In this document: positions 1 to 64,000 of the stretch, one piece after another
Position numbering within the stretch: position 1 is the first letter of the stretch
Layout of the letters: every line of letters begins with the position of its first letter
NCBI RefSeq assembly: GCF_024648885.1
Contig: NZ_JANBBF010000008.1
Coordinates: 1,054,001 to 1,118,000 of the forward strand
DNA: 64,000 nucleotides
Origin: Prauserella salsuginis
GTDB taxonomy: Bacteria > Actinomycetota > Actinomycetes > Mycobacteriales > Pseudonocardiaceae
Reading direction: 5' to 3'
The notes under the pieces: generated by a model
The model's input: only the letters and a program-made list of their open reading frames with translations
The model's database searches: none
What the model was told of the DNA's origin: nothing
Program-made: the position numbers and the translations under genes

Positions 1-618
1 GGCACGGTGCTGCTCGACGGCACCGACACCGCGACGTTGCCGCGCAAGGAGCTGGCCCGCCGCGTCGGCTACGCCCCGCAGAATCCGGCCCTGCCCGAAC
101 GGCTCACCGTCACCGACTACGTGCTGCTCGGCCGCGCACCGCATCTCGGCACGCTGGCACGGGAATCCGCATCCGACATGTCCATTGTGGAGGACGCACT
201 CGCGCGGCTCGACCTGCACGACATGGCAGGGCGTCGACTGGGAACCCTGTCCGGTGGCGAGGCACAGCGGGCGGTGCTGGCCCGCGTACTGGTCCAGCGC
301 ACACCACTGCTGCTGCTCGACGAGCCGACGACGGGACTGGACATCGGCCACGCCCAGACACTGCTCGAACGCCTCGACCACCTGCGCAGGGAGGACGGGA
401 CGACGGTCGTGACGACGCTGCACGATCTGACGGTCGCCGCGCAGTACGCCGACGAACTCGTGCTCCTGGACCGCGGCGGCGTCGTCGCGGCGGGCCCGCC
501 GTCCCAGGTGCTCACCACGGAACGGCTGCGCGAGCACTACGCCGCCGACGTCGAGGTCCTCACCACCGCCGACGGACACCCCGTCGTCGTGCCGGTGCGC
601 CCCGCAGCCGTGCGCTGA
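1..618 (+). CDS. ABC transporter ATP-binding protein, FecE/siderophore type (5' truncated by window)
   Basis: The frame is open from base 1, so the start and the Walker A motif lie outside the window; 205 C-terminal residues are visible. Seen: a Q-loop (YAPQNPALPERLTV), the signature LSGGEAQRAVLARVL, Walker B LLLLDEPTTGLD and the H-loop TTLHDL. The overall pattern, with the D-loop TGLDIGHAQ, fits the FecE/FepC branch that energises uptake of ferric siderophores, haem or vitamin B12 at the inner face of the membrane. Its permease and binding protein should lie upstream. The stop (616-618) abuts the stop of the convergent small gene at 619, with no room for a separate terminator. The substrate cannot be assigned from the ATPase alone. 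Confidence 0.85.
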   Translation, partial: GTVLLDGTDTATLPRKELARRVGYAPQNPALPERLTVTDYVLLGRAPHLGTLARESASDMSIVEDALARLDLHDMAGRRLGTLSGGEAQRAVLARVLVQRTPLLLLDEPTTGLDIGHAQTLLERLDHLRREDGTTVVTTLHDLTVAAQYADELVLLDRGGVVAAGPPSQVLTTERLREHYAADVEVLTTADGHPVVVPVRPAAVR

Positions 619-780
619 TCAGGAGAGCCAGGCGACGGCGCCGCCGATCGCCACCAGCGCCGCCAGCCCGAAGGCCGCGGCCAGCACACGAGAACCGTTG
701 CGCCAGGTGCTGTACACGCCGCCGACGAGGAAGCCCGCCACACCGAGCAGCAGAAGCGGAACCCACTGTTCCTGCGACAT
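619..780 (-). CDS. Small two-helix membrane protein downstream of hisB
   Basis: A 53-residue frame beginning ATG (complement of 778-780), two bases after the hisB stop, so it probably belongs to the his operon. The protein begins MSQEQWVPLLLLGVAGFLVG, has a short basic loop (YSTWRNGSR) and a second hydrophobic stretch (LAAAFGLAALVAIGGAVAWL) reaching the C-terminus. This is two transmembrane helices and nothing else. It is too short for most gene finders. I know of no function. Its position suggests co-translation with hisB but no role in histidine synthesis is implied. The stop codon directly abuts the convergent ABC gene. Confidence 0.6.
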   Translation of the reverse strand: MSQEQWVPLLLLGVAGFLVGGVYSTWRNGSRVLAAAFGLAALVAIGGAVAWLS

Positions 781-782
781 GC

Positions 783-3816
<3,034 letters not shown>

Positions 3817-3823
3817 GCCTTCC

Positions 3824-3829
3824 AGGGTA
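3824..3829 (-). promoter_or_regulatory. -10 box for leaderless hisD transcript
   Basis: TACCCT on the minus strand, seven bases before the hisD ATG. This TANNNT-to-start spacing places the transcription start at or next to the initiation codon. No convincing -35 was identified. Confidence 0.5.
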
Positions 3830-3993
3830 CGAGGTGAGGCCCGCCACCAGCGCACGGGCCGCCGCGTCACCGCCGCTCCACCCGTCCGACCGCGGCCCGG
3901 CCGCCGGCGACGAGGCGGAACGTCTCCGCCGCCACCCGTAGGCTGATCCACACACGCCCTGACGCGGACACCGAACGCAAAGGAGACCGGTTG

Positions 3994-4797
3994 ATGGACG
4001 CGGCGCTGCGGATCGCCCTGTGCCAGGTCACGTCGACGGCGGACCCGACGGCCAACCTCGAACTCGTGCGCACGTGGACGGCCGACGCCGCGGCACGCGG
4101 CGCCCGCGTCGTGGTGTTCCCCGAGGCCACGATGGCGCACTTCGGCGTGAAGCTCGCACCGCTGGCGCAGCCGCTCGACGGGCCGTGGGCCTCGGAGGTC
4201 GCCGCGATCGCGCAGGAGCACGGCGTGCTCGTCGTGGCGGGCATGTTCACCCCGGACGGCGACCGCGTTCGCAACACGCTGCTGGTCACCGGTCCCGGCG
4301 AGCACCGCGGCTACGACAAGATCCACCTGTACGACGCCTTCGGCTTCCACGAATCGGCGACGGTCGCCGGCGGCGAGGAGCTGGTCACCGTGGACGTCGG
4401 CGACGTCCGGCTGGGTGTCGCGACCTGCTACGACGTGCGTTTCCCCGTACTGTTCCAGCAGCTGGCCGAGGCGGGCACGCACGCGGTCGCGGTCGCCGCG
4501 TCCTGGGGCGCGGGCGAGGGCAAACGCGAACAGTGGGACCTACTGACGCGTGCCCGCGCGCTCGACTCGGGCAACTGGATCCTGGCCTGCGGACAGGCCG
4601 ACCCCGCAGCCACCGGCGTCGAGGTGAACCCGAAGGCCCCGACGGGCGTCGGGTACTCGACGGTCGCCGACCCGTTCGGGGTGCCACGAGCACAGGCCGG
4701 AGCAGGCCCGGAGCTCGTGGTCGCCGACATAGACCCGGCGCTCGCCGATACCTCTCGCAGGGCCACCGGCGCCCTCGTCAACCGCAAACTCCGCTGA
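3994..4797 (+). CDS. Carbon-nitrogen hydrolase (nitrilase/omega-amidase family)
   Basis: A 267-residue nitrilase-superfamily amidase. The catalytic triad is visible: Glu44 (VFPEATM), Lys109 ([15 protein letters not shown]) and Cys145 (ATCYDVRFP). The LYDAFGF and CYDVRFP motifs resemble the Nit1/Nit2 branch, which hydrolyses deaminated glutathione or omega-amides, so a metabolite-repair amidase is the best guess; true nitrile substrates are unlikely. ATG at 3994 is preceded by AGGAG at 3981-3985, eight bases away; an in-frame TTG at 3991 is less well placed. A possible -10, TAGGCT, lies at 3939-3944. It stands alone between the his operon and the convergent nadC. Confidence 0.88.
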
Positions 4798-4849
4798 CAC
4801 GGCACGTCCCGCACCGCCACCACGACGGCTGATCGGGCCGGGGCGCGCG

Positions 4850-5758
4850 TCAGCGGGTCAGATCCATGCCCACGTCGAGCGCCGGTGAGGAATGGGTGAG
4901 CGCACCGACGGCGAGATAGTCCACACCGGACTCGGCGTAGGCGCGGGCGCTGTCCAGTCGCAGTCCACCCGAGGACTCCAGGCGGGTCTTCGGGCTGCGC
5001 TCGTCCCGCAGTGCCACGGCTTCCCGGCACCGCTCCGGCGTGAAGTTGTCGAGCAGCACCTCGTCGGCGCCCGCGTCGAGTGCCTCGGCGAGCTGTTCCA
5101 GATCGTCGACCTCGACCTCGCACGGCAGTCCTGCGCCGCGTTCCCGCGCCAGCCGCAGCGCGGCCGTGACCGACCCCGCGGCGACGACGTGGTTGTCCTT
5201 GATGAGTACCGCATCGCCGAGGCCCATCCGGTGGTTGACCCCGCCGCCGCACCGCACGGCGTACTTCTCCAGCAGCCGCAGGCCCGGAAGCGTCTTGCGG
5301 GAGTCACGGATCGCACAGCCCGTTCCGGCCACGGCGGACACCCACGCCGCGGTGGCCGTCGCGATGCCGGACAGGTGGCACAGCAGGTTCAGCGCCGTCC
5401 GCTCCGCGGTGAGCAGGTCCCGCACGGCGCCCCGCACGACCAGCACGGGCACGCCCGGCTCCGCGCGCGCACCGTCGGGCACGCGCTCGACGACGTCGTA
5501 CCGGGCTCCGAGCACCTCGTCGAACACGGCCAGGGCAGCGGGCACACCGGCCACGACCCCCGGCGCCCGCGGGGTCAGCGCCGCCGTCGCGGTGACGTCG
5601 GCCCCGACCGTCGCCTCCGTCGTCGCGTCCGGCCCGTACCGCAGATCCTCGGCCAGCGCCGTCGTCACGACCCGTCGCAGGTCGTCGGCGTCCGGTCCGT
5701 TCCCGTCCGTCTCGCGCACCGCATCCTCGTTGACGCCGTACTCACCGGTTCCGCCCAC
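4850..5758 (-). CDS. nadC: Nicotinate-nucleotide pyrophosphorylase (quinolinate phosphoribosyltransferase) NadC
   Basis: Condenses quinolinate with PRPP and decarboxylates it to nicotinate mononucleotide, the last step of de novo NAD precursor synthesis. Seen: LTAERTALNLLCHLSGIAT, the RDSRKTLPGLR phosphate-binding loop (151-161), GGGVNHRMGL, IKDNH and the (beta/alpha) strand EVEVDDLEQL. Third gene of nadA-nadB-nadC. The first available start in this frame is GTG at 5758, 146 bases after the nadB stop, with the N-terminus beginning in a Gly/Asp/Glu-rich leader of no family similarity. The intervening DNA is repetitive and a frame break there is possible (see findings), so the true start is uncertain. 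Confidence 0.93.
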   Translation of the reverse strand: MGGTGEYGVNEDAVRETDGNGPDADDLRRVVTTALAEDLRYGPDATTEATVGADVTATAALTPRAPGVVAGVPAALAVFDEVLGARYDVVERVPDGARAEPGVPVLVVRGAVRDLLTAERTALNLLCHLSGIATATAAWVSAVAGTGCAIRDSRKTLPGLRLLEKYAVRCGGGVNHRMGLGDAVLIKDNHVVAAGSVTAALRLARERGAGLPCEVEVDDLEQLAEALDAGADEVLLDNFTPERCREAVALRDERSPKTRLESSGGLRLDSARAYAESGVDYLAVGALTHSSPALDVGMDLTR

Positions 5759-5903
5759 GCCGCTGTCCGTTCCGCCGCTGTCTTCCGTTCCGCCACTGTC
5801 TTCCGTTCCGCCGCTGCCGGCTCCCTGCTGTTCCTGCCGCCGCCGGGTACTCCGTCCGGCACTCCGCCGTCTGGTATTCCGCCGTCGGATGCTTCGCCGT
5901 CGG
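5759..5903 (-). repeat. Low-complexity tandem repeats between nadB and nadC
   Basis: Two sets of imperfect tandem repeats fill this gap. Near nadC an 18-bp unit (GGAACGGAAGACAGYGGC on the minus strand) occurs about three times around 5765-5815. Near nadB a 15-bp unit encoding roughly D-G-G-x-P occurs about three times. Both unit lengths are multiples of three, as expected of coding rather than intergenic repeats. Confidence 0.75.
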
Positions 5904-7670
5904 TCACGCCGCCTCCAGTGCCGCCGCCTCGGCCAGCACCGGCTGACCCGACGGGCTCAGCCGGATCGTCTGGCTGCGCCGCCATGACGCGTCGTCGCGC
6001 TCCGGGAAATCCGTGCGGACATGACAGCCGCGGCTCTCCGTGCGCGCCGACGCCGCGGCGACGAGTGCCCGCGCCACCAGTGTCAGCGCAGCGTCCTCGA
6101 CCCGTTCGCGCGTCCACGCCACACCACGGGATCCGGACCCGCGTGCACCGGACACCGCCAGGTCGAGGACCGAACCCGCGACGGCGAGCCCGTCCGCGTC
6201 GCGCCCGATCGCGGCGTACCGGCTCATCGCACGTTGCACCGCGTCCCGTGGGGCGACCTCGAGAGCAGCCGCCCCGAACGACGACGCGGGATCCGGCGAC
6301 GTGACCGCTCCTGCGCCGGTCCCCGCCGGTACGCCCCCGGGCCGGACCGGCCGGCAGGAAGCCAGGTCGGCCGCCACCGCATCGGCCGCCCGCCCGCCGA
6401 CGACGAGTCCTTCGAGGAGGCTGTTCGAGGCGAGACGGTTCGCGCCGTGCAGGCCGGTCCGCGCCACCTCGCCGACGGCGTACAGCCCCGGCACCGGCGT
6501 ACGCCCGTCGGTGCCCGCCACGACCCCGCCGCACGCGAAATGTGCCGCCGGGGCGACCGGGATCGGTTCCCGCACGGGATCGACACCCGCGGCCTCGCAC
6601 GCGGCCCGCACCGTCGGGAACCGCGCTGCGAACCCGTCGATCCCGGTCGCGTCGAGGAACACGTGGTCGTCGACCCCGCCAGGGGCCGCGGCCAGGTGGC
6701 GGATCACGGCGGCCGACACGACATCCCGTGGAGCCAGGTCCGCCAGCGGATGCACGCCCGCCATCACCCGTGCGCCGGTCGCGTCGACGAGCACCGCACC
6801 CTCGCCGCGCACGGCCTCGGTCACCAGCGGCCGCCTGCCACGCGCGCCGGGCGCGTACAGCACGGTCGGGTGGAACTGCACGAACTCGAGATCGGCCACG
6901 GTCGCGCCCGCGCGCAGCGCGAGCGCGACCCCGTCGCCGGTTGCCAGTTCGGGATTCGACGTGGCGCCGTACAGCTGGCCGAGCCCGCCGGTGGCGAGCA
7001 CCAGCGCGGGCGCGTGCACGACACCGGGACATCCGCGGTCGTCGAGCACCGTCACCCCGACGATCCGGCCCGCTGCGGTGCGGACGGCGTCGAGCGCCAC
7101 GTGGCGTTCCAGCACCGGGACCGCGCCGCCGGTCGCGGCCGACACCAGGGCCCGTTGCACCTCGGCGCCGGTCGCGTCACCGCCGGCATGGATCACCCGC
7201 AGCGCACTGTGCCCGCCTTCCCGCGTCCGTGCCAGCTCCCGTGCTCCGTTGCTGCCGCTCTCGGCCTCGTCGAAGACCGCGCCGAACCGGCGCAGCGTGG
7301 CGACGGCCTCCGCTCCCCCGGCGACGATCTCGGCAACGGCCTCCGGCTCGCACAGGCCCGCACCCGCCGTCGCCGTGTCCTCGGCGTGCGCGGACACGCT
7401 GTCACCGCCGTCCTGGACGCCGCCGGAGCCGGATGCGCCGTCCAGGACGGCCGCGATCCCGCCCTGGGCCCACCGGGTGTTGCCGTCCCCGAGCTCTCCC
7501 TTGGTCACGACGAGCACGTGCAGCCCGCGCTCCCGGAGCCGCAGTGCGGTGCTCAGTCCGGCGGCGCCGCTGCCGAGCACGACCACGTCCGCAGCGGCCT
7601 CCCAGCGTGGTCCAGAGGACGAGGTTTTCGCCTTATAGTCGTTAACCAATGTCGCTACCGGTCCGCTCAT
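5904..7670 (-). CDS. nadB: L-aspartate oxidase NadB
   Basis: Flavoprotein that oxidises L-aspartate to iminoaspartate for NadA. The 588-residue protein belongs to the succinate dehydrogenase/fumarate reductase flavoprotein group. Seen: the FAD-binding [21 protein letters not shown] near the N-terminus, GGIAAVLDG, the [16 protein letters not shown] loop, [26 protein letters not shown] and [24 protein letters not shown] at 7670 overlaps the nadA stop (ATGA). An operator-like sequence lies inside codons 8-16 and adds a short N-terminal extension ([12 protein letters not shown]) before the FAD fold (see findings). Confidence 0.95.
7623..7647. promoter_or_regulatory. Second NrtR-like operator, inside the 5' end of nadB
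   Basis: GGTTTTCG-CCTTATAGT-CGTTAACC, 25 bases. It matches the nadA/nrtR operator at 8733-8757 in 21 of 25 positions and keeps the same 9-base spacer; its arms are imperfect inverted repeats with two mismatches. It lies 23-47 bases inside the nadB coding sequence. Confidence 0.6.
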
Positions 7671-8704
7671 TCGCCGCCGCCCGGCGTGCCGATCTCGATC
7701 ATCCGCCGCACCGAAGCCCGGCCCCGCTCCGCGATCTCCGGGGCGACGTGCACCTCGTCGGCGCCCTCGCGCAACGACCGCAGCAACGCCGCCGGCGTGA
7801 TCATCTTCATGTAGCGACAGGACGCGCGGTCGTTGACGGCGCGGAAATCGATCTCCGGAGCGGCCTTGCGCAGCTGGTGCAGCATGCCCACCTCGGTGGC
7901 CACCAGCACCGACTCCGCGCTGGTCTCCCGCGCCGCGGTCAGCATGTCGCCGGTCGAGAGGATCTTCACCCGGTCCTCGGCGACGGCACCCTCGCCCGCG
8001 AGGTAGAGCGCCGAGGTGGCGCACCCGCATTCGGGGTGGATGAACAGGTCGGCACCGGGGTCCGCGGCCGCCCGTTCGGCCAGTTCGGGACCGTTGATGC
8101 CGGCGTGCACGTGGCACTCCCCCGCCCAGACGTGCAGATTCTCGCGGCCGGTCACCCGCTTGACGTGCGCGCCGAGGAACTGGTCGGGACAGAACAGCAC
8201 CTCCTTCTCGGCCGGAATCGACGCCACCACGTCGACCGCGTTGGACGAGGTGCAGCAGATGTCGGTCTCGGCCTTCACCTCGGCCGTGGTGTTGACGTAC
8301 GAGACGACGACCGCACCCGGGTGCTGCGCCTTCCACTCCCGCAGCTGCTCACCGGTGATCGAGTCCGCGAGGGAGCACCCCGCGCGCGCATCGGGAATCA
8401 ACACGGTCTTTCCCGGCGAGAGGATCTTCGCCGTCTCGGCCATGAAGTGCACGCCGCAGAACACGATCGTCGACGCGTCGCTCTCGGCCGCGATCCGACT
8501 GAGGGCCAGCGAATCGCCCGTGTGGTCGGCGATCTCCTGGATCTCGGGCAGCTGGTAGTTGTGCGCGAGCAGCACCGCGTCCCGCTGCGCAGCCAGCGCG
8601 CGGATCTCCTCCGCCCACGCCGCGTCCGCGGTCACGCCGCCGTAGGGCGTCAGGTCCGCGCCGGTGTCAGGGTCGCCGTTGATCGCCGTGTCGAGCGTCG
8701 GCAT
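7667..8704 (-). CDS. nadA: Quinolinate synthase NadA
   Basis: Condenses iminoaspartate with dihydroxyacetone phosphate to quinolinate using an oxygen-sensitive [4Fe-4S] cluster. The 345-residue length matches the family. Seen: [56 protein letters not shown] and IHPECGC; the cysteines in FCGVHF, CCTSSN and PECGC are the expected cluster ligands. ATG at 8704 is preceded by GGAGG (CGGACCGGAGGCTCGAC-ATG). First gene of nadABC, and divergent from nrtR across a 53-base region that contains a near-perfect operator. Confidence 0.97.
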
Positions 8705-8732
8705 GTCGAGCCTCCGGTCCGTGCCTTCGATG

Positions 8733-8757
8733 GGTTTTCGCCTTACAATCGAAAACC
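8733..8757. promoter_or_regulatory. NrtR operator between nadA and nrtR
   Basis: GGTTTTCG-CCTTACAAT-CGAAAACC: perfect 8-bp inverted arms around a 9-base spacer, ending one base before the nrtR start codon. It contains TACAAT (8744-8749), a good -10 for rightward transcription, so repressor binding would block nrtR and probably nadA together. Confidence 0.75.
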
Positions 8758-9492
8758 GTGCGATCCCATATTAACAGCCGCGACCCGTTGGCACACGAGG
8801 TTCTGGCCGCTGTACTCCAGGTCCGCCGCCCACGCGCATCCGATCGGCCACCGTCGTTGCAGGTCCTGCTGTGGCGGCGGGCCCTCGATCCGCATCTCGG
8901 ACGTTGGTCACTCCCCGGTGGCCGACTGCGCGCGGACGAGGACGTCGAGACCTCGATCCGCCGCCAGCTCGCGGAGAAGGTCGACATCCGCCAGCTCCGG
9001 CACGTCGAACAGCTCGCCGTGTTCAGCGACCCGCGGCGCGTTCCCGGGCCACGGGTGGTCGCCACGGCGTTCCTCGGCCTCGTCCCCTCCGACGTCGACC
9101 CCGAGGTCCCCGAGGACACCGTGTGGCATCCCGTCGACGACCTGCCCCGCACGGCGTTCGACCACCGGGAGATCGTCATCGGTGCCCGCGACCGGCTCCG
9201 TGCGAAGCTCAGCTACACCAACCTCGGTTTCGCCCTCGTGCCGCGGCGGTTCCCGATCTCCGTGCTCCGGGATCACTACTCGGCCGCGCTCGGCTACCGA
9301 GTGTCGGCGACCAATCTGCAACGTGTGCTCTCCCGTCGCGGGCTGCTCACCGACACCGGCGACACCGCACCGTCCGGACGTTCCGGGGGCCGGCCCGCTG
9401 CGCTGTACTCCTTCGTCCACGACGACATGCAGGTCACCGATCCGTTCGCCGCGTTCAAACCGCCCGCCCCAGGCCGGGGCCGGGGCGCGTGA
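8758..9492 (+). CDS. nrtR: NrtR, Nudix-related transcriptional regulator of NAD synthesis
   Basis: NrtR proteins join a Nudix-like ligand domain that senses ADP-ribose or related NAD metabolites to a C-terminal winged helix and repress NAD biosynthesis genes. This 244-residue protein has the N-terminal Nudix fold ([24 protein letters not shown], residues 38-60) and a C-terminal helical region with [29 protein letters not shown], matching the NrtR C-domain. The Nudix box is degenerate: RE is RQ (residues 69-70), EE is EK (73-74) and the following Gly is Asp, so catalysis is doubtful and ligand sensing more likely. GTG at 8758 follows the operator directly and is probably leaderless. Its position opposite nadABC is classic. 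Confidence 0.9.
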
Positions 9493-9529
9493 ACGGGCGA
9501 GACGGGGCGCGAGGTCGTAACGTGAACCC

Positions 9530-10270
9530 GTGGCCGACACGAGACCGGATGTTCAGCGGGAGACGCTGCCGTTGTTCCCGCTGCAGACCGTGCTCCTGCC
9601 GGGCACGTCGCTGCCGCTGCACGTCTTCGAACCGCGCTACCGGCAGCTGACCGCGGATCTGCTCACCGGCGCGCGCCCCGACCGGCTGTTCGGCGTGGTC
9701 GCACTGCGGTCCCCTTTCCTGCGCGAGGTCGACGAGCTCGACCATGTCCACACCATCGGATGTGCCGCACGGCTGGACGAAGCCAAGCCCCTGCCCGACG
9801 GCCGCTACGACCTCGCCACGACCGGCGTCCGGCGGTTCGTGCTACACGACATCGACACCCGGTCGGCCCCGTATCTCGTCGGCACCGTGAGCAGGCTCGA
9901 CGACCACCCGTTGGCAGGCGAATCGGACGACGACGAGGCGGCACGGGACGCGGCATCCCGGCTGGGAGATCTGGCGCGGGCGGCACACCGGCGCTACTGC
10001 GACGTCGCGTGGCCCGACGAGGGCAGACGGCCGCCCTCGCCCGACACCGATCCTGAGGCGCTGTCGTACCTGCTCGCCGCCGATTGCCGCCTGCCGCTGT
10101 CCGACCGGCAGGCCCTGCTCGAACAGCGCGCGCCGCTGCGGCGACTGCGGGAGGTGTGCCGACTGCTCAACCGGGAGGCCGGGTTCCGGTCGCTGCTGCG
10201 CGCGATCCCGGCGTCACTGCCCGACATGGACGGCAGTACCGGCGCGGGCACCGTGACCAGCTTGAACTGA
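9530..10270 (+). CDS. LON peptidase substrate-binding domain protein
   Basis: A 246-residue protein made of the Lon N-terminal domain alone, with no AAA+ or protease part. Seen: LPLFPLQTVLLPGTSLPLHVFEPRYRQLTADLL at residues 13-45, the diagnostic motif, and IGCAARLDEAKPLPDGRYDLATTGVRRF. An acidic segment (ESDDDEAARD) follows. Stand-alone members are common in actinobacteria; their role is unproven but is thought to be substrate or adaptor binding. GTG at 9530 has no clear ribosome-binding site. It runs in the same direction as nrtR after 37 bases. Confidence 0.85.
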   Translation: MADTRPDVQRETLPLFPLQTVLLPGTSLPLHVFEPRYRQLTADLLTGARPDRLFGVVALRSPFLREVDELDHVHTIGCAARLDEAKPLPDGRYDLATTGVRRFVLHDIDTRSAPYLVGTVSRLDDHPLAGESDDDEAARDAASRLGDLARAAHRRYCDVAWPDEGRRPPSPDTDPEALSYLLAADCRLPLSDRQALLEQRAPLRRLREVCRLLNREAGFRSLLRAIPASLPDMDGSTGAGTVTSLN

Positions 10271-10329
10271 GGCGTGAACCCGCCGCCCCGGGGCGGTACC
10301 CGCGGCGCGGGCTCGGCGGCCTGCGGCTC

Positions 10330-10914
10330 TCAGCCGAGCCTGCGGCCGAGGTCGTCGCGGCTGTTCCAGATCGCGAGCATGCCGTACACGAGCGCGGTCG
10401 TCAGTGGCTGGGCGAGCACGGCCCACCCCGTCTCGAGCACCGGCGCGGCCTCGACCACGGCGCCCACCTCGGGCGGGTCGGTGATGGCGTACCGGCTGCC
10501 CGCGAACGACAGGCCCATCTGCATGGCCAGCCACGCAGAGACCACGGAGCCGAGCACCGCTGCGACGAGGATCACCGGCCCGCGGCGTTCGCGCAGGAGC
10601 CACACCACGACGCCGACCGCGATCCCCGCGGCCAGGCCGAGCAGCAGGAACACCGCGAGCGCGTCGAACCGGTGCCAGCTCTCCAGCTGCAACGGCAGTT
10701 CGCCCGCCTCGCCGCCCATCACCCGCATCCGCTGCGGCGGTGCCAGCAACGACCACAACCAGCCGACGGGAATGCCCAGCAGGGCCACGAACGACACGAC
10801 ACTGATCGCGGGCAGCAGGTCCGCCTTCACGACCACCTTGGGCCGTTCCACGCGCACGCCTTCGAGCGCCAGCGCCGACCACGCGGGCTGCTGCTCGGTC
10901 CGCTGCTCCGACAA
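10330..10914 (-). CDS. DUF2567 family membrane protein
   Basis: A 194-residue integral membrane protein of the actinobacterial DUF2567 type. Seen: a basic N-terminal tail, a helix at residues 33-58 (LLPAISVVSFVALLGIPVGWLWSLL region), an extracytoplasmic stretch (PPQRMRVMGGEAGELPLQLESWHRFDA) and three further hydrophobic segments, ending ARG-rich. The start is TTG at 10914, which I accept because AGGAGG lies seven bases upstream (AGGAGGACGCCCG-TTG). No function is known. Confidence 0.75.
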   Translation of the reverse strand: MSEQRTEQQPAWSALALEGVRVERPKVVVKADLLPAISVVSFVALLGIPVGWLWSLLAPPQRMRVMGGEAGELPLQLESWHRFDALAVFLLLGLAAGIAVGVVVWLLRERRGPVILVAAVLGSVVSAWLAMQMGLSFAGSRYAITDPPEVGAVVEAAPVLETGWAVLAQPLTTALVYGMLAIWNSRDDLGRRLG

Positions 10915-11152
10915 CGGGCGTCCTCCTCGGCTGCTGCGCGGCCCGCTGTCACGACAACGGGCCGTGCGTCACGACGGACCCGCGCCATACGCGGGGTCTC
11001 CGCCGGGGTCGCCGGCAGAAGACCTCACGCGATGGCCGCGGCCTCGGCGACGGAAGCGATCATCGTCCCCGTCGCCGGTCGGCGCCGGCGCGGGCGGGAC
11101 CGCCGCGTGCCGACTCCACTCGTCGACACTAGCCCGCCCGCACCGGCGGCCG

Positions 11153-13480
11153 TCACCGGGCCTGCGCTGCGCCGCGCACGCCCGCCGGCTCGAAGTTGTC
11201 CGTCACCGGGTCCAGCAGATAGACCTGTGCGTTTCCCACGTCGAGGTACATGCCGGTCAGAGTGAGCTCACCGCGTTCGACGGCCGACCGCACCAGCGGC
11301 GACTCGCGCAGGTGGTCGAGCTGCTGGAGCACGCTGTGCAGGGCCAGCGCATCGCCCGCGTGCGCCGGTTCGGCGCCGTCGAGCCGTGCCGGCGTGGCCG
11401 TGCGGCTGCGCTCCAAACCGGGCTCGCCGTGCCCGAGCCAGCCCGCCAGCCCGGTCAGCTCCTCCGGAATCCCGTCGAGCAGCGCACGCATCGCACCGCA
11501 CGAGGAGTGTCCACACACCACGATCTCGCTGACGCCGAGCACGCCGACGGCGAACTCGACCGACGACCAGACGGCGGCACCGTCGCCGGAGTGCCGCTCA
11601 TAGGGCGGGACGAGGTTGCCGACGTTGCGGACGGTGAACATGTCGCCGGGACCGCTGGTGGTGATCACGTTCGGCACGATGCGCGCGTCCGCGCACGTGA
11701 TGAACAGGGTGTGGGGCTGCTGCCCCGCGGCCAGCCTGCTCATCGTCTCGCGCACCAGCGGCGCGGTGCGGGTCTGGAACTCGGAGGTCCCGCGGCGCAG
11801 CGGGGTGGCGTGGGACGGTGCCGGGTCCGGGGTGTCGCACTGCGGAGCTGGGCGCTGGTCCGGGATCCGCACCGGGGCGTCGGCCTCCACTGTGGCCCCG
11901 TCCCTGGCCATCCACTCGGACCACGGGGCCAACCAGCGCGGCACGGCGGCACCGGCACGGTCCTTGCGCACGATCGGGCTGCCGCCCTTGCCACGCGCGA
12001 ACCACGGGTGGCCGACCTCGTCGACGATCACGCGGCCGCCCGACCGTTCGTGGGCCTCCTGCCAGGTGTGCAGGCAGTCGAACGCGGCGTGGTCGAGGTA
12101 GTCGACGACGAGCTCCAACGTGACCGTACTGCGCTCCGGGAGTCCATTGAGGATTGCCGAGAGCCGCGGCACCGACAGGAACGTCAGCGCCCCTTCGATG
12201 ACGATGCGCCGCGTGTCGCCCTCGCCCTCGGAGTGCACCGCCGACCACATCGTGCGGTGGAGCATGAGCAGCACCGAGAGCCCGATGCCGATGAGCACGC
12301 CCGAGAGCAGGTCGATCAGCACCACGCCGGCCACGGTCACGACGTACAGCGACAGGTCGCCGTGGCGGAGAACCTCGCGGATGTGCGCGGTGTTGACGAG
12401 CTTCGCGCCGACGTGCACCAGCAGCCCCGCGAGCGCCGCCAGCGGGATGCTCTCGATCACCGTCGCCAGCAGTGCGGTGAACAGCAGCACCCACACGCCG
12501 TGCAGGATCGCCGACGCGCGCGTGCGGGCACCCGTGGCCACGTTGGTGGAACTGCGGACGATCACACCGGTGATCGGCAGGCCGCCGAGCGCACCCGAGG
12601 TCATGTTGCCGAGGCCCTGGCCGATGAGCTCGCGGTCGAAGTTGCCGCGCTTGCCGGTGTGCATCTTGTCGACGGCAACGGCCGACAACAGCGACTCGAT
12701 GCTCGCGATGAGCGCGATCGTCAGGACGGCGACGGCGAAATCGGCCCAGCCACCGCCGGGCAGCTGCGGGGCGAACTGGATGTCGAGCACGCTGCTGGGC
12801 AGGTCCACGCGTTCGGCGGACGCGCCCGTCACGACGGCGAGCACGGTCACGAGCACGATCGCGGCGAGCGGGGCGGGCACCTTCCGCACCGCCGTGGGCA
12901 GCTTGCCCCACACGAGCAGGATGCCGAGGGTCAGCAGGCCGAGGAAGGTCGCGGGCCCGTGCAGGTCGAGCAGTTGTCCGGGCAGCTGCAGGATGTTGTC
13001 GATCGCGGAGCTGTTCGAGTCACCACCGAGGATGACGTGCAATTGGCCCAGCACGATCGTGATGCCGATGCCGGCAAGCATGCCGTGCACGATCGCGGGC
13101 GAGATGGCGAGCGCGGCCCTTGCCACCCTGCTCAGTCCGAACAGGACCTGCAACAGACCGGCCGCCACCGTGATGGCGCACGTGACGGCCCAGCCGAACT
13201 GGTTGATCGTCTCCGCCATGACCACGGTCAGCCCCGCGGCCGGGCCGCTGACCTGCAGCGGCGATCCGCCTGCCGCTCCGGCCACGATGCCGCCGACCAC
13301 GGCGGCGATCAGTCCGGCGACGATCGGTGCGCCGGACGCCAACGCGATGCCCAGTGACAACGGCACGGCGACGAGAAACACCACGAGCGAGGCCGGCAGG
13401 TCGTGGCGGAGCACCACTTTCCACCACGGCACGGCATCGGCCTCCTGCTGGTCGCTCTCCTGACCGGTATTCAGCGTCAT
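11153..13480 (-). CDS. SulP-family anion (bicarbonate) transporter fused to beta-carbonic anhydrase
   Basis: A 775-residue fusion. The N-terminal part (to about residue 440) is a SulP permease with many transmembrane helices and the motif GLTVVMAETINQFG / ISPAIVHGMLAGIG. A short STAS-like segment (FLSVPRLSAILNGLPERSTVTLELVVDYLDHAAFD) follows. The C-terminal about 190 residues form a beta-carbonic anhydrase with Zn ligands in FITCADARIVPN (Cys, Asp-Arg dyad) and VVCGHSSCGAMRALLDG (His and Cys). The likely job is coupling bicarbonate transport with CO2 hydration at the membrane. ATG at 13480 is preceded by AGGAGG nine bases upstream; an in-frame TTG one codon earlier is also possible. Confidence 0.93.
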   Translation of the reverse strand: MTLNTGQESDQQEADAVPWWKVVLRHDLPASLVVFLVAVPLSLGIALASGAPIVAGLIAAVVGGIVAGAAGGSPLQVSGPAAGLTVVMAETINQFGWAVTCAITVAAGLLQVLFGLSRVARAALAISPAIVHGMLAGIGITIVLGQLHVILGGDSNSSAIDNILQLPGQLLDLHGPATFLGLLTLGILLVWGKLPTAVRKVPAPLAAIVLVTVLAVVTGASAERVDLPSSVLDIQFAPQLPGGGWADFAVAVLTIALIASIESLLSAVAVDKMHTGKRGNFDRELIGQGLGNMTSGALGGLPITGVIVRSSTNVATGARTRASAILHGVWVLLFTALLATVIESIPLAALAGLLVHVGAKLVNTAHIREVLRHGDLSLYVVTVAGVVLIDLLSGVLIGIGLSVLLMLHRTMWSAVHSEGEGDTRRIVIEGALTFLSVPRLSAILNGLPERSTVTLELVVDYLDHAAFDCLHTWQEAHERSGGRVIVDEVGHPWFARGKGGSPIVRKDRAGAAVPRWLAPWSEWMARDGATVEADAPVRIPDQRPAPQCDTPDPAPSHATPLRRGTSEFQTRTAPLVRETMSRLAAGQQPHTLFITCADARIVPNVITTSGPGDMFTVRNVGNLVPPYERHSGDGAAVWSSVEFAVGVLGVSEIVVCGHSSCGAMRALLDGIPEELTGLAGWLGHGEPGLERSRTATPARLDGAEPAHAGDALALHSVLQQLDHLRESPLVRSAVERGELTLTGMYLDVGNAQVYLLDPVTDNFEPAGVRGAAQAR

Positions 13481-13904
13481 CAAAAACGGCCTCCTCGAGG
13501 TCGGGTGAATCCCCGCGTTTCATCCGCAGGGGTAATGGCGCTCGGTCGACGGCGACCACGGACGCGTCGTCACGGACGGGACCGGGTCGTCACCGGCCCG
13601 CCGCGGCGTCCGCGCGCGTTACGAGTACCAACACCAAGTACCAGAGGAATGCGCGTAATGCCGTTCCCCGAAAGAAATCCTCATCGGATGCTCACACGCG
13701 TGTCACTCCACAGAGGACAACCGATCGCGAAGATCAACATCGCCCGACGGGGCGTCACTCACCCGAAAAACGGAACTTCGGACCGAAAAGGTCACCGATC
13801 GGAGTCGAATTCCCGGGACCACAATGAACACAACCGGTTCGAGTGAATTTCGGCGCCCCACGGCGCGGGAAACGTGATGTTCACCCGGAAACGCCGGGAG
13901 GGTC
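13481..13904. other. Non-coding gap upstream of the SulP-carbonic anhydrase gene
   Basis: No gene is supported here. The stretch about 13640-13880 is visibly less GC-rich than its surroundings and carries short AT-containing runs. It probably holds the promoter of the minus-strand transporter gene. GTAC-TTGGTGTTG-GTAC (minus strand, around 13625-13645) is a short inverted repeat. I see no RNA gene or confident promoter. Confidence 0.5.
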
Positions 13905-15074
13905 TCAGTTCTTGAGATTCCGATCCGGTCCGAAGGGGCGGCCGTCGAGCAGTCCCGCGAGCCGCCCGGCGAGCACGTCCCAGCGCCAGTGCTCACTTAC
14001 CCAGCGACGGCCCGCCTCGCCCATGCCGCGTGCCCGCACCGGATCCGCGAGCAGTGAGGCCACCGTGTCGACGAGCTGATCGCGGCGCCTGCCGTCGACG
14101 ACGTGCCCGGTCACCTCGTCCAGCACCGTTTCCGGGGCGCCCCCGGAGTTCCCGGCGACCACGGGTAGCCCCGTAGCCGACGCCTCCAGGTAGACGATTC
14201 CCAGTCCTTCGACGTCCAGCCCCTTGCCGCGGGTGCGGGCGGGCATGGCGAACACGTCGCCCGCGGCGTAGTGAGCGGGCAGCTCCTCGGCGGGCACCGA
14301 TCCGGTGAGCACGACGTCGCCGGCCACCCCCGTATGCTCGGCCAGGGTGGCCAGCTGGCCGCGATACGGCCCGCCGCCGACGATGAGCAGGGCCGCGCCC
14401 GGCACCCGCTCGCGGATCTCGGGCAGCGCGCGGATGAGCATGTCCTGCCCCTTGCGCGGAACGAGCCGGGACACACAGACCACGGTCGGGCGATCGCCCA
14501 GCCCGTACCGGATACGCAGCTCCTCGCGGGCTGCGGCGTCGGGACGGAAGGTCTCCGGGTCGACACCCGACGGCAGGTGCTCCAGACCGGCGAGCCTGCC
14601 GAATGCGGAGGCGAAGCGCTTGCGCGTGTAGTCGCTGACGTAGGTGATGACGTCGGTGGTGTCACCGATCCGGCGCAGCGCCTGCCGCGCGGCCGGAAGC
14701 ATGGACCAGCCCACCTCGTGACCGTGGGTCGAGGCGACGATGCGCTGTGCGCCCGCGGACCGCAACGGAGCTCCGAGCAGCGAGAGGGGCGCGGCCGCGC
14801 CGAACCACACGGTGTCGCAGTCACGCGAGACCACGAGTTCCTTGGCGCGGCGCAACACATCGGGAGTGGGCAGCATCAGCGCCGTGGGATGACGGACGAC
14901 CTCGTACGGCTGCCGTGCGTCGAACGCGCTCGACGAGCCGGACGCACGCTCCCACGACGGCGCGTACACGACGAGGTCGTCGGAAGGCAGGCGCGAGGTG
15001 AAGGCCTGCAGATAGGACTGGATACCACCGGGCCGGGGCGGGAAGTCGTTGGTCACCAGGAGCGTGCGGCGCAT
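13905..15074 (-). CDS. pimB: GDP-mannose-dependent phosphatidylinositol mannosyltransferase PimB'
   Basis: GT4-family glycosyltransferase (389 residues, GT-B fold) that adds the second mannose to phosphatidyl-myo-inositol monomannoside on the inner membrane face. Seen: TNDFPPRPGGIQSYL at the N-terminus, STHGHEVGW, YVSDYTRKRF, the donor-binding SRLVPRKGQDMLI and the EX7E region GLGIVYLEASATGLPVVAG. The family assignment is supported by the neighbouring NlpC/P60 gene, as in mycobacteria. I chose ATG at 15074 rather than GTG at 15083 because TAGCGT (15082-15087, minus strand) sits seven bases upstream as a leaderless -10. Confidence 0.9.
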   Translation of the reverse strand: MRRTLLVTNDFPPRPGGIQSYLQAFTSRLPSDDLVVYAPSWERASGSSSAFDARQPYEVVRHPTALMLPTPDVLRRAKELVVSRDCDTVWFGAAAPLSLLGAPLRSAGAQRIVASTHGHEVGWSMLPAARQALRRIGDTTDVITYVSDYTRKRFASAFGRLAGLEHLPSGVDPETFRPDAAAREELRIRYGLGDRPTVVCVSRLVPRKGQDMLIRALPEIRERVPGAALLIVGGGPYRGQLATLAEHTGVAGDVVLTGSVPAEELPAHYAAGDVFAMPARTRGKGLDVEGLGIVYLEASATGLPVVAGNSGGAPETVLDEVTGHVVDGRRRDQLVDTVASLLADPVRARGMGEAGRRWVSEHWRWDVLAGRLAGLLDGRPFGPDRNLKN

Positions 15075-15081
15075 GGTGACC

Positions 15082-15087
15082 ACGCTA
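15082..15087 (-). promoter_or_regulatory. -10 box for leaderless pimB'
   Basis: TAGCGT on the minus strand, seven bases before the ATG. It would place the transcription start at the initiation codon. Confidence 0.45.
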
Positions 15088-15125
15088 TCCCGCCCCGGCC
15101 CGGGCGGTCCGTGGGTGTGCGGGGG

Positions 15126-16199
15126 TCAGGCGACCCGCACGGCCCCGCTGTAGTCGTCCTGCAGCGGGCCGACCTTGACCGGCTCACCCTCCGTCGGAGC
15201 GTGGACCATCTGGTCGTCGCCGATGTAGATGCCCACGTGGTGGGCGGGGGAACCGGCGAACACGAGGTCGCCGGGCGCCAGCTGGTCGCGGGACACCGGG
15301 GTGCCCGCACCGGCCTGCTGGTCGGACGCCGTCCGCGGAATCGAGATGCCCGCCGCGTCGTACGCGTACGAGGTCAGACCGGAGCAGTCGAACGAGTCCG
15401 GGCCGGTGGCGCCCCAGCTGTACGGCTTGCCGATCTGAGCCATGGCGGTGTCCACGGCCGTCTGGGCCTCGGCGCCGGGCGCCGTGACCGGGCCGACGTC
15501 CGGGCCGGTGTCCTGCAGCTGCTCCTGATCGGAATCGCTGAGCAGGCCGGATGCCTCGCGCACCTCGGCGATCTTCTCGTCGAGGGCTTCCTTGCGCGCG
15601 GCCATGTCGCCTTCCAGCTTGGCCGCGGCGTTCTTGGCCTTCGCCGCCTGGTTGCGCGCCTGCTGTGCCTTCTGCTCTGCCGTCGCGGCGCTGTTGACGG
15701 CACCACGGAGCTTGCTCAGCGCCTTGTTGCGATCGGTCGCCAGCACGTCCAGCGCCGACGAACGCTCCAGGAAGTCCTGCGCGGAGTCGCCGGTCAGCAG
15801 TGCCGACATCTTGTTCATCTGCGAACCACTGGCGAACGACGCGCCGGCGAACCGGTCGACGTCCTTGCGGTAACGCTCCTCGTTGGCCGACGCACGCTGC
15901 TTGGCCTGCTTCGCGTTGCGCAGGCGCTGCTTGGCGTCGCCGAGCTCGCCCTGTTTCTTCTCGAGGTCCGACTGCGCCTGCAGGTGGGCCTCGTTCAGCT
16001 TCTCCGCCTTTTCCGAGAGCTCGTAGTACTGCTCGAGCGCATCGGACTGCGACTGCTGCTGCGAAACCGGGGGAGTTTGGAGGGCGGGGTTGGGGGAAGC
16101 GGTCGCCGGTGACTGGAAGGTGACAACCGCGACGACGGCGGATGCCGCCAGCGCGCTCGAGATCACGCGCTTCACGGGCTGCGACTGCACGTCGCTCAT
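15126..16199 (-). CDS. Secreted NlpC/P60 peptidoglycan hydrolase
   Basis: A 357-residue cell-wall endopeptidase. Order: a signal peptide or membrane anchor (VKRVISSALAASAVVAVVTF), a Gln-rich stretch, a long Lys/Ala/Glu coiled coil (about residues 55-215, the usual autoinhibitory or localisation domain), then an NlpC/P60 domain. The catalytic residues are visible: Cys in SFDCSGLTSYAY, His in PAHHVGIYIGD and a third His in MVHAPTEGE. It cleaves D-Glu/m-DAP bonds and is the counterpart of the mycobacterial RipC-type protein next to pimB'. ATG at 16199 (MSDVQSQPVKR) fits the signal peptide; GAGGAG lies immediately upstream. Confidence 0.92.
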   Translation of the reverse strand: MSDVQSQPVKRVISSALAASAVVAVVTFQSPATASPNPALQTPPVSQQQSQSDALEQYYELSEKAEKLNEAHLQAQSDLEKKQGELGDAKQRLRNAKQAKQRASANEERYRKDVDRFAGASFASGSQMNKMSALLTGDSAQDFLERSSALDVLATDRNKALSKLRGAVNSAATAEQKAQQARNQAAKAKNAAAKLEGDMAARKEALDEKIAEVREASGLLSDSDQEQLQDTGPDVGPVTAPGAEAQTAVDTAMAQIGKPYSWGATGPDSFDCSGLTSYAYDAAGISIPRTASDQQAGAGTPVSRDQLAPGDLVFAGSPAHHVGIYIGDDQMVHAPTEGEPVKVGPLQDDYSGAVRVA

Positions 16200-16796
16200 G
16201 TCTCCTCTACTGTCCGGCCGCCTACCGGTCGATCGGTCCGGGTGAGGTCGGGGGCCCTCACTACGGCCCGGGCCACGAGGGCGCACGGCACCCGGATGCG
16301 AAATCCGAGACTGAACGCCTCCGCGTGCGGCTCCGTCACGCTACTGTGCGTGAGGTCCGGCGCAGCTCCCCGACAAAAGCTGCTCTCGGCGGCGATCCCG
16401 CGTCGCCGAACGTGTGGGACGGCTGCCTGACGCGAAATCTCGGCCAGGTTACGAAACACCATCGGCCACGTCCAGCAACCCCGGCACGTAAATCGTTCAC
16501 CGCACAGTGCGACACGTTCGGACCAGCGGTTCAGCGGTAGCTGTGACTGGTCTTACACAGTGCATCCGAAGTGGTCGGGACCGTTCACCTGATTGGTTGG
16601 ACCGCTCACCGCACGACGAACGACGCACCTCGATTCGGCAGGCGGGGTGCCACGCGCCTCGGCCACGCGGGGCGCGCATCCCGTGCGTAGCCGCAGCCGG
16701 CGGTCCCGGCCCGTCCACGGTCCGACGTGCGTGGGTGGTCGAGCCGTGCGGCGTTCGCCCCACACGGGCCCGGATGCGGGACGCGGACGCAGATGG
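16200..16796. other. 597-bp gap without a supported gene
   Basis: Several overlapping short frames occur on both strands but none has a plausible start, composition or family similarity. The 16200-16500 part probably carries the NlpC/P60 promoter. I see no RNA gene, terminator or repeat array worth naming. Confidence 0.4.
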
Positions 16797-17183
16797 TCAG
16801 CCCGCGCGCCGGTCGTCGCCGGTCCGCTCGCCCGGTTCGACCGGTTCCACGGGCACGAGGCGCAGGTGCGGAACCATGCCGCCGTCGGCGAGCGCGTCAA
16901 CGGCGCGGCGTTCCGTCTCGTCCCACCGGAGCTCAGGAGGCGGGCCGAGCAACACGCTCACGACACAGTCGCGGCACGCGTCACCCCGCACGCGGCACCG
17001 GTCACAGTCGATGATCAGCTCGTCGTCGGCCGCCGGCTGCTCGGTCGCCGGCCCCTGTACCTCGAAGCCCTGTACCTCGAAGCCCTGTACCTCGACGTCC
17101 TGTACCTCGACATCCCGGGCGTTCGAGGAATCCGCGGGTTCACGGTCCCGGTGGCCGGGCCGCTCGTTCCACTCTCGTTGCAT
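16797..17183 (-). CDS. Cys-rich conserved actinobacterial protein with in-frame pentapeptide repeats
   Basis: A 128-residue soluble protein. The N-terminal third is hydrophilic and includes a degenerate repeat (DVEVQ-DVEVQ-GFEVQ-GFEVQ) encoded by a 15-bp tandem array. The conserved core IIDCDRCRVRGDACRDCVVSVLLG contains four closely spaced cysteines, suggesting metal binding, followed by ETERRAVDALADGGMVPHLRLVP. I chose ATG at 17183 (MQREWNERPG); the frame is open further upstream but that part is of poor composition. Proteins with this Cys core occur near NlpC/P60 genes in actinobacteria; no function is known. Confidence 0.65.
   Translation of the reverse strand: MQREWNERPGHRDREPADSSNARDVEVQDVEVQGFEVQGFEVQGPATEQPAADDELIIDCDRCRVRGDACRDCVVSVLLGPPPELRWDETERRAVDALADGGMVPHLRLVPVEPVEPGERTGDDRRAG
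17054..17113 (-). repeat. 15-bp tandem array, four units, inside the Cys-rich protein gene
   Basis: The unit on the plus strand is CCTGTACCTCGAAGC; copies start at 17054, 17069, 17084 and 17099, the first two identical. The unit length keeps the reading frame and gives the VQ(G/D)(F/V)E repeat. Confidence 0.9.
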
Positions 17184-17280
17184 GCCGCGCACGGTAGAAC
17201 CCGCCACCGACAGGAACGGACTCCGAGACTGCCCACCCCGGGCGGACGTCGCGCCACGACCGGGCGACTGCCGTCGCCGC

Positions 17281-18756
17281 TCAGGTGCGGCCGAGTCGGG
17301 CGAGCAACACGTCCGACGGCACCGCATGCGCCCCGCTGCGCCGGACGGCCGTGACGATCTCCTGATCGGAGGTCGCGACGATCACGGGCCTGCCGTGCGG
17401 TTCGGCGGCCACGAGGTCCCGGATGACGTCGTCGGCCAGCACTCCCGGGTCGGAGAACAACACCCGCACGCCGCGCGGATTCGCGGCGGGCACGGAGGTG
17501 ACACCCGCGCCGTCGAACACGACCGTGACCTCTGCCCCCACCCTGGCCTGCAGCGCGCCGAGCTGGCCGACCAGCCGGGAACGCTGCTCGACCAGCGGCA
17601 GGTCCGGATAACCGGTCTTGGTGACGTTGTACCCGTCCACGACGAGGTGGACCGCGGGCAACCGGAGCAACTTGCCGAGCGCGTCGGCGTCGGCGACCCG
17701 CTCGGCTGCCGACGCCGGCCCCACGACGCCGCCCACGGTGTCGGCGGGAGCCGCACCCGTGCCCGTCTCCCCGAGCGCGAGTTCCCTCCGGAGCCCGTCC
17801 GCGGCGCCGCCGAGCGTGTCCAGCAACAGTCGCAACCGCACCTCGTCGGCGGCGCGGGCCTCATGGGCGGACCGGCGGGCCGCTTCGGCGTCGGCGACGG
17901 CCCGTTCGGCCCGGATGCGCTCGGCGTCGGCGCGTTCCCGTTCCCGCACCAGTTCGTCGGCCAGTCGTTGCGCTTCTCCGCCGCGGGTTCCGGTCGCCTG
18001 CTCCGCGTCCCTGCGGGCCTGTTCGGCGGCGTCGCGGGCCTCCCGCAGTTCCTGACCCTGTCTGCGCAGCCGCCCGCGAAGCTTGTCGAGCTGGTCGGTG
18101 CGTTCGGACCGCGCCCGCTCGACGTCGGCGCGCGCGCTTTCCAGTTCCTCCCGTGCCTCGGCCAGCTCCGTCTCGAGTTTGCGCACCCGCGCGAGCGCGG
18201 CGTCGCGTTCGGACCGCAGCGACGCGTCCTCGGTGCGCTGCGCGACGTCGCGGACCCGCGTCGCGGCATCCGGCTGGCCGAGCAACAGCGCCGCCGCGGC
18301 GGCGCCCACCGGATCGGTGTCGAACCCGGCTGCCGGGTCGAGCGCGTCCGGCCGGTGCGTCCGTGTCCATTCGACGACCGCCGTGCGGAACCGCGCCGAC
18401 TCCCGCAGCCCGGTCAGCAGTGCCGACGCACCCGAGCTGGCTCGTTTCGCCGGTGCGAACCGGGCAACCGGCCTCAGCTGCCGCGGGACGTCGGCAGCCG
18501 GGAGAGTGCCCAGCGCTTCCGCCGCGAGTTCGGCGAGGCGGTCCCGCACCGGCTCCGGTAGCGAACGCCAGTCGACGACCTCGTCCTGTTCCGCATCGGC
18601 GGCCGCGTCCGAAGCGCCGGCGCCCGCCTGCCGCACCGCATCACCGGGCTTCCCGTCCGGCACCGGGCCGGAAACGGCGCCGACTGCGGAACCGGCCTCC
18701 TGCTGCGGGCCGGACCGGTCCCCGGACGGGTCCGGGCGGTGCGACGACGGGTCCAT
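17281..18756 (-). CDS. NYN-domain (YacP-like) ribonuclease with central coiled coil
   Basis: A 491-residue protein. The N-terminal region is disordered and Gly/Asp-rich, followed by a helical domain (VVDWRSLPEPVRDRLAELAAEA), a long Arg/Glu/Ala coiled coil (about residues 165-310) and a C-terminal NYN/PIN-like nuclease domain. Catalytic acids are expected in HLVVDGYNVTKTGYP, VVFDGAG, ADDVIRDLVAAEP and VIVATSDQEIV. The family handles RNA processing or decay; the RNA target is unknown. ATG at 18756 has TAAGCT six bases upstream (18763-18768, minus strand), so the message is probably leaderless. Confidence 0.85.
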   Translation of the reverse strand: MDPSSHRPDPSGDRSGPQQEAGSAVGAVSGPVPDGKPGDAVRQAGAGASDAAADAEQDEVVDWRSLPEPVRDRLAELAAEALGTLPAADVPRQLRPVARFAPAKRASSGASALLTGLRESARFRTAVVEWTRTHRPDALDPAAGFDTDPVGAAAAALLLGQPDAATRVRDVAQRTEDASLRSERDAALARVRKLETELAEAREELESARADVERARSERTDQLDKLRGRLRRQGQELREARDAAEQARRDAEQATGTRGGEAQRLADELVRERERADAERIRAERAVADAEAARRSAHEARAADEVRLRLLLDTLGGAADGLRRELALGETGTGAAPADTVGGVVGPASAAERVADADALGKLLRLPAVHLVVDGYNVTKTGYPDLPLVEQRSRLVGQLGALQARVGAEVTVVFDGAGVTSVPAANPRGVRVLFSDPGVLADDVIRDLVAAEPHGRPVIVATSDQEIVTAVRRSGAHAVPSDVLLARLGRT

Positions 18757-18762
18757 CCGTCC

Positions 18763-18768
18763 AGCTTA
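18763..18768 (-). promoter_or_regulatory. -10 box for leaderless NYN-domain gene
   Basis: TAAGCT on the minus strand, followed by six bases and the ATG. Same architecture as the hisD and pimB' starts. Confidence 0.45.
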
Positions 18769-18811
18769 GGTTCCGCGACCTCCCGGCTCCCGACCCCGGC
18801 GACGTCCGTCG

Positions 18812-19624
18812 TCAGCCGATGTCGAGTTCCGCCACGACCGGAAGGTGGTCGGACGCCTCCGGCTCCTCGTCGAGCACCCGCGCGGCCACCGGTGTCACGT
18901 CGTCGCCCGCATACACGTAGTCGATGCGCTTCTCCGGTTCCTCCGAGGGCAGGGTCGGCCCGTCGCCCTCACCCACGGCGGGCCAGACGTCGGTCAGCGC
19001 GCGGTCGATCGGGGCGAGCTCGGGAGCGCCCGGCTCGGCGTTGAGATCGCCGACGAGCACCGCGCGCCGGGTGTCGCCGATGATGTCGGCGACCTGCCGT
19101 CCCTGCGCTGCCCTGTCCGACTGGGACGACGCCGCCAGATGCGTGTCGTAGACGTGGACCCGCTCGCCGCGGATGTTCAGCTCGGCGTGCAGCAGGCCCC
19201 GCTGTTCCTGGTCGGGCGAACGGTGCAGGTACGTGTTCGACGAGTCCACGATCGGATACCGGGACAGGATGGCCGTCCCGTACTGCACCCGCCGCTCGCC
19301 GGGCGCGGATGGCGGGTCGTCGATGTTGGCTCCGAACACGACGTGGTAACCGAGCTTGCGGGCGAGTTCCCGTGCCTGGTCGGCCCACGCGCTGCGATCC
19401 GAGTAGTGGCGGTCGACCTCCTGCAAGCCCGCCACGTCGGCGCCGCTGCGGTCGATCACGCGGGCGATGCGGTCGAGGTCGAGCGCACCGTCGGTGCCTT
19501 CGGCATGGTGGATGTTGAACGACAGGACCGTGAGCGCCCGTTGGTCCGCCGACGCGGGCGTGACCGCTCCGGCCGCCATCCCGGCCGCCATCAGTGCCGC
19601 CGCCAACCACCGCAGTGTCCGCAT
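18812..19624 (-). CDS. Secreted endonuclease/exonuclease/phosphatase (EEP) family protein
   Basis: A 270-residue secreted phosphoesterase. A signal peptide (MRTLRWLAAALMAAGMAAGAVTPASA) is followed by the EEP fold: LSFNIHHAEGTDGALDLDRI, ADVAGLQEVDRHY (the metal-binding Glu), YDTHLA, VLVGDLNAEPGAPEL (Asp/Asn) and EPEKRIDYVYAG and SDHLPVVAEL (catalytic His). The family includes DNase I-like nucleases and sphingomyelinase-like enzymes; the closest look is to extracellular metal-dependent hydrolases, with substrate unknown. ATG at 19624 has GGAGG seven bases upstream; GTG at 19630 is a weaker option. Confidence 0.88.
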   Translation of the reverse strand: MRTLRWLAAALMAAGMAAGAVTPASADQRALTVLSFNIHHAEGTDGALDLDRIARVIDRSGADVAGLQEVDRHYSDRSAWADQARELARKLGYHVVFGANIDDPPSAPGERRVQYGTAILSRYPIVDSSNTYLHRSPDQEQRGLLHAELNIRGERVHVYDTHLAASSQSDRAAQGRQVADIIGDTRRAVLVGDLNAEPGAPELAPIDRALTDVWPAVGEGDGPTLPSEEPEKRIDYVYAGDDVTPVAARVLDEEPEASDHLPVVAELDIG

Positions 19625-19888
19625 CCGCACGCCTCCGCACTCGTCCGTTCCCGCCACCGTCTCCGGCGATCCTGGTCGAACGACGCGGCCACGCGATGAG
19701 CCCCGGGTGAACGCACGCGGAAGATCCCTCCCCGATGTCCGCCTGGTATCGCACGCGGACGCCTCCCCGGCTACCCGGCCCCGGCCACCGCAATGCCGGC
19801 CGCCCGAAGACGACCAGCCAGCGCGCCTTCCGTCACAGCGGCTCCGCGCACGTCCCGCCGACCACCAGACCGCCTCGTCAGCTTCCGT

Positions 19889-19920
19889 CTCACCACGGCA
19901 CCGCCTCACCACGGCACCGC
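19889..19920. repeat. 16-bp tandem duplication
   Basis: CTCACCACGGCACCGC occurs twice in direct succession. The smallest member of the 16-bp arrays found in several gaps of this window. Confidence 0.8.
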
Positions 19921-19992
19921 CGGCACTGCGCTGTCGGTCACAGGCCGCGGGCCGTGCACCTGCCGAGGTCGGGGATTGTCGGGGCCCGCCTC

Positions 19993-19998
19993 TACAGT
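19993..19998 (+). promoter_or_regulatory. -10 box for leaderless exonuclease gene
   Basis: TACAGT followed by eight bases and the ATG at 20007. Confidence 0.45.
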
Positions 19999-20006
19999 CC
20001 GCGCCC

Positions 20007-21698
20007 ATGCAGCTGGCTTTCGACGAACTGGGCACCCCGCTGCGCGATGTCACCTTCGTGGTCGTCGACCTGGAGACCGCAGGCGGCGCTCCTGGCCCGG
20101 ACGGCATCACCGAGATCGGCGCCGTGAAAGTCCGCGGGGGCGAGATCCTCGGTGAGTTCGGCACACTCGTGGATCCGCGCACCTCGATTCCGCCGCAGAT
20201 CGTCGAACTCACCGGCATCACCACGGCGATGGTCCAGTCCGCACCGCCGATCGACCAGGTGCTGCCCGCCTTCCTGGAGTTCGCCGCCGGGGCCGTCCTC
20301 GTGGCCCACAACGCCGGGTTCGACATGCGCTTCCTGCGCGCCGCCTGCGAAGGCCACGGCTACACGTGGCCGAAACCGGCCGTCGTGTGCACGCTCACGC
20401 TCTCCCGCCGCGTGCTGTCGCAGGCCGACACCCGTTCGCACCGGCTGGCGGCGCTCGCGCGGCTCTTCGGCGCCAGCAGCACGCCGACCCACCGCGCGCT
20501 CGACGACGCCCGCGCCACCGTCGACGTGCTGCACGGGCTGTTGGAGCGCGTCGGCCCGGTCGGGGTGCAGTCGCTGGAGGAACTGCTCGACTTCCTCCCC
20601 GACGTCACGCCCGCCCAGCGGCGCAAACGGTCCCTCGCGGCGCACCTGCCGGAAACGCCCGGGGTGTATATGTTCCGCGGGCCGAACGACGAGGTGCTCT
20701 ACGTCGGCACCGCCCGCAACCTGCGGCGGCGTGTCCGGCAGTACTTCACCGGCTCCGAGTCACGCGGCCGCATGCGCGAAATGGTGGCGCTGGCCGAGCG
20801 CGTCGACGGCATCGAATGCGCCCACGCACTCGAAGCCCAGGTGCGGGAACTGCGGCTGCTCGCCGCCCACCGGCCCGCCTACAACCGGCGTTCGAAGAAC
20901 CCGCACACCCAGTGGTGGGTCGTGCTCACCGACGAGCCGTTTCCACGGCTGTCGGTCGTACGGTCCGAACGCGACGGAGCGCTCGGGCCGTTCGGCTCCC
21001 AGGCACGGGCGAAAACGGCGGCCGACACCCTGGCCGGTGCCACCGGCCTGCGCACCTGCACGCAGCGCATCCCCGCCCGCGACCCGCGGGGGACGCCGTG
21101 TGTGCTGGCCGAACTCGGCCGGTGCGGAGCACCGTGTGCGGGCAGGCAGAGCGTCGACGAGTACGCCCCCGCCCCGCGGCAGATCGCCGAGCTGGTCGCC
21201 GGTACCGGGGACGCTCCCCTGCACGCCGCGCGCGCCCACATCGACACGCTTGCCGGCGACGGTCACTTCGAGCAGGCCGCCCGCAGGCGCGACGAGCTGG
21301 TCACGCTGCTGCGCGGTGTCGGGACCGCGCACCGGCTCACCGCGCTCGCCGCGATCGAGGAGCTCGTCGCCGCGGCGCCCGACGGCGCCGGCGGGTGGGA
21401 GCTGGCCGTCATCCGGCACGGCAGGCTCGCCTCGGCCGGCGTGGCCAGGCGCGGCACACCGCCCATGCCCGTCGTCGACGCACTCGTCGCCTCCGCCGAG
21501 ACTGTCCTGCCGTCGTCCGGGCCGCTGCGCGGGGCGCCCGCCGAGGAGACCGGCCTACTGCTGCGCTGGCTCACCACGCCCGGCCGGAGGCTGGTGCGTA
21601 CCTCCCGGCCGTGGTCGGAACCCGTCCACGGCGCGGGTGGCTGGGCGCCGTGGCTCGAGAAGGTCGCCACGGCGGCGACGCTCGAGAACGTGGGCTGA
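20007..21698 (+). CDS. DEDDh exonuclease fused to UvrC/Cho-type GIY-YIG nuclease
   Basis: A 563-residue two-nuclease fusion. Residues about 12-185 form a DEDDh 3'-5' exonuclease like the proofreading epsilon subunit: VVVDLETAGG (Exo I), VAHNAGFDMRFL (Exo II) and HRALDDARATVDVL (Exo III with the His). Residues about 205-300 form a GIY-YIG domain: GVYMFRGPNDEVLYVGTARNLRRRVRQYF. A Cys pair motif (CVLAELGRCGAPCAG) and a UVR-like helix pair (HFEQAARRRDELVTLL) follow, as in Cho/UvrC. It is thought to act in DNA repair by excising ends. The ATG has a -10 eight bases upstream. The orthologue sits next to trpD and cytochrome genes in mycobacteria as well. Confidence 0.92.
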   Translation: MQLAFDELGTPLRDVTFVVVDLETAGGAPGPDGITEIGAVKVRGGEILGEFGTLVDPRTSIPPQIVELTGITTAMVQSAPPIDQVLPAFLEFAAGAVLVAHNAGFDMRFLRAACEGHGYTWPKPAVVCTLTLSRRVLSQADTRSHRLAALARLFGASSTPTHRALDDARATVDVLHGLLERVGPVGVQSLEELLDFLPDVTPAQRRKRSLAAHLPETPGVYMFRGPNDEVLYVGTARNLRRRVRQYFTGSESRGRMREMVALAERVDGIECAHALEAQVRELRLLAAHRPAYNRRSKNPHTQWWVVLTDEPFPRLSVVRSERDGALGPFGSQARAKTAADTLAGATGLRTCTQRIPARDPRGTPCVLAELGRCGAPCAGRQSVDEYAPAPRQIAELVAGTGDAPLHAARAHIDTLAGDGHFEQAARRRDELVTLLRGVGTAHRLTALAAIEELVAAAPDGAGGWELAVIRHGRLASAGVARRGTPPMPVVDALVASAETVLPSSGPLRGAPAEETGLLLRWLTTPGRRLVRTSRPWSEPVHGAGGWAPWLEKVATAATLENVG

Positions 21699-21706
21699 CC
21701 CGCGAC

Positions 21707-21712
21707 TACGAT
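21707..21712 (+). promoter_or_regulatory. -10 box ahead of a leaderless 10-codon upstream frame
   Basis: TACGAT followed by six bases and ATG at 21719, the start of a short frame leading into the Lrp-like gene. Confidence 0.4.
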
Positions 21713-21718
21713 CGCCCC

Positions 21719-21751
21719 ATGACAGTCCGTTCCCCCAGGAGGCCAGTGTGA
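21719..21751 (+). CDS. Possible 10-residue leader peptide overlapping the Lrp-like gene start
   Basis: Reads MTVRSPRRPV then TGA. Its two AGG arginine codons form the AGGAGG ribosome-binding site of the next gene, and its stop codon overlaps that gene's GTG (GTGTGA). The arrangement suggests translational coupling. It has no family similarity and rests on layout only. Confidence 0.35.
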   Translation: MTVRSPRRPV

Positions 21752-22032
21752 TCACCGCGATCGTCCTCATCAGCGCAGCAGCCGACCGGATTCCCGAAAC
21801 GGCACAAGAGATCGCGGACATCGACGGCGTGTCCCAGGTCTACTCGTGTGCGGGCGACGTCGACCTGATCGCCATCGTGCGTGTGGCCTCGCACGAAGAC
21901 CTGGCCGCGCTCATCCCCGCCAAGATCAGCAAGGTCGACGGCGTCGTCAACACCGACACCCACATTGCCTTCCGCTCGTACTCCAGTGCGGACACGGGCA
22001 CGGCGTTCGAGCTGGGCATCGAATCCGCCTGA
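21748..22032 (+). CDS. Stand-alone Lrp/AsnC ligand-binding (RAM) domain protein
   Basis: A 94-residue protein consisting of the Lrp/AsnC effector domain without a helix-turn-helix: ITAIVLISAAADRIPETAQEIADIDGVSQVYSC then DLIAIVRVASHEDLAALIPAKI and VDGVVNTDTHIAFRSYS. Such proteins bind amino acids and may assemble with full-length Lrp regulators. GTG at 21748 has AGGAGG at 21737-21742, five bases upstream. It is convergent with qcrB across a strong terminator. In actinobacteria it is commonly found beside the cytochrome bc1 genes. Confidence 0.88.
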   Translation: MITAIVLISAAADRIPETAQEIADIDGVSQVYSCAGDVDLIAIVRVASHEDLAALIPAKISKVDGVVNTDTHIAFRSYSSADTGTAFELGIESA

Positions 22033-22051
22033 GCCGCCACGGCCGTACACA

Positions 22052-22093
22052 CGCAGGGAGCCCCCGGTCCTGGTAGACCGGGGGCTCCCTGCG
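22052..22093. terminator. Bidirectional terminator between the Lrp-like gene and qcrB
   Basis: A perfect 17-bp stem (22052-22068 with 22077-22093) with an 8-base loop. It serves the convergent Lrp-like gene and the qcrCAB operon. Confidence 0.88.
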
Positions 22094-22104
22094 TACTGCC
22101 GTGG

Positions 22105-23781
22105 CTACTCGCGCGACGTCGAGCCTGCGGGTGTCTCGGGCTCGCCCGATTCCCCCGACTCCAGCTCGCGGGCGCGCTGCTGCCGTTCGTGCTCGGCGTG
22201 CGCGGCCTCGAGTGCCGCCGTCTCGTCCGCCGGGTCCGGCGACCACCAGCCACCGGGCACCGGTGAACCGGCCGTGCCGAGCTTGTTCATCTTCTTCGGC
22301 ACCGGGGCGCCCTGGTACTCGAGCGGCACCGCGTGACCGTGGTCGTCGACCGGGCCGAGCGGCTGGTGCAGCTCGATGAACTCACCGTGCGGCAGGCGCT
22401 TGATGATGCCGGTCTCCAGACCGTGTTCCAGCACCTCCCTGTCCGACCGTTGCAGGCCGACACAGATCCGATAGGTGATCCAGTACGCCAGCGGTGGCAA
22501 CAACAGGATGCCTATGCGGCCCATCCACGTCGTCGCGTTGAGCGAGATGTCGAACGCGAACGCGAAGATGTCGTTGAAGCCGGACACCTCCAGCACCATG
22601 AAGAACGTCAGCGCCATCACGCCGAGGCTCGTCCGTACCGGTGCGTCCCGCGGCCGTTGCAACAGGTTGTGATGTGCGGTGTCCTTCGACAGTTTCCGTT
22701 CGATGAACGGATACGCGATGAACACCGTGAACAGGATGCCCATGCCGATCGCGCCCGCGAAGAACACCGGAGGCACCGTGTAGTTGCCGAGATACAGCTC
22801 CCACGCAGGCCAGATACGGAGAATGCCGTCGGCCCAGGCCATGTACCAGTCGGGCTGGGACCCCGCGGACACCTGTGACGGGTTGTACGGCCCGATGTGC
22901 CAGACCGCGTTGATCTGGAACAGACCCGACATCAGCGCGATGAAACCGGTGACCACCGCGAAGAACGCACCCGCCTTGACGGCGAACACCGGGACGATCC
23001 GGACGCCGACGACGTTGGTCTCCTTGCGCTTCTTGCCGGGGAACTGCGTGTGCTTCTGGTACCACACGAGCGCCAGGTGCACGGCGACCAGCGCGAGCAT
23101 GATGCCCGGGATGAGCAGGATGTGCAGCGTGTACATCCGCGGCACGATCACCGTGCCCGGGAACTCGCCACCGAACAGCGCCCAGTGCAGCCACGTGCCG
23201 GCCACCGGCACCGACAGCACGATGCCGGACAGCGTCGCGCGGATACCCGTACCGGACAGCAGGTCGTCCGGCAGCGAGTAGCCGAAGAAGCCTTCGAACG
23301 CACCCAGGATCAGCAGCAGCGCACCGATGATCCAGTTGGCCTCGCGAGGACGGCGGAACGCGCCGGTGAAGAACACGCGGAGCATGTGCACGACCATCGC
23401 CGCGACGAAGATCAACGCGGCCCAGTGGTGCACCTGGCGCACGAACAGTCCGCCCCTGACCTCGAACGAGATCTCGAGCGTGCTCGCCATCGCGCGGGAC
23501 ATCTCGATGCCCTGCAGGTTCTCGTACGGCCCTTCGTAGACCACCTCGGCCATCGACGGGTCGAAGAACAGCGTCAGGTAGACGCCCGAGAGGATGACGA
23601 TGATGAAGCTGTAGAGCGCGATCTCCCCGAGCAGGAACGACCAGTGCGTCGGGAAGACCTTGTTCATCTGGTGCCGCAGGCCCTTGGACAGCATGTACCG
23701 CTGGTCGGCGTTGTTCGCCGCCTCGGAGGCGTGCTGCGCGAGAGCGCTGGAGCCCTTGGTCGGTGTCGTCAGTGAGCTCAT
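22105..23781 (-). CDS. qcrB: Cytochrome bc1 complex cytochrome b subunit QcrB
   Basis: Membrane core of the actinobacterial menaquinol-cytochrome c reductase; binds two b haems and menaquinol. The 558-residue protein has the haem-ligand His pairs in [25 protein letters not shown] and [10 protein letters not shown] / [12 protein letters not shown], the Qo-site PDWYMAW / PEWY-like loop ([11 protein letters not shown]) and about eight or nine helices. A hydrophilic C-terminal extension (after about residue 470) is usual in actinobacteria. ATG at 23781 overlaps the qcrA stop (ATGA). Last gene of ctaE-qcrCAB. Confidence 0.96.
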
Positions 23782-24923
23782 GACTTGCGCTCCCAGAAAC
23801 CGGGTCCGATCGGCTCGATGAAGTCGTGCCGGGCGATCAGGTAACCGTCGGTGTGCACCGTGATCGGCAGCTGAGCCAGCGCACGCGTCGCCGGGCCGAA
23901 GACCGGCTTGGCGTAGTTCAGCGCATCGAACTGCGACTGGTGACACGGGCACAGGATGCGGTTGGTCTGCTGCTCGTACAGCGACGTCGGGCAACCGACG
24001 TGGCTGCAGATCTTGGTGAAGGCGTAGAAGTCGCCGTAGTTGAAGTCCTCCTGGCCCTTGCGCTTCACCGCGTTGGCGGCGTCCTCGGGACGCAGGCGGA
24101 TCAACATGACCGGATTGTCGGACCGGCGGACGGCGTGCAGCAGCGCCTCGTGGTCACCGCGCTCGGACTCGCGGAACGGGAAGACCGTCTCCATGCCACC
24201 CGCGTCGAGCTCCTCGGGACGGACGAGCGAGACCTCGTTCGCGTCGCCGGTGTGGCGGCGCAGATAGACGACCTCGTCCGGGTGCTCCTTCTGCCAGCCC
24301 GTGTGGACCAGGCCGTCCTTGTTGTCGGCGTTGGCGTGCGGGTCCTTGATGAACGACGCCACCGGCAGCGCGACCACACCGAGGCCCAGCGCACCGACAC
24401 CGAGACCGGCCGTGCGCTTGATCATCGACCGTCGGCCGATGGTCGATGCGTCACCGGCGTCGGCCAGGTGCGCGACGATGGTCTTCCGGTCGACCTCGGG
24501 CGACCCCTCGCCCATGTTGTCGCTGCGCTGCTGGATCGCGGTCTCGTTCGGGATGAACTTCTTCGCGTACAGCAGCGCACCGAACGCGATGGCCAGCACC
24601 GAGATGCCCATCGTGATGCCCAGCACCGGGGTGTACAGGCTGTACCAGAAGTGCCCGGACTCGTTGCCGCGCGGCTCGTACTGCCACGGCCACCAGATGA
24701 GCGCCACGACGAACGCCAGGCCGGCGAGCGCGGCGACCAGGAACCACAGCGCCACCGCGCGCTCGGCCCGCTTCTCGGCCTTGGTCCCCTTGACCGGCCA
24801 CGGGTCCGGGTAATCGACGATCTCGACACCGTCCAGCTGGCCACCCAGCTTGACGAGGTCGTCCCGGCTCATCGCCGCGAGTTCCTCGTCCGAAGGACGG
24901 GGTCCTGGCTCGTTGCCACTCAT
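23778..24923 (-). CDS. qcrA: Rieske iron-sulfur subunit QcrA
   Basis: Carries electrons from menaquinol to cytochrome cc. The 381-residue protein has the three-helix N-terminus of actinobacterial Rieske proteins and a C-terminal Rieske domain with both cluster motifs: CSHVGCPTS and [14 protein letters not shown] (two Cys and two His ligands). A second-helix segment [27 protein letters not shown] precedes it. I chose ATG at 24923 ([14 protein letters not shown]), two bases after the qcrC TAG stop; the open frame extends further upstream but overlaps qcrC. Confidence 0.96.
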
Positions 24924-24925
24924 GC

Positions 24926-25753
24926 CTATGCCCTCGATCCAATCCACAGGGTAGCGCCGATCAGGGCGCCGATCCCCACGACCCACGCGATGACACCTTC
25001 GGAAGCCGGCCCGAGGCCGCCCAGCGAGTTACCACCCGGCTGGTTGTTGCCGTCGCTGACCGATTTCACGTAGGCGACGATGTCCTGCTTCTCCTCGGGC
25101 GTGAGCTGCCGATCCGAGAACTTCGGCATGTTCTGCGGACCGCTCTGCATCGCGGTGTAAATCTCTTCTTCGCTCGCGGGCGCGAGCTCGGGCGCGTACT
25201 TACCGGACGAGAGCGCACCGCCCTGACCGGTGAAGTTGTGGCACGACGCGCAGTTGAGCCGGAACAGCTCACCGCCGCGTGCCGGGTTCTCGCCCTGAAG
25301 CTGCTCGCCGTGCCCCTCGGGGCTCTGCGGTCCCCCACCGTGCGCCTGAATGTAGGCACCGAGCGCGTCGATCTCGGCAGGCGTGTACTTCGCGGGCTTC
25401 CGCGCGGCCTGTGCCTCCTGCCGGACCATCGGCATCCGGCCGCTGGAGACCTGGAAGTACACCGAGGCCTCGCCGACGCCGACGAGGCTCGGGCCCTTGT
25501 CCTCGACGCCCTGCAGGTTCGACCCGTGGCACGAGATGCAGGTGTTGTTGTAGATCTGCTCGCCCTTGCGCAGCTGGGCCGAATCCGTCTGCGCCTCGGC
25601 GGTCTGCGGCTCCGGCGCGAACACGGCGTACATGCCGCCCGCACCGATCAGCGCCATCGCGAGCGCGGCGAATCCGGCGACCCGCCTGCGGAACTTCGAG
25701 CGGCGGCCCGCTCGCCGGTCGCCCGCCGCTGCGGGCTTCTTCGTGGAGGTCAT
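24926..25753 (-). CDS. qcrC: Dihaem cytochrome c subunit QcrC
   Basis: Membrane-anchored dihaem cytochrome cc that passes electrons from the bc1 complex directly to the aa3 oxidase. The 275-residue protein has an N-terminal membrane anchor ([20 protein letters not shown]), two CXXCH haem-binding motifs ([23 protein letters not shown]) and a C-terminal anchor helix. Start ATG at 25753 ([11 protein letters not shown]) is preferred to TTG at 25765. It follows ctaE on the minus strand. Confidence 0.96.
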
Positions 25754-25819
25754 CTTCTGCGGCAACCCTTGCTGTCAGTTCGGCCGTACTGGGGAGAACG
25801 GATCACAGTGGTCAATGCG

Positions 25820-26449
25820 TCAGGGGACGATGTAGATCACCGCGAACAGGCCGATCCACACGATGTCGACGAAGTGCCAGTAGTACGACACGACGATGGC
25901 CGAGGTGGCCTGCGCCGGTGTGAACTTGCTCAACTTCGTCCGGATGAGCAGGTAGACGAACGCGATCAGACCGCCGATGACGTGCAGGCCGTGGAAGCCC
26001 GTGGTCATGTAGAAGACCGTGCCGTAGGCGCCCGAGGGGATCGTCACACCCTCGCTGATCAGCGTGAGGTACTCGCCGGCCTGCCCGAGCACGAAGATCG
26101 TGCCCATGATCAGCGTGATCAGGTACCAGCGGCGCAGGCCGAAGACGTCACCGCGTTCGGCGGCGAACACGCCGAACTGACAGGTGAACGAAGACGCCAC
26201 CAGGATGATCGTGAACGGCAGCGCGTACGCGATATCGAGGTGGATCAGCTCTCCGGTGGCTTCGTTCACCGGAGGCCAATGCCCCGTCTCGTTCTGCGCC
26301 TTGACCGTGAAGAACATCGCGAACAGCCCAGCGAAGAACATGAGCTCGCTGGCCAGCCAAACAATGGTGCCGACGCTGACCATGTTCGGCCGGTTCAGCG
26401 AGTGCACTCGCTGGCTGATGTTGGGAGCTGCCGTTGTCACGAGTCGCAT
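25820..26449 (-). CDS. ctaE: Cytochrome c oxidase subunit III CtaE
   Basis: Subunit III of the aa3 oxidase in the bc1-aa3 supercomplex. The 209-residue protein has five hydrophobic segments and the motifs [47 protein letters not shown] and [14 protein letters not shown], ending in a [12 protein letters not shown] helix, the family hallmark. ATG at 26449 is used; GTG at 26440 (MTTAAPN) is an alternative. First gene of the minus-strand ctaE-qcrCAB operon, divergent from the receiver-like gene. Confidence 0.95.
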
Positions 26450-26552
26450 TATGTCTGTTCGCCTCGCGGCCGTGCAGCCCGGGTCCTACGGAGAGTCGTG
26501 GAAACCTCGAGATCGCCTGGTGATCGCCTGGGTCGAGCGAGCTCGGGACGGT

Positions 26553-26558
26553 TAACAT
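26553..26558 (+). promoter_or_regulatory. Possible -10 of the receiver-like gene
   Basis: TAACAT, about 50 bases before the ATG at 26611, with GGAGG at its ribosome-binding site. Confidence 0.3.
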
Positions 26559-26610
26559 CGACGCGCGGCGGCAACGAGGCCGCCCGAACGCCTGACATGG
26601 AGGACGGCAG

Positions 26611-27021
26611 ATGACCGATCACCCCCAGCGGATCCTCGTGTTCAGCCACCGCCCCGAGGTCCGTGACACGATCATGGGCGCCGTGGGGCGCAGGCCCGCT
26701 ACCGACCTGCCCACGGTGACCTACGTCGAGGCGTCCGGGGTCGCCGACGTACTGGCCGAGATGGACGCCGGCTCCGTCGACCTCGCTATTCTCGACGGCG
26801 AGGCCCAGCCGACGGGCGGCATCGGACTGTGCAGGCAGCTCAAACACGAGATCACCGCCTGCCCGCCGATCGCCGTGGCCGTGCGGCGCGCCGACGATCG
26901 ATGGCTCGCGACCTGGTCACAGGCGGACGCCGTCATGGTGCACCCGCTGGATCCCCTCGCCGCCGCCGAAACGATCGCCGAGGTGCTGCGCAGGCAGCGC
27001 CTCACCGCCATACAGGGTTGA
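26611..27021 (+). CDS. Receiver-like protein lacking key phosphorylation residues
   Basis: A 136-residue single-domain protein with the alpha/beta receiver pattern: RILVFSHRPEVRDTIM, DLAILDGEAQPTGGIGLCRQLK and ADAVMVHPLDPLAAAETIAEVL. It resembles response-regulator receivers, but the acidic pair after strand 1 is Ser-His and the usual Lys-Pro near strand 5 is His-Pro, so it may not be phosphorylated. ATG at 26611 follows GGAGG by seven bases. It is eight bases upstream of trpD and probably co-transcribed. A conserved actinobacterial neighbour of trpD; no function known. Confidence 0.7.
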   Translation: MTDHPQRILVFSHRPEVRDTIMGAVGRRPATDLPTVTYVEASGVADVLAEMDAGSVDLAILDGEAQPTGGIGLCRQLKHEITACPPIAVAVRRADDRWLATWSQADAVMVHPLDPLAAAETIAEVLRRQRLTAIQG

Positions 27022-27029
27022 TCTCACAC

Positions 27030-28073
27030 ATGCCTGACGCACCGACCTGGCCCTCGATTCTGGGCAGGCTCATCGACCGTGCCGACCTCTCCGAGGAGGA
27101 GACGGCGTGGGCGATGGACCAGATCATGACCGACGCCGCGACCCCGTCCCAGATCGGCGGGTTCGCCGTCGGCCTCAGGGCCAAGGGTGAGACTCCCGCG
27201 GAGATCTCCGGTATGGCGTCGGCCATGCTGGCGCACGCGCGCACGCTCGACATCGACTACACGGCCGTCGACATCGTCGGCACCGGCGGCGACCGCGCGG
27301 GGTCGGTGAACATCTCGACGATGTCGTCGCTGGTCGTGGCCGCCACGGGCGCTCCGGTCGTCAAGCACGGCAGCCGGGCGGCCTCGTCGAAGTCGGGTGC
27401 GGCGGATGTGCTGGAGACCATGGGTGTGGCGATCACCATGTCGCCGGAGGACGTGCTGCGGTGCGTCTCCGAGGTCGGCATCGGGTTCTGCTTCGCGCCC
27501 GCGTTCCACCCCGCACTCAAGTACGCGGGTGCGACACGGCGTGAGCTGGGCGTGCCGACCACGTTCAACATGCTCGGCCCGCTCAGCAACCCGGCGCAGC
27601 CGTCGGCGAGCCTCATCGGCTGTGCCTACCGGGACAAGACGCGGGTGCTCGCCGAGGTGTACGCCCACCGCGGGCACGACGTGCTGCTGGTCCGTGGTGA
27701 CGACGGTCTCGATGAGATCACCACCACGACCACGACGACGGCGTGGATCATCACCGGCGGCACGATCCGCGAGACGACGATCGATCCGCAGGCTCTGGGG
27801 ATCCCTCTCGCCACCGAGGCGGACCTGAAGGGCGGGACCCCGGAGATCAACGCCCGGGCCGTCCACGAGCTCGTCAGCGGCAAAACGGGGCCGGTGCGGG
27901 ACGCCGTGCTGCTGAACGCCGCGGGCGCGCTCACGGCCTACCACGGTTTCTCCGGCGATCTCGCGGCCGATCTGAGAGCGCACCTGGAGCGTGCCGCCGA
28001 GGCCCTCGACTCCGGTGCGACCGCGGACCTGCTGCAGCGGTGGATCGCCTTCTCGGCGACGACCGCGGGCTGA
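27030..28073 (+). CDS. trpD: Anthranilate phosphoribosyltransferase TrpD
   Basis: Transfers a phosphoribosyl group from PRPP to anthranilate, the second step of tryptophan synthesis. The 347-residue protein has the family motifs: VGTGGDRAGSVNIST (PRPP/Mg loop), VKHGSRAASSKSGAADVLE, NMLGPLSNPAQP and LLVRGDDGLDEIT. A run of seven Thr codons follows the last motif. It stands outside any trp operon, next to the cytochrome genes, as in other actinobacteria. ATG at 27030, eight bases after the receiver-like stop. Confidence 0.96.
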   Translation: MPDAPTWPSILGRLIDRADLSEEETAWAMDQIMTDAATPSQIGGFAVGLRAKGETPAEISGMASAMLAHARTLDIDYTAVDIVGTGGDRAGSVNISTMSSLVVAATGAPVVKHGSRAASSKSGAADVLETMGVAITMSPEDVLRCVSEVGIGFCFAPAFHPALKYAGATRRELGVPTTFNMLGPLSNPAQPSASLIGCAYRDKTRVLAEVYAHRGHDVLLVRGDDGLDEITTTTTTTAWIITGGTIRETTIDPQALGIPLATEADLKGGTPEINARAVHELVSGKTGPVRDAVLLNAAGALTAYHGFSGDLAADLRAHLERAAEALDSGATADLLQRWIAFSATTAG

Positions 28074-28098
28074 CGCCCGATTGGCCCGCCGAACACAC

Positions 28099-28145
28099 GC
28101 GAAGGCCCTGCCACCCCGGTGATGCCGGGAGGGCAGGGCCTTCGC
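28099..28145. terminator. Bidirectional terminator between trpD and ctaF
   Basis: A perfect 14-bp stem (28099-28112 with 28132-28145) whose 19-base loop contains a further CCCGG/CCGGG pairing. It lies between the convergent trpD and ctaF. Confidence 0.85.
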
Positions 28146-28231
28146 GATGGTGGCTCAGGGGCCTCTGTGACGGGACCTGCGACGGCCCGCCGTGGCCTTG
28201 ACGTCGGTCGTGGCCGGGGACCTCGGTGGTC

Positions 28232-28651
28232 TCAGTGGTGACTGGGCCCCGAGTGGTACTCGAACACCAGCCCGCCGATCGTGATCAGCAGGCCGATGAT
28301 CGCGAAGATCAGCAGCCAGATCTGCATGAACGCGAGTGAGATGCCGGCCAGGGCCGCGAAGGCAGCGAGGCCGGCCGGCCAGTAGCTGCCGGCGCTGAAG
28401 AAGCCGAGCTCGCCCGCGCCGTCGCTGACCTCGGCCTCCTCGTTGTCCTCCGGCCGATCCGGGATGCGGCGGCCGACGAACCGGATGTAGCTGCCGACCA
28501 GGAGCGTGAGGCCGCCGGTCAGAATCAGCGCGACGGTGCCGATCGGCTCGACCCCGTCCTCGGTCATGACGCCCGTCATCACCCCGTAGACGACCGCCAC
28601 GAAGAACGCGAAGACCATGACGATGTCGAACAGCCTGGCTTCGTTCTTCAT
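28232..28651 (-). CDS. ctaF: Cytochrome c oxidase polypeptide 4 CtaF
   Basis: Small actinobacterial subunit IV of the aa3 oxidase. The 139-residue protein has four hydrophobic helices: two near the N-terminus (FDIVMVFAFFVAVVYGVMTG and IGTVALILTGGLTLLVGSYI) and two in the C-terminal half (AGLAAFAALAGISLAF, IWLLIFAIIGLLITIGGLVFEY), with a conserved loop SYIRFVGRRIPDRPED. It follows ctaC on the minus strand and is probably co-transcribed. Confidence 0.93.
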   Translation of the reverse strand: MKNEARLFDIVMVFAFFVAVVYGVMTGVMTEDGVEPIGTVALILTGGLTLLVGSYIRFVGRRIPDRPEDNEEAEVSDGAGELGFFSAGSYWPAGLAAFAALAGISLAFMQIWLLIFAIIGLLITIGGLVFEYHSGPSHH

Positions 28652-28779
28652 GTGCCCTGTGTCCTTACTGGTAGCTCAGCGTTCGTGATCAGCGTACTGA
28701 GAATGGATCCGATACTTCGATATCCGCCCGCGCGGACCGACGCGGATCGGCCCGCGCCCGGTCCGCCGGCGGGAGGCGA

Positions 28780-29748
28780 TCAGCCCGAGGCCGTCCGCAG
28801 CGTGCGGTCGGTGGCGAACGGTGTCGTCGTGGTCGCGTTCGGGCTGCACAGCTGCTCGTCACAGCCCTCGTCCTGCAGCGCCTCCAGCGCCTCGGCGGCC
28901 GTGTTGGGCTGGCCGGTCCGGGTGTTGGTCTGGGCCCGCAGCTCGATGTACCGGTCGTAGAGATCCGGCGACAGCGCCCGCACCTCGAAGTTCATCATCG
29001 CGTGGTACGTGCCGCACAGCTCGGCGCAGCGGCCCACGAACGCGCCTTCACTGTCGATCGTGTTCTGGAACGTGTTGTCCTGGTTGTTCTTCTTCGGGAA
29101 CGGCATGACGTCCCGCTTGAAGTTGAACTCCGGAACCCAGAACGAGTGGATGACGTCGGTCGACCGCAGGTTGTACTGGATCGTCCGGTCGGTCGGGAGC
29201 ACCAGCAGCGGGATCTCCGAGGAACTGCCGACCGTGGAGATCGTCTGGCCGTCCTCGGTCTGCTGCTCGTCCGGGTAGCCGAACTCCCAGTTCCACTGGA
29301 ACGCCGTGACGTCCACCGTCACGTCGGGCTGGTCCTCCTCGGCCAGCACCTGACTCTCGGTGGTGGCGGTGAAGAAGAACAGCACACACACCATGATCAC
29401 GGGCACGACGACGCAGAACAGCTCGAGCGGCACGTTGTACTGGAACTGCCGCGGGAGCGCTTCCTGCCCGCCTGCCGCCTCGGCCGCCGAAGGCTTCTTC
29501 CTGTGGAAGATCATCGACCAGAACATCAGGCCCCAGACGATGACGCCGACGACGAGCGCGGCGATGACGGACCAGGTCCAGAAGGTCCGCATGCTGTCGG
29601 CCTCGGGGGTGACACCTTCCGGCCACCCGAACCGCAGGACCTCCTCGCCGGAACATCCCGTCGCCAGGACGGCGACAAGCCCGGCGAGCATGGTCACCTT
29701 GGCGACCTTGCCCCGGCGTGTGTTCCGGGTGCGTTCTGGAACGCCCAC
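28780..29748 (-). CDS. ctaC: Cytochrome c oxidase subunit II CtaC
   Basis: CuA-containing subunit that accepts electrons from cytochrome cc. The 322-residue protein has a lipoprotein signal (AGLVAVLATGCSGEE; Cys acylation site), two helices (TWSVIAALVVGVIVWGLMFW and LFCVVVPVIMVCVLFFFTAT), the DVTAFQWNWEFGYP motif and the CuA site HSFWVPEFNFKRD plus GRCAELCGTYHAMMNF. GTG at 29748 follows GAGGAGG by nine bases. Operon ctaC-ctaF, next to asnB as in mycobacteria. Confidence 0.96.
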   Translation of the reverse strand: MGVPERTRNTRRGKVAKVTMLAGLVAVLATGCSGEEVLRFGWPEGVTPEADSMRTFWTWSVIAALVVGVIVWGLMFWSMIFHRKKPSAAEAAGGQEALPRQFQYNVPLELFCVVVPVIMVCVLFFFTATTESQVLAEEDQPDVTVDVTAFQWNWEFGYPDEQQTEDGQTISTVGSSSEIPLLVLPTDRTIQYNLRSTDVIHSFWVPEFNFKRDVMPFPKKNNQDNTFQNTIDSEGAFVGRCAELCGTYHAMMNFEVRALSPDLYDRYIELRAQTNTRTGQPNTAAEALEALQDEGCDEQLCSPNATTTTPFATDRTLRTASG

Positions 29749-30008
29749 TGCGCGATGCCTCCTCGCCCGATCACTACGTGACGTAGGGGGACTTTAGCCG
29801 AGGTGAACCGGATCGGCGCCCAAGGGGTATCCGTGCCCCCGCCGCCGTTACCGCGGACACACTGCGGGCATACTGGCGACTCCAGCGCCGCATCGGTTCA
29901 CGGCCGGGTCACGGCCGGTGCGCGATCGGCCCCGGCACCAACGCCCGCGGGCCGCGTGACGAGCCGATTCGGCGAGCCCGCGACGAGCAAAAAGGTGTGT
30001 GAAGAGGC

Positions 30009-31937
30009 GTGTGCGGCCTGCTTGGACTGGTGTGTCCCAGTGAGAACGACGCGGCGACAGCACGTCCCGCCGTGGGCGAGGCGCTGCGCTGCCAACGGCA
30101 TCGCGGCCCGGACGAGACCGACACCTGGGCCGACGGCGAGATCGTGTTCGGTTTCAACCGCCTCGCGATCATCGACGTCGACCACTCGCACCAGCCGTTG
30201 ACCTGGGGTCCGCCGGAGAATCCGACGCGCTACACCATCAACTTCAACGGTGAGATCTACAACTATCTCGAGCTGCGCAGCGAACTCGCCGAACAGCACG
30301 GTGCGACCTTCGACACAGAAGGCGACACCGAGGCGATCGTCGCCGCCTATCACCACCTCGGCCCTGCCGCCGTCGGCCGACTGCGCGGCATGTTCGCGTT
30401 CCTGATCTGGGACTCCGAGGCGAAGGTCGTCTTCGGGGCGCGCGATCCGTTCGGCATCAAGCCGTTGTTCGTCTCGACCGGCCCGAACGGTGTGGCCTTC
30501 GCCAGCGAGAAGAAGAGCCTGCTCGCGCTGACCGGCACGCTCGGCCTGGCCGACGAACTCGACCCGGTGGCACTGCAGCACTACCTCGTCCTCCAGTACG
30601 TGCCCGAGCCCGAGTCGCTGCACCGGAACGTGCGGCGCATCGAGTCCGGCACGTCGTTCACCGTCTCGCCCGGCGGTGAACTGCGCACCGACCGCTACTT
30701 CTCCCCCGAGTTCCGCACCAAGCCGGTCTCCGGTCCCGCCCAGACGGCGGCGCTGCACGAGGAGATCGCCGAGGTGATGCGCGACTCGGTGGCCAAGCAC
30801 ATGCGCGCCGACGTGACGGTCGGCTCGTTCCTGTCGGGCGGCATCGATTCGACCGCGATCGCCGCACTGGCCAAGGAACACAACCCGAACCTGATCACCT
30901 TCACCACCGGGTTCGAGCGCGAGGGTTACTCGGAGGTCGACGTCGCGGCCGAGTCCGCGGCCGCGATCGGCGTCAAGCACGTCGTCCGCACCGTCTCCGC
31001 CCAGGAGATGATGGAGACGCTGCCGCTGATCGTCTGGTACCTCGACGACCCGGTCGCCGACCCTGCGCTCGTGCCGCTGTGGTTCATCGCCCGCGAGGCG
31101 CGCAAACACGTGAAGGTCGTGCTCTCCGGCGAGGGCTCCGACGAGCTGTTCGGCGGTTACACGATCTACCGCGAACCGCTGTCGCTGGCGCCGTTCGCGA
31201 AGGTGCCCGGTGCGCTGCGGCGGCTCGCCGGAAAGGTGTCGAAGGCCATTCCCGAGGGCACGCGCGGCAAGGACCTGTTGCGGCGCGGATCGCTGCCGCT
31301 CGAGGAGCGCTACTACGGCAACGCCCGGCTGTTCCGCGACGACCAGCTGCGCGAGGTCCTGCCGAACTTCGCCGAGGGCGTCGGCCACCAGGACGTCACC
31401 GGCCGCTGGTACGACCTGTCCCGCGGCTGGGACCCGGTGTCGCGGATGCAGCACATCGACCTGTTCACGTGGCTGCGCGGCGACATCCTCGTCAAGGCGG
31501 ACAAGGTGACGATGGCCAACTCGCTCGAACTGCGCGTGCCGTTCCTCGACTCCGAGGTGTTCCGCGTCTCGTCGGGCATTCCCCTCGACCAGAAGATCAC
31601 CAAGGAGACGACGAAGTTCGCGCTCCGCAGGGCGCTCGACGGCATCGTTCCCTCGCACGTGCTGAACCGCCGCAAGCTCGGCTTCCCCGTGCCGATCCGC
31701 CACTGGCTGCGAAACGACATGTACGACTGGGCCCGCGGCATCATCGCCGACTCGCAGACCGGCCACCTGCTCGACAAGGCGGCGGTCCGCGCCCTGCTCG
31801 ACGAGCACCGTGCGGGCACGCTCGACCACAGTCGCCGGCTCTGGGCCCTGCTGGTGTTCATGATCTGGCACGGCGTCTTCATGGAGAACCGCATCAAGGT
31901 CGACGTCCCGGAACCCCAGTACCCCGTGTACCTCTGA
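30009..31937 (+). CDS. asnB: Glutamine-hydrolysing asparagine synthetase AsnB
   Basis: Makes asparagine (or amidates a related acid, as in cell-wall LtsA) from aspartate, ATP and glutamine. The 642-residue protein begins MCGLLGL, where Cys2 is the N-terminal nucleophile of the class II glutaminase. The glutaminase domain carries RHRGPDE and NFNGEIYN. The synthetase domain has the PPi loop SFLSGGIDSTAIAAL, GEGSDELFGGY and the ADKVTMANSLELRVPFLD motif. GTG at 30009 with a purine-rich stretch (GAAGAGG) just upstream. In mycobacteria and corynebacteria the neighbour of ctaC is an AsnB/LtsA that amidates diaminopimelate; that role is possible here. Confidence 0.93.
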   Translation: MCGLLGLVCPSENDAATARPAVGEALRCQRHRGPDETDTWADGEIVFGFNRLAIIDVDHSHQPLTWGPPENPTRYTINFNGEIYNYLELRSELAEQHGATFDTEGDTEAIVAAYHHLGPAAVGRLRGMFAFLIWDSEAKVVFGARDPFGIKPLFVSTGPNGVAFASEKKSLLALTGTLGLADELDPVALQHYLVLQYVPEPESLHRNVRRIESGTSFTVSPGGELRTDRYFSPEFRTKPVSGPAQTAALHEEIAEVMRDSVAKHMRADVTVGSFLSGGIDSTAIAALAKEHNPNLITFTTGFEREGYSEVDVAAESAAAIGVKHVVRTVSAQEMMETLPLIVWYLDDPVADPALVPLWFIAREARKHVKVVLSGEGSDELFGGYTIYREPLSLAPFAKVPGALRRLAGKVSKAIPEGTRGKDLLRRGSLPLEERYYGNARLFRDDQLREVLPNFAEGVGHQDVTGRWYDLSRGWDPVSRMQHIDLFTWLRGDILVKADKVTMANSLELRVPFLDSEVFRVSSGIPLDQKITKETTKFALRRALDGIVPSHVLNRRKLGFPVPIRHWLRNDMYDWARGIIADSQTGHLLDKAAVRALLDEHRAGTLDHSRRLWALLVFMIWHGVFMENRIKVDVPEPQYPVYL

Positions 31938-31950
31938 CGTCCTCCGCCGC

Positions 31951-31995
31951 CCGCCGCCCGGTGGTGCCCGCACGGCGGGCGCCACCGGGCGGCGG
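31951..31995. terminator. Terminator after asnB
   Basis: A 14-bp stem (31951-31964 with 31982-31995), then a one-base mismatch and a further 6-bp GCCCGC/GCGGGC stem with a 3-base loop. Very GC-rich, about 14 bases after the asnB stop. Confidence 0.8.
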
Positions 31996-32192
31996 CGGTG
32001 TGGAGACCTCTCGACGGGACGCCGTGGCGGGGGTCCGGGCGGCGCGTCCGGGCGAGGTGGCGAGGCCTGCGTCGGTCCCGCCGCGGCGGGACCACACCGG
32101 GTGCCGGGTCGATGCTCCGCGGGCGTTCCACCGCGCCGGGCCACCCGCTGTCACGGCCGGTTGTCGACAGGGCGCCGCCGCGGGCCCGCGGT

Positions 32193-32198
32193 TACAGT
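32193..32198 (+). promoter_or_regulatory. -10 box for leaderless DUF2510 gene
   Basis: TACAGT followed by six bases and the ATG at 32205. Confidence 0.45.
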
Positions 32199-32204
32199 GC
32201 GGCC

Positions 32205-33251
32205 ATGACGCAGCCACCGCCCGGGTGGTACCCGGACCAGACCGACGCCCGCTACATGCGCTGGTGGGACGGCTACCGGTGGACGCCCTACACGCAGCCG
32301 GTCCCGCAACAACCGGTCCCGCCCCAGCCGCCACCGCGTTCGGTGCCGCCACCGCAGCACGCGGCCCAGCCGTATTCGCCCCACCAGCAGTCACCGCAGC
32401 AGCCCACTCCCCCACCGCAGGCCCCGCAGGGCGCACCGCAGCCGCCGTACCCGCAGCAGAATCCGGCAGGACCTCAGCAGCCAGGAGGACCGCAGCAGCC
32501 GTCTCACGGCCCCGCCCCGGTCGCGCAGCCGGACCAGGCAGGCCCCGCGCCGCAACCCGGCGCACCGCAATCCAACACACTGCAGCCGGGCGCACCACAG
32601 CCCGGCGCACCACAGCCCGGCGCGCAGGCGCAGCCGGGCGCGGGTCCCGTGTACACCGCCCCGGCCCTGCACATCGTGCAGGACAAGCGCCTGTTCGTCG
32701 GCATGTTCGTCCAGGCGAGCTATGCGGTGACCGACCCGTCCGGAGCCCTGCTCGGCGCCGTCGTCCAGGTGAGCCCGGACGCGTCGAAACAGGCCCGTAC
32801 CTACAGCGACGACGGTGGTGGCGCTGGCCTGTCCCAGCATTTCGAACTGTTCGACGCCTCCGGCACGCCGTACTTCCACATCGCCAGGGCGCTGCGTGCC
32901 CAGTCGGCGGCCAAGCCTCGCTTCGACGTCACCCTGCCGAACGGTGCACCCCTGGGCCACGTGGAGTCCGAGAAGCTCGTCGGCCGGATCACGATGGGCC
33001 TGTACGCCGGCGGCATGCGTATCGGTCAGTTGAAGGTGGGCGGGATACGGAACAACGTCCTCAACCTGACCGACGCGGGCGGGCAGCAGGTCGTCGAGTG
33101 TGAACGCAAACCGCCGATGTTCTCCAGGGAGGACGCCTACAACCTGACGCGACCCGCTCCGCTCGCCGAACCGCTGGGCACGATGATCCTGGCGGGCATC
33201 ATTGCGGTGGACAACGCGTTCTTCTCGAAGACGCAGGCGTCTCTGTTCTGA
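32205..33251 (+). CDS. DUF2510 / LURP-one-related (scramblase-like) domain protein
   Basis: A 348-residue protein in three parts. Residues 1-30 are a DUF2510 motif (PPPGWYPDQTDARYMRWWDGYRWTPYT). Residues about 30-150 are a disordered Pro/Gln-rich linker with PGAPQ repeats. The C-terminal 190 residues have the beta-rich LURP-one/scramblase-like fold: HIVQDKRLFVGMFVQASYAVTDPSGALLG and HFELFDASGTPYFHIARAL. The combination is common in actinobacteria, with unknown function; a membrane- or phospholipid-associated role is only a guess. No transmembrane helix is obvious. Confidence 0.8.
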   Translation: MTQPPPGWYPDQTDARYMRWWDGYRWTPYTQPVPQQPVPPQPPPRSVPPPQHAAQPYSPHQQSPQQPTPPPQAPQGAPQPPYPQQNPAGPQQPGGPQQPSHGPAPVAQPDQAGPAPQPGAPQSNTLQPGAPQPGAPQPGAQAQPGAGPVYTAPALHIVQDKRLFVGMFVQASYAVTDPSGALLGAVVQVSPDASKQARTYSDDGGGAGLSQHFELFDASGTPYFHIARALRAQSAAKPRFDVTLPNGAPLGHVESEKLVGRITMGLYAGGMRIGQLKVGGIRNNVLNLTDAGGQQVVECERKPPMFSREDAYNLTRPAPLAEPLGTMILAGIIAVDNAFFSKTQASLF

Positions 33252-33304
33252 CACCGCCGGCCGCGTCGCTGTCCCTCCCCGGGTGTGTCCCTGCCACCGG
33301 GCAC

Positions 33305-33352
33305 GTCGCCGCCTCGGTACGTCGCCGCGCTGGTATGTCGCCGCGCTGGTAT
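33305..33352. repeat. 16-bp tandem array downstream of the DUF2510 gene
   Basis: Units GTCGCCGCCTCGGTAC (33305), GTCGCCGCGCTGGTAT (33321) and GTCGCCGCGCTGGTAT (33337), with a degenerate unit following at 33353. Period exactly 16 bases. Confidence 0.85.
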
Positions 33353-33495
33353 GTCGCTGCCACCGGAGGCCGCATCGGCGACGGAGTCCGGTCTAGCGGC
33401 CGGAATCGCGACGGCGCGTAACCCTGCCGAGCGACTACCGGGCGGTACGAGCCCACTACCGATGGGTAAGCCTGTTGCCCGGCGGCAGGGCTGCC

Positions 33496-33501
33496 TAGGT
33501 T
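33496..33501 (+). promoter_or_regulatory. -10 box of the small gene at 33510
   Basis: TAGGTT followed by eight bases and ATG, the same leaderless layout seen at several genes here. Confidence 0.35.
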
Positions 33502-33509
33502 CGGGCGCA

Positions 33510-33725
33510 ATGAACAGCGCCGACCGTGAATCCGTCCCCCGTACCTCCGCCTTCCGTACCGCGCCGGGCTCGCCCGAGCCGGAATCCCTCGACGACCTCA
33601 TCGCCGACTGCCGCGACATTCCCCGCCCGCACGTGCCCGGACAGCGCCCGTACCCGTCCGCTCGGCCGTGGAATGTGGACGAGGCATGTCACGCTCAGGT
33701 CTCAGGACTGGACGCGTACGTCTGA
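33510..33725 (+). CDS. Small hypothetical protein (71 residues)
   Basis: A soluble, Pro/Arg-rich frame containing SLDDLIADCRDIPRPHVPG and ending SARPWNVDEACHAQVSGLDAYV. I do not recognise a family. In favour: a leaderless -10 before the ATG, a plausible soluble composition and a strong terminator downstream. Against: no recognised domain. No function is suggested. Confidence 0.4.
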   Translation: MNSADRESVPRTSAFRTAPGSPEPESLDDLIADCRDIPRPHVPGQRPYPSARPWNVDEACHAQVSGLDAYV

Positions 33726-33821
33726 CACCAGGCACGCTCTGCGGAGCCGCGGTCAACGGCGATCGCGGCCCCACTCCCCGTCCCCGGGACCGGTCGGCGA
33801 CGCTCGGCCGGGCCGACGACA

Positions 33822-33864
33822 GCGAAAACGGGCGCCGGTCACGAAGACCGACGCCCGTTTTCGC
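33822..33864. terminator. Bidirectional terminator
   Basis: A 13-bp stem GCGAAAACGGGCG/CGCCCGTTTTCGC (33822-33834 with 33852-33864) plus an inner CGGTC/GACCG stem. The 3' strand carries TTTT. It separates the small gene from the convergent Fe-S carrier gene. Confidence 0.88.
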
Positions 33865-33896
33865 AGTTCACAGTCCCCGCCACGGCGGGGCGGGAC

Positions 33897-34268
33897 TCAG
33901 TGGAACGAGTCGCCACAGGCGCAGGAACCGCCCGCGTTCGGGTTGTCGATGGTGAAGCCCTGCTTCTCGATCGTGTCGACGAAGTCGATCTGGGCACCCT
34001 CGACGTACGGAGCGCTCATCCGGTCCACCGCGACGCGCAGTCCGTTGAAGTCGCGGTACAGATCGCCGTCGAGCTCACGCTCGTCGAAGAAGAGCTGGTA
34101 GCGCAGGCCCGCACAGCCGCCCGGCTGCACCGCGATACGCAGGTGCATGTCGTCGCGGCCCTCCTGGTCGAGCAGCGCCTTGGCCTTGCCGGCGGCGGTC
34201 TCGGTCAGGATGACGCCGTGGGTGGCCTCCTCGGCGGCGTTGTTGCCGGTCTGCTCAGCGGTCGTCAT
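33897..34268 (-). CDS. A-type iron-sulfur carrier (HesB/IscA/ErpA family)
   Basis: Transfers Fe-S clusters to apo-proteins. The 123-residue protein has the family pattern GVILTETAAGKAKALLDQEG, the first conserved Cys in PGGCAGLRYQLFFDE and the C-terminal pair in GGSCACGDSFH, which together bind the cluster. Fe-S clients in this window include NadA and QcrA. ATG at 34268, with GAGGGAG upstream. The mycobacterial orthologue occupies the same position near asnB. Confidence 0.93.
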   Translation of the reverse strand: MTTAEQTGNNAAEEATHGVILTETAAGKAKALLDQEGRDDMHLRIAVQPGGCAGLRYQLFFDERELDGDLYRDFNGLRVAVDRMSAPYVEGAQIDFVDTIEKQGFTIDNPNAGGSCACGDSFH

Positions 34269-34451
34269 GGCACTCCCTCAAGTCGCTGTCCGGGGCTCGA
34301 TCTCCGCACGGCAGTCGCCTCACGGAGCGGACATTCCCCATGCTCACTCCAGTGTTCCACCGGAGGCAACAATGAGGACGGCCGTCTTGTTCCCCAGTCG
34401 CCATGGTGGCACATCCGGCGACCGCCTGAACAACGGCAGTGAGCACTGCAA

Positions 34452-34457
34452 TACCCT
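34452..34457 (+). promoter_or_regulatory. -10 box for leaderless DUF3043 gene
   Basis: TACCCT followed by six bases and GTG at 34464. Confidence 0.45.
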
Positions 34458-34463
34458 GGCAGC

Positions 34464-35135
34464 GTGAGGTTCCTGCGCCGCAACAATGCCCGGAAGTCCG
34501 AATCCGATGCCGCCGAGACCGCGGTCGACGTCGACGAGTCCGGCGAATCCGACGTGCCCAAGGGCTACACCCCGGGCAAGGGCAGGCCGACACCGAAGCG
34601 TGTCGAGGCCGAGGGCAAGCGCCGCGGCCCGGTCGCACCGCCGCCGACCACCACGCGCGAGGCGATCCGCCGGAACCGGGAGCTGAAGAAGCAGAATCCG
34701 GTTACCAAGGAGGACAAGGAAGCGCGCCGCGCCGCCGCCCGGGAACGCCGGGAGAAGATGATGGCCGGCGACGAGCGCTACCTGCTGCCCCGCGACCGTG
34801 GCCCGGTGAAGGCGTACGTGCGCGACCTGATCGACGCGCGGCGCAACATCCTGGGTCTGTTCATGCCGCTGGCCGTACTGGTGTTCCTGTCGCTGCTGGT
34901 GCCGATCGTGGCGATCCAGCAGTACGCCACGCTGTTCACGACGATCTTCCTGCTGGGCATGCTGGTCGAGGGCTTCATCAACGGCAGGCGGGTGGCCAAG
35001 GCCGCACGGGAGCGCTTCCCGAACGAGACGATCCGCGGTGCCTCACTCGGCTGGTACGCGTTCGTGCGCGCGAGCCAGCTGCGGCGGCTGCGGGTGCCGA
35101 AGCCGCGGCTCAAGGCGGGCGACCCGATCCCGTAA
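34464..35135 (+). CDS. DUF3043 domain membrane protein
   Basis: A 223-residue protein with a long basic hydrophilic N-terminus (YTPGKGRPTPKRVEAEGKRRGP, then TREAIRRNRELKKQNP), the conserved DERYLLPRDRGPVKAYVRDLIDARRN block and two transmembrane helices (LFMPLAVLVFLSLLVPIVAI and LFTTIFLLGMLVEGFI). This is the actinobacterial DUF3043 family. No function is known. GTG at 34464 is probably leaderless. Confidence 0.85.
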   Translation: MRFLRRNNARKSESDAAETAVDVDESGESDVPKGYTPGKGRPTPKRVEAEGKRRGPVAPPPTTTREAIRRNRELKKQNPVTKEDKEARRAAARERREKMMAGDERYLLPRDRGPVKAYVRDLIDARRNILGLFMPLAVLVFLSLLVPIVAIQQYATLFTTIFLLGMLVEGFINGRRVAKAARERFPNETIRGASLGWYAFVRASQLRRLRVPKPRLKAGDPIP

Positions 35136-35332
35136 CGACGTGAGCCTGCCACGGCGCGCAGCCGTGTGACGACCTCCACGGCGCGATGCGGGACCACAGT
35201 GGCGCGGTGCCGGACCACAGTGCGCGAGACGTCTCGATCGCCACACCGCCGGGTCGTTAGCCACGCGAACTACGGGGATGAGACCGCCCGTCTCCCTCCG
35301 CCACCCAACCGGAGGCGCTTCGCGCCACTGCA

Positions 35333-35338
35333 TAAGCT
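35333..35338 (+). promoter_or_regulatory. -10 box for leaderless aldo/keto reductase gene
   Basis: TAAGCT followed by six bases and ATG at 35345. Confidence 0.45.
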
Positions 35339-35344
35339 CCAGGC

Positions 35345-36343
35345 ATGGAGTTTCGACGTCTCGGCCGCAGCGGCCTCAATGTCAGTGAGATCTCGTACGG
35401 CAACTGGCTCACCCACGGTTCCCAGGTGGAGGAGGACCAGGCGCACGCCTGCATCAAGGCGGCACTGGACGCCGGCATCACGACCTTCGACACCGCCGAC
35501 GTCTACGCGAACACGGCCGCCGAGTCCGTGCTCGGGCGCGGCCTGCAGGGGCAGCGCCGCGAGAGCCTGGAGATCTTCACCAAGGTCTTCTGGCCGACCG
35601 GCCCGAAGGGCCCGAACGACAAGGGCCTGGGCCGCAAGCACATCATGGAGTCGGCGCACGCCTCGCTGAAGCGTCTCGACACCGACTACGTGGACCTGTA
35701 CCAGGCACACCGGTTCGACCACACGACGCCGCTCGAAGAGACGATGCAGGCCTTCGCCGACCTGGTCCGGCAGGGCAAGGTGCTCTACGTGGGCGTCTCG
35801 GAGTGGACCGCCGAGCAGATCACCCGCGGTGCCGAACTGGCCCGCGAGCTGAGGATCCCGTTCGTGTCGAACCAGCCGCAGTACAACATGCTGTGGCGCG
35901 TCATCGAGGACCAGGTCGTGCCCGCCTCCGAGCGGGAGGGCATGAGCCAGATCGTGTGGTCGCCGATCGCGCAGGGCGTGCTCACCGGCAAGTACAAGCC
36001 GGGTCAGCCCCTCCCCGCCGGCTCGCGCGCGACCGACGAGAAGGGCGGTGCGAACACCGTCCAGAAGTTCCTGCGTGACGAGGTGCTCGAGCGGGTCGAG
36101 AAGCTCACCCCGCTGGCGCAGCAGGCCGACCTGTCGCTGGCTCAGCTGGCGGTGGCGTGGGTGCTGCAGAACCCGGGCGTCGCGTCGGCGATCATCGGCG
36201 CGTCCCGCCCGGAGCAGGTGCACGAGAACGTCAAGGCCGTCGGCGTGACGCTGGACGACGACCTGATGACGGCCATCGACGACGCGCTCGGCGACGTCGT
36301 GGTCACCGACCCGCGCGAGACGAAGAGCCCCGAATCGCTCTGA
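35345..36343 (+). CDS. Aldo/keto reductase
   Basis: NAD(P)H-dependent oxidoreductase of the TIM-barrel AKR superfamily, 332 residues. The catalytic tetrad is visible: Asp and Tyr in TFDTADVYANTAAE, Lys in IFTKVFWP and His in LYQAHRFD. The cofactor-binding end is AIIGASRPEQVHENVKA. It resembles the Kv-channel beta-subunit-like/YghZ branch. The substrate is unknown. A 16-bp repeat array starts exactly at its stop codon. Confidence 0.9.
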   Translation: MEFRRLGRSGLNVSEISYGNWLTHGSQVEEDQAHACIKAALDAGITTFDTADVYANTAAESVLGRGLQGQRRESLEIFTKVFWPTGPKGPNDKGLGRKHIMESAHASLKRLDTDYVDLYQAHRFDHTTPLEETMQAFADLVRQGKVLYVGVSEWTAEQITRGAELARELRIPFVSNQPQYNMLWRVIEDQVVPASEREGMSQIVWSPIAQGVLTGKYKPGQPLPAGSRATDEKGGANTVQKFLRDEVLERVEKLTPLAQQADLSLAQLAVAWVLQNPGVASAIIGASRPEQVHENVKAVGVTLDDDLMTAIDDALGDVVVTDPRETKSPESL

Positions 36344-36405
36344 ATCCCCGGGCGCTGTGAATCCCGGGCGCTGTGAATCCCGGGCGCTGTGAATCCTGGG
36401 CGCTC
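36341..36405. repeat. 16-bp tandem array starting at the aldo/keto reductase stop codon
   Basis: TGAATCCCGGGCGCTG repeats four times; the first copy has one extra C, the last is slightly degenerate. Each unit contains TGA and the palindrome CCCGGG. The rest of the gap to 36521 is degenerate CTGAGCCC-type sequence without a gene. Confidence 0.9.
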
Positions 36406-36521
36406 CGAGTCCCACGGGCGGCTGAGCCCCGCTGCTGAGGCCCCACGTGCTCTGAGGCCTCGAACCACCGCGCCCTCGGCCCCACTGAGCCCGGGACGGG
36501 CTGAGCCCCGGGACGAGCTCC

Positions 36522-36881
36522 TCAGCGGTCGCGCCCGCCGTCGTCGGAGTGACGGCGGCGGGCGTCGGCCGCAGCCGACCACACGAGCCGCACCTCGTCC
36601 AGCAGCCGCCAGGGCTTGCGCGCGGCCGTGCGCGGCAGCGACCCGGTGAAGCCCACCGGGTGCCTGCGCAGTCTGCGGGCCATCCGGCCGGGTTTGCTGA
36701 GCATCCGTTGCCGCAGGTCCTGCAGGTACCGGCGCCGGACGTCACGTTCGATGGAAGTGCCGCACGTCAGGCAGGTGGTGACCACCAGCAGCCGCCCGGC
36801 GTAGGCCAGTTCGTGCCGCGTCTCGCGGCCGCACCGGTGGCAGGCGAGCGTGGCGTGTTCGATCGTTCCCTTCGCGCCCAT
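36522..36881 (-). CDS. Zinc-ribbon-like basic protein
   Basis: A 119-residue protein with two Cys pairs, CHRCGRETRHE and CLTCGTSIE (a likely zinc ribbon), then a strongly basic helical C-terminus (RRRYLQDLRQRMLSKPGRMARRLRRHP). I chose ATG at 36881 (MGAKGTIEHATLACHRCG). It follows ispD by 20 bases and may be the last gene of the DRL operon. No family name is known to me; the basic tail suggests nucleic-acid binding. Confidence 0.55.
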   Translation of the reverse strand: MGAKGTIEHATLACHRCGRETRHELAYAGRLLVVTTCLTCGTSIERDVRRRYLQDLRQRMLSKPGRMARRLRRHPVGFTGSLPRTAARKPWRLLDEVRLVWSAAADARRRHSDDGGRDR

Positions 36882-36901
36882 CGCTTCCGTCCTCGTCGAC
36901 G

Positions 36902-37669
36902 TCACGTCCGGTAGTCCGCCGCGGCCAGCACCTGCTCGGCGACCACGAGATCGTGCGGGTAGGTGATCTTGAAGTTCTGCTGTTCCCCGCGCACCCACCG
37001 CACCGGAAGCTCGGAGAACCGTTCCATCACCGAGGCCGTGTCGGTACCCACGAAGTCATCCCGCGCCGCACGTTCGTAGACCTCGAGCAGCGGCCCGGCA
37101 CGGAATCCCTGCGGCGTCTGGGCACGCACGATCGACGCCGGCTCTGCGCCGGTGAGCGCACCCGCCTCGTCCACGGCCACCAGGTCGCCCGCCGGCAGTG
37201 CCGGGATCGCACCGCCGTGCTCGCGGGCTTCGTGCAGCACCCCCGCGATCAGGGCGGGACTCACCAGCGGCCGGGCGGCGTCGTGGATCAGGACGGTGTC
37301 CACCGAACCCTCGTCGATGCGGCTCGACAGCCAGCGCAGTGCGCGCAGCTCCGACTCCTGCCGCGTCTCGCCGCCGTAGACGACCTCCACCGGGGCGTCG
37401 ACCTCGCGGTCCAGCACCCAGTCCACCAGGTCCTTGTCCTGCGGGCGTGTGACCAGCAGGAGGACACCGATATCCGGGACCCGCGCGAACGCGTCGAGCG
37501 ACCACGACACCAGTCTGCGCCCCGCCAACGGCAGGTACACCTTGTTCATCTCCGCGCCGACCCGCGTCCCGGCCCCGCTGGCCAGCACGACGCCGGCCGC
37601 GGGTGGAACCCGGCGGCTCCGGCCCGCCGAGCCACGCCGGGTTCTCCGTTCCGCCACGGCGGAGATCAT
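36902..37669 (-). CDS. ispD: IspD/TarI-type 4-phosphate cytidylyltransferase
   Basis: IspD joins CTP and 2-C-methyl-D-erythritol 4-phosphate to form CDP-methylerythritol. The 255-residue protein has the catalytic pattern VVLASGAGTRVGAEMNKVYLPL (Arg and Lys), GGETRQESELRAL, LIHDAARPLV, RAQTPQGF and NFKITYPHDL with its conserved Lys, so it looks active. TarI-like ribitol-phosphate enzymes share this fold. It starts 12 bases after the E2 gene in the DRL operon, not beside ispF. Whether this is the only IspD of the cell cannot be told from the window. Its location beside a DRL enzyme suggests MEP as substrate. Confidence 0.85.
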   Translation of the reverse strand: MISAVAERRTRRGSAGRSRRVPPAAGVVLASGAGTRVGAEMNKVYLPLAGRRLVSWSLDAFARVPDIGVLLLVTRPQDKDLVDWVLDREVDAPVEVVYGGETRQESELRALRWLSSRIDEGSVDTVLIHDAARPLVSPALIAGVLHEAREHGGAIPALPAGDLVAVDEAGALTGAEPASIVRAQTPQGFRAGPLLEVYERAARDDFVGTDTASVMERFSELPVRWVRGEQQNFKITYPHDLVVAEQVLAAADYRT

Positions 37670-37681
37670 ACGAGACCGGGC

Positions 37682-39040
37682 TCATCCGAGTTGGCCGCCG
37701 AGCAAGTCACCGATCGTCGCCAGCAGCCGTGCGCCCGCGACACCGTCGGCGACCCGGTGATCGACGGTGAGCCCGAGCGTGCACCGCAGCCGGGTGCCGA
37801 TCCCGCCCGGCACCGGCACCACGCGGGGTTCGACCGTGCCGACGGCCAGTGCGGTCGCTTGCGGCGGAGTCAGCAGGGCCTGGAAACCGCCGACGCCGCT
37901 GCCGCCGAGGTTCGACATCGTGCTCGACGCGGTCGCCGACAGCTCCGACAGTTCCAGCCTGCCCGTCCTGGCCCGCGTGACGACGTCGTCGATGCGCCGG
38001 GCCAGCGTCGGCAGGTCGCCGGAGTCCGGATCGGTCAGCACCGGCGCGAGCAGTCCCCGCTCGGTGTCGACGGCGATCGCGACGGACAGCCGGTCGCAGG
38101 GCTGCACCCCGCCGTCGGTCCAGGTGGCGTTGAGCTCGGGATGCCTGCGCAGCGCGGCGGCGAGCACGCGGGTGAACACGACCGTCCAGCTCACGCCGTC
38201 GCGCCGACGCTGCGCCTCGTCGAGGTCGACGTCTCGGTACAGCACGAACTGCGGCACGTCGGTGCTCGCCGTCATGCGGCGGGCGATCGCGGCGCGGCCG
38301 TCCCGTCTCCGGGTCGGGGAACCCGCCGGAGATGCGGGTGCTTCCGGTGGCTTCGTGCCTGCCCGAGGTTCCGTGGCGGGCAGATCGGCCACCCGGATCG
38401 TGTCCCACGGGCCGGTCGGGGTGAGCGCCGCGAGGTCCACTCCCCGTTCGGCCGCCAACCGGCGCGCGGCGGGCACTGCGGCGGGCGGGCGAGGTGGCGC
38501 GGCTCCAGCGGCGCCGTTGACCCCCGCGGCCGCCGGGGTGACGCCTGCTACTGCGGGAGCCGTGTTCGCCGCCGGCGGCACCGTCTCGGGCGGGGTCGCC
38601 GCGGGCGGGGTCGCCGACTCGGACGGCTGCGCACCCGATGCGGCGCCCGCAGGCTCCGGCTCTAACTCTGACTCCGGTCCTGGCTCCGGTCCTGGCTCCG
38701 GCTCCGGTGCGGGCTCGGCGTCCGGAGATGGCGAAGCCCCGGGCTCGGGTTCCGGTTCGGGGTCGTCGAACAGCCCGTCCAGGAGGTCCTCGGCCTCGGA
38801 TTCGACGTAGGCGATGGGATCGCCGACGGCGATGACGTCCTCGGGGGCGGCGACGAGACGGGCGAGCACCCCGTCGACCGTCGCCTCGACCTCCATGTCG
38901 ACCTTGTCCGTCGTGACCTCGCAGACGACCTCACCCTGGCGAATCTCGTCGCCCTCGGCCTTGTGCCACGCGACGAACACGCCCTCGGTCATGGTCATCG
39001 ACATCTTCGGCATGACCAGGGGTACCTGCTTGTTCACCAT
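37682..39040 (-). CDS. Dihydrolipoamide acyltransferase E2 (acetoin/2-oxoacid dehydrogenase type)
   Basis: Core E2 of a 2-oxoacid or acetoin dehydrogenase complex, 452 residues. One N-terminal lipoyl domain ([22 protein letters not shown], lipoyl Lys in [11 protein letters not shown]), a Pro/Glu-rich linker (many PEPEPEP repeats), a peripheral subunit-binding domain ([20 protein letters not shown]) and the catalytic domain with DHRVADG. The ATG at 39040 overlaps the E1beta stop. Its partner E3 could be LpdA at 56656. The catalytic domain is of ordinary length. Confidence 0.92.
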
Positions 39041-40104
39041 CGCCGCACCAACTCCCCCGCCTTCGCCACGATGTCGTCGACCTGCGGGACGGCCGCCTGT
39101 TCGAGTTGCGGCGCGTACGGGATCGGCACGTCGAGTCCGCACAGCCGGGACACCGGCGCCTGCAACCTGCCGAACGCGGGTGACTCGACGATCCTCGCCG
39201 CGATCTCGGACATGAACCCGCCGGTCTTGGGAGCCTCCTGTACCAGCAGTGCCCGCCCTGTCGCGGCGACACTGTCCACAATGGTCTGATCGTCGAGTGG
39301 ACGGAGCGTGCGCGGGTCCAGCACGCTCGCCGACACGCCGTCCGCGGCGAGTCGCTCGGCCGCCTCCAGGGCGCGCGACACCATCACGCCGGTGGCCACG
39401 ATCGTCACGTCCCCACCGGTGCGCCGGACCGCCGTCTCGCCCAGGGGCACCCGCACGGGTTCCTCCGGCACCGGACCGCTCTGCTTGTAGAGCAGTTTGT
39501 GTTCGAGGACGATCACCGGGTTCGGATCGTCGATGGCGCTGAGCAGCAGGCCCTTCGCGTCCGCGGCCGTGCTCGGCATGACCACCTTCAGCCCCGGCAC
39601 GTGGGCGAACCACGCCTCAAGACTCTGCGAATGCTGGGCGGCCGCCCCGGTTCCGGAACCGCCGGGCGCCCGCAGCACCATCGGCACGGTCGCGGCACCG
39701 CCGAGCATGAAGTGGATCTTCGCGGCCTGGTTGGCGATCTGGTCCATCGCCTGCGCCGTGAAGTCGGAGAACTGGATCTCCACGATCGGGCGCATGCCGG
39801 CCAGCCCGGCGCCGACAGCGGCGCCGACGATGCCGAGTTCGCTGATCGGGGTGTCGCGCACCCGTTCGGTGCCGAACCGGTGGACCAGGTCGCCGCTGAC
39901 GCCGAACGCACCGCCGTAGGTGCCGACGTCCTCGCCGAACAGGAACACCCGCTCGTCGGCAGCCATGGCCTGCGCCATCGCCTCGCGTACGGCCTCGGAG
40001 TAGGTCAGCGTGCGCGGCTCGGCCGCCGCGGGGGTCGCCGAACCAGTGACCGGTCCCGACTCGGGCGCCGCGGCGCCGTTCACCGTTTCGCTCGTCGTCG
40101 TCAT
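39034..40104 (-). CDS. Thiamine-dependent dehydrogenase E1 component, beta subunit
   Basis: Beta subunit of an alpha2beta2 E1, 356 residues. Seen: [67 protein letters not shown] and the C-terminal transketolase-like domain ([20 protein letters not shown]). A short Gly/Ala/Pro-rich N-terminus precedes it. ATG at 40104 overlaps the E1alpha stop (ATGA). The context points to an acetoin-dehydrogenase-like reaction rather than central pyruvate metabolism. Confidence 0.92.
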
Positions 40105-41132
40105 CCTCGGGTTCCTCCGGCGATCGATTCCCCTGCTGGGGCGTACACGGCGTCGGTCAACGTGGCGGCGTCGGCGTCCGGCGCGGCGGTCGCCGTGCGG
40201 ATCGCCTCCCGCACCCGGTCGCGGGCGAGCGTGCGACACTCCTCGACGTCCGATTCGGACAGCGTGGGTACTTCGGACGACGCCGATCCCGCCGCACCTC
40301 CGCCGGTGACGACCGCTTCGAACGCCGCGATCGGGTCGCGTTCGCGCCAGCTCTCGATCTCCTCGCGGGTGCGGTAGAGGTTCTTGTCGCTCTTGGAATG
40401 CCCCTTCCACCGGTACGTCAGCGCCTCCACGAAGGACGGCCCACCGCCCGACCGGGCGCGCTGCACGGCCTCGGCGACGACGTCGTGCACGGCCTGCGGA
40501 TCGTTGCCGTCCACCGTCACACCCGGAATGCCGTACCCGCGGGCGCGTTCGGCGAGCGTGTCGACGTTGAACGCCCGGTCCACCGACATCGACATCCCGT
40601 AGCGGTTGTTCTCGCACACGAACACGACGGGCAGGTCCCAGATCGCGGCGAGGTTGACGCCTTCGTGCCAGGCACCCTCGTTGACCGCGCCGTCGCCGAA
40701 GAAGCTCACGACGACCTGCGAGCCCCCGCGCATGCGCACCGCCAGGCCGGCACCCGCGGCGATGGGTACGCCGCCCGCGACGATGCCGTTGGCGCCGAGG
40801 TTTCCGGTGGCGACGTCGGCGATGTGCATCGAACCGCCGCGGCCCCGGCAGTAGCCGGTCTCCTTGGCCAGCAGCTCGGCCATCATCGCGTCCAGCTTCG
40901 CGCCCTTCGCGATGCAGTGTCCGTGGCCGCGGTGGGTCGAGGTGATGTAGTCGCCTTCGGACAGTGCCATGCAGGCGCCCGTCGGCACGGCCTCCTGGCC
41001 GATCGACAGGTGCATCGTGCCGTGCATGAGCCCGCGCGCGAACATGTCGTCCACCGCCTCCTCGAAGCGGCGGATCGTCCACATGGTGGTGAGGGCGTGT
41101 TTGGCCCGGCCCGCCTCGGTTGTCAGCGTCAC
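40101..41132 (-). CDS. Thiamine-dependent dehydrogenase E1 component, alpha subunit
   Basis: Alpha subunit carrying the thiamine diphosphate site, 343 residues. Seen: [36 protein letters not shown], the ThDP motif [31 protein letters not shown] and [15 protein letters not shown]. It is closest in look to acetoin dehydrogenase AcoA. GTG at 41132 overlaps the DRL stop (GTGA). In this operon a likely substrate is an acetoin-like alpha-hydroxyketone. Confidence 0.92.
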
Positions 41133-42430
41133 CGGACCGTCACCTCCTCGCCCGCGAGCAGCCGGTCCTGCAGCCGCCGCAGCGTGGCGATCGTCGTGCT
41201 CTCGTCCACGGCGACGTCCTCGGCCGTCAGCACCGTGCCCTCCGGGACGTCACGCAGCACCCTGCCGCCCGCGACGAGGCCGAGCGGAAGGTGCCCGTCG
41301 TCGCGCACCGCCGTGGCCCGGTCGGTGATGCCGTACACGGTCTCCCCGCCGATACCGTCGATCGCCTCGCCCGCGGCGAGATCGCGCTTGGCGACCGCGA
41401 GGACCTCGGCGTTCCACGCGACCGGGGCGAGACTCGGCGTGCGGTCCAGCACGGCCTCGGCGACCGACAGCGGCGCCTCGACGCTCGCCAGGTGGTACGG
41501 GCGGTAGAACGCGTAGTAGGGGCCCTTGCCCATGCCCAGGTAGGCCATCTCGGACACGACCGCGGGGTGGTCGCTGCGGCCGATGACGAACACGCCGGGA
41601 GCGACCGGGCCGGTGCAGTAGTCCACCATGCCCTCCCCGGGCAGCACGCCGCCGTCGGCCTCCGGCCGGAACGTCTCCGCAAGCGCCTCGACCGTGCTGT
41701 GCGGACCGGTCATGCCCCGGGACGGCACGGCCAGATCCACGCCGTTGGCGAGCGCCGCCATCTCGATCATCGTCTTCGAGCCGTCGACGAAGCTGGCGAG
41801 CATGTGCGGGTTCATGCCCTTCGCCTCGGCCTCCTCGGTCAGCGACGCGGGCGTGGCCGATGGGCGGAGCGGATTGTTCTTGCCCTTGCCCGCGCAGACG
41901 ACGTCGAACCCGATGTCGCGCACGTAGTCGGCGAGGGCCTTGCATTCGACGGGTTCGTCGCCGCGGCACACCGTGTACACGCGGCCGGTCCGTTCGGCGA
42001 CGGTCTTCAGCAGGTAGCCGATGGTCACGTCGCACTCGACGTTCAGCATCGCGATGTCCTGGCCCGCGAGCAGGCCGTGGAACGCCACCTGGGCACCGAC
42101 CTCGGGGACGCCGCTCGCGTCCACGAGTACGTCCAGCGGCAGCGCGGTCAGCGCGGTCGCGTCCTCGGTGACGACCGGCGTGCCGGCCTCGATCATCCGC
42201 GACAGCTCGGCGCGGTCACCGCTCAGCACGGCGTCCCCGCACCCCGCTTCGGCGAAAGCGCGGCGGCCGCGATCGGGGGCGATGTCGGCGATCGCGGCGA
42301 CCTCCATCCCGGCGATCCGGCTCGCCTGCACCACGAACCCGAGCCCCATCTGCCCCGCACCGACGAGCCCTACCCGGACCGGACGGCCCAGTTCCCGTTC
42401 CCGTGCTCGCAGCCGATCGACATACCTCAT
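41129..42430 (-). CDS. DRL-type NAD(P)-dependent oxidoreductase with SAF domain
   Basis: A 433-residue protein. The N-terminus is a Rossmann fold ([19 protein letters not shown]) of the homoserine dehydrogenase-like group. The middle is the catalytic domain typical of DXP-reductoisomerase-like (DRL) enzymes ([71 protein letters not shown]). The C-terminus is a SAF domain ([31 protein letters not shown]). Brucella-type DRL enzymes interconvert DXP and MEP. The family is diverse, so this substrate is an inference from context (PTS, acetoin-type E1, IspD). ATG at 42430; operators lie directly upstream. First gene of the operon DRL-E1alpha-E1beta-E2-ispD. Confidence 0.8.
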
Positions 42431-42505
42431 CCGCGTTTCCTCCGGTCCGCTTCGTCGCGCCTGATGCGGGTGAACGTGCACACCTCCGCATTGCACGGCC
42501 GCGTT

Positions 42506-42519
42506 TGCACATATGTGAT
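42506..42519. promoter_or_regulatory. SorC-type operator copy in front of the DRL gene
   Basis: TGCACATATGTGAT, 12 of 14 bases identical to the perfect palindrome at 45523-45536. Confidence 0.65.
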
Positions 42520-42585
42520 TACGGTGTGCACCTTGGTTCTTCCTTGGTAGCACGGGAGATCTGCAGCACACAAGATTCAGAGATG

Positions 42586-42599
42586 CGCACATATGTGCA
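42586..42599. promoter_or_regulatory. SorC-type operator copy in front of the DRL gene
   Basis: CGCACATATGTGCA, 13 of 14 bases identical to the palindrome at 45523-45536; the 12-base core is a perfect palindrome. Confidence 0.7.
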
Positions 42600-42736
42600 C
42601 TTGCGCCGCTGCCTCACAGATGTGCGCTGCGCCGCGTGCCCACGCCATCGCGGCCGCGCCCCACCGTCCGTCGTCGCGTCGACCCACACCTCGGCCCGGG
42701 GCCGCAGTCCGGGTCCGCGGCCGTGGGCACACACAC

Positions 42737-42779
42737 GGGCGGCCGCGCATCCCGTTCGTGCCGGGAGACGCGGCCGCCC
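42737..42779 (-). terminator. Terminator of the PTS operon
   Basis: An 11-bp GGGCGGCCGCG/CGCGGCCGCCC stem (42737-42747 with 42769-42779) with an inner TCCCG/CGGGA stem, about 40 bases after the GutM stop in the direction of transcription. Confidence 0.7.
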
Positions 42780-42817
42780 GCGCTTGTCGTGTGTCCGCCG
42801 GATCGCCGGCGGTGCGG

Positions 42818-43213
42818 TCAGGTTCGGGCCGAGCGCAGCCCGCCCGCGTTGAGTCGTCCCGCCATGCCGATCGCCTCGCGCACCGCCTTGGCGAGTGCCG
42901 CCGATCCGGCCCGCTCCTCGGCACCGTCGACCGGACCCCTCAGCTCGGTCCGCTCCGTGAACCGCGCGAACACCGACGTTCCCTGCATCGCCTGCGCCCG
43001 CGTGATCTCACCCCGCTTGCGGTCGACCACCAGCAGCACGATCGCACCGCGGAGTCGGCCCTTCGCCCGCCCACTGACCAGGAGCATGCCGCTGCGGTTC
43101 TCGTCGTCGGCGAGCGCGTTGACCGCGCTCTGGTACGCCAGGTGCTGCCGGTAGCTGAGCACGCCCGCCACCACGAACGCACCGAGGATCAGCACCACGG
43201 CCTGCCAGGTCAC
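42818..43213 (-). CDS. GutM-like protein of the glucitol PTS operon
   Basis: GutM/SrlM proteins accompany glucitol PTS operons as activators or accessory proteins. This 131-residue protein has one N-terminal helix (AVVLILGAFVVAGVLSYRQ) and a soluble part with the family pattern GRAKGRLRGAIVLLVVDRKRGEITRAQAMQG. GTG at 43213 overlaps the EIIA stop (GTGA). Last gene of the PTS operon. Confidence 0.8.
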   Translation of the reverse strand: MTWQAVVLILGAFVVAGVLSYRQHLAYQSAVNALADDENRSGMLLVSGRAKGRLRGAIVLLVVDRKRGEITRAQAMQGTSVFARFTERTELRGPVDGAEERAGSAALAKAVREAIGMAGRLNAGGLRSART

Positions 43214-43584
43214 GGCGTCGCTCCCCGGAACCCGACCCGCGCACCGGCTGCGGGCGTCGAGACCGTGCCCTTGGCGTGCACGGCGCCCGGCAACAGCTCG
43301 GTACCGTCGTCGGGGTTCAGGTACACGACGATGTGCCCGAGCGTGCTCAGGTTCTCGTGGGCCCTGTCCCCCACCGCGGTCACCTCGACCTCCTCGTCAC
43401 CGATGCTGAACACGTCGCCGGTGCGGATCTCCCGCGCCGGGCCCGTAGCGGGGCCGTGCACCACGCTCACGCTCTCCAGCGCGTCCGGGATGGGGTCGGC
43501 GTACAGGATGACGACGCCGCCTTCGACCATCTCCGCGGCCTCGTCCCCGGCACGCAGGACCGTGCTCTCGTAATAGAAGCTCAT
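43210..43584 (-). CDS. srlB: PTS glucitol/sorbitol-type EIIA component
   Basis: Cytosolic phosphocarrier that takes phosphate from HPr and passes it to EIIB. The 124-residue protein fits the EIIA-Gut family: VVILYADPIPDALESVSVVHG, RTGDVFSIGDEEVEVTAVGD and ENLSTLGHIVVYLNP, in which His is the likely phosphorylation site. ATG at 43584 with GAGGAGG upstream. Operon order EIIC-EIIB-EIIA-GutM. Confidence 0.88.
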   Translation of the reverse strand: MSFYYESTVLRAGDEAAEMVEGGVVILYADPIPDALESVSVVHGPATGPAREIRTGDVFSIGDEEVEVTAVGDRAHENLSTLGHIVVYLNPDDGTELLPGAVHAKGTVSTPAAGARVGFRGATP

Positions 43585-43617
43585 GTGTTCCTCCTCGAAC
43601 CCGAACTCGCCGGCCCG

Positions 43618-44730
43618 CTAGAGACCGAAGCTTGCGGCCCACGCGATGACGACCGCAAGTGGCGACGTGATCATGCGGCTGATCAGCACGGCAGGTGTGC
43701 CGACCGCCACGGTTTCCGGTTTCGCCTCACCGAGCGCCAGGCCGACGGGCACGAAGTCGCAGCCCACCTGCCCGTTGATGGCGAACAACGTCGGCAGCGC
43801 GTACTGCACCGGCAGCGCACCGATGGCGATCTGACTGCCCATGAGGGTGCCGACCACCTGCGCGATGGCGGCGCCCGGACCGAGCACCGGCGACAGGAAC
43901 GGCAGCGCGACCACGAAACTGATCGCGAGCAGGCCGAACGGGTTACTCGCGATCGGCGAGAGCACCCGGCCCATCCACTCGGCCACGCCCGTGTACATGA
44001 CGATACCGAGCAGCAGGCTCACATAGGCCATGAACGGCAGGATGGTCTTCAGCGTCAGGTCGACCGTCTGCCTGCCCGCAGCCAGCATCGTGTTGACGAA
44101 GGTGCCCACGGCGGAACCGAATCCGACGAACACGTTCGTCACCGCGTGGAACGCCTTGCCCACCGGGCCGCCGACCGGCAGGGTCGCCGCCACCGCCGAC
44201 GCGGACGGCCGGTCATCCCGGGGCGGCACGCCGCCGCCGGGCGCCGCACCACCCGACGCGCCGCTGCTCTCGGCGGCGCTCGGAACGCCCCCCGCCGCGA
44301 CTTCGCCGTCCGATGTGGACCTGGCGATCTCGTTCATCCCCACCGCGGAGACGAACAGTTCCTCGGTGATGAACTTCGCCAGCGGGCCGCCGGGAGCTCC
44401 CGGATAGACGTCCACGGTGGGGATGCCCTTGCGCGGGTAGACGCCGATGCGCGCGGTGCCGCCGCAGTTGATGACGGCCGCCACCACCTCGTCGTCGGGC
44501 ACGGACGTGTTGAACCCGTCCACCGCTTCGGCCCCGGTGAGGTCGGCGATCTTCTGCGCCACCGGGTGGATCCCACCGCCGGTCACCGACAGGACCTTCG
44601 TGCGCGTTTCGTCCGCCCGCAGTGTCAGGCCGGGCCCCCAGCCACCTGCGCCCGCGCGCACGAAGACCGTGGACGATTCCGTATCGGTCGCTGTCGTGTC
44701 CTGCCCAGCCGTCGTCTCGTGGTCGGTCAT
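43618..44730 (-). CDS. srlE: PTS glucitol/sorbitol-type EIIB (and C-terminal membrane) component
   Basis: A 370-residue SrlE-type protein. The N-terminal half is the EIIB-Gut domain (AGAGGWGPGLTLRADETRTKVLSVTGGGIHP) with a candidate phospho-Cys in AAVINCGGTARIGVYPRKG. A Gly/Ala/Ser-rich linker follows, then the EIIBC-Gut C-terminal membrane domain with several helices (VFVGFGSAVGTFVNTML, ILPFMAYVSLLLGIVMYTG, PFLSPVLGPGAAIAQVVG). ATG at 44730 overlaps the EIIC stop (ATGA). Confidence 0.9.
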   Translation of the reverse strand: MTDHETTAGQDTTATDTESSTVFVRAGAGGWGPGLTLRADETRTKVLSVTGGGIHPVAQKIADLTGAEAVDGFNTSVPDDEVVAAVINCGGTARIGVYPRKGIPTVDVYPGAPGGPLAKFITEELFVSAVGMNEIARSTSDGEVAAGGVPSAAESSGASGGAAPGGGVPPRDDRPSASAVAATLPVGGPVGKAFHAVTNVFVGFGSAVGTFVNTMLAAGRQTVDLTLKTILPFMAYVSLLLGIVMYTGVAEWMGRVLSPIASNPFGLLAISFVVALPFLSPVLGPGAAIAQVVGTLMGSQIAIGALPVQYALPTLFAINGQVGCDFVPVGLALGEAKPETVAVGTPAVLISRMITSPLAVVIAWAASFGL

Positions 44731-45377
44731 GCCTTCTCACCCGCCTTCGCCTGCTCGAATTGCCGGTCGAAATCGGCGAAGACCTCGCTACGGCCGGTCC
44801 GCTTGATCATGAACGCGGTGAGTTTCTCGGTGATGATGCCGCGAATGAAGATCACGAGGATGCCCACGAGGAAGTACCGCAGCGCCAGCGGCACCGTGGA
44901 CTCGCCGAGCTGCGTGACGCCGTTGGCGATGCCGAACCAGACGAACAGCTCACCGGCGTTCGCGTACGGGAAGAACGTCGTCACCGGGTGCACGAACGAC
45001 ACCGCGGAGTCGTAGAACGCGGGCTTGTACCGCTCGGGCAGGAACCGGCCGAACGAGTAGGCCATCGGGTTCGTCAGCATCAGCAGCGCGAGGATCGGCA
45101 TGACCGAGTAGCGGGTGATCCACCACCGGCCGCACCACTCGACCGCACGCGTGACGCGCTGCTCGCCGATGAACGTGGTGAGCGCGTACATGAACGTGAG
45201 CAGCACGATCAGTGTCGGCAGGATGCCGGTCACGAGCTCGACGAACTGCGAGCCCGCTTCCTCGAACAGGCCGATGAAATGGGTTCCCAGCCATTCGAAG
45301 ACACCCAGCACACCCCCGCTCGTCTCACCCTCCGGCTGAGCCGGCTGCTGCTGCGCCATTACAGCAAGCACTTGCAT
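44727..45377 (-). CDS. srlA: PTS glucitol/sorbitol-type EIIC component
   Basis: Membrane channel part of a polyol PTS, 216 residues. Seen: FEWLGTHFIGLFEEAGSQFVELVTGILPTLIVLLTF, GRWWITRYSVMPILALLMLTNPM, HPVTTFFPYANAGELFVWFG and GIITEKLTAFMIKRTG, matching EIIC-Gut with several helices. ATG at 45377 is chosen because AGGAGG is seven bases upstream; ATG at 45359 is less well placed. First gene of the PTS operon, divergent from the HPr-regulator pair. Confidence 0.9.
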   Translation of the reverse strand: MQVLAVMAQQQPAQPEGETSGGVLGVFEWLGTHFIGLFEEAGSQFVELVTGILPTLIVLLTFMYALTTFIGEQRVTRAVEWCGRWWITRYSVMPILALLMLTNPMAYSFGRFLPERYKPAFYDSAVSFVHPVTTFFPYANAGELFVWFGIANGVTQLGESTVPLALRYFLVGILVIFIRGIITEKLTAFMIKRTGRSEVFADFDRQFEQAKAGEKA

Positions 45378-45506
45378 TCCCTGGCCTCCTTCTCGGCCCC
45401 CGGCGGATATGCGCTGATAGACGTGCGGACCCGGCCGTCATCCGGCCGGTCCGGCGCCTGCATGATCGGTGCCCCGAGTCCGTTGCCCGTTCTCGTTCGC
45501 ACCCGT

Positions 45507-45536
45507 TGCACATTGCGCTGACTGCACATATGTGCA
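45507..45536. promoter_or_regulatory. SorC-type operators between the PTS operon and HPr
   Basis: A perfect 14-bp palindrome TGCACATATGTGCA at 45523-45536, with a degenerate half copy TGCACATTGCGC at 45507-45518 starting 16 bases earlier. The pair lies in the divergent control region. Confidence 0.75.
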
Positions 45537-45566
45537 AACCTTGTTCACGTTTGCCAGTGATGTGTG

Positions 45567-45572
45567 TAACAT
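45567..45572 (+). promoter_or_regulatory. -10 box for HPr-regulator genes
   Basis: TAACAT with a possible -35 TTCACG (45544-45549), 17 bases apart; the operator lies just upstream. Confidence 0.4.
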
Positions 45573-45634
45573 GCCGTCGAACCGTCGACAAGGCCCCGGA
45601 GGCGACCGGGACCGGGAAGCAAGGGAGCACCTCA

Positions 45635-45901
45635 ATGCCGGAGATCCACGTCAAGGTCGGCTCGTCCGTCGGACTCCACGCCAGGCCGGCGAGTCAGTTC
45701 GTCAAAGCCGCGACCGCCAGCGGCAGCGACGTCCGCATCGGCAGGCCGGGCTCCGACCTCGTGGACGCTCGCAGCATGTTGTCGGTACTGAGCCTGGCCA
45801 TCGGGCACGGCGAAGAGGTCGTCCTGCGCACCGACGGCGAGGGCGCCGGCGATGCCCTCACCGAACTGTCCCGCATGCTCGAGTCCGATTTGGACGCGTG
45901 A
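45635..45901 (+). CDS. ptsH: HPr phosphocarrier protein
   Basis: Accepts phosphate from enzyme I and passes it to PTS EIIA proteins. The 88-residue protein has the active His in VGLHARPASQFVKAA and the regulatory Ser region DARSMLSVLSLAI. ATG at 45635. It sits directly beside the SorC-type regulator and opposite the PTS operon, so it may be dedicated to this system. No enzyme I gene is present in the window. Confidence 0.94.
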   Translation: MPEIHVKVGSSVGLHARPASQFVKAATASGSDVRIGRPGSDLVDARSMLSVLSLAIGHGEEVVLRTDGEGAGDALTELSRMLESDLDA

Positions 45902-45904
45902 TCG

Positions 45905-46864
45905 ATGCCACCGCCCCGAGACCAGCAGTCGCTCGTCGCAGCGGCGCGGCTGTACTACGAGGAAGGCCGCTCGCAACACGAGGTCGCCAAGACGCTCAAC
46001 ATCAGTCGCTCCAGCGTGTCCCGGATGCTCACGGCCGCACGGGAACACGGCATCGTGCGCATCGAGATCAACGACCCGACGGGCCGTGACATGGATCTCG
46101 AGGCGGAACTGGCCGAGCGGTTCGGACTGCGCGACTGCCGTGTCGCCGAGATCCACAGTGGCGACCGCCCACTGCAGCGCGTGGGCGACCTCGGCGCGCG
46201 CTGGCTGCTGGACACGGTCCAACCGGGACAGCGGATCGGCGTTTCCTGGGGCACGGGCCTGCAGGCGCTCGTACAGTCCATCCCGGACGAAGGCGGACTC
46301 GACGTCGAAGTGCTGCCACTGGTCGGCGGACTGTCCGTAGTGGACACCGCTATCAGCGGTGAGGAACTGGTCCGCGACCTGGCGGGCAGGCTCGGCGGCA
46401 GATACCAGCGCCTCCACGCGCCCGCGTTGCTGACCTCGAAGGAGGGCAGGGACGTGCTCCTGGCCGAACCGAGCGTCCAGGCGACCCTGGACGCCGCCCG
46501 GCGGGTGCAGGTCGCGCTCGCGGGCGTCGGCCGGGTCGGCCGCGGCTCGTCGGCGTCGTTGGTGACGGCCATGAGCCTGTCCGCCGAGGAACGGGCGGGG
46601 TTCGACGCCGCAGGGCCGGTCGGCGACGTCTGCGCACGGTTCTTCGACGCCGCGGGCAAGGCCGTCACCGGGCCCGCCGACGACCGGGTGCTCGCGGTAT
46701 CGCTGGCCGACCTGGCGGCGATCCCGACGGTCGCCGGTGTGGCGGCGGGACCCGAGAAAGCCGACGGCGTCCTCGGAGCGCTGCACACCACCGTGCTCGA
46801 CGTGCTGATCTGCGACAGCTCACTGGCCAGGGCGCTGCTCTCGGAACGGGGCGCGGTAGCTTGA
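45905..46864 (+). CDS. SorC/DeoR-type sugar-binding transcriptional regulator
   Basis: A 319-residue regulator. The N-terminal HTH is AARLYYEEGRSQHEVAKTLNISRSSVSRMLTAAREHG (residues about 12-48), and the rest is the sugar-phosphate-binding domain of the SorC family (GVSWGTGLQALVQSI, VEVLPLVGGLSVVD, SLSAEERAGFDAAGPVGDVCARFFDAAGKAV). It starts three bases after HPr, so the two are co-transcribed. It probably controls both operons through the TGCACATATGTGCA palindromes. The effector is expected to be the phosphorylated PTS substrate. Confidence 0.92.
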   Translation: MPPPRDQQSLVAAARLYYEEGRSQHEVAKTLNISRSSVSRMLTAAREHGIVRIEINDPTGRDMDLEAELAERFGLRDCRVAEIHSGDRPLQRVGDLGARWLLDTVQPGQRIGVSWGTGLQALVQSIPDEGGLDVEVLPLVGGLSVVDTAISGEELVRDLAGRLGGRYQRLHAPALLTSKEGRDVLLAEPSVQATLDAARRVQVALAGVGRVGRGSSASLVTAMSLSAEERAGFDAAGPVGDVCARFFDAAGKAVTGPADDRVLAVSLADLAAIPTVAGVAAGPEKADGVLGALHTTVLDVLICDSSLARALLSERGAVA

Positions 46865-46868
46865 GCTC

Positions 46869-47903
46869 GTGAACATCGAGTTCGGTCCCGTCACTCTCCC
46901 CGACGAGAACGCGCGCGCCGGTGCGCTGCAGCGGCACGCTGCGCTGCTGTCACCCCCGCGCTCGCTGGGCAGGATGGAACGACTCGGCGCCTGGCTCGCC
47001 GCGTGCCAGGGTCGGACCCCGCCCCGGCCGCTGCGGCGGATGCGCGTCGTGGTGTTCGCCGCCGATCACGGCGTCACCGCCGAGGGGGTGTCCCTCGGCG
47101 GTCCCGGCACGACGCGGGCGCTGCTCGACGCGCTCGACACCGGCTCGGCACCGCTGAACGTCCTCGCCGAGGTGGCGGGCGCCGGGATCCGGGTGGTCGA
47201 CGTGGGTACGGCAGGCGGCTCCGGGCCGGACCACGTACGCAGCGGGTCCTCTTCCATCGCCACGGCGGACGCGCTGACCGAGGAGGAGACCGAGGCCGCG
47301 GTGCGTGCCGGGATCCGTGCGGCCGACGCGGAGATCGACGAGGGTGCCGACGTCCTCGTGGCCGCCGAGCTCGGTGCGGGCGTCACGACCCCCGCCGCCA
47401 CTCTGGTCGCGGCACTGACCGACACCGAACCCGTCGCCGTCGTCGGACGCGGTTCGGGGATCGACGACCGGGCGTGGATGCGTAAGACCACCGCGGTCCG
47501 GGATGCGCTGCGGCGCTGCCGGCCGGTCACCGGCGACCCGTTCGGACTGCTGCGCACCGCGGGCGGCGCGGATCTCGCCGCGATGACCGGATTCCTGGCA
47601 CAGGCGGCCACTCGGCGGACCCCGGTGGTGCTGGACGGTCTGCCCTCGACCGCGGCGGCACTGCTGGCCGAGGAAATCGCGCCGGGCGCGCGGTCCTGGT
47701 GGCTGGCCGCTCACCGCGCGGCCGAGCCCGCCCAGGTGATCGCGCTGGAGCACCTGGACCTGGATCCGGTACTCGACCTGAACCTTCGGCTCGGCGCAGG
47801 CACCGGGGCCGCGACCGTGCTGCCGATGCTCGCCTCCGCGGCACGGCTACTCACCGACGTCGCCGAGCGGCCGGCACTGCCCGCCGACGCCGACATCACC
47901 TGA
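46869..47903 (+). CDS. cobT: CobT-like nicotinate-nucleotide:dimethylbenzimidazole phosphoribosyltransferase
   Basis: CobT activates the lower ligand of cobalamin from NaMN and dimethylbenzimidazole. The 344-residue protein has VVVFAADHGVTAEGVSLGG, the LGAGVTTPAATLVAAL region and VVGRGSGIDDRAWMRKTTAV, plus the C-terminal LDLNLRLGAGTGAATVLPML. In canonical CobT the last motif reads LRLGEGTGAA with the catalytic Glu; here the codon is GCA (Ala). The Asn in GNTT is also Val. The protein may have altered activity. It begins five bases after the regulator; the closeness is probably accidental. Confidence 0.88.
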   Translation: MNIEFGPVTLPDENARAGALQRHAALLSPPRSLGRMERLGAWLAACQGRTPPRPLRRMRVVVFAADHGVTAEGVSLGGPGTTRALLDALDTGSAPLNVLAEVAGAGIRVVDVGTAGGSGPDHVRSGSSSIATADALTEEETEAAVRAGIRAADAEIDEGADVLVAAELGAGVTTPAATLVAALTDTEPVAVVGRGSGIDDRAWMRKTTAVRDALRRCRPVTGDPFGLLRTAGGADLAAMTGFLAQAATRRTPVVLDGLPSTAAALLAEEIAPGARSWWLAAHRAAEPAQVIALEHLDLDPVLDLNLRLGAGTGAATVLPMLASAARLLTDVAERPALPADADIT

Positions 47904-48003
47904 CCTGGCACCCGGCGCGACCGCCGCAACCACGCGAACGTGAGTACGGGGTCCGCACCGCGCGGTCGCCGGACCCGCAGTGGCGGACCCGCAGCGTCAG
48001 GTC

Positions 48004-48083
48004 CTCAGCGCCGGACCTTCTCAGCGCCGGACCTTCTCAGCGCCGGACCTTCTCAGCGCCGGACCTTCTCAGCGCCGGAACCG
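48004..48083. repeat. 16-bp tandem array downstream of cobT
   Basis: CTCAGCGCCGGACCTT occurs four times exactly (48004, 48020, 48036, 48052), then a degenerate copy at 48068. Its reverse complement shares a GGCGCTGnGAA core with the array at 36341. Confidence 0.92.
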
Positions 48084-48143
48084 CGGCGTCAGAACCGCGG
48101 CCTCAGAACGTGTGGCCTCAACAACGCGTGGGCTCGGCCTCAC

Positions 48144-48183
48144 GGTGTCGGCCCGCGGAAGCAGCAGTCCGCGGGCCGACACC
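48144..48183. terminator. Bidirectional terminator between cobT and ilvE
   Basis: A perfect 16-bp stem (48144-48159 with 48168-48183) with an 8-base loop, about 10 bases from the ilvE stop. Confidence 0.88.
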
Positions 48184-48192
48184 GGGATGCGG

Positions 48193-49296
48193 TCAGTCGA
48201 ACTTGTGCACCCAGCCGTGATCGTCGGTGCGGGTGCCTTCCTGGATGCCGGTGAGCTGTTCGCGCAGCGCCATCGTCAGTTCGCCGGGCTCGCCGCTGCC
48301 GACGGTGAACTCGCCGTCGGCGTGCTTGACGTGCCCCACCGGAGTGATCACCGCGGCCGTGCCGCAGGCGAACACCTCGGTCAGTTCCCCGGACTTCGCA
48401 GCGCTCTCCCACTCCTCGGTGGAGATCCGCCGCTCCTCGACCCGGAGGCCGCGGTCGGCCGCCAGCTCCAGCAGCGACCGGCGGGTCACGCCGGGCAGCA
48501 GGGATCCGCTCAGCTCGGGCGTCACCACGGTCGCATCGCTGCCCGAGCCGAAGACGAAGAACAGGTTCATCCCGCCCATCTCCTCGACCCAGCGGTGCTC
48601 GGCCGCGTCGAGCCACACCACCTGGTCACAGCCCTGTTCGACGGCCTGCGCCTGCGCGACGAACGAGGCCGCATAGTTACCGGAGCACTTGGCCTCACCG
48701 GTGCCGCCCGGCGCGGCCCGCACGTACTCGGTCGAGAGCCACACCGTCACGGGCTTGACCCCGCCGGCGAAGTACGACCCGGCCGGCGAGGCGATGAGCA
48801 GGTACAGGTATTCGGCCGACGGGCTGTTCACGCCCAGCCCCTCACCGGTGGCGATCATGAACGGCCGCAGGTACAGGGCATCACCCTGACGCGTCGGCAC
48901 CCAACGCTTGTCGATGTCGAGGAGTTCGGCGATCGACCCCAGGAACAGTTCGTCGGGCAGCTCCGGCATGGCGAGCCGGCGGGCGGAGTCGCGGAATCGC
49001 TGCGCGTTGGCATCGGGCCGGAACGCGCCGATGGTGCCGTCGGGCTGGCGGTACGCCTTGAGACCCTCGAAGATCGCCTGCCCGTAGTGCAGGACCTGCG
49101 TCGCCGGGTCGAACGTCAAGGGCGCGTACTCGCGCACCTCGGCGTCGTGCCACCCCTGCTCGGCGTTCCACTTCACGGTGACCATGTGGTCGGTGAACCG
49201 CACGCCGAAACCCGGATTCTCCAGTACCTCCGCTACGCGCTCCGCGGAGGTCGCGTGCGTGCTGGGAATACGGGTGAACAGGGTTGTCGTCGTCAT
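48193..49296 (-). CDS. ilvE: Branched-chain amino acid aminotransferase IlvE
   Basis: Fold-type IV PLP enzyme that interconverts branched-chain amino acids and 2-oxoacids. The 367-residue protein has [30 protein letters not shown], the PLP lysine in [22 protein letters not shown] and [16 protein letters not shown] at 49296 has TATGCT (49303-49308, minus strand) six bases upstream, so the transcript may be leaderless. It sits near cobT as in mycobacteria. Confidence 0.96.
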
Positions 49297-49302
49297 GCTC
49301 GG

Positions 49303-49308
49303 AGCATA
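49303..49308 (-). promoter_or_regulatory. -10 box for leaderless ilvE
   Basis: TATGCT on the minus strand, six bases before the ATG. Confidence 0.45.
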
Positions 49309-49344
49309 TCGCCCCGATGGCCCCACAACGCCATACCCGGTCGT

Positions 49345-49350
49345 TACCAT
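49345..49350 (+). promoter_or_regulatory. -10 box of the membrane protein gene at 49357
   Basis: TACCAT followed by six bases and GTG. Confidence 0.45.
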
Positions 49351-49356
49351 CTGGGC

Positions 49357-49716
49357 GTGAACATGAATCCGCAGCACCCGGGCACCCCGTACGCGGCGCA
49401 GTCCGCGCCCTACCCGCCGACCTCCCAGCCGACGGGCGGGGAGGCGCAGCCATCGCCGTCGGGCGGCGGCTTCGGCACCCTCGCCGGTGCCGCGCTGCTG
49501 ACGTTCGCCGGCGGGATGGCGGTCCTGATCGGCTACCTGATGATCGGGGGCTTCGGCGCCATCATCGGTATTTTCGGCGCGATCTTCGGCATCGTGTGGC
49601 TGGCGGGCGTCCACGGCGGCAACGTGTTCCCGCGCGAGGGGTTCCCGACGAAGTCGCTCGGCGGTCTCGCCGTGGCGTCCCTCGTACTGCTCGGCCTCGC
49701 GGCCGCCATGACCTGA
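49357..49716 (+). CDS. Small membrane protein with Pro/Gly-rich N-terminus
   Basis: A 119-residue protein. The first 48 residues are disordered (Pro, Gly, Ser, Gln). Three hydrophobic segments follow ([42 protein letters not shown] and [18 protein letters not shown]). GTG at 49357 has TACCAT six bases upstream; ATG two codons later is possible. No family is recognised. Confidence 0.65.
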
Positions 49717-49727
49717 CCGAGTCCCGG

Positions 49728-50789
49728 TCACAGGCGGGTCAGCAACCCGCCGAACAGCAGGACGGCCGTCACGACCACGGCCACCTGCCTGGGGCCTCGC
49801 GGACCCGCTGCGGCGCGGGCGGCGAACTCCGCGAGCGCCAGCATCGCCGCCACCGTCACCGCCGCCGCCGGCGCCAGCAGAGCCGCCGGGATCGCGGCCA
49901 CCGCGGCGGGCACGACCACGGCCGTGATCCGTGACGGATGCGCGCGCTCACTGGCCGCACCGAACGCGGTGAGTGCCGCCGGGAGGCACGCGAGCGTCAC
50001 GACAGCGCCCAGTGCAGGCGCGAGTGCCTGGGCGTCCGCCGCGGCGAACGTGTCCCGCAGCGACGTGGTCGACAGGCCGAGCCGCAGCGGGCCGAGCTGG
50101 TACAGCGCGGCGACCGCCACGCCCAGCGCCGCGACGGCACCCATCACGACCGTGCGCCGCGACCGGCCACGCAGCACGGGCACGAACACCGCGGCGGCCG
50201 ACAGCACCCCGCCGAGAACGCCCCACGGCGTGTCCCCGCCGAGCGGCTCGGCCACCGGCGACGGTGCCGGGCTCACCCCGAGACACACCGCCACGAAGGC
50301 GGCGGCCGCGAGCAGCAGCAGGCCACCCACCCAACGGCGCCAGTACGCGTCGAGCCGGACCCCCGCCACGTCGGCGACCGCGACCGCGGCCACCACCAGC
50401 ACGGCCGCGGCGGGCCGGTGGTCCGGCACCAGGTAGGCCGCGAACGTCGAGGCGGCCAGCACCACGATCGCCAGGCGTGCCGCGCGGCCGAAGCCGTCGA
50501 CGAGTCGCGCGAGACCCGGCCGGGCCATCACCCCGGCTGCCGCCCTGCCGCCCGGTACGGCGTCGCCGCGCTCGACGCCCGGCTCGGTCCCGTCGTCGCC
50601 GTCGCGGGAGTCGCCGTAGCCGGGAGCCCGGCCGTCGGGCACGCCGCTGCGCGAGCTGCCGAGGCGAGCCGTACCGGGTTCGGCCACCACCACGAACACC
50701 GTGGCCAGTGCCATGCCCACCGGGGCCCACCAGCCGGCTCCCGCCACGGCCGCGGCGAGCCCGCCGAGCACGCCCAGCGCGATCCACAC
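49728..50789 (-). CDS. Multi-pass membrane protein of unknown function
   Basis: A 353-residue Ala/Val-rich protein with about nine hydrophobic stretches. An Asp/Gly-rich cytosolic or external loop ([23 protein letters not shown]) lies near residues 48-75. No catalytic motif was recognised. GTG at 50789 is the first plausible start. It is convergent with the upstream small membrane protein and divergent from pepA, so it stands alone. No function is proposed. Confidence 0.6.
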
Positions 50790-50899
50790 CGCTGCTCACC
50801 TGCCTTCGTCCGCCGTCACCGGCACACCTACCTCCGGCGGCCGCAGGAGGCGTCAATAGCATGGCTGACGAGTGAACACCCGAGATGAGGAGTCCGAGC

Positions 50900-52393
50900 G
50901 TGGCCGTTCCGAAACTTGCCCTGACCGAGCTGACCGAGGCGTCGCTGGCGAAGACCCGCGCGCAGATCGTCGTGGTCGGCACCGTGCAGGCCACCGGCGG
51001 CCTCGAACTGGCACCCGGGGCCGAGGCCGTGGACGCGGCGTACGGCGGCACACTCGCCGAGGTGCTCTCGACGCTCGGGGCGACCGGCGCGGCCGAGGAG
51101 GTCGTGAAGGTGCCGTCGCTCGGCAGGCTGGCGGCCGACGTGGTGCTGGCGGTCGGGCTCGGCCAGCCGGAGGTGACGGCCGAACAGGTGCGCCGCGCGT
51201 CCGGCGCCGCGGGCCGCGCGCTGGCGGGCACGAAGCGGGCGCTCACGACACTGTCGGCCGTCGATCTGCAGGCCGCGACGGAAGGCATCGCGCTCGGTGC
51301 CTACGCGTTCACCGAGTACAAGTCCGAGAAGGGCGACAAGCCGGTGCAGACCGTGGACGTCGCCGCGCCCGCCGAGGGCACCACCAAGCAGCACCGCGCC
51401 ACGCTGAAGGCCGCGACGGCCACCGCGGAGGCGGTCTGCACGGCCCGCGATTTCATCAACACCCCGCCGAACGACCTGTTCCCCGCATCGTTCGCCGACC
51501 GTGCGCGCGCGCTGGCCGAGGACGCGGGTGTGGCCGTCGAGGTGCTCGACGAGAAGCAGCTCAAGCGCAAGGGCTTCGGCGGCATCCTCGGTGTCGGCGC
51601 GGGCTCGTCGCGCCCGCCGCGGCTGGTCAAGGTGACCTACAAGGGCGCCAAGGCTCGCAAGAAGATCGCGCTGGTCGGCAAGGGCATCACGTTCGACACG
51701 GGCGGCATCTCGCTCAAGCCCGCGGCGAACATGGACAACATGACCTCGGACATGTCCGGCGCCGCCGCGGTGCTGTCGTCGGTGCTGCTGGCGGCGAAGC
51801 TGAAGTTCCCGCTCGAGGTCACCGCCTACATCCCGCTGGCGGAGAACATGCCGTCCGGCACGTCGTACCGGCCCGGTGACGTGCTGACCATGTACGGCGG
51901 CAAGACGGTCGAGGTGCTCAACACCGACGCCGAGGGCCGGCTGGTGCTCGCCGACGCGATCGTGCGGGCGGCCGAGGACGAGCCGGACTACCTGATCGAG
52001 ACGTCGACGCTCACCGGCGCACAGGTCGTCGCGCTGGGCAACCGGACCGCGGGCGTGATGGGCTCGGACGAGTTCCGCGACCGCGTCGCCGAACTGGGCC
52101 AGGCCTCCGGTGAGAACGCCTGGCCGATGCCGCTGCCGGAGGAGCTGCGGTCCGAACTGGACTCGAAGCTGGCCGACCTGGCGAACGTCACGGGGGCGCG
52201 CTGGGGCGGCATGCTCGCGGCGGGCATCTTCCTGCGCGAGTTCGTCGCCGACGACCTGCCGTGGGCGCACATCGACATCGCCGGTCCCTCGTACAACACC
52301 GGTTCGCCGTGGGGTTACACCGGCAAGGGCGGCACAGGCGTGCCGGTCCGCACCATCGCGGCTGTGCTCGCCGACATCGCCGACAACGGCTGA
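50900..52393 (+). CDS. pepA: Leucyl aminopeptidase (M17 family) PepA
   Basis: Dimetal aminopeptidase of the cytosol, 497 residues. The M17 signature [14 protein letters not shown] and the metal ligands in [19 protein letters not shown] (Lys, Asp) and [11 protein letters not shown] are visible, along with [15 protein letters not shown] at the C-terminus. I chose GTG at 50900 over ATG at 50885 because AGGAG (50888-50892) is seven bases upstream. The mycobacterial PepB neighbour of lpdA/sucB genes is the orthologue. Confidence 0.94.
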
Positions 52394-52444
52394 GCGGTCA
52401 CGGGCCGGAGCAGCGGAAACACGCGAGCAGCAGGAGGCGTGCGG

Positions 52445-53458
52445 GTGACGGCGGGCCGCGGCGACCATCCAGAGGGATCGGTCCGCACGGTGCTCACGGG
52501 AACCGACGACGCCGTCGACGCGACCGTCACCCGCGAGGCGCTGCTGCTCGCGTGTGCGGGTGCGCTCGGCGAGTCGGACCGGCTGGTGCGGCACTGGACG
52601 ACCGCCACCGGCCGCGGCGTGGACCGGCTCGCCGCCACCGCCGTCACCGCGCGGGCGTGGGCGATGCTGCTGGCCGCCCGCGACGACCTGTCGGAGGAGG
52701 AATCCCGGCGGCCGGACTGGGCCGAGGGTCTCGTACCGCTCGACCTGGACGCCGAACAGGCCGAGCACGAGAAGGTGCTCGGTGAGCGGGACGCGCTGCC
52801 TCCGCGGGGCAGGCGGCAACGTGAGGCCGCGGCCGACGCGGAGCGGGCCGCTGCCGCCGGGGACACCGACGCCGCCCGTGAGGCGCTGCACCGGTGGACC
52901 GATGTCGCCAGGGAGATCCCGCAGCCGGACGCCGCCACCCTCGCGGCATGCCGGCATGTCGCGACGCTGCTGGTTGCCGGGGAGCTGGCCGTCGACGCGG
53001 AGTGGGCACAGAGCTACACGGGCGCACTCGTCGCCGCTCTCGACCAGCGGTATCGTCGCGAGCCCCGCGACGCCGACTGGCAGGAGCTGATCGACGCGAT
53101 CATGCGGCTGCGGGGCGAACCGGACGCCGTGCCGCCGCCCGCGTCGGTCGCCGCGATCGACCACGCCGAGAACCGGCTCGGCCGAACCCTGCCGGAGGAG
53201 TTCCGCACGTTCCTCGGCATCTGCGACGGCCTGCGCGCCGACGTCGTGTTCCCGCGGCTGCTCGGGGTGGCCGAACTCCGCCACGGCGCGGAAACGGGTG
53301 CGTCCGGCCCCGGCATCGTGATCAGCGATCCGCCCGGGTTGACGCTCTGGCCGTCCGGCGAGGTCACCGAGGACGACGAGCTGTTCGGCCGCAGCGTCCA
53401 CCCCGGCATCCGTTCGGTTCTCGAGGACCACCTGCGCCTGCTGGAGGCGAGCGTCTGA
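52445..53458 (+). CDS. SUKH (SMI1/KNR4)-like C-terminal domain protein
   Basis: A 337-residue protein. The N-terminal two-thirds are helical and Arg/Ala/Glu-rich with no recognised domain. The C-terminal part reads AAIDHAENRLGRTLPEEFRTFLGICDG and RLLGVAELRHG, like the SUKH fold. SUKH proteins often act as immunity proteins against polymorphic toxins or in regulatory complexes. GTG at 52445 follows AGGAGG by seven bases. The last 54 coding bases lie in a 66-bp sequence that is repeated after the toxin gene at 54122. Confidence 0.6.
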   Translation: MTAGRGDHPEGSVRTVLTGTDDAVDATVTREALLLACAGALGESDRLVRHWTTATGRGVDRLAATAVTARAWAMLLAARDDLSEEESRRPDWAEGLVPLDLDAEQAEHEKVLGERDALPPRGRRQREAAADAERAAAAGDTDAAREALHRWTDVAREIPQPDAATLAACRHVATLLVAGELAVDAEWAQSYTGALVAALDQRYRREPRDADWQELIDAIMRLRGEPDAVPPPASVAAIDHAENRLGRTLPEEFRTFLGICDGLRADVVFPRLLGVAELRHGAETGASGPGIVISDPPGLTLWPSGEVTEDDELFGRSVHPGIRSVLEDHLRLLEASV

Positions 53459-53470
53459 CGGTGGTGCCGG
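53405..53470 (+). repeat. First copy of a 66-bp direct repeat flanking the toxin-antitoxin module
   Basis: It spans the last 54 bases of the SUKH-like gene and 12 bases after its stop. Copy two (54122-54187) differs at three positions. Confidence 0.9.
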
Positions 53471-53508
53471 CAGCCGTCCGGCCTCGCACGATGCATACGT
53501 GCCACCCC

Positions 53509-53526
53509 GGTACCAATTTTGGTACC
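53509..53526. promoter_or_regulatory. Toxin-antitoxin operator
   Basis: GGTACCAA-TT-TTGGTACC: perfect 8-bp inverted arms nine bases before the antitoxin ATG. Expected to bind the antitoxin for autoregulation. Confidence 0.7.
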
Positions 53527-53534
53527 GTTCACAC

Positions 53535-53735
53535 ATGCCCGCGTTGAACCTGCAGTTCTCCGACGAGGAGATGGCCGACCTGCGTGCGACGGCGGACCGG
53601 GAGGGCCGGTCGTTGAAGACCGTCGCACACGACGCCGTCGTGTCGGTCGTGTCGTCGCGGAAACACCTGGTGGCCGAAGCCTCACAACGAGTCGCACGGA
53701 TCAGCGAAGAGCTGAACGAGCGGCTGGCCAAGTAA
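53535..53735 (+). CDS. Antitoxin, ribbon-helix-helix-like (Phd/RHH type)
   Basis: A 66-residue protein: LNLQFSDEEMADLRATADREGRSLKTVAHDAVVSVV, which looks like an RHH DNA-binding domain, then a helical tail (SSRKHLVAEASQRVARISEELNERLAK) that probably wraps the toxin. It overlaps no other gene; the toxin GTG follows its TAA directly. A palindromic operator lies upstream. Confidence 0.8.
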   Translation: MPALNLQFSDEEMADLRATADREGRSLKTVAHDAVVSVVSSRKHLVAEASQRVARISEELNERLAK

Positions 53736-54122
53736 GTGCCGGCTGTCTACTACCTCGATGTCGAGGACGTCCTGACAGCCACTCATCACGCCTCCGGCGC
53801 CGCGGTCGACGTACGCGATTTCGGGCTCCTGTCCGCTTCCGTGGCCCGGCCGTCGGCGACCGTGTTCGGCCAGGACGCCTACCCGGACCTGCTCACCAAA
53901 GCCGCCGCTCTCCTGCATTCGCTCGTCCGCAACCACGCACTCGTCGACGGCAACAAGCGAGCCGCCTGGGCCGGAGCCTGGGTGTTCCTCGAGGTCAACG
54001 GACACCGCTTGCGGGATCCCATCGACGTCGACAGCGCCGAACAACTCGTGACCTCGGCGGCGAAAGGCGTGATCGATGTCCCTGAGATCGCCGAAGGGCT
54101 CCGCGCATTTCTGGCGACGTAG
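53736..54122 (+). CDS. doc: Doc-type toxin (Fic-fold kinase)
   Basis: A 128-residue death-on-curing family toxin. The Fic/Doc motif is HALVDGNKRAAWAG; Doc proteins with this pattern phosphorylate EF-Tu. It begins YYLDVEDVLTATHHASG, typical of the family N-terminus. GTG at 53736 follows the antitoxin stop immediately. Its own TAG stop shares its final G with the start of the second direct repeat. Confidence 0.88.
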   Translation: MPAVYYLDVEDVLTATHHASGAAVDVRDFGLLSASVARPSATVFGQDAYPDLLTKAAALLHSLVRNHALVDGNKRAAWAGAWVFLEVNGHRLRDPIDVDSAEQLVTSAAKGVIDVPEIAEGLRAFLAT

Positions 54123-54187
54123 GCATCCGTTCGGTACTCGAGGAGCAGCTGCGCCTGCTGGAGGCGAGCGTCTGACGGTGGTGCCGG
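54122..54187 (+). repeat. Second copy of the 66-bp direct repeat
   Basis: 63 of 66 bases identical to 53405-53470, including the SUKH-like gene's last codons and stop (GCGAGCGTCTGA). It starts at the last base of the toxin stop codon. Confidence 0.9.
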
Positions 54188-54214
54188 CCGCCTCCGACAC
54201 CACCGCCGGCCCTC

Positions 54215-55789
54215 TCACACCTCCTGAACTCCTGGCCTGCCGTTCTCGACGACGAACCCGGCCAGCGTGCTCACCGGCGCGCCGCGCCGCGTGACGTACG
54301 GCACCGCGCGGTAGTCGGCGCGGTAACTGTCGCGGTCGACCGTGCAGCGCACGTAGCCGCGCCGCTGGTTGTAGAACTTCATGTGCGGGTTGGCGGCCAG
54401 CCACTGCTCACCACGCCGGTCCGTGTCGGCGCCGTCGCCGCCCGAGCTGATCGACGTGCCGAGGAACTCCGCACCCACCGTGGGCGACTCCGGATCGGCG
54501 AAGTCCTGCTTCAGATCGGCGGCCATGCTGCAGTGGGCGTCGCCCGTGATCACGACCATGTTCTCGACGCCCCGTTCGACGACACCGTCGAACAGGCGCT
54601 GCCGGGCCGGTTCGTAGCCGTTCCAGTTGTCCATCGGCAGTCGCAGGCCCTCGCCGGGGTCGCGGTCGGCCCTGGCCATCACCGTCTGCTGGGCGAGGAT
54701 GTTCCACCGCGCCGTCGAGGAACCGAGGCCGTCGAGCAGCCACCGTTCCTGCTCCGCGCCGAGCATGCTGCGGTCGGGATCCTGCGCCTCCGGCGAGTTC
54801 CGGTCGACCTGGTCGCTGCGGTACTGCCGGCCGTCGAGCACGTTGAACTCGGCCAGCGCGCCGAACCGCAACCGCCGGTAGATCCGCATGTCCGGGCCCT
54901 TCGGCACCGACGAGCGCCGCAACGGCAGGTGCTCGTAGTAGGCCTGGTAGGCCGCGGCGCGGCGGACGAGAAAGTCGCCGGGGGCGACGCCGTCGTGCTG
55001 GGAGATCTCGTCCGCGTAGTTGTTCTCGACCTCGTGGTCGTCCCAGGTCACGATCCACGGGAAGGCCGCGTGCGACCGCTGCAGGTCGGGGTCGGTCCGG
55101 TACTGGGCGTGCCGGATGCGGTAGTCCGCCAGCGAGTGGACCTCGTGTGCGGGCGCGTGCGCACGGCCGATGTTCCCGGTCGCGCCGCCCTCGTAGATGT
55201 AGTCGCCGAGGTGCACCACCGCGCGCAGGTCCTCGTCGGCGAGGTGGCGGTGTGCCGTGTAGTAGCCGGCCGGATAGTTCTGGCAGGACACGAACGCGAA
55301 CGCCAGCCGGTCGAGGTTCGCGGCGGCCGTGGGGGCTGTGCGGGTCCGCCCGACGGGGCTGATCTCGCCGCCCGCCCGGAACCGGTAGAAGTACTCGCGG
55401 TCCGGCCGCAGCGTGTCGACCTCGACGTGGACCGAGTGACCCAGTTCCGCTGTGGCGTTGGCCACGCCGTGGGCGACCCGTCTGGAGAAACGCTCGTCCT
55501 CCGCGACCTCCCACCGGACCGGCACCGCGCCCCGACCCCGCATCCCGCCGGAGCCGTCCTCGGCGAGGGGTTCGGGCGCCAGCCGTGTCCACAGCACCAC
55601 CCCGCTGGGCAGCGGATCACCGGACGCGACCCCGAGCGCGAACGGGTGGCTCGTGAACCGGGAGCGCTGCGCCGGGGAGGCCCAGGTCGCTCCGGCCGCC
55701 AGCCCGCCCGCAGCCAGTGCGGCGCCCGCCGCGCCGCCGAGTCCCAGAAAGCCGAGTCCCAGAAACCTGCGTCGATCGAAGCCGTTCAT
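54215..55789 (-). CDS. phoD: PhoD-family secreted alkaline phosphatase
   Basis: A 524-residue secreted phosphatase/phosphodiesterase. The twin-arginine signal is visible (NGFDRRRFLGLGFLGLGGAAG). Metal-binding motifs: FVSCQNYPAGYY (the Cys ligand), VHLGDYIYEGG, TWDDHEVENNYADE and VITGDAHCSMAADL. PhoD enzymes use Fe and Ca. It is likely induced by phosphate starvation, though no Pho box was identified. ATG at 55789. Confidence 0.93.
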   Translation of the reverse strand: MNGFDRRRFLGLGFLGLGGAAGAALAAGGLAAGATWASPAQRSRFTSHPFALGVASGDPLPSGVVLWTRLAPEPLAEDGSGGMRGRGAVPVRWEVAEDERFSRRVAHGVANATAELGHSVHVEVDTLRPDREYFYRFRAGGEISPVGRTRTAPTAAANLDRLAFAFVSCQNYPAGYYTAHRHLADEDLRAVVHLGDYIYEGGATGNIGRAHAPAHEVHSLADYRIRHAQYRTDPDLQRSHAAFPWIVTWDDHEVENNYADEISQHDGVAPGDFLVRRAAAYQAYYEHLPLRRSSVPKGPDMRIYRRLRFGALAEFNVLDGRQYRSDQVDRNSPEAQDPDRSMLGAEQERWLLDGLGSSTARWNILAQQTVMARADRDPGEGLRLPMDNWNGYEPARQRLFDGVVERGVENMVVITGDAHCSMAADLKQDFADPESPTVGAEFLGTSISSGGDGADTDRRGEQWLAANPHMKFYNQRRGYVRCTVDRDSYRADYRAVPYVTRRGAPVSTLAGFVVENGRPGVQEV

Positions 55790-56033
55790 GACGTCTCCTC
55801 CGTCGTGTTCACCGATCGGAGGGACAAGTCATCAGGCCGACCTGATCACGGAATGGCCGGTCGCGGTCGCTCGTATGGAATGCATCGGGCGACCCGCTGA
55901 ACAGCACCCTGAACAGCACGACCCGGCAGCACCGCTGAACAGAGACCACCCAAGGAACCACCGGACAGCACCGCCGAACAGGCCTGCCGTCCGGGCGCGC
56001 AGGCAGCCGCGCCGAGCACCGGAGCGTTGCGCC

Positions 56034-56396
56034 TCACGCGTCGCGTTCGGCCTCTCGCCTGCGCCGCTCCAGGATCTTCTGGCGCTTCGTGTAGTCGCGC
56101 ATGCGCTGCGGATATCCGGTGCGTTCCACCTCGTACACCGGGATCGAGCGCTTGCTGCCGAAGTCCTGCGCCTGCCCCAGACTGCCGATACGCCTGCGGG
56201 TCCACTCACCGTCGTGCGCGACCAGCACGACCGTCGTCTCGGTGACGTTCGTCCTGGGCTCCACGTACGCCTCGACCCCACGCCGCTGCGACGCCCACGC
56301 GTCCAGATGGGCCGTGTCGGCGTCGCTCGCCCCACGCAACGTCCCGGGCCGCTGTTTCCCACCGCGCTTGCTCCGCAGCCGGTCGAACAGCCCCAC
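56034..56396 (-). CDS. Conserved hypothetical protein
   Basis: A 120-residue soluble protein. GTG at 56396 (MGLFDRLRSKRGGKQ) follows GGAGAGG; the frame extends to ATG 56432 but the GTG is better placed. The middle reads NVTETTVVLVAHDGEWTRRRIGS, and the C-terminus is highly charged (YTKRQKILERRRREAERD). I do not recognise a family, though this type occurs next to lpdA in actinobacteria. Confidence 0.6.
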   Translation of the reverse strand: MGLFDRLRSKRGGKQRPGTLRGASDADTAHLDAWASQRRGVEAYVEPRTNVTETTVVLVAHDGEWTRRRIGSLGQAQDFGSKRSIPVYEVERTGYPQRMRDYTKRQKILERRRREAERDA

Positions 56397-56655
56397 GTCG
56401 ATCACCTCTCCAGGTTCGCCTCCGACGATCATTGTCCCTTATTTCCGAACTCGTGGGACAGCCTCACCGACCACACTTCGCGCCTCCCAGGCACGAAGTG
56501 ACAGGATGTGGCATGACAAGCGCGCGCGTGCGCGCGTGCGTACACCACAGACACCCTCTGGGAGGCCGCGTGGACAGCCGACGCGCCACAGCGCCGCGTA
56601 GTGTTCACAGGGCCGACCGGGTGCCGGAGGAAACCTGCGCGAGGGAGTTGGACAA

Positions 56656-58029
56656 GTGAGCGACGCTGAAGCCGACCTGGTGATCCTGGGTGGCGGATCG
56701 GGCGGTTACGCCGCGGCCTTCCGGGCCGCCGAACTGGGCATGTCCGTCACGCTGATCGAGAAGGACAAGCTGGGCGGCACCTGCTTGCATCGAGGGTGCA
56801 TCCCGACCAAGGCGCTGCTGCACGCCGCCGAGGTCGCCGATTCGGCCCGCGAAGGCGAGCAGTTCGGCGTGAAGACCACCCTCGAGGGCGTCGACATGGC
56901 CGGGGTCCACAAGTACAAGGACGGCATCGTCACCCGGCTGTACAAGGGTCTGCAGGGGCTGGCCAAGGCCCACAAGGTCACCTTCGTCGAAGGCTCGGGA
57001 ACCTACGTCGGCGGCACCACCGTCGAGGTCGACGGCACCCGCTACACCGGCAAGAACATCATCCTGGCGACCGGTTCGTACTCGAAGACGCTGCCGGGCC
57101 TGGAGCTCGGCGGGCGGATCATCGCCAGCGAGGAAGCCCTCCAGCTCGACTACGTGCCGAAGAAGGCGATCGTGCTGGGCGGCGGCGTCATCGGCGTCGA
57201 GTTCGCCAGCGTGTGGGCGTCCTTCGGCACCGACGTGACGATCGTCGAGGCCCTGCCGCGGCTCGTGCCCAACGAGGACGAGTTCGCCTCCAAGCAGCTC
57301 GAGCGCGCCTTCCGCCGCCGCAAGATCGGCTACAAGACGGGCGTGAAGTTCACCGAGGCCAAGCAGGACGACAGCGGCGTCACGGTGACCCTCGAGTCCG
57401 GCGAGACGCTCGAGGCCGACGTGCTGCTGGTCGCCGTCGGCCGCGGGCCCAACACCGCGGGCCACGGCTACGAGGAGGCGGGCGTCCAGCTCGACCGCGG
57501 GTTCGTCGTCACCGACGAGCGCCTGCGCACGAGCAACCCGAACGTCTACGCCGTCGGCGACATCGTCCCGGGCCTGCAGCTGGCCCACCGCGGTTTCCAG
57601 CAGGGCGTGTTCGTCGCCGAGGAGATCGCCGGACTCAACCCGTCGCCGATCGACGAGGACGGCATCCCGCGGGTGACGTACTCGCACCCCGAGGTCGCCT
57701 CCGTTGGCCTCACCGAGGCCGCCGCCAAGGAGCAGTACGGCGCCGAGGTCGAGGCGTTCACCTACGACCTCGGCGGCAACGGCAAGAGCCAGATCCTCAA
57801 GACCTCCGGCGCGGTGAAGCTGGTCAAGGCGCCGGACGGACCGGTCGTGGGGCTGCACCTCGTGGGCGACCGCGTCGGCGAACTCATCGGCGAGGCGCAG
57901 CTGATCTACAACTGGGAGGCCTTCCCCGAGGACGTCGCTCCGCTGATCCACGCCCACCCGACCCAGTCCGAGGCGCTCGGCGAGGCACATCTCGCACTCG
58001 CGGGCAAGCCGTTGCACGTCCACGGCTGA
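56656..58029 (+). CDS. lpdA: Dihydrolipoyl dehydrogenase LpdA (E3)
   Basis: Flavoprotein E3 that re-oxidises lipoyl groups for 2-oxoacid dehydrogenases, 457 residues. Seen: VILGGGSGGYAAAFRAAELG (FAD), the redox disulfide GGTCLHRGCIPTKALLH, VLGGGVIGVEFASVWASFG (NAD) and the C-terminal HAHPTQSE with the catalytic His. GTG at 56656. It is followed by the E2 gene sucB and can also serve the E1/E2 pair at 37682-41132, which has no E3 of its own. Confidence 0.96.
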   Translation: MSDAEADLVILGGGSGGYAAAFRAAELGMSVTLIEKDKLGGTCLHRGCIPTKALLHAAEVADSAREGEQFGVKTTLEGVDMAGVHKYKDGIVTRLYKGLQGLAKAHKVTFVEGSGTYVGGTTVEVDGTRYTGKNIILATGSYSKTLPGLELGGRIIASEEALQLDYVPKKAIVLGGGVIGVEFASVWASFGTDVTIVEALPRLVPNEDEFASKQLERAFRRRKIGYKTGVKFTEAKQDDSGVTVTLESGETLEADVLLVAVGRGPNTAGHGYEEAGVQLDRGFVVTDERLRTSNPNVYAVGDIVPGLQLAHRGFQQGVFVAEEIAGLNPSPIDEDGIPRVTYSHPEVASVGLTEAAAKEQYGAEVEAFTYDLGGNGKSQILKTSGAVKLVKAPDGPVVGLHLVGDRVGELIGEAQLIYNWEAFPEDVAPLIHAHPTQSEALGEAHLALAGKPLHVHG

Positions 58030-58086
58030 CGCCCCGGCTCGCACCCAAGACCAACATCGACAACGAACCAAGGGAGTCAGCAAACG

Positions 58087-59913
58087 ATGGCGTACTCCGT
58101 CACATTGCCGGAGCTCGGGGAAAGCGTCACGGAGGGCACTGTCACCCGGTGGCTGAAGCAGGAGGGTGAGTCGGTCGCGGTCGACGAGCCGTTGCTGGAG
58201 ATCAGCACCGACAAGGTCGACACCGAGGTCCCTTCGCCCGTCGCAGGTACGGTCCAGAAGATCATCGCCAAGGAGGACGACACCGTCGAGGTCGGCGGCG
58301 AGCTGGCGTTGGTCGACGACGGCTCCGGTGGCGGCGAGTCGGCACCCGCTGCGCCGGCCGCGCCCGCGGAGTCGGCACCCGCAGCGTCGCCCGCACCCGC
58401 CGAGTCCGCACCTGCCGAGTCCGCTCCGGCGGCAGCCCCGGAACCCGCCGCTGCGCCCGCGGCTGCTTCCGGTGGCTCCGCATCCGGCAGCCCGGTAACC
58501 CTGCCCGAACTGGGCGAGAGCGTCACCGAGGGCACCGTCACCCGGTGGCTCAAGCAGGTCGGCGACACCGTCGAGGTGGACGAGCCGCTGCTCGAGATCT
58601 CCACGGACAAGGTCGACACCGAGGTGCCCTCACCGGTCGCCGGCACGCTGTTGGAGATCTCGGCTGGCGAGGACACGACCGTCGAGGTCGGCGGTCAGCT
58701 CGCGGTGATCGGCTCGGCCGACGCGGCACCGTCCGCACCGGCTCCCGCATCCACGCCGACGCCGGAGCCCGCGCCGGAGCCCGAACCGGCCCCGGCACCG
58801 CAGCAGGAGGCTCCCGCCCCTGCCGCACAGCAGGCCCCGAGCGCCCCAGCCCAGCAGGCGCCCGCCCAGCAGGCTCCGGCCCAGCAGGCTCAGGCACCCG
58901 CCGCGCCGGCGCAGTCCGCACCGGCTCCGGCACAGGGTGACGGCGGTGGCACGCCGTACGTGACGCCGCTGGTGCGCAAGCTCGCCGCCGAGCACGGCAT
59001 CGACCTGTCGACCCTGACCGGTTCGGGTGTCGGCGGCCGTATCCGCAAGCAGGACGTACTCGCCGCCGTCGACGCGAAGCAGCAGCAGGCCCCGGCCGCC
59101 GCGCCGGCCGGATCGACGGCCCCGGCGGCGCAGGCCGCACCGTCGAAGCCCGCCGCTGCGGCGCCGGTCTCCGACGCGGAGAAGGCCGCACTGCGCGGCA
59201 CCGTGCAGAAGGCCAACCGGATCCGCCAGATCACCGCGGAGAAGACCAAGGAGTCGCTGCAGGTCTCGGCGCAGCTCACGCAGGTGCACGAGGTCGACGT
59301 CAGCAAGATCGCCAAGCTGCGTCAGCGCGCCAAGTCGGCGTTCCGCGAGCGCGAAGGTGTGAACCTGACGTTCCTGCCGTTCTTCGCCAAGGCCACGGTC
59401 GAGGCGCTGAAGCAGCACCCGAACGTCAACGCCTCCTACAACGAGGAGACGAAGGAGATCACCTACCACGGCTCGATCAACCTCGGCGTCGCCGTGGACA
59501 CCGAGCGTGGGCTGCTGTCGGTGGTCATCCACGACGCCGGTGAGCTGAGCCTGTCCGGCCTGGCCCACCGCATCGCGGACCTGGCCGAGCGGGCGCGCAC
59601 CAACAAGGTCACGCCGGACGAGCTCACCGGTGGCACGTTCACGATCACGAACATCGGCAGCAACGGTGCCCTGTTCGACACGCCGATCATCGTGCAGCCG
59701 CAGTCGGGCATGCTCGGCACCGGCGCGGTCGTCAAGCGCCCGGTCGTGGTGGCCGACGAGGACGGCAACGACACGATCGCCGTGCGGTCGATGTCGTACC
59801 TGCCGCTGACCTACGACCACCGGCTGATCGACGGTGCCGACGCGGGCCGCTTCGTGACGACGATCAAGCAGCGTCTCGAGGACGGCAACTTCGAGGACGA
59901 GCTGGGCCTCTGA
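58087..59913 (+). CDS. sucB: Dihydrolipoamide acyltransferase with two lipoyl domains (SucB/DlaT)
   Basis: E2 of the pyruvate/2-oxoglutarate dehydrogenase complex, 608 residues. Two lipoyl domains ([19 protein letters not shown] twice, lipoyl Lys in STDKVDTEV) are joined by Pro/Ala-rich linkers; a subunit-binding domain ([20 protein letters not shown]) and the catalytic core with [13 protein letters not shown] follow. In actinobacteria this protein serves more than one complex. ATG at 58087, GGGAG upstream. Two terminators follow. Confidence 0.95.
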
Positions 59914-59917
59914 CACC

Positions 59918-59948
59918 GGTTGTCCCCGGCGCCGCGCCGGGGACAACC
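59918..59948. terminator. First terminator after sucB
   Basis: A 13-bp stem GGTTGTCCCCGGC/GCCGGGGACAACC (59918-59930 with 59936-59948), 5-base loop. Confidence 0.85.
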
Positions 59949-59959
59949 CGATCGGGCAT

Positions 59960-60023
59960 GCACCGATCGGTCAGTGCACAAATCGGCCGGAGCACAAATC
60001 GGCCGGAGCACCAATCGTCCGGG
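59960..60023. repeat. 16-bp tandem array between sucB and the SDR gene
   Basis: Units of 16 bases start at 59960, 59976, 59992 and 60008: GCACCGATCGGTCAGT, GCACAAATCGGCCGGA (twice, identical) and GCACCAATCGTCCGGG, followed by GCACAAC. Confidence 0.9.
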
Positions 60024-60057
60024 GCACAACTGCAGAATCGGGCGTGAGCCCGTAACC

Positions 60058-60107
60058 GAATCGAGGGTCTGAACCCGGTGCCGCCATCGGGTTCAGACCC
60101 TCGATTC
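60058..60107. terminator. Second terminator after sucB
   Basis: A perfect 19-bp stem GAATCGAGGGTCTGAACCC/GGGTTCAGACCCTCGATTC (60058-60076 with 60089-60107) with a 12-base loop. Confidence 0.9.
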
Positions 60108-60246
60108 ATCGTCGCGCCGGATGATGCGACGTCGAGGGTTGAGCGCATTCCGCGCGGCTCCGGTACGCCGGCGCGGTGAGAACGACGTGACGTCCTCGAC
60201 CACGCCCGTCCGTAGCGACAGCGGCGCGGCGGGGGCGCATCACCGA

Positions 60247-60252
60247 TAGGGT
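60247..60252 (+). promoter_or_regulatory. -10 box for leaderless SDR gene
   Basis: TAGGGT followed by eight bases and ATG at 60261. Confidence 0.4.
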
Positions 60253-60260
60253 GGGGCGTT

Positions 60261-61148
60261 ATGCGAGTCATGGTCGCGGGTTCGAGCGGACTGCTGGGCG
60301 GGGCGCTGGTCACGCGGCTGCGCACGGCCGGACACGACGTGCTGCGGCTGGTCCGGCGCACCCCGCGGGCCGCCGACGAACGGGGCTGGGAGCCACCCGC
60401 AGGACGGATCGACGACGGCGCGTTCGACGGTGTCGACGCCGTGGTGAACCTGTGCGGCGCGCCGCTGGCGTCCAGCCGCTGGAGCGACGCCCGGAAACAG
60501 CACCTCGTCGACAGCCGTGTCGAGCCCACGGAGGTCATCGCCGAGACCGTAGCCCGTCACGGGATTCCGGTGCTGCTCAATGCCTCCGGGATCAACGTCT
60601 ACGGCGACACCGGCGACCGCGAGGTGGACGAAACCGCGCCGACCGGATCCGGTTTTCTCGCCGACCTCTGCCGCGAGTGGGAGTCCGCCACCGAGCCGGC
60701 GGTGCGCGCGGGCGCCCGCGTCGTGCTGCTGCGCACGTCCCCCGTGTTGTCGTCCACCGGCGGACTGCTGGCCCCGCTGCGCACGCTGTTCCGACTGGGC
60801 CTCGGTGGCAAGCTCGGTGACGGCAAGCAGTACTTCCCGTGGATCGGGCTCGACGACCACGTCGCCGCGATGGAGTGGCTGCTGCGCGGCGCCGGAGTGT
60901 CCGGCCCCGTGAACCTGACCGCGCCCGAACCGGTCACCAACGCCGAGTTCACCCGAGCTCTGGGCGAGGCGCTTCGCCGTCCGACACCGTGGCGCGTGCC
61001 GGGCTTCGCGCTGCGGACCGTGCTCGGCGAAGCGGCCGACGAGATGCTGCTGTCGGGCCCCCGTGCCGTGCCGTCCCGACTGCCCGAGGCGGGATTCACG
61101 TTCAGCCACCCACGCATCGACCAGGCGCTGGCCGCAGTCACCCGATGA
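60261..61148 (+). CDS. TIGR01777-type SDR epimerase with DUF1731
   Basis: NAD(P)-dependent epimerase-like protein, 295 residues. The N-terminal Rossmann fold has MVAGSSGLLGGALVTRLRTAGHDV; the extended SDR fold continues with VVNLCGAPLAS, LNASGINVYGDTGDREVDET and the DUF1731 C-terminus (PTPWRVPGFALRTVLGEAADEMLLSG). Its substrate is unknown. In mycobacteria it sits between sucB and lipB, as here. Confidence 0.9.
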   Translation: MRVMVAGSSGLLGGALVTRLRTAGHDVLRLVRRTPRAADERGWEPPAGRIDDGAFDGVDAVVNLCGAPLASSRWSDARKQHLVDSRVEPTEVIAETVARHGIPVLLNASGINVYGDTGDREVDETAPTGSGFLADLCREWESATEPAVRAGARVVLLRTSPVLSSTGGLLAPLRTLFRLGLGGKLGDGKQYFPWIGLDDHVAAMEWLLRGAGVSGPVNLTAPEPVTNAEFTRALGEALRRPTPWRVPGFALRTVLGEAADEMLLSGPRAVPSRLPEAGFTFSHPRIDQALAAVTR

Positions 61149-61160
61149 CGTTCCGATGCC

Positions 61161-61838
61161 ATGCCCGGACCGCCCACGTCGACGCGCAGGCCGCACCCGG
61201 GGACGGGCCGTACCCGGCTGACGAGCACCGGCCTCGCGTTGCTGGTGCTGTTCACCGCGCTCGGCCTCGTCGCCCGTGACGGCACGGGCGTCGATCGCGC
61301 GCTGACCGAAGGCCTGCACGGCGTGTGGCGCACCACGGCCGGTGACGTCGCGGCGGTCGTCGGCATGGTGCTGGGCCCGGTTCTGCCCCTCCTGCTGGCC
61401 GCCGCCCTCGTCGTGGCCGCGCTGCGGTACCGCCGGTCCGATCCATACCTCGCGGGCCTGCTGGTACGTGTCCTCGTCGTGCTCGGCGCATGTCGCATGG
61501 TCAGCGCCGTGGCGAAACCGCTGTTCGCGCGCGACCGGCCCCGGCAGTTCCCGGACTGGGCCTTTCCCAGCGGACACGTCACCTCGGTGGCGGCGACCGG
61601 GTTCGCCGTCTGGCTGCTGACGGCGTGGGTGGCGCCGCAGCTGCGCCGCCGGGCTGCCGCCACGGCCGGCGTCGCCGTCGCGGTGTGCGCGGCGAGCCGC
61701 ATCGTGCTGGAGGTGCACTGGCTGACCGACACGGTGGGCGCGGTCGTCGGCGTCGCCGGTGCCGGCCTGGTGACGACGGTGGCGCTGCGACTGACGCCGG
61801 TCCCGCCACGAAGGCCGGGAGTAGAGTCGGCTCCGTGA
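61161..61838 (+). CDS. PAP2-family membrane phosphatase
   Basis: A 225-residue membrane phosphatase with about six hydrophobic helices. The three PAP2 signatures are present: [21 protein letters not shown] and [12 protein letters not shown] (two catalytic His and Arg). It likely removes phosphate from a lipid or prenyl diphosphate on the outer face. ATG at 61161, 12 bases after the SDR gene. Its stop overlaps the lipB start (GTGA). Confidence 0.88.
61822..61827 (+). promoter_or_regulatory. -10 box for leaderless lipB inside the PAP2 gene
   Basis: TAGAGT followed by seven bases and GTG at 61835, within the coding end of the upstream gene. Confidence 0.4.
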
Positions 61839-62578
61839 CTGCGAACGCGAACCTTTCCTGCCGCACCGCTTCCGACCCGGTCGACGTGCGGGAGATCGGC
61901 ACGATCGACTACCTCGAGGCGTGGGAACTGCAGCGCAAGTACGCCGACGCCCGCGCCGACGAAACCGGTCCGGACACGATGCTGCTGCTGCAGCACCCGT
62001 CGGTGTACACGGCGGGCAAACGCACCCAGCCCGAGGACCGGCCGACCGACGGCACGCCGGTGATCGACGTCGACCGCGGCGGCCGGATCACCTGGCACGG
62101 GCCGGGACAGCTCGTCGGCTACCCGCTCGTGAAGCTGGCCGACCCGGTCGACGTGGTGCAGTACGTCCGCCGGGTCGAGGAGGCCCTCATCCACGTGTGC
62201 GAGACCTTCGGTGTGCACACGGGCCGTGTCGACGGCCGCAGCGGCGTGTGGCTGCCGGCCGACGACCGCGGCCCGGAACGCAAGATCGCCGCGATCGGCA
62301 TCCGCGTGCAGCGCGGGGTGACCATGCACGGATTCGAGCTCAACTGCAACGCCGACCTCAGCGCGTTCGACCGGATCGTGCCGTGCGGCATCAGCGACGC
62401 GGGCACGACGTCGCTGTCGAAGGAGCTCGGCCGTGACGTGCCGGTCGCCGAGGCGTTGCCGTACGCGCGCGATGCGGTGCTGGCGGCGCTCGACGGTGAG
62501 TTGCCGGTGAGCGACGACCGCTGGCTCCCCCGCCAGCAGCCATCCGCCCCCGGCGTCACGTTCGCCCTCCAGAACTGA
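61835..62578 (+). CDS. lipB: Octanoyl-[ACP]:protein N-octanoyltransferase LipB
   Basis: Transfers the octanoyl group from ACP to lipoyl domains for lipoylation by LipA. The 247-residue protein has [16 protein letters not shown], the [21 protein letters not shown] block, [23 protein letters not shown] (catalytic Lys) and [17 protein letters not shown] (catalytic Cys). It supplies the lipoylated E2 proteins of this window, SucB and the E2 at 37682. GTG at 61835 overlaps the PAP2 stop. Confidence 0.95.
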
Positions 62579-62581
62579 GAA

Positions 62582-62636
62582 TGCCCCCAAGGGCACTTTG
62601 GTTGCGTTGAGTGCAACTAAAGTGCCCCTGGGGGCA
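62582..62636. terminator. Long hairpin between lipB and the LLM oxidoreductase gene
   Basis: About 24 base pairs: TGCCCCCAAGGGCACTTTGGTTGC against GCAACTAAAGTGCCCCTGGGGGCA, with two mismatched or wobble positions and a short loop. It sits between convergent genes and probably terminates both. Confidence 0.8.
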
Positions 62637-62666
62637 GTCCGGTACCCCACCCATCGTCGCGGGTGC

Positions 62667-63599
62667 TCAGTCGAGCTGGCGGGCGACCTCGGAGCCGATG
62701 AGTTCGAGGTGGTCGAGGTCCGACAGGTCGAGGACCTGCAGGTACAGCCGCGACACGCCGGTCTTCTCACGCCAGTGGCCGATCGTGTCGACGACCTCGG
62801 CGGGTGTGCCGGCGAGGCCGTTCTGCTTCAGTTCCGGCACCTCGCGCCCGATGGCGTTCGCACGCCGGGAGATCTCGGCCTCGTCGCGTCCGACGGCCAC
62901 GACGAGTGCGGCGGACCGGCGGACCGGCGTGGTGCGACCGGCTTCCTTCGCGGCCACGTCGACGCGTTCGAACTGCGCCGCCGCCGACTCGGCGTCCATG
63001 AACGGGGTGTTGAACTCGTCGGCGTAGCGCGCCGCGAGCGCGGGCGTGCGCTTCTTGCCACCGCCGCCGAGGATCACCGGCGGGTGCGGTCGCTGCGCCG
63101 GCTTCGGCAGGCCGGGGGCGCCGTCGAGCGTGTAGTGGTCGCCGGAGAACGAGAACGTCTCCCCTTCGGGTGTGTCCCACAGGCCGGTGATGACAGCCAG
63201 CTGCTCGGTGTAGCGGTCGAACAGTGTCTTCGTGGGCGGCAGGTCGATGCCGTAGGCGGTGTGCTCGTCGGCGTACCAGCCGGAGCCGAAACCGAAGTCG
63301 ATGCGGCCGCCGGACATGCGGTCGGCCTGCGCCACGGAGATCGCCAGCACGGAGGGATGCCGGAACGTCGCCGCAGTGACGAGCGTGCCCAGCCGGATGG
63401 TCGAGGTCTCACGGGCTAGACCTGCGAGTGTGAGCCACGCGTCGGTCGGCCCCGGGAGGCCGGACGCGTCACCCATCTTCAGGTAGTGGTCGGAGCGGAA
63501 GAACGCGCCGAAGCCGTTGTCCTCGGTTGCCTTCGCGACCCGGAGGAGGTCCTCGTAGTCGGCGCCTTGCTGGGGTTCGGTGAAGATCCTGAGTTCCAC
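62667..63599 (-). CDS. LLM-class F420-dependent oxidoreductase
   Basis: Luciferase-like TIM-barrel enzyme, 310 residues, probably using F420. Seen: MELRIFTEPQQGADYEDLLRVAKATEDNGFGAFFRSDHYLK, IRLGTLVTAATFRHPSVLA, GRIDFGFGSGWYADEHTAYG and PPVILGGGGKKRTPALAARYADEFNT. The substrate is unknown; this branch is large in actinomycetes. GTG at 63599. Confidence 0.88.
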   Translation of the reverse strand: MELRIFTEPQQGADYEDLLRVAKATEDNGFGAFFRSDHYLKMGDASGLPGPTDAWLTLAGLARETSTIRLGTLVTAATFRHPSVLAISVAQADRMSGGRIDFGFGSGWYADEHTAYGIDLPPTKTLFDRYTEQLAVITGLWDTPEGETFSFSGDHYTLDGAPGLPKPAQRPHPPVILGGGGKKRTPALAARYADEFNTPFMDAESAAAQFERVDVAAKEAGRTTPVRRSAALVVAVGRDEAEISRRANAIGREVPELKQNGLAGTPAEVVDTIGHWREKTGVSRLYLQVLDLSDLDHLELIGSEVARQLD

Positions 63600-63609
63600 G
63601 GTCCAAAGA

Positions 63610-63715
63610 CTAAGAGGTCGCGTGCAGCGCGTCCCTTTGGGCGGCGGCGGGAGACGGGCGGGCTAGAAGGTCGCGCGCAGCGCGTCCGCTTGGGCGGCGG
63701 TGGGAGACGGGCGGG
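63610..63715. repeat. 53-bp tandem duplication
   Basis: Units 63610-63662 and 63663-63715, differing at a few positions, each ending GGGAGACGGGCGGG. Confidence 0.85.
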
Positions 63716-63724
63716 CCGCCGCAT

Positions 63725-63820
63725 CGAGTTCTGGACGCAACACCGCGAGTTCTGCGTTCAGCATCACGAGATCTGCGCTCAGTACCGTGAGTCACTCAGT
63801 ACCGTGAGTTCTGCACTCGC
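63725..63820. repeat. Degenerate about 21-bp repeats
   Basis: Copies of roughly CGAGTTCTGCGCTCAGTACCG in succession, some truncated. Confidence 0.7.
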
Positions 63821-63870
63821 CCGTCGCCCAACCACCGCCCCGACGACGCGCTACCGCGCGGCAGCGTCCT

Positions 63871-63935
63871 CGGCGCGGTCCCCGGCCTGCCCCCTCGGCG
63901 CGGTCCCCGGCCTGCCCCCTCGGCGCGGTCCCCTT
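63871..63935. repeat. 25-bp tandem repeat
   Basis: The unit begins CGGCGCGGTCCCCGG and ends CCTGCCCCCT; it occurs at 63871 and 63896, with a partial third copy at 63921. Confidence 0.85.
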
Positions 63936-63947
63936 CGCGCCGGCCGG

Positions 63948-64000
63948 TCATGCGTCGGCGGCAGGTCTGCGCACCTGGTTCAGCAGCCGCACGACCACGT
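63948..64000 (-). CDS. Possible 3' end of a minus-strand gene (truncated by window)
   Basis: A frame open to the window edge ends VVVRLLNQVRRPAADA and TGA (63948-63950). Too short to identify. The repeats stop just before it. Confidence 0.3.
   Translation of the reverse strand, partial: VVVRLLNQVRRPAADA

Follow-up and report, generated by a model that had tools for sequence, protein, structure and literature searches.

A Prauserella salsuginis locus with a candidate pathway for 2-C-methyl-D-erythritol degradation and a predicted IspD1-IspD2 heterodimer

Introduction

DXR-II, the DRL-family enzyme of Brucella, is described in excerpts of two papers as an alternative isoprenoid enzyme with a scattered distribution that is left unexplained (PMC3847144, PMC13001223). 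IspD is given as a drug and herbicide target in other organisms in an extract of a further paper (PMC11770629), and its arm is described, likewise in an extract, as forming the dimer and holding the MEP site. Among the papers listed in searches of an open-access library, none was concerned, by its title and abstract opening, with methylerythritol degradation or a heterodimeric IspD.

Here the analysis covers a window of 64,000 nt (the whole stretch of DNA that was analysed) from the 5.6 Mb genome of Prauserella salsuginis (GCF_024648885.1, NZ_JANBBF010000008.1, 1,054,001-1,118,000). A pathway degrading 2-C-methyl-D-erythritol, or a close C-methyl tetritol, accompanied by an IspD1-IspD2 heterodimer, is proposed from the sequences as the best explanation of the locus and is considered probable.

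Results

All genes named at 36902-46864 in an earlier sequence-only reading were present, each scoring above its Pfam cut-off (Table 1). EIIC, EIIB and EIIA all passed the Pfam cut-offs as glucitol PTS components; with the NCBIfam models, EIIC scored 215.3 against SrlA (cut-off 150) and EIIB 395.6 against SrlE, just under its cut-off of 400. The best NCBIfam model for the SorC-type regulator was DeoR-type, at 192.5 bits and under its cut-off of 420. The likely DRL start is the ATG at 42430, from which three homologues align, and not 42592. By their coordinates, the DRL-E1alpha, E1alpha-E1beta and E1beta-E2 junctions are 4-base overlaps. The zinc-ribbon-like protein gave no match over any Pfam cut-off and has homologues behind IspD2 in 12 of 83 surveyed loci. 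The LpdA that had been assigned to the complex is a real gene, but it adjoins another E2-like gene at 58087 (named by eye) and is probably the housekeeping E3.

Table 1. Features of the Prauserella salsuginis locus, in window coordinates.
Feature	Position	Strand	Basis
Zinc-ribbon-like protein, 119 residues, last operon gene behind IspD	36522..36881	-	homologues in surveyed loci
IspD2, diverged IspD paralogue	36902..37669	-	PF01128 161.4 bits
E2 dihydrolipoyl acyltransferase, one lipoyl domain	37682..39037	-	PF00198 (catalytic) 139.7, PF00364 (lipoyl) 59.1, PF02817 (E3-binding) 33.4 bits
E1beta	39034..40104	-	PF02779 153.0 bits (pyrimidine), PF02780 133.2 bits (C-terminal)
E1alpha, thiamine-dependent dehydrogenase (PDH/acetoin type)	40101..41132	-	PF00676 (E1_dh) 282.8 bits
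DRL / DXR-II family oxidoreductase	41129..42430	-	DRL_cat 212.4 bits, SAF 34.4 bits
Second operator-like site upstream of DRL, TGCACATATGTGAT on + strand	42506..42519	.	sequence and genome-wide search
Operator palindrome upstream of DRL, CGCACATATGTGCA on + strand	42586..42599	.	sequence and genome-wide search
GutM-like protein	42818..43213	-	PF06923 53.9 bits
Glucitol-type PTS EIIA	43210..43584	-	PF03829 83.1 bits
Glucitol-type PTS EIIB (EIIBC)	43618..44730	-	PF03612, PF07663; N and C domains 178.8, 136.9 bits
Glucitol-type PTS EIIC	44727..45377	-	PF03608 245.8 bits
Operator palindrome TGCACATATGTGCA between EIIC and HPr	45523..45536	.	genome-wide site search
Dedicated HPr	45635..45901	+	PF00381 77.3 bits; ATG start 45635 read from sequence
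SorC/DeoR-type sugar-binding transcriptional regulator	45905..46864	+	PF04198 194.5 bits
LpdA (E3), outside operon	56656..58029	+	named by eye

With one mismatch or fewer, the palindrome TGCACATATGTGCA gave five rows at three places in the whole 5.6 Mb genome, all within two intergenic regions of the locus, preceding the PTS, HPr-SorC and DRL genes. Because the sites are confined to these three places, the genes behind them form one regulon, which the SorC regulator would control on all transcripts by binding there. In six of 13 related loci (L020, L021, L022, L026, L028, L029) a similar site precedes at least one of the genes, and the rule-based site search did not find the operator in the other seven. 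The gene set is more than a chance assembly: it recurs across phyla and, within the genome, the operator is confined to the regulon.

The operons also co-occur in other genomes, as the sequence-only reading had expected. Of 83 loci surveyed in several phyla, 48 have both E1 genes in the flanks of DRL; 80 surveyed loci were taken as the top matches to the query and not drawn at random. The substrate-entry genes beside DRL and E1 vary between a glucitol PTS, a pfkB kinase with an ABC transporter, and an FGGY kinase (28, 14 and 2 of the 48 loci having PTS, pfkB and FGGY genes, respectively). Of 20 loci selected from a phylum draw, nine (eight genomes, two families) have DRL with E1 genes, the flanks spanning about 3-4 kb where E1 genes are missing and about 5 kb where they are present. 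Reciprocally, among the best 25 of 653 plasmid matches to the window E1alpha, 23 directly adjoin a DRL match. E1/E2 are missing from the flanks of some DRL-PTS loci (Listeria L101; L039, L044, L045, L047), and L073 holds DRL and IspD2 alone, an arrangement that suits biosynthesis. Of 39 genomes with an E1-linked DRL, 27 also hold DXR-I, vs one of 15 others, and Fisher tests on such comparative counts ignore kinship; three of the 12 E1-linked genomes in which DXR-I was not found are records of 0.9-1.7 Mb. Two pairs of entries in the counts, G222 with G076 and G177 with G086, each appear to be one genome, sharing contig coordinates. The Prauserella genome contains DXR-I and IspH, and HMG-CoA synthase gave no match in it. 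Co-location of IspD in Cryobacterium and L036 was dropped as an argument, the IspD there being canonical. By gene names read by eye, these two clusters seem to lie within a CarD-IspD-IspF-CysS housekeeping region, and L037 and L047 are also near genes of this type.

The window DRL scored 335 bits against Brucella DXR-II (3upy). The residues for MEP/DXP on which the sequence-only reading depended, with numbering and roles from an excerpt of the DXR-II paper (PMC3847144), are identical, namely K191, K193 and T229 (substrate) and R320 (interface); each of six distant DRL homologues is without at least one of them. Two positions conserved in most DXR-II are replaced in the window protein (H250 by Thr, V351 by Asn), and the His is also absent from four DXR-II of that paper, according to the same excerpt. 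T229 was ruled out as a strict pathway mark, since Ala takes its place in L030 and L031, whose DRLs lie beside PTS and E1/E2 genes. In a tree of 105 DRL sequences, rooted on three distant sequences chosen by the analyst and with published DLO sequences not knowingly included, the window DRL groups with proven DXR-II: the window, Brucella and Listeria proteins fall inside a group of 99 (support 0.888) that excludes all six distant homologues.

All 57 DRLs with both E1 genes nearby have an acidic residue where beta-2 ends, as have 23 of the 40 without. The residue also occurs in second DRL copies that have no E1 gene within 1.5 kb (G081, G083, G087, G091, G098, G099, G509), the first six of these genomes having no DXR-I. 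Such second copies away from E1 genes are presumably biosynthetic; the acidic end was ruled out by them as a mark of catabolism by itself, and therefore only the one-way statement holds, from E1-linked DRL to acidic residue. The window DRL is predicted from its sequence to run from MEP to DXP with NAD+. The E1 sequences are of the 2-oxoacid/acetoin type, the closest solved chains to E1alpha and E1beta being the acetyl-forming PDH E1alpha and E1beta.

That the operon IspD draws MEP into isoprenoids, as had been suggested, needs revision, the protein being a diverged paralogue without the usual MEP-binding arm residues. The CTP loop and the catalytic R20, K27 and K213 are kept in 31 of 31 IspD2 proteins, with arm residue T140 in none and R157 in three; the window protein has neither. 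Loss of the arm residues ruled out an ordinary IspD (174.5 bits on the NCBIfam ispD equivalog, cut-off 181.3), and the ribitol-5-phosphate cytidylyltransferase model score ruled out TarI (94 bits, cut-off 166). IspD1, a second IspD in these genomes, shows a lost CTP site and a kept arm, K142 and R157 being present in all 29 proteins. Of the 30 genomes with IspD2, 29 gave an IspD1 frame, which reaches a contig end in G017. In seven pairs dN/dS was 0.20-0.66 for IspD1 and 0.08-0.30 for IspD2. In several deep lineages IspD1 is recognisable by the arm alone, as judged with a profile that was built from arm-bearing IspD1 and whose weak matches therefore lean towards the arm.

Individual genomes vary. 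In addition to IspD2, G144 and Nocardia amamiensis (G067) carry an IspD that has the CTP site as well as the arm; the mutual exclusion found in the family sample therefore does not hold everywhere. The IspD1 of G079 keeps R20 and K27 and has lost K213; that of G023, at 153.5 bits, is not weak, yet has lost K27 and K213. The arm donor of G077 is weak (19.7 bits), and the partners in G140 and G265 are family matches only. In the IspD tree, which the G154 IspD2 and five IspD1 partners (G505, G188, G232, G286, G371) enter twice, the sole "IspD2" outside the IspD2 clade is that of G468, sorted there by a loose rule and having T140 and K142 in its arm.

Discussion

In the proposed pathway, the polyol would be taken up and phosphorylated to MEP by the glucitol-type PTS and its dedicated HPr. 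DRL, with an NAD-type Rossmann fold, would oxidise MEP and rearrange it to DXP in reverse of the family's known forward reaction. E1alpha, E1beta and E2, with a shared LpdA, would then split the C2-C3 bond of DXP, an alpha-hydroxyketone, by oxidative thiolysis, and the release of acetyl-CoA and glyceraldehyde 3-phosphate would pull the unfavourable DRL step. An early step of isoprenoid synthesis would thus be run backwards for energy, and the IspD2 of the operon would also meet the MEP pool. This route had been put forward in the sequence-only reading and is supported by the DXR-II residues, the dedicated operator, the co-occurrence of DRL with E1/E2, the interchangeable phosphorylation systems and the presence of DXR-I; the part that does not stand is an IspD simply drawing MEP into isoprenoids. 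Since the arm makes the IspD dimer, we predict from the residue pattern an IspD1-IspD2 heterodimer with one active site, to which IspD2 would bring CTP binding and catalysis and IspD1 the MEP arm; in IspD, T140 and R157 of the arm presumably act on the other subunit. IspD2 is probably the catalytic half of this heterodimer with a degenerate IspD1, and is likely needed for isoprenoids with or without methylerythritol.

Several other readings were weighed. The locus could be a salvage route for isoprenoids, the PTS importing MEP, IspD2 feeding the MEP pathway and DRL with E1/E2 draining the surplus. The presence of IspD2 in the same operon, and its pairing with DRL in L073 without PTS or E1/E2, would fit, but DRL is accompanied more often by E1 genes than by IspD (48 vs 25 of 83 loci) and the alphaproteobacterial clusters of kinase and E1/E2 show no IspD in their flanks, making salvage rather unlikely. 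Another polyol or branched sugar alcohol, of the ribitol, arabitol or apiitol type, might instead be the substrate, with DRL acting on its phosphate and IspD2 being a TarI-like CDP-polyol enzyme. IspD2 has lost T140 and R157, and IspD relatives make CDP-ribitol, as stated in an extract of the literature (PMC4873967). Against this, IspD2 scores far higher on the ispD than on the ribitol model, acetyl-type E1 chains fit a methyl ketone, and in the 13 family-sample genomes that have it IspD2 is the sole IspD whose CTP site is intact, so that it must serve the MEP pathway there; we regard this reading as quite improbable.

Most improbable is an alternative isoprenoid front end in which E1 makes DXP from pyruvate and glyceraldehyde 3-phosphate, DRL converts it to MEP and IspD2 to CDP-ME, the PTS being incidental or serving another polyol. 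The three products are consecutive, and DXR-II makes MEP in Brucella and relatives, as an excerpt states (PMC3847144), but the Prauserella genome has DXR-I, DXP synthesis needs no lipoyl E2, and 43 of the 48 E1-bearing loci also carry PTS, pfkB or FGGY genes. As to the heterodimer, IspD2 could be self-sufficient and IspD1 a decaying remnant, as its strong divergence and higher dN/dS might suggest. This is unlikely, given the near-constant IspD1 frame with its invariant K142 and R157, dN/dS below 1 in all seven pairs and an arm that is still recognisable by itself in several deep lineages.

From an evolutionary viewpoint, we give an even chance to the joint claim that DXR-II is ancestrally catabolic and that IspD is an obligate heterodimer in many Actinomycetota. 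Ancestrally, DXR-II may have catalysed step two in a widespread route of methylerythritol degradation, and its use in biosynthesis may go back to recruitment in some lineages. The enzymes that Brucella and Mesorhizobium use for biosynthesis may be derived in this way, having changed to NADPH. For IspD, there may be a single composite site, with IspD2 as the CTP and catalytic half and IspD1 as arm donor, and in some deep lineages IspD1 may keep almost nothing recognisable except the arm. IspD2 would have arrived or diverged with the operon and the native IspD would then have decayed, and it is proposed that IspD2 thereby became indispensable, also in lineages that gave up the catabolic genes.

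A catabolic pathway would give a reason for DXR-II in genomes already holding DXR-I, and it names a testable substrate. Plants make methylerythritol and other 2-methyltetrols, which also form in air from isoprene, and because of these sources a bacterial methylerythritol sink would matter for carbon cycling. The split IspD, if true, would clearly exemplify how two gene copies can decay in complementary ways until they make up a single enzyme, and the IspD target would be a different assembly in these organisms.

Compared with known systems, the window DRL resembles Brucella DXR-II/DRL (PDB 3upl, 3upy) in its 42 % identity, domains and four kept residues, and differs in the replaced H250 and V351, in an Asp at the end of beta-2 where Brucella has Ala (before Arg-Arg), in its link to PTS and E1/E2, and in the additional DXR-I of its genome. 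The glucitol/sorbitol PTS (SrlA, SrlE, SrlB, GutM) is matched in all four components, with EIIC over the NCBIfam cut-off, but the operon is without sorbitol 6-phosphate dehydrogenase and has its own HPr. Like acetoin dehydrogenase and PDH complexes, the window complex has E1alpha, E1beta and an E2 with a lipoyl domain, its nearest solved chains being PDH E1; it differs in its proposed substrate, a phosphorylated alpha-hydroxyketone, in E1alpha and E2 scores under the PDH equivalog cut-offs, and in an operon without E3. Finally, in comparison with the IspD (YgbP) homodimer, IspD2 keeps the CTP loop, R20, K27, D106, R109 and K213 but has lost T140, K142 and R157 of the arm, whereas IspD1 shows the reverse loss.

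Recurrence of the gene set in other genomes

The products assigned from sequence alone to the putative 2-C-methyl-D-erythritol cluster, i.e. EIIC, EIIB, EIIA, GutM, HPr, a SorC-type regulator, the DXR-II-family oxidoreductase DRL, E1alpha, E1beta, E2 and IspD, were confirmed in place with Pfam and NCBIfam, 42430 and 45635 being the more likely starts of DRL and HPr, respectively. The DRL-E1 association also recurred elsewhere. Named genomes were scanned with a DRL alignment, and the best 80 of at least 555 relatives plus three annotated plasmid-collection regions gave 83 loci, whose flanks were examined up to 10–12 kb. Both E1 genes were found in the DRL flanks of 48 of these, spanning Actinomycetota, Bacillota, Spirochaetes and Alphaproteobacteria. 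Flank genes among the 83 loci included a glucitol PTS (34), a pfkB-type kinase (16), an FGGY kinase (6), a SorC regulator (51) and IspD (25; 20 diverged, 5 canonical). In plasmids, 23 of the best 25 of 653 records matching the window E1alpha directly adjoined a DRL match, the remaining two being outside the best 40 of 111 DRL matches. A phylum-wide draw of 396 genomes gave a DRL-like match at 1e-50 in 60, of which 19 provided 20 loci for a neighborhood check. E1 genes occurred in all nine picked loci of families f32 and f45 (8 genomes; ~5 kb flank) and were not found within the ~3–4 kb flanks of five other loci (L286–L290) or six distant homologues (L280–L285).

The order in Rhizobium N324 is an ABC transporter and sugar kinase followed by SorC, DRL, E1alpha, E1beta, E2, LpdA and a class II aldolase, and that in Priestia is PTS, E1/E2/LpdA, regulator, MFS, regulator, DRL and FGGY kinase. 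Listeria has SorC, DRL, GutM and PTS without E1/E2, which are missing from some DRL-PTS loci. These layouts suggest that the phosphorylating step has been swapped while DRL and E1/E2 were mostly retained.

Other arrangements were also seen. A zinc alcohol dehydrogenase accompanies DRL in L048, L050, L053, L056, L064 and L093, with a SIS-domain protein in L050, L053, L056 and L064 and an FGGY kinase in L048, L053, L064 and L093, making up a further variant of the pathway. An additional E1alpha/E1beta pair (46–51% identity) lies close to the operon at two loci. Housekeeping genes resembling those for CarD, IspF, CysS or RlmB (named by eye) are found close to the catabolic cluster in several lineages (L037, L047, L032–L034, L036, L043). 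The small zinc-ribbon-like protein belongs to no known family; relatives occur behind IspD2, the operon IspD, in 12 of the 83 loci and behind E2 in L291, L292 and L297, where IspD was undetected.

Coordinates of features in the window, elsewhere in the same genome and in surveyed loci
Feature	Position	Strand	Remark
Zinc-ribbon-like small gene	36522-36881	-	behind IspD2 in the window
Own-genome IspD1 (L002)	G000:C3:593622-594242		between CarD-like and IspF-like genes (named by eye); CTP loop lost
DRL-IspD2 pair (L073)	9971-11982		Nanopelagicales genome
Second E1alpha/E1beta pair (L025)	from 18303
Second E1alpha/E1beta pair (L027)	from 18340

DRL residues, phylogeny and isoprenoid supply

DRL carries most of the residues compared with DXR-II: K191, K193, T229 and R320, named in PMC3847144, are all retained, and H250 and V351 are replaced. 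Position 229 is Ala in two DRLs of full PTS-E1-E2 clusters (L030, L031). In a tree of 105 sequences, the window, Brucella and Listeria enzymes grouped within 99, with six distant homologues outside (support 0.888). Brucella DXR-II was nested in a clade of 23 (support 0.999), its exact position there being without support, and 18 of the 23 have both E1 genes nearby, which suggests, short of proof, that catabolism may be the older use of the family.

In Rossmann folds, an acidic side chain where beta-2 ends goes with NAD and an arginine with NADP. With the window, Brucella and six distant homologues left out, this position was acidic in 57/57 DRLs with both E1 genes nearby vs 23/40 without. Acidity here is not a sufficient mark of a catabolic DRL. 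Twelve Mesorhizobium-type enzymes have Thr-Arg-Arg here and Brucella Ala-Arg-Arg.

DXR-I was present in 27 of 39 genomes with an E1-linked DRL vs 1 of 15 others (kinship was ignored in the statistical tests); as a rule, host isoprenoids would not depend on an E1-linked DRL. Extra DRL copies were sought in seven of the 12 such genomes lacking DXR-I; in six there is a second DRL that retains every residue of the set and lacks an E1 gene within 1.5 kb, and the seventh (G088) has only a distant additional copy. The Prauserella genome has DXR-I and IspH and gave no match for HMG-CoA synthase. At L073, where DRL is followed directly by IspD2 with PTS and E1/E2 absent, the pair probably has a biosynthetic use. 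A record titled Bacillus subtilis (L095/G103) has a DXR-II matching the Rhizobium or Priestia type at 80% and gave no DXR-I match, whereas a B. subtilis control did; its title may be wrong.

A shared operator

The palindrome TGCACATATGTGCA lies between the EIIC and HPr genes, with two near-copies upstream of DRL. Its 13-base core, allowing at most one mismatch, gave five rows at three places genome-wide, all inside these gaps, and two mismatches added scattered sites at about the frequency of a reversed control. When the regions ahead of EIIC, DRL, HPr and SorC were checked at 13 related loci, such a palindrome preceded at least one of the genes in six (L020, L021, L022, L026, L028, L029; the first two also Prauserella) and none was found by the rule used in seven, including L031 with the variant ATCACATATGTGAC. 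The PTS, HPr-SorC and DRL genes of the window are thus predicted to form one regulon.

Complementary residue loss in two IspD proteins

IspD2 retained R20, K27, S88, D106 and K213 in 31/31 sequences (30 genomes) and lost the arm residues T140 (retained in 0/31), K142 (0/31) and R157 (3/31). IspD1, the second IspD of these genomes (29 found), kept K142 and R157 in 29/29 and T140 in 25/29 and mostly lost the CTP and catalytic residues (K27 retained in 1/29, K213 in 2/29, R20 in 6/29); canonical IspD (n = 8) had all of these residues. This complementary loss is absent from the sequence-only reading. In the Prauserella genome, the second IspD at L002 is proposed as the arm donor. IspD2 formed a single clade (53 sequences, some doubled; support 0.997) and canonical actinobacterial IspD grouped with IspD1 (support 0.663). 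By dN/dS (0.20–0.66 vs 0.08–0.30), IspD1 evolves more quickly than IspD2, still under constraint.

Among 40 family genomes, 27 have a single strong IspD (≥196 bits) and 13 have IspD2 with IspD1, weak in 12 (the exception, G023, at 153.5 bits); canonical IspD accompanied IspD2 in 0/40. DRL was present in 5 of the 13 vs 0 of 18 canonical-IspD genomes tested, the other eight giving no DRL match. At DRL-less loci (L136, L144, L145; L148; L140), IspD2 adjoins the aldo/keto reductase gene that also flanks the window operon in G015, G030 and G032, and a CobT-like gene in G032 and at the second locus of G060 (both named by eye); at L140 a SorC gene still adjoins it, an arrangement that would fit a loss of the catabolic operon.

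In the phylum-wide draw, the 29 best other loci comprised 20 with IspD2-type arm loss and 9 with a canonical arm. In 11 of the 20, the opposite strand next to IspD2 encodes a protein that bears the arm signature and often not much more. A degenerate partner lies elsewhere or a few kb off in five more (G157, G184, G133, G314 and, via its twin G086, G177) and was found for G222 via its twin G076; partners in G140 and G265 were seen as family matches only, and G144 has an intact canonical IspD. The Streptomyces spongiae assembly (G064, L028) gave no IspD match above 31.3 bits, with DXR-I present.

According to a review, the IspD beta-arm is a dimer contact that includes the MEP site; R157 and K213 contact the MEP moiety, whose CTP counterpart is held at its phosphates by R20 and K27 (PMC11770629). 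In B. subtilis IspD, a meander supplies most of the dimer interface (PMC5099578); excerpts of PMC6297244 and PMC5020098 held nothing further on the arm. An IspD1-IspD2 dimer would have one complete site and one dead if each arm serves the opposite subunit, as in the E. coli IspD structure, and such a heterodimer would explain why IspD1 and IspD2 have each lost exactly the other's half.
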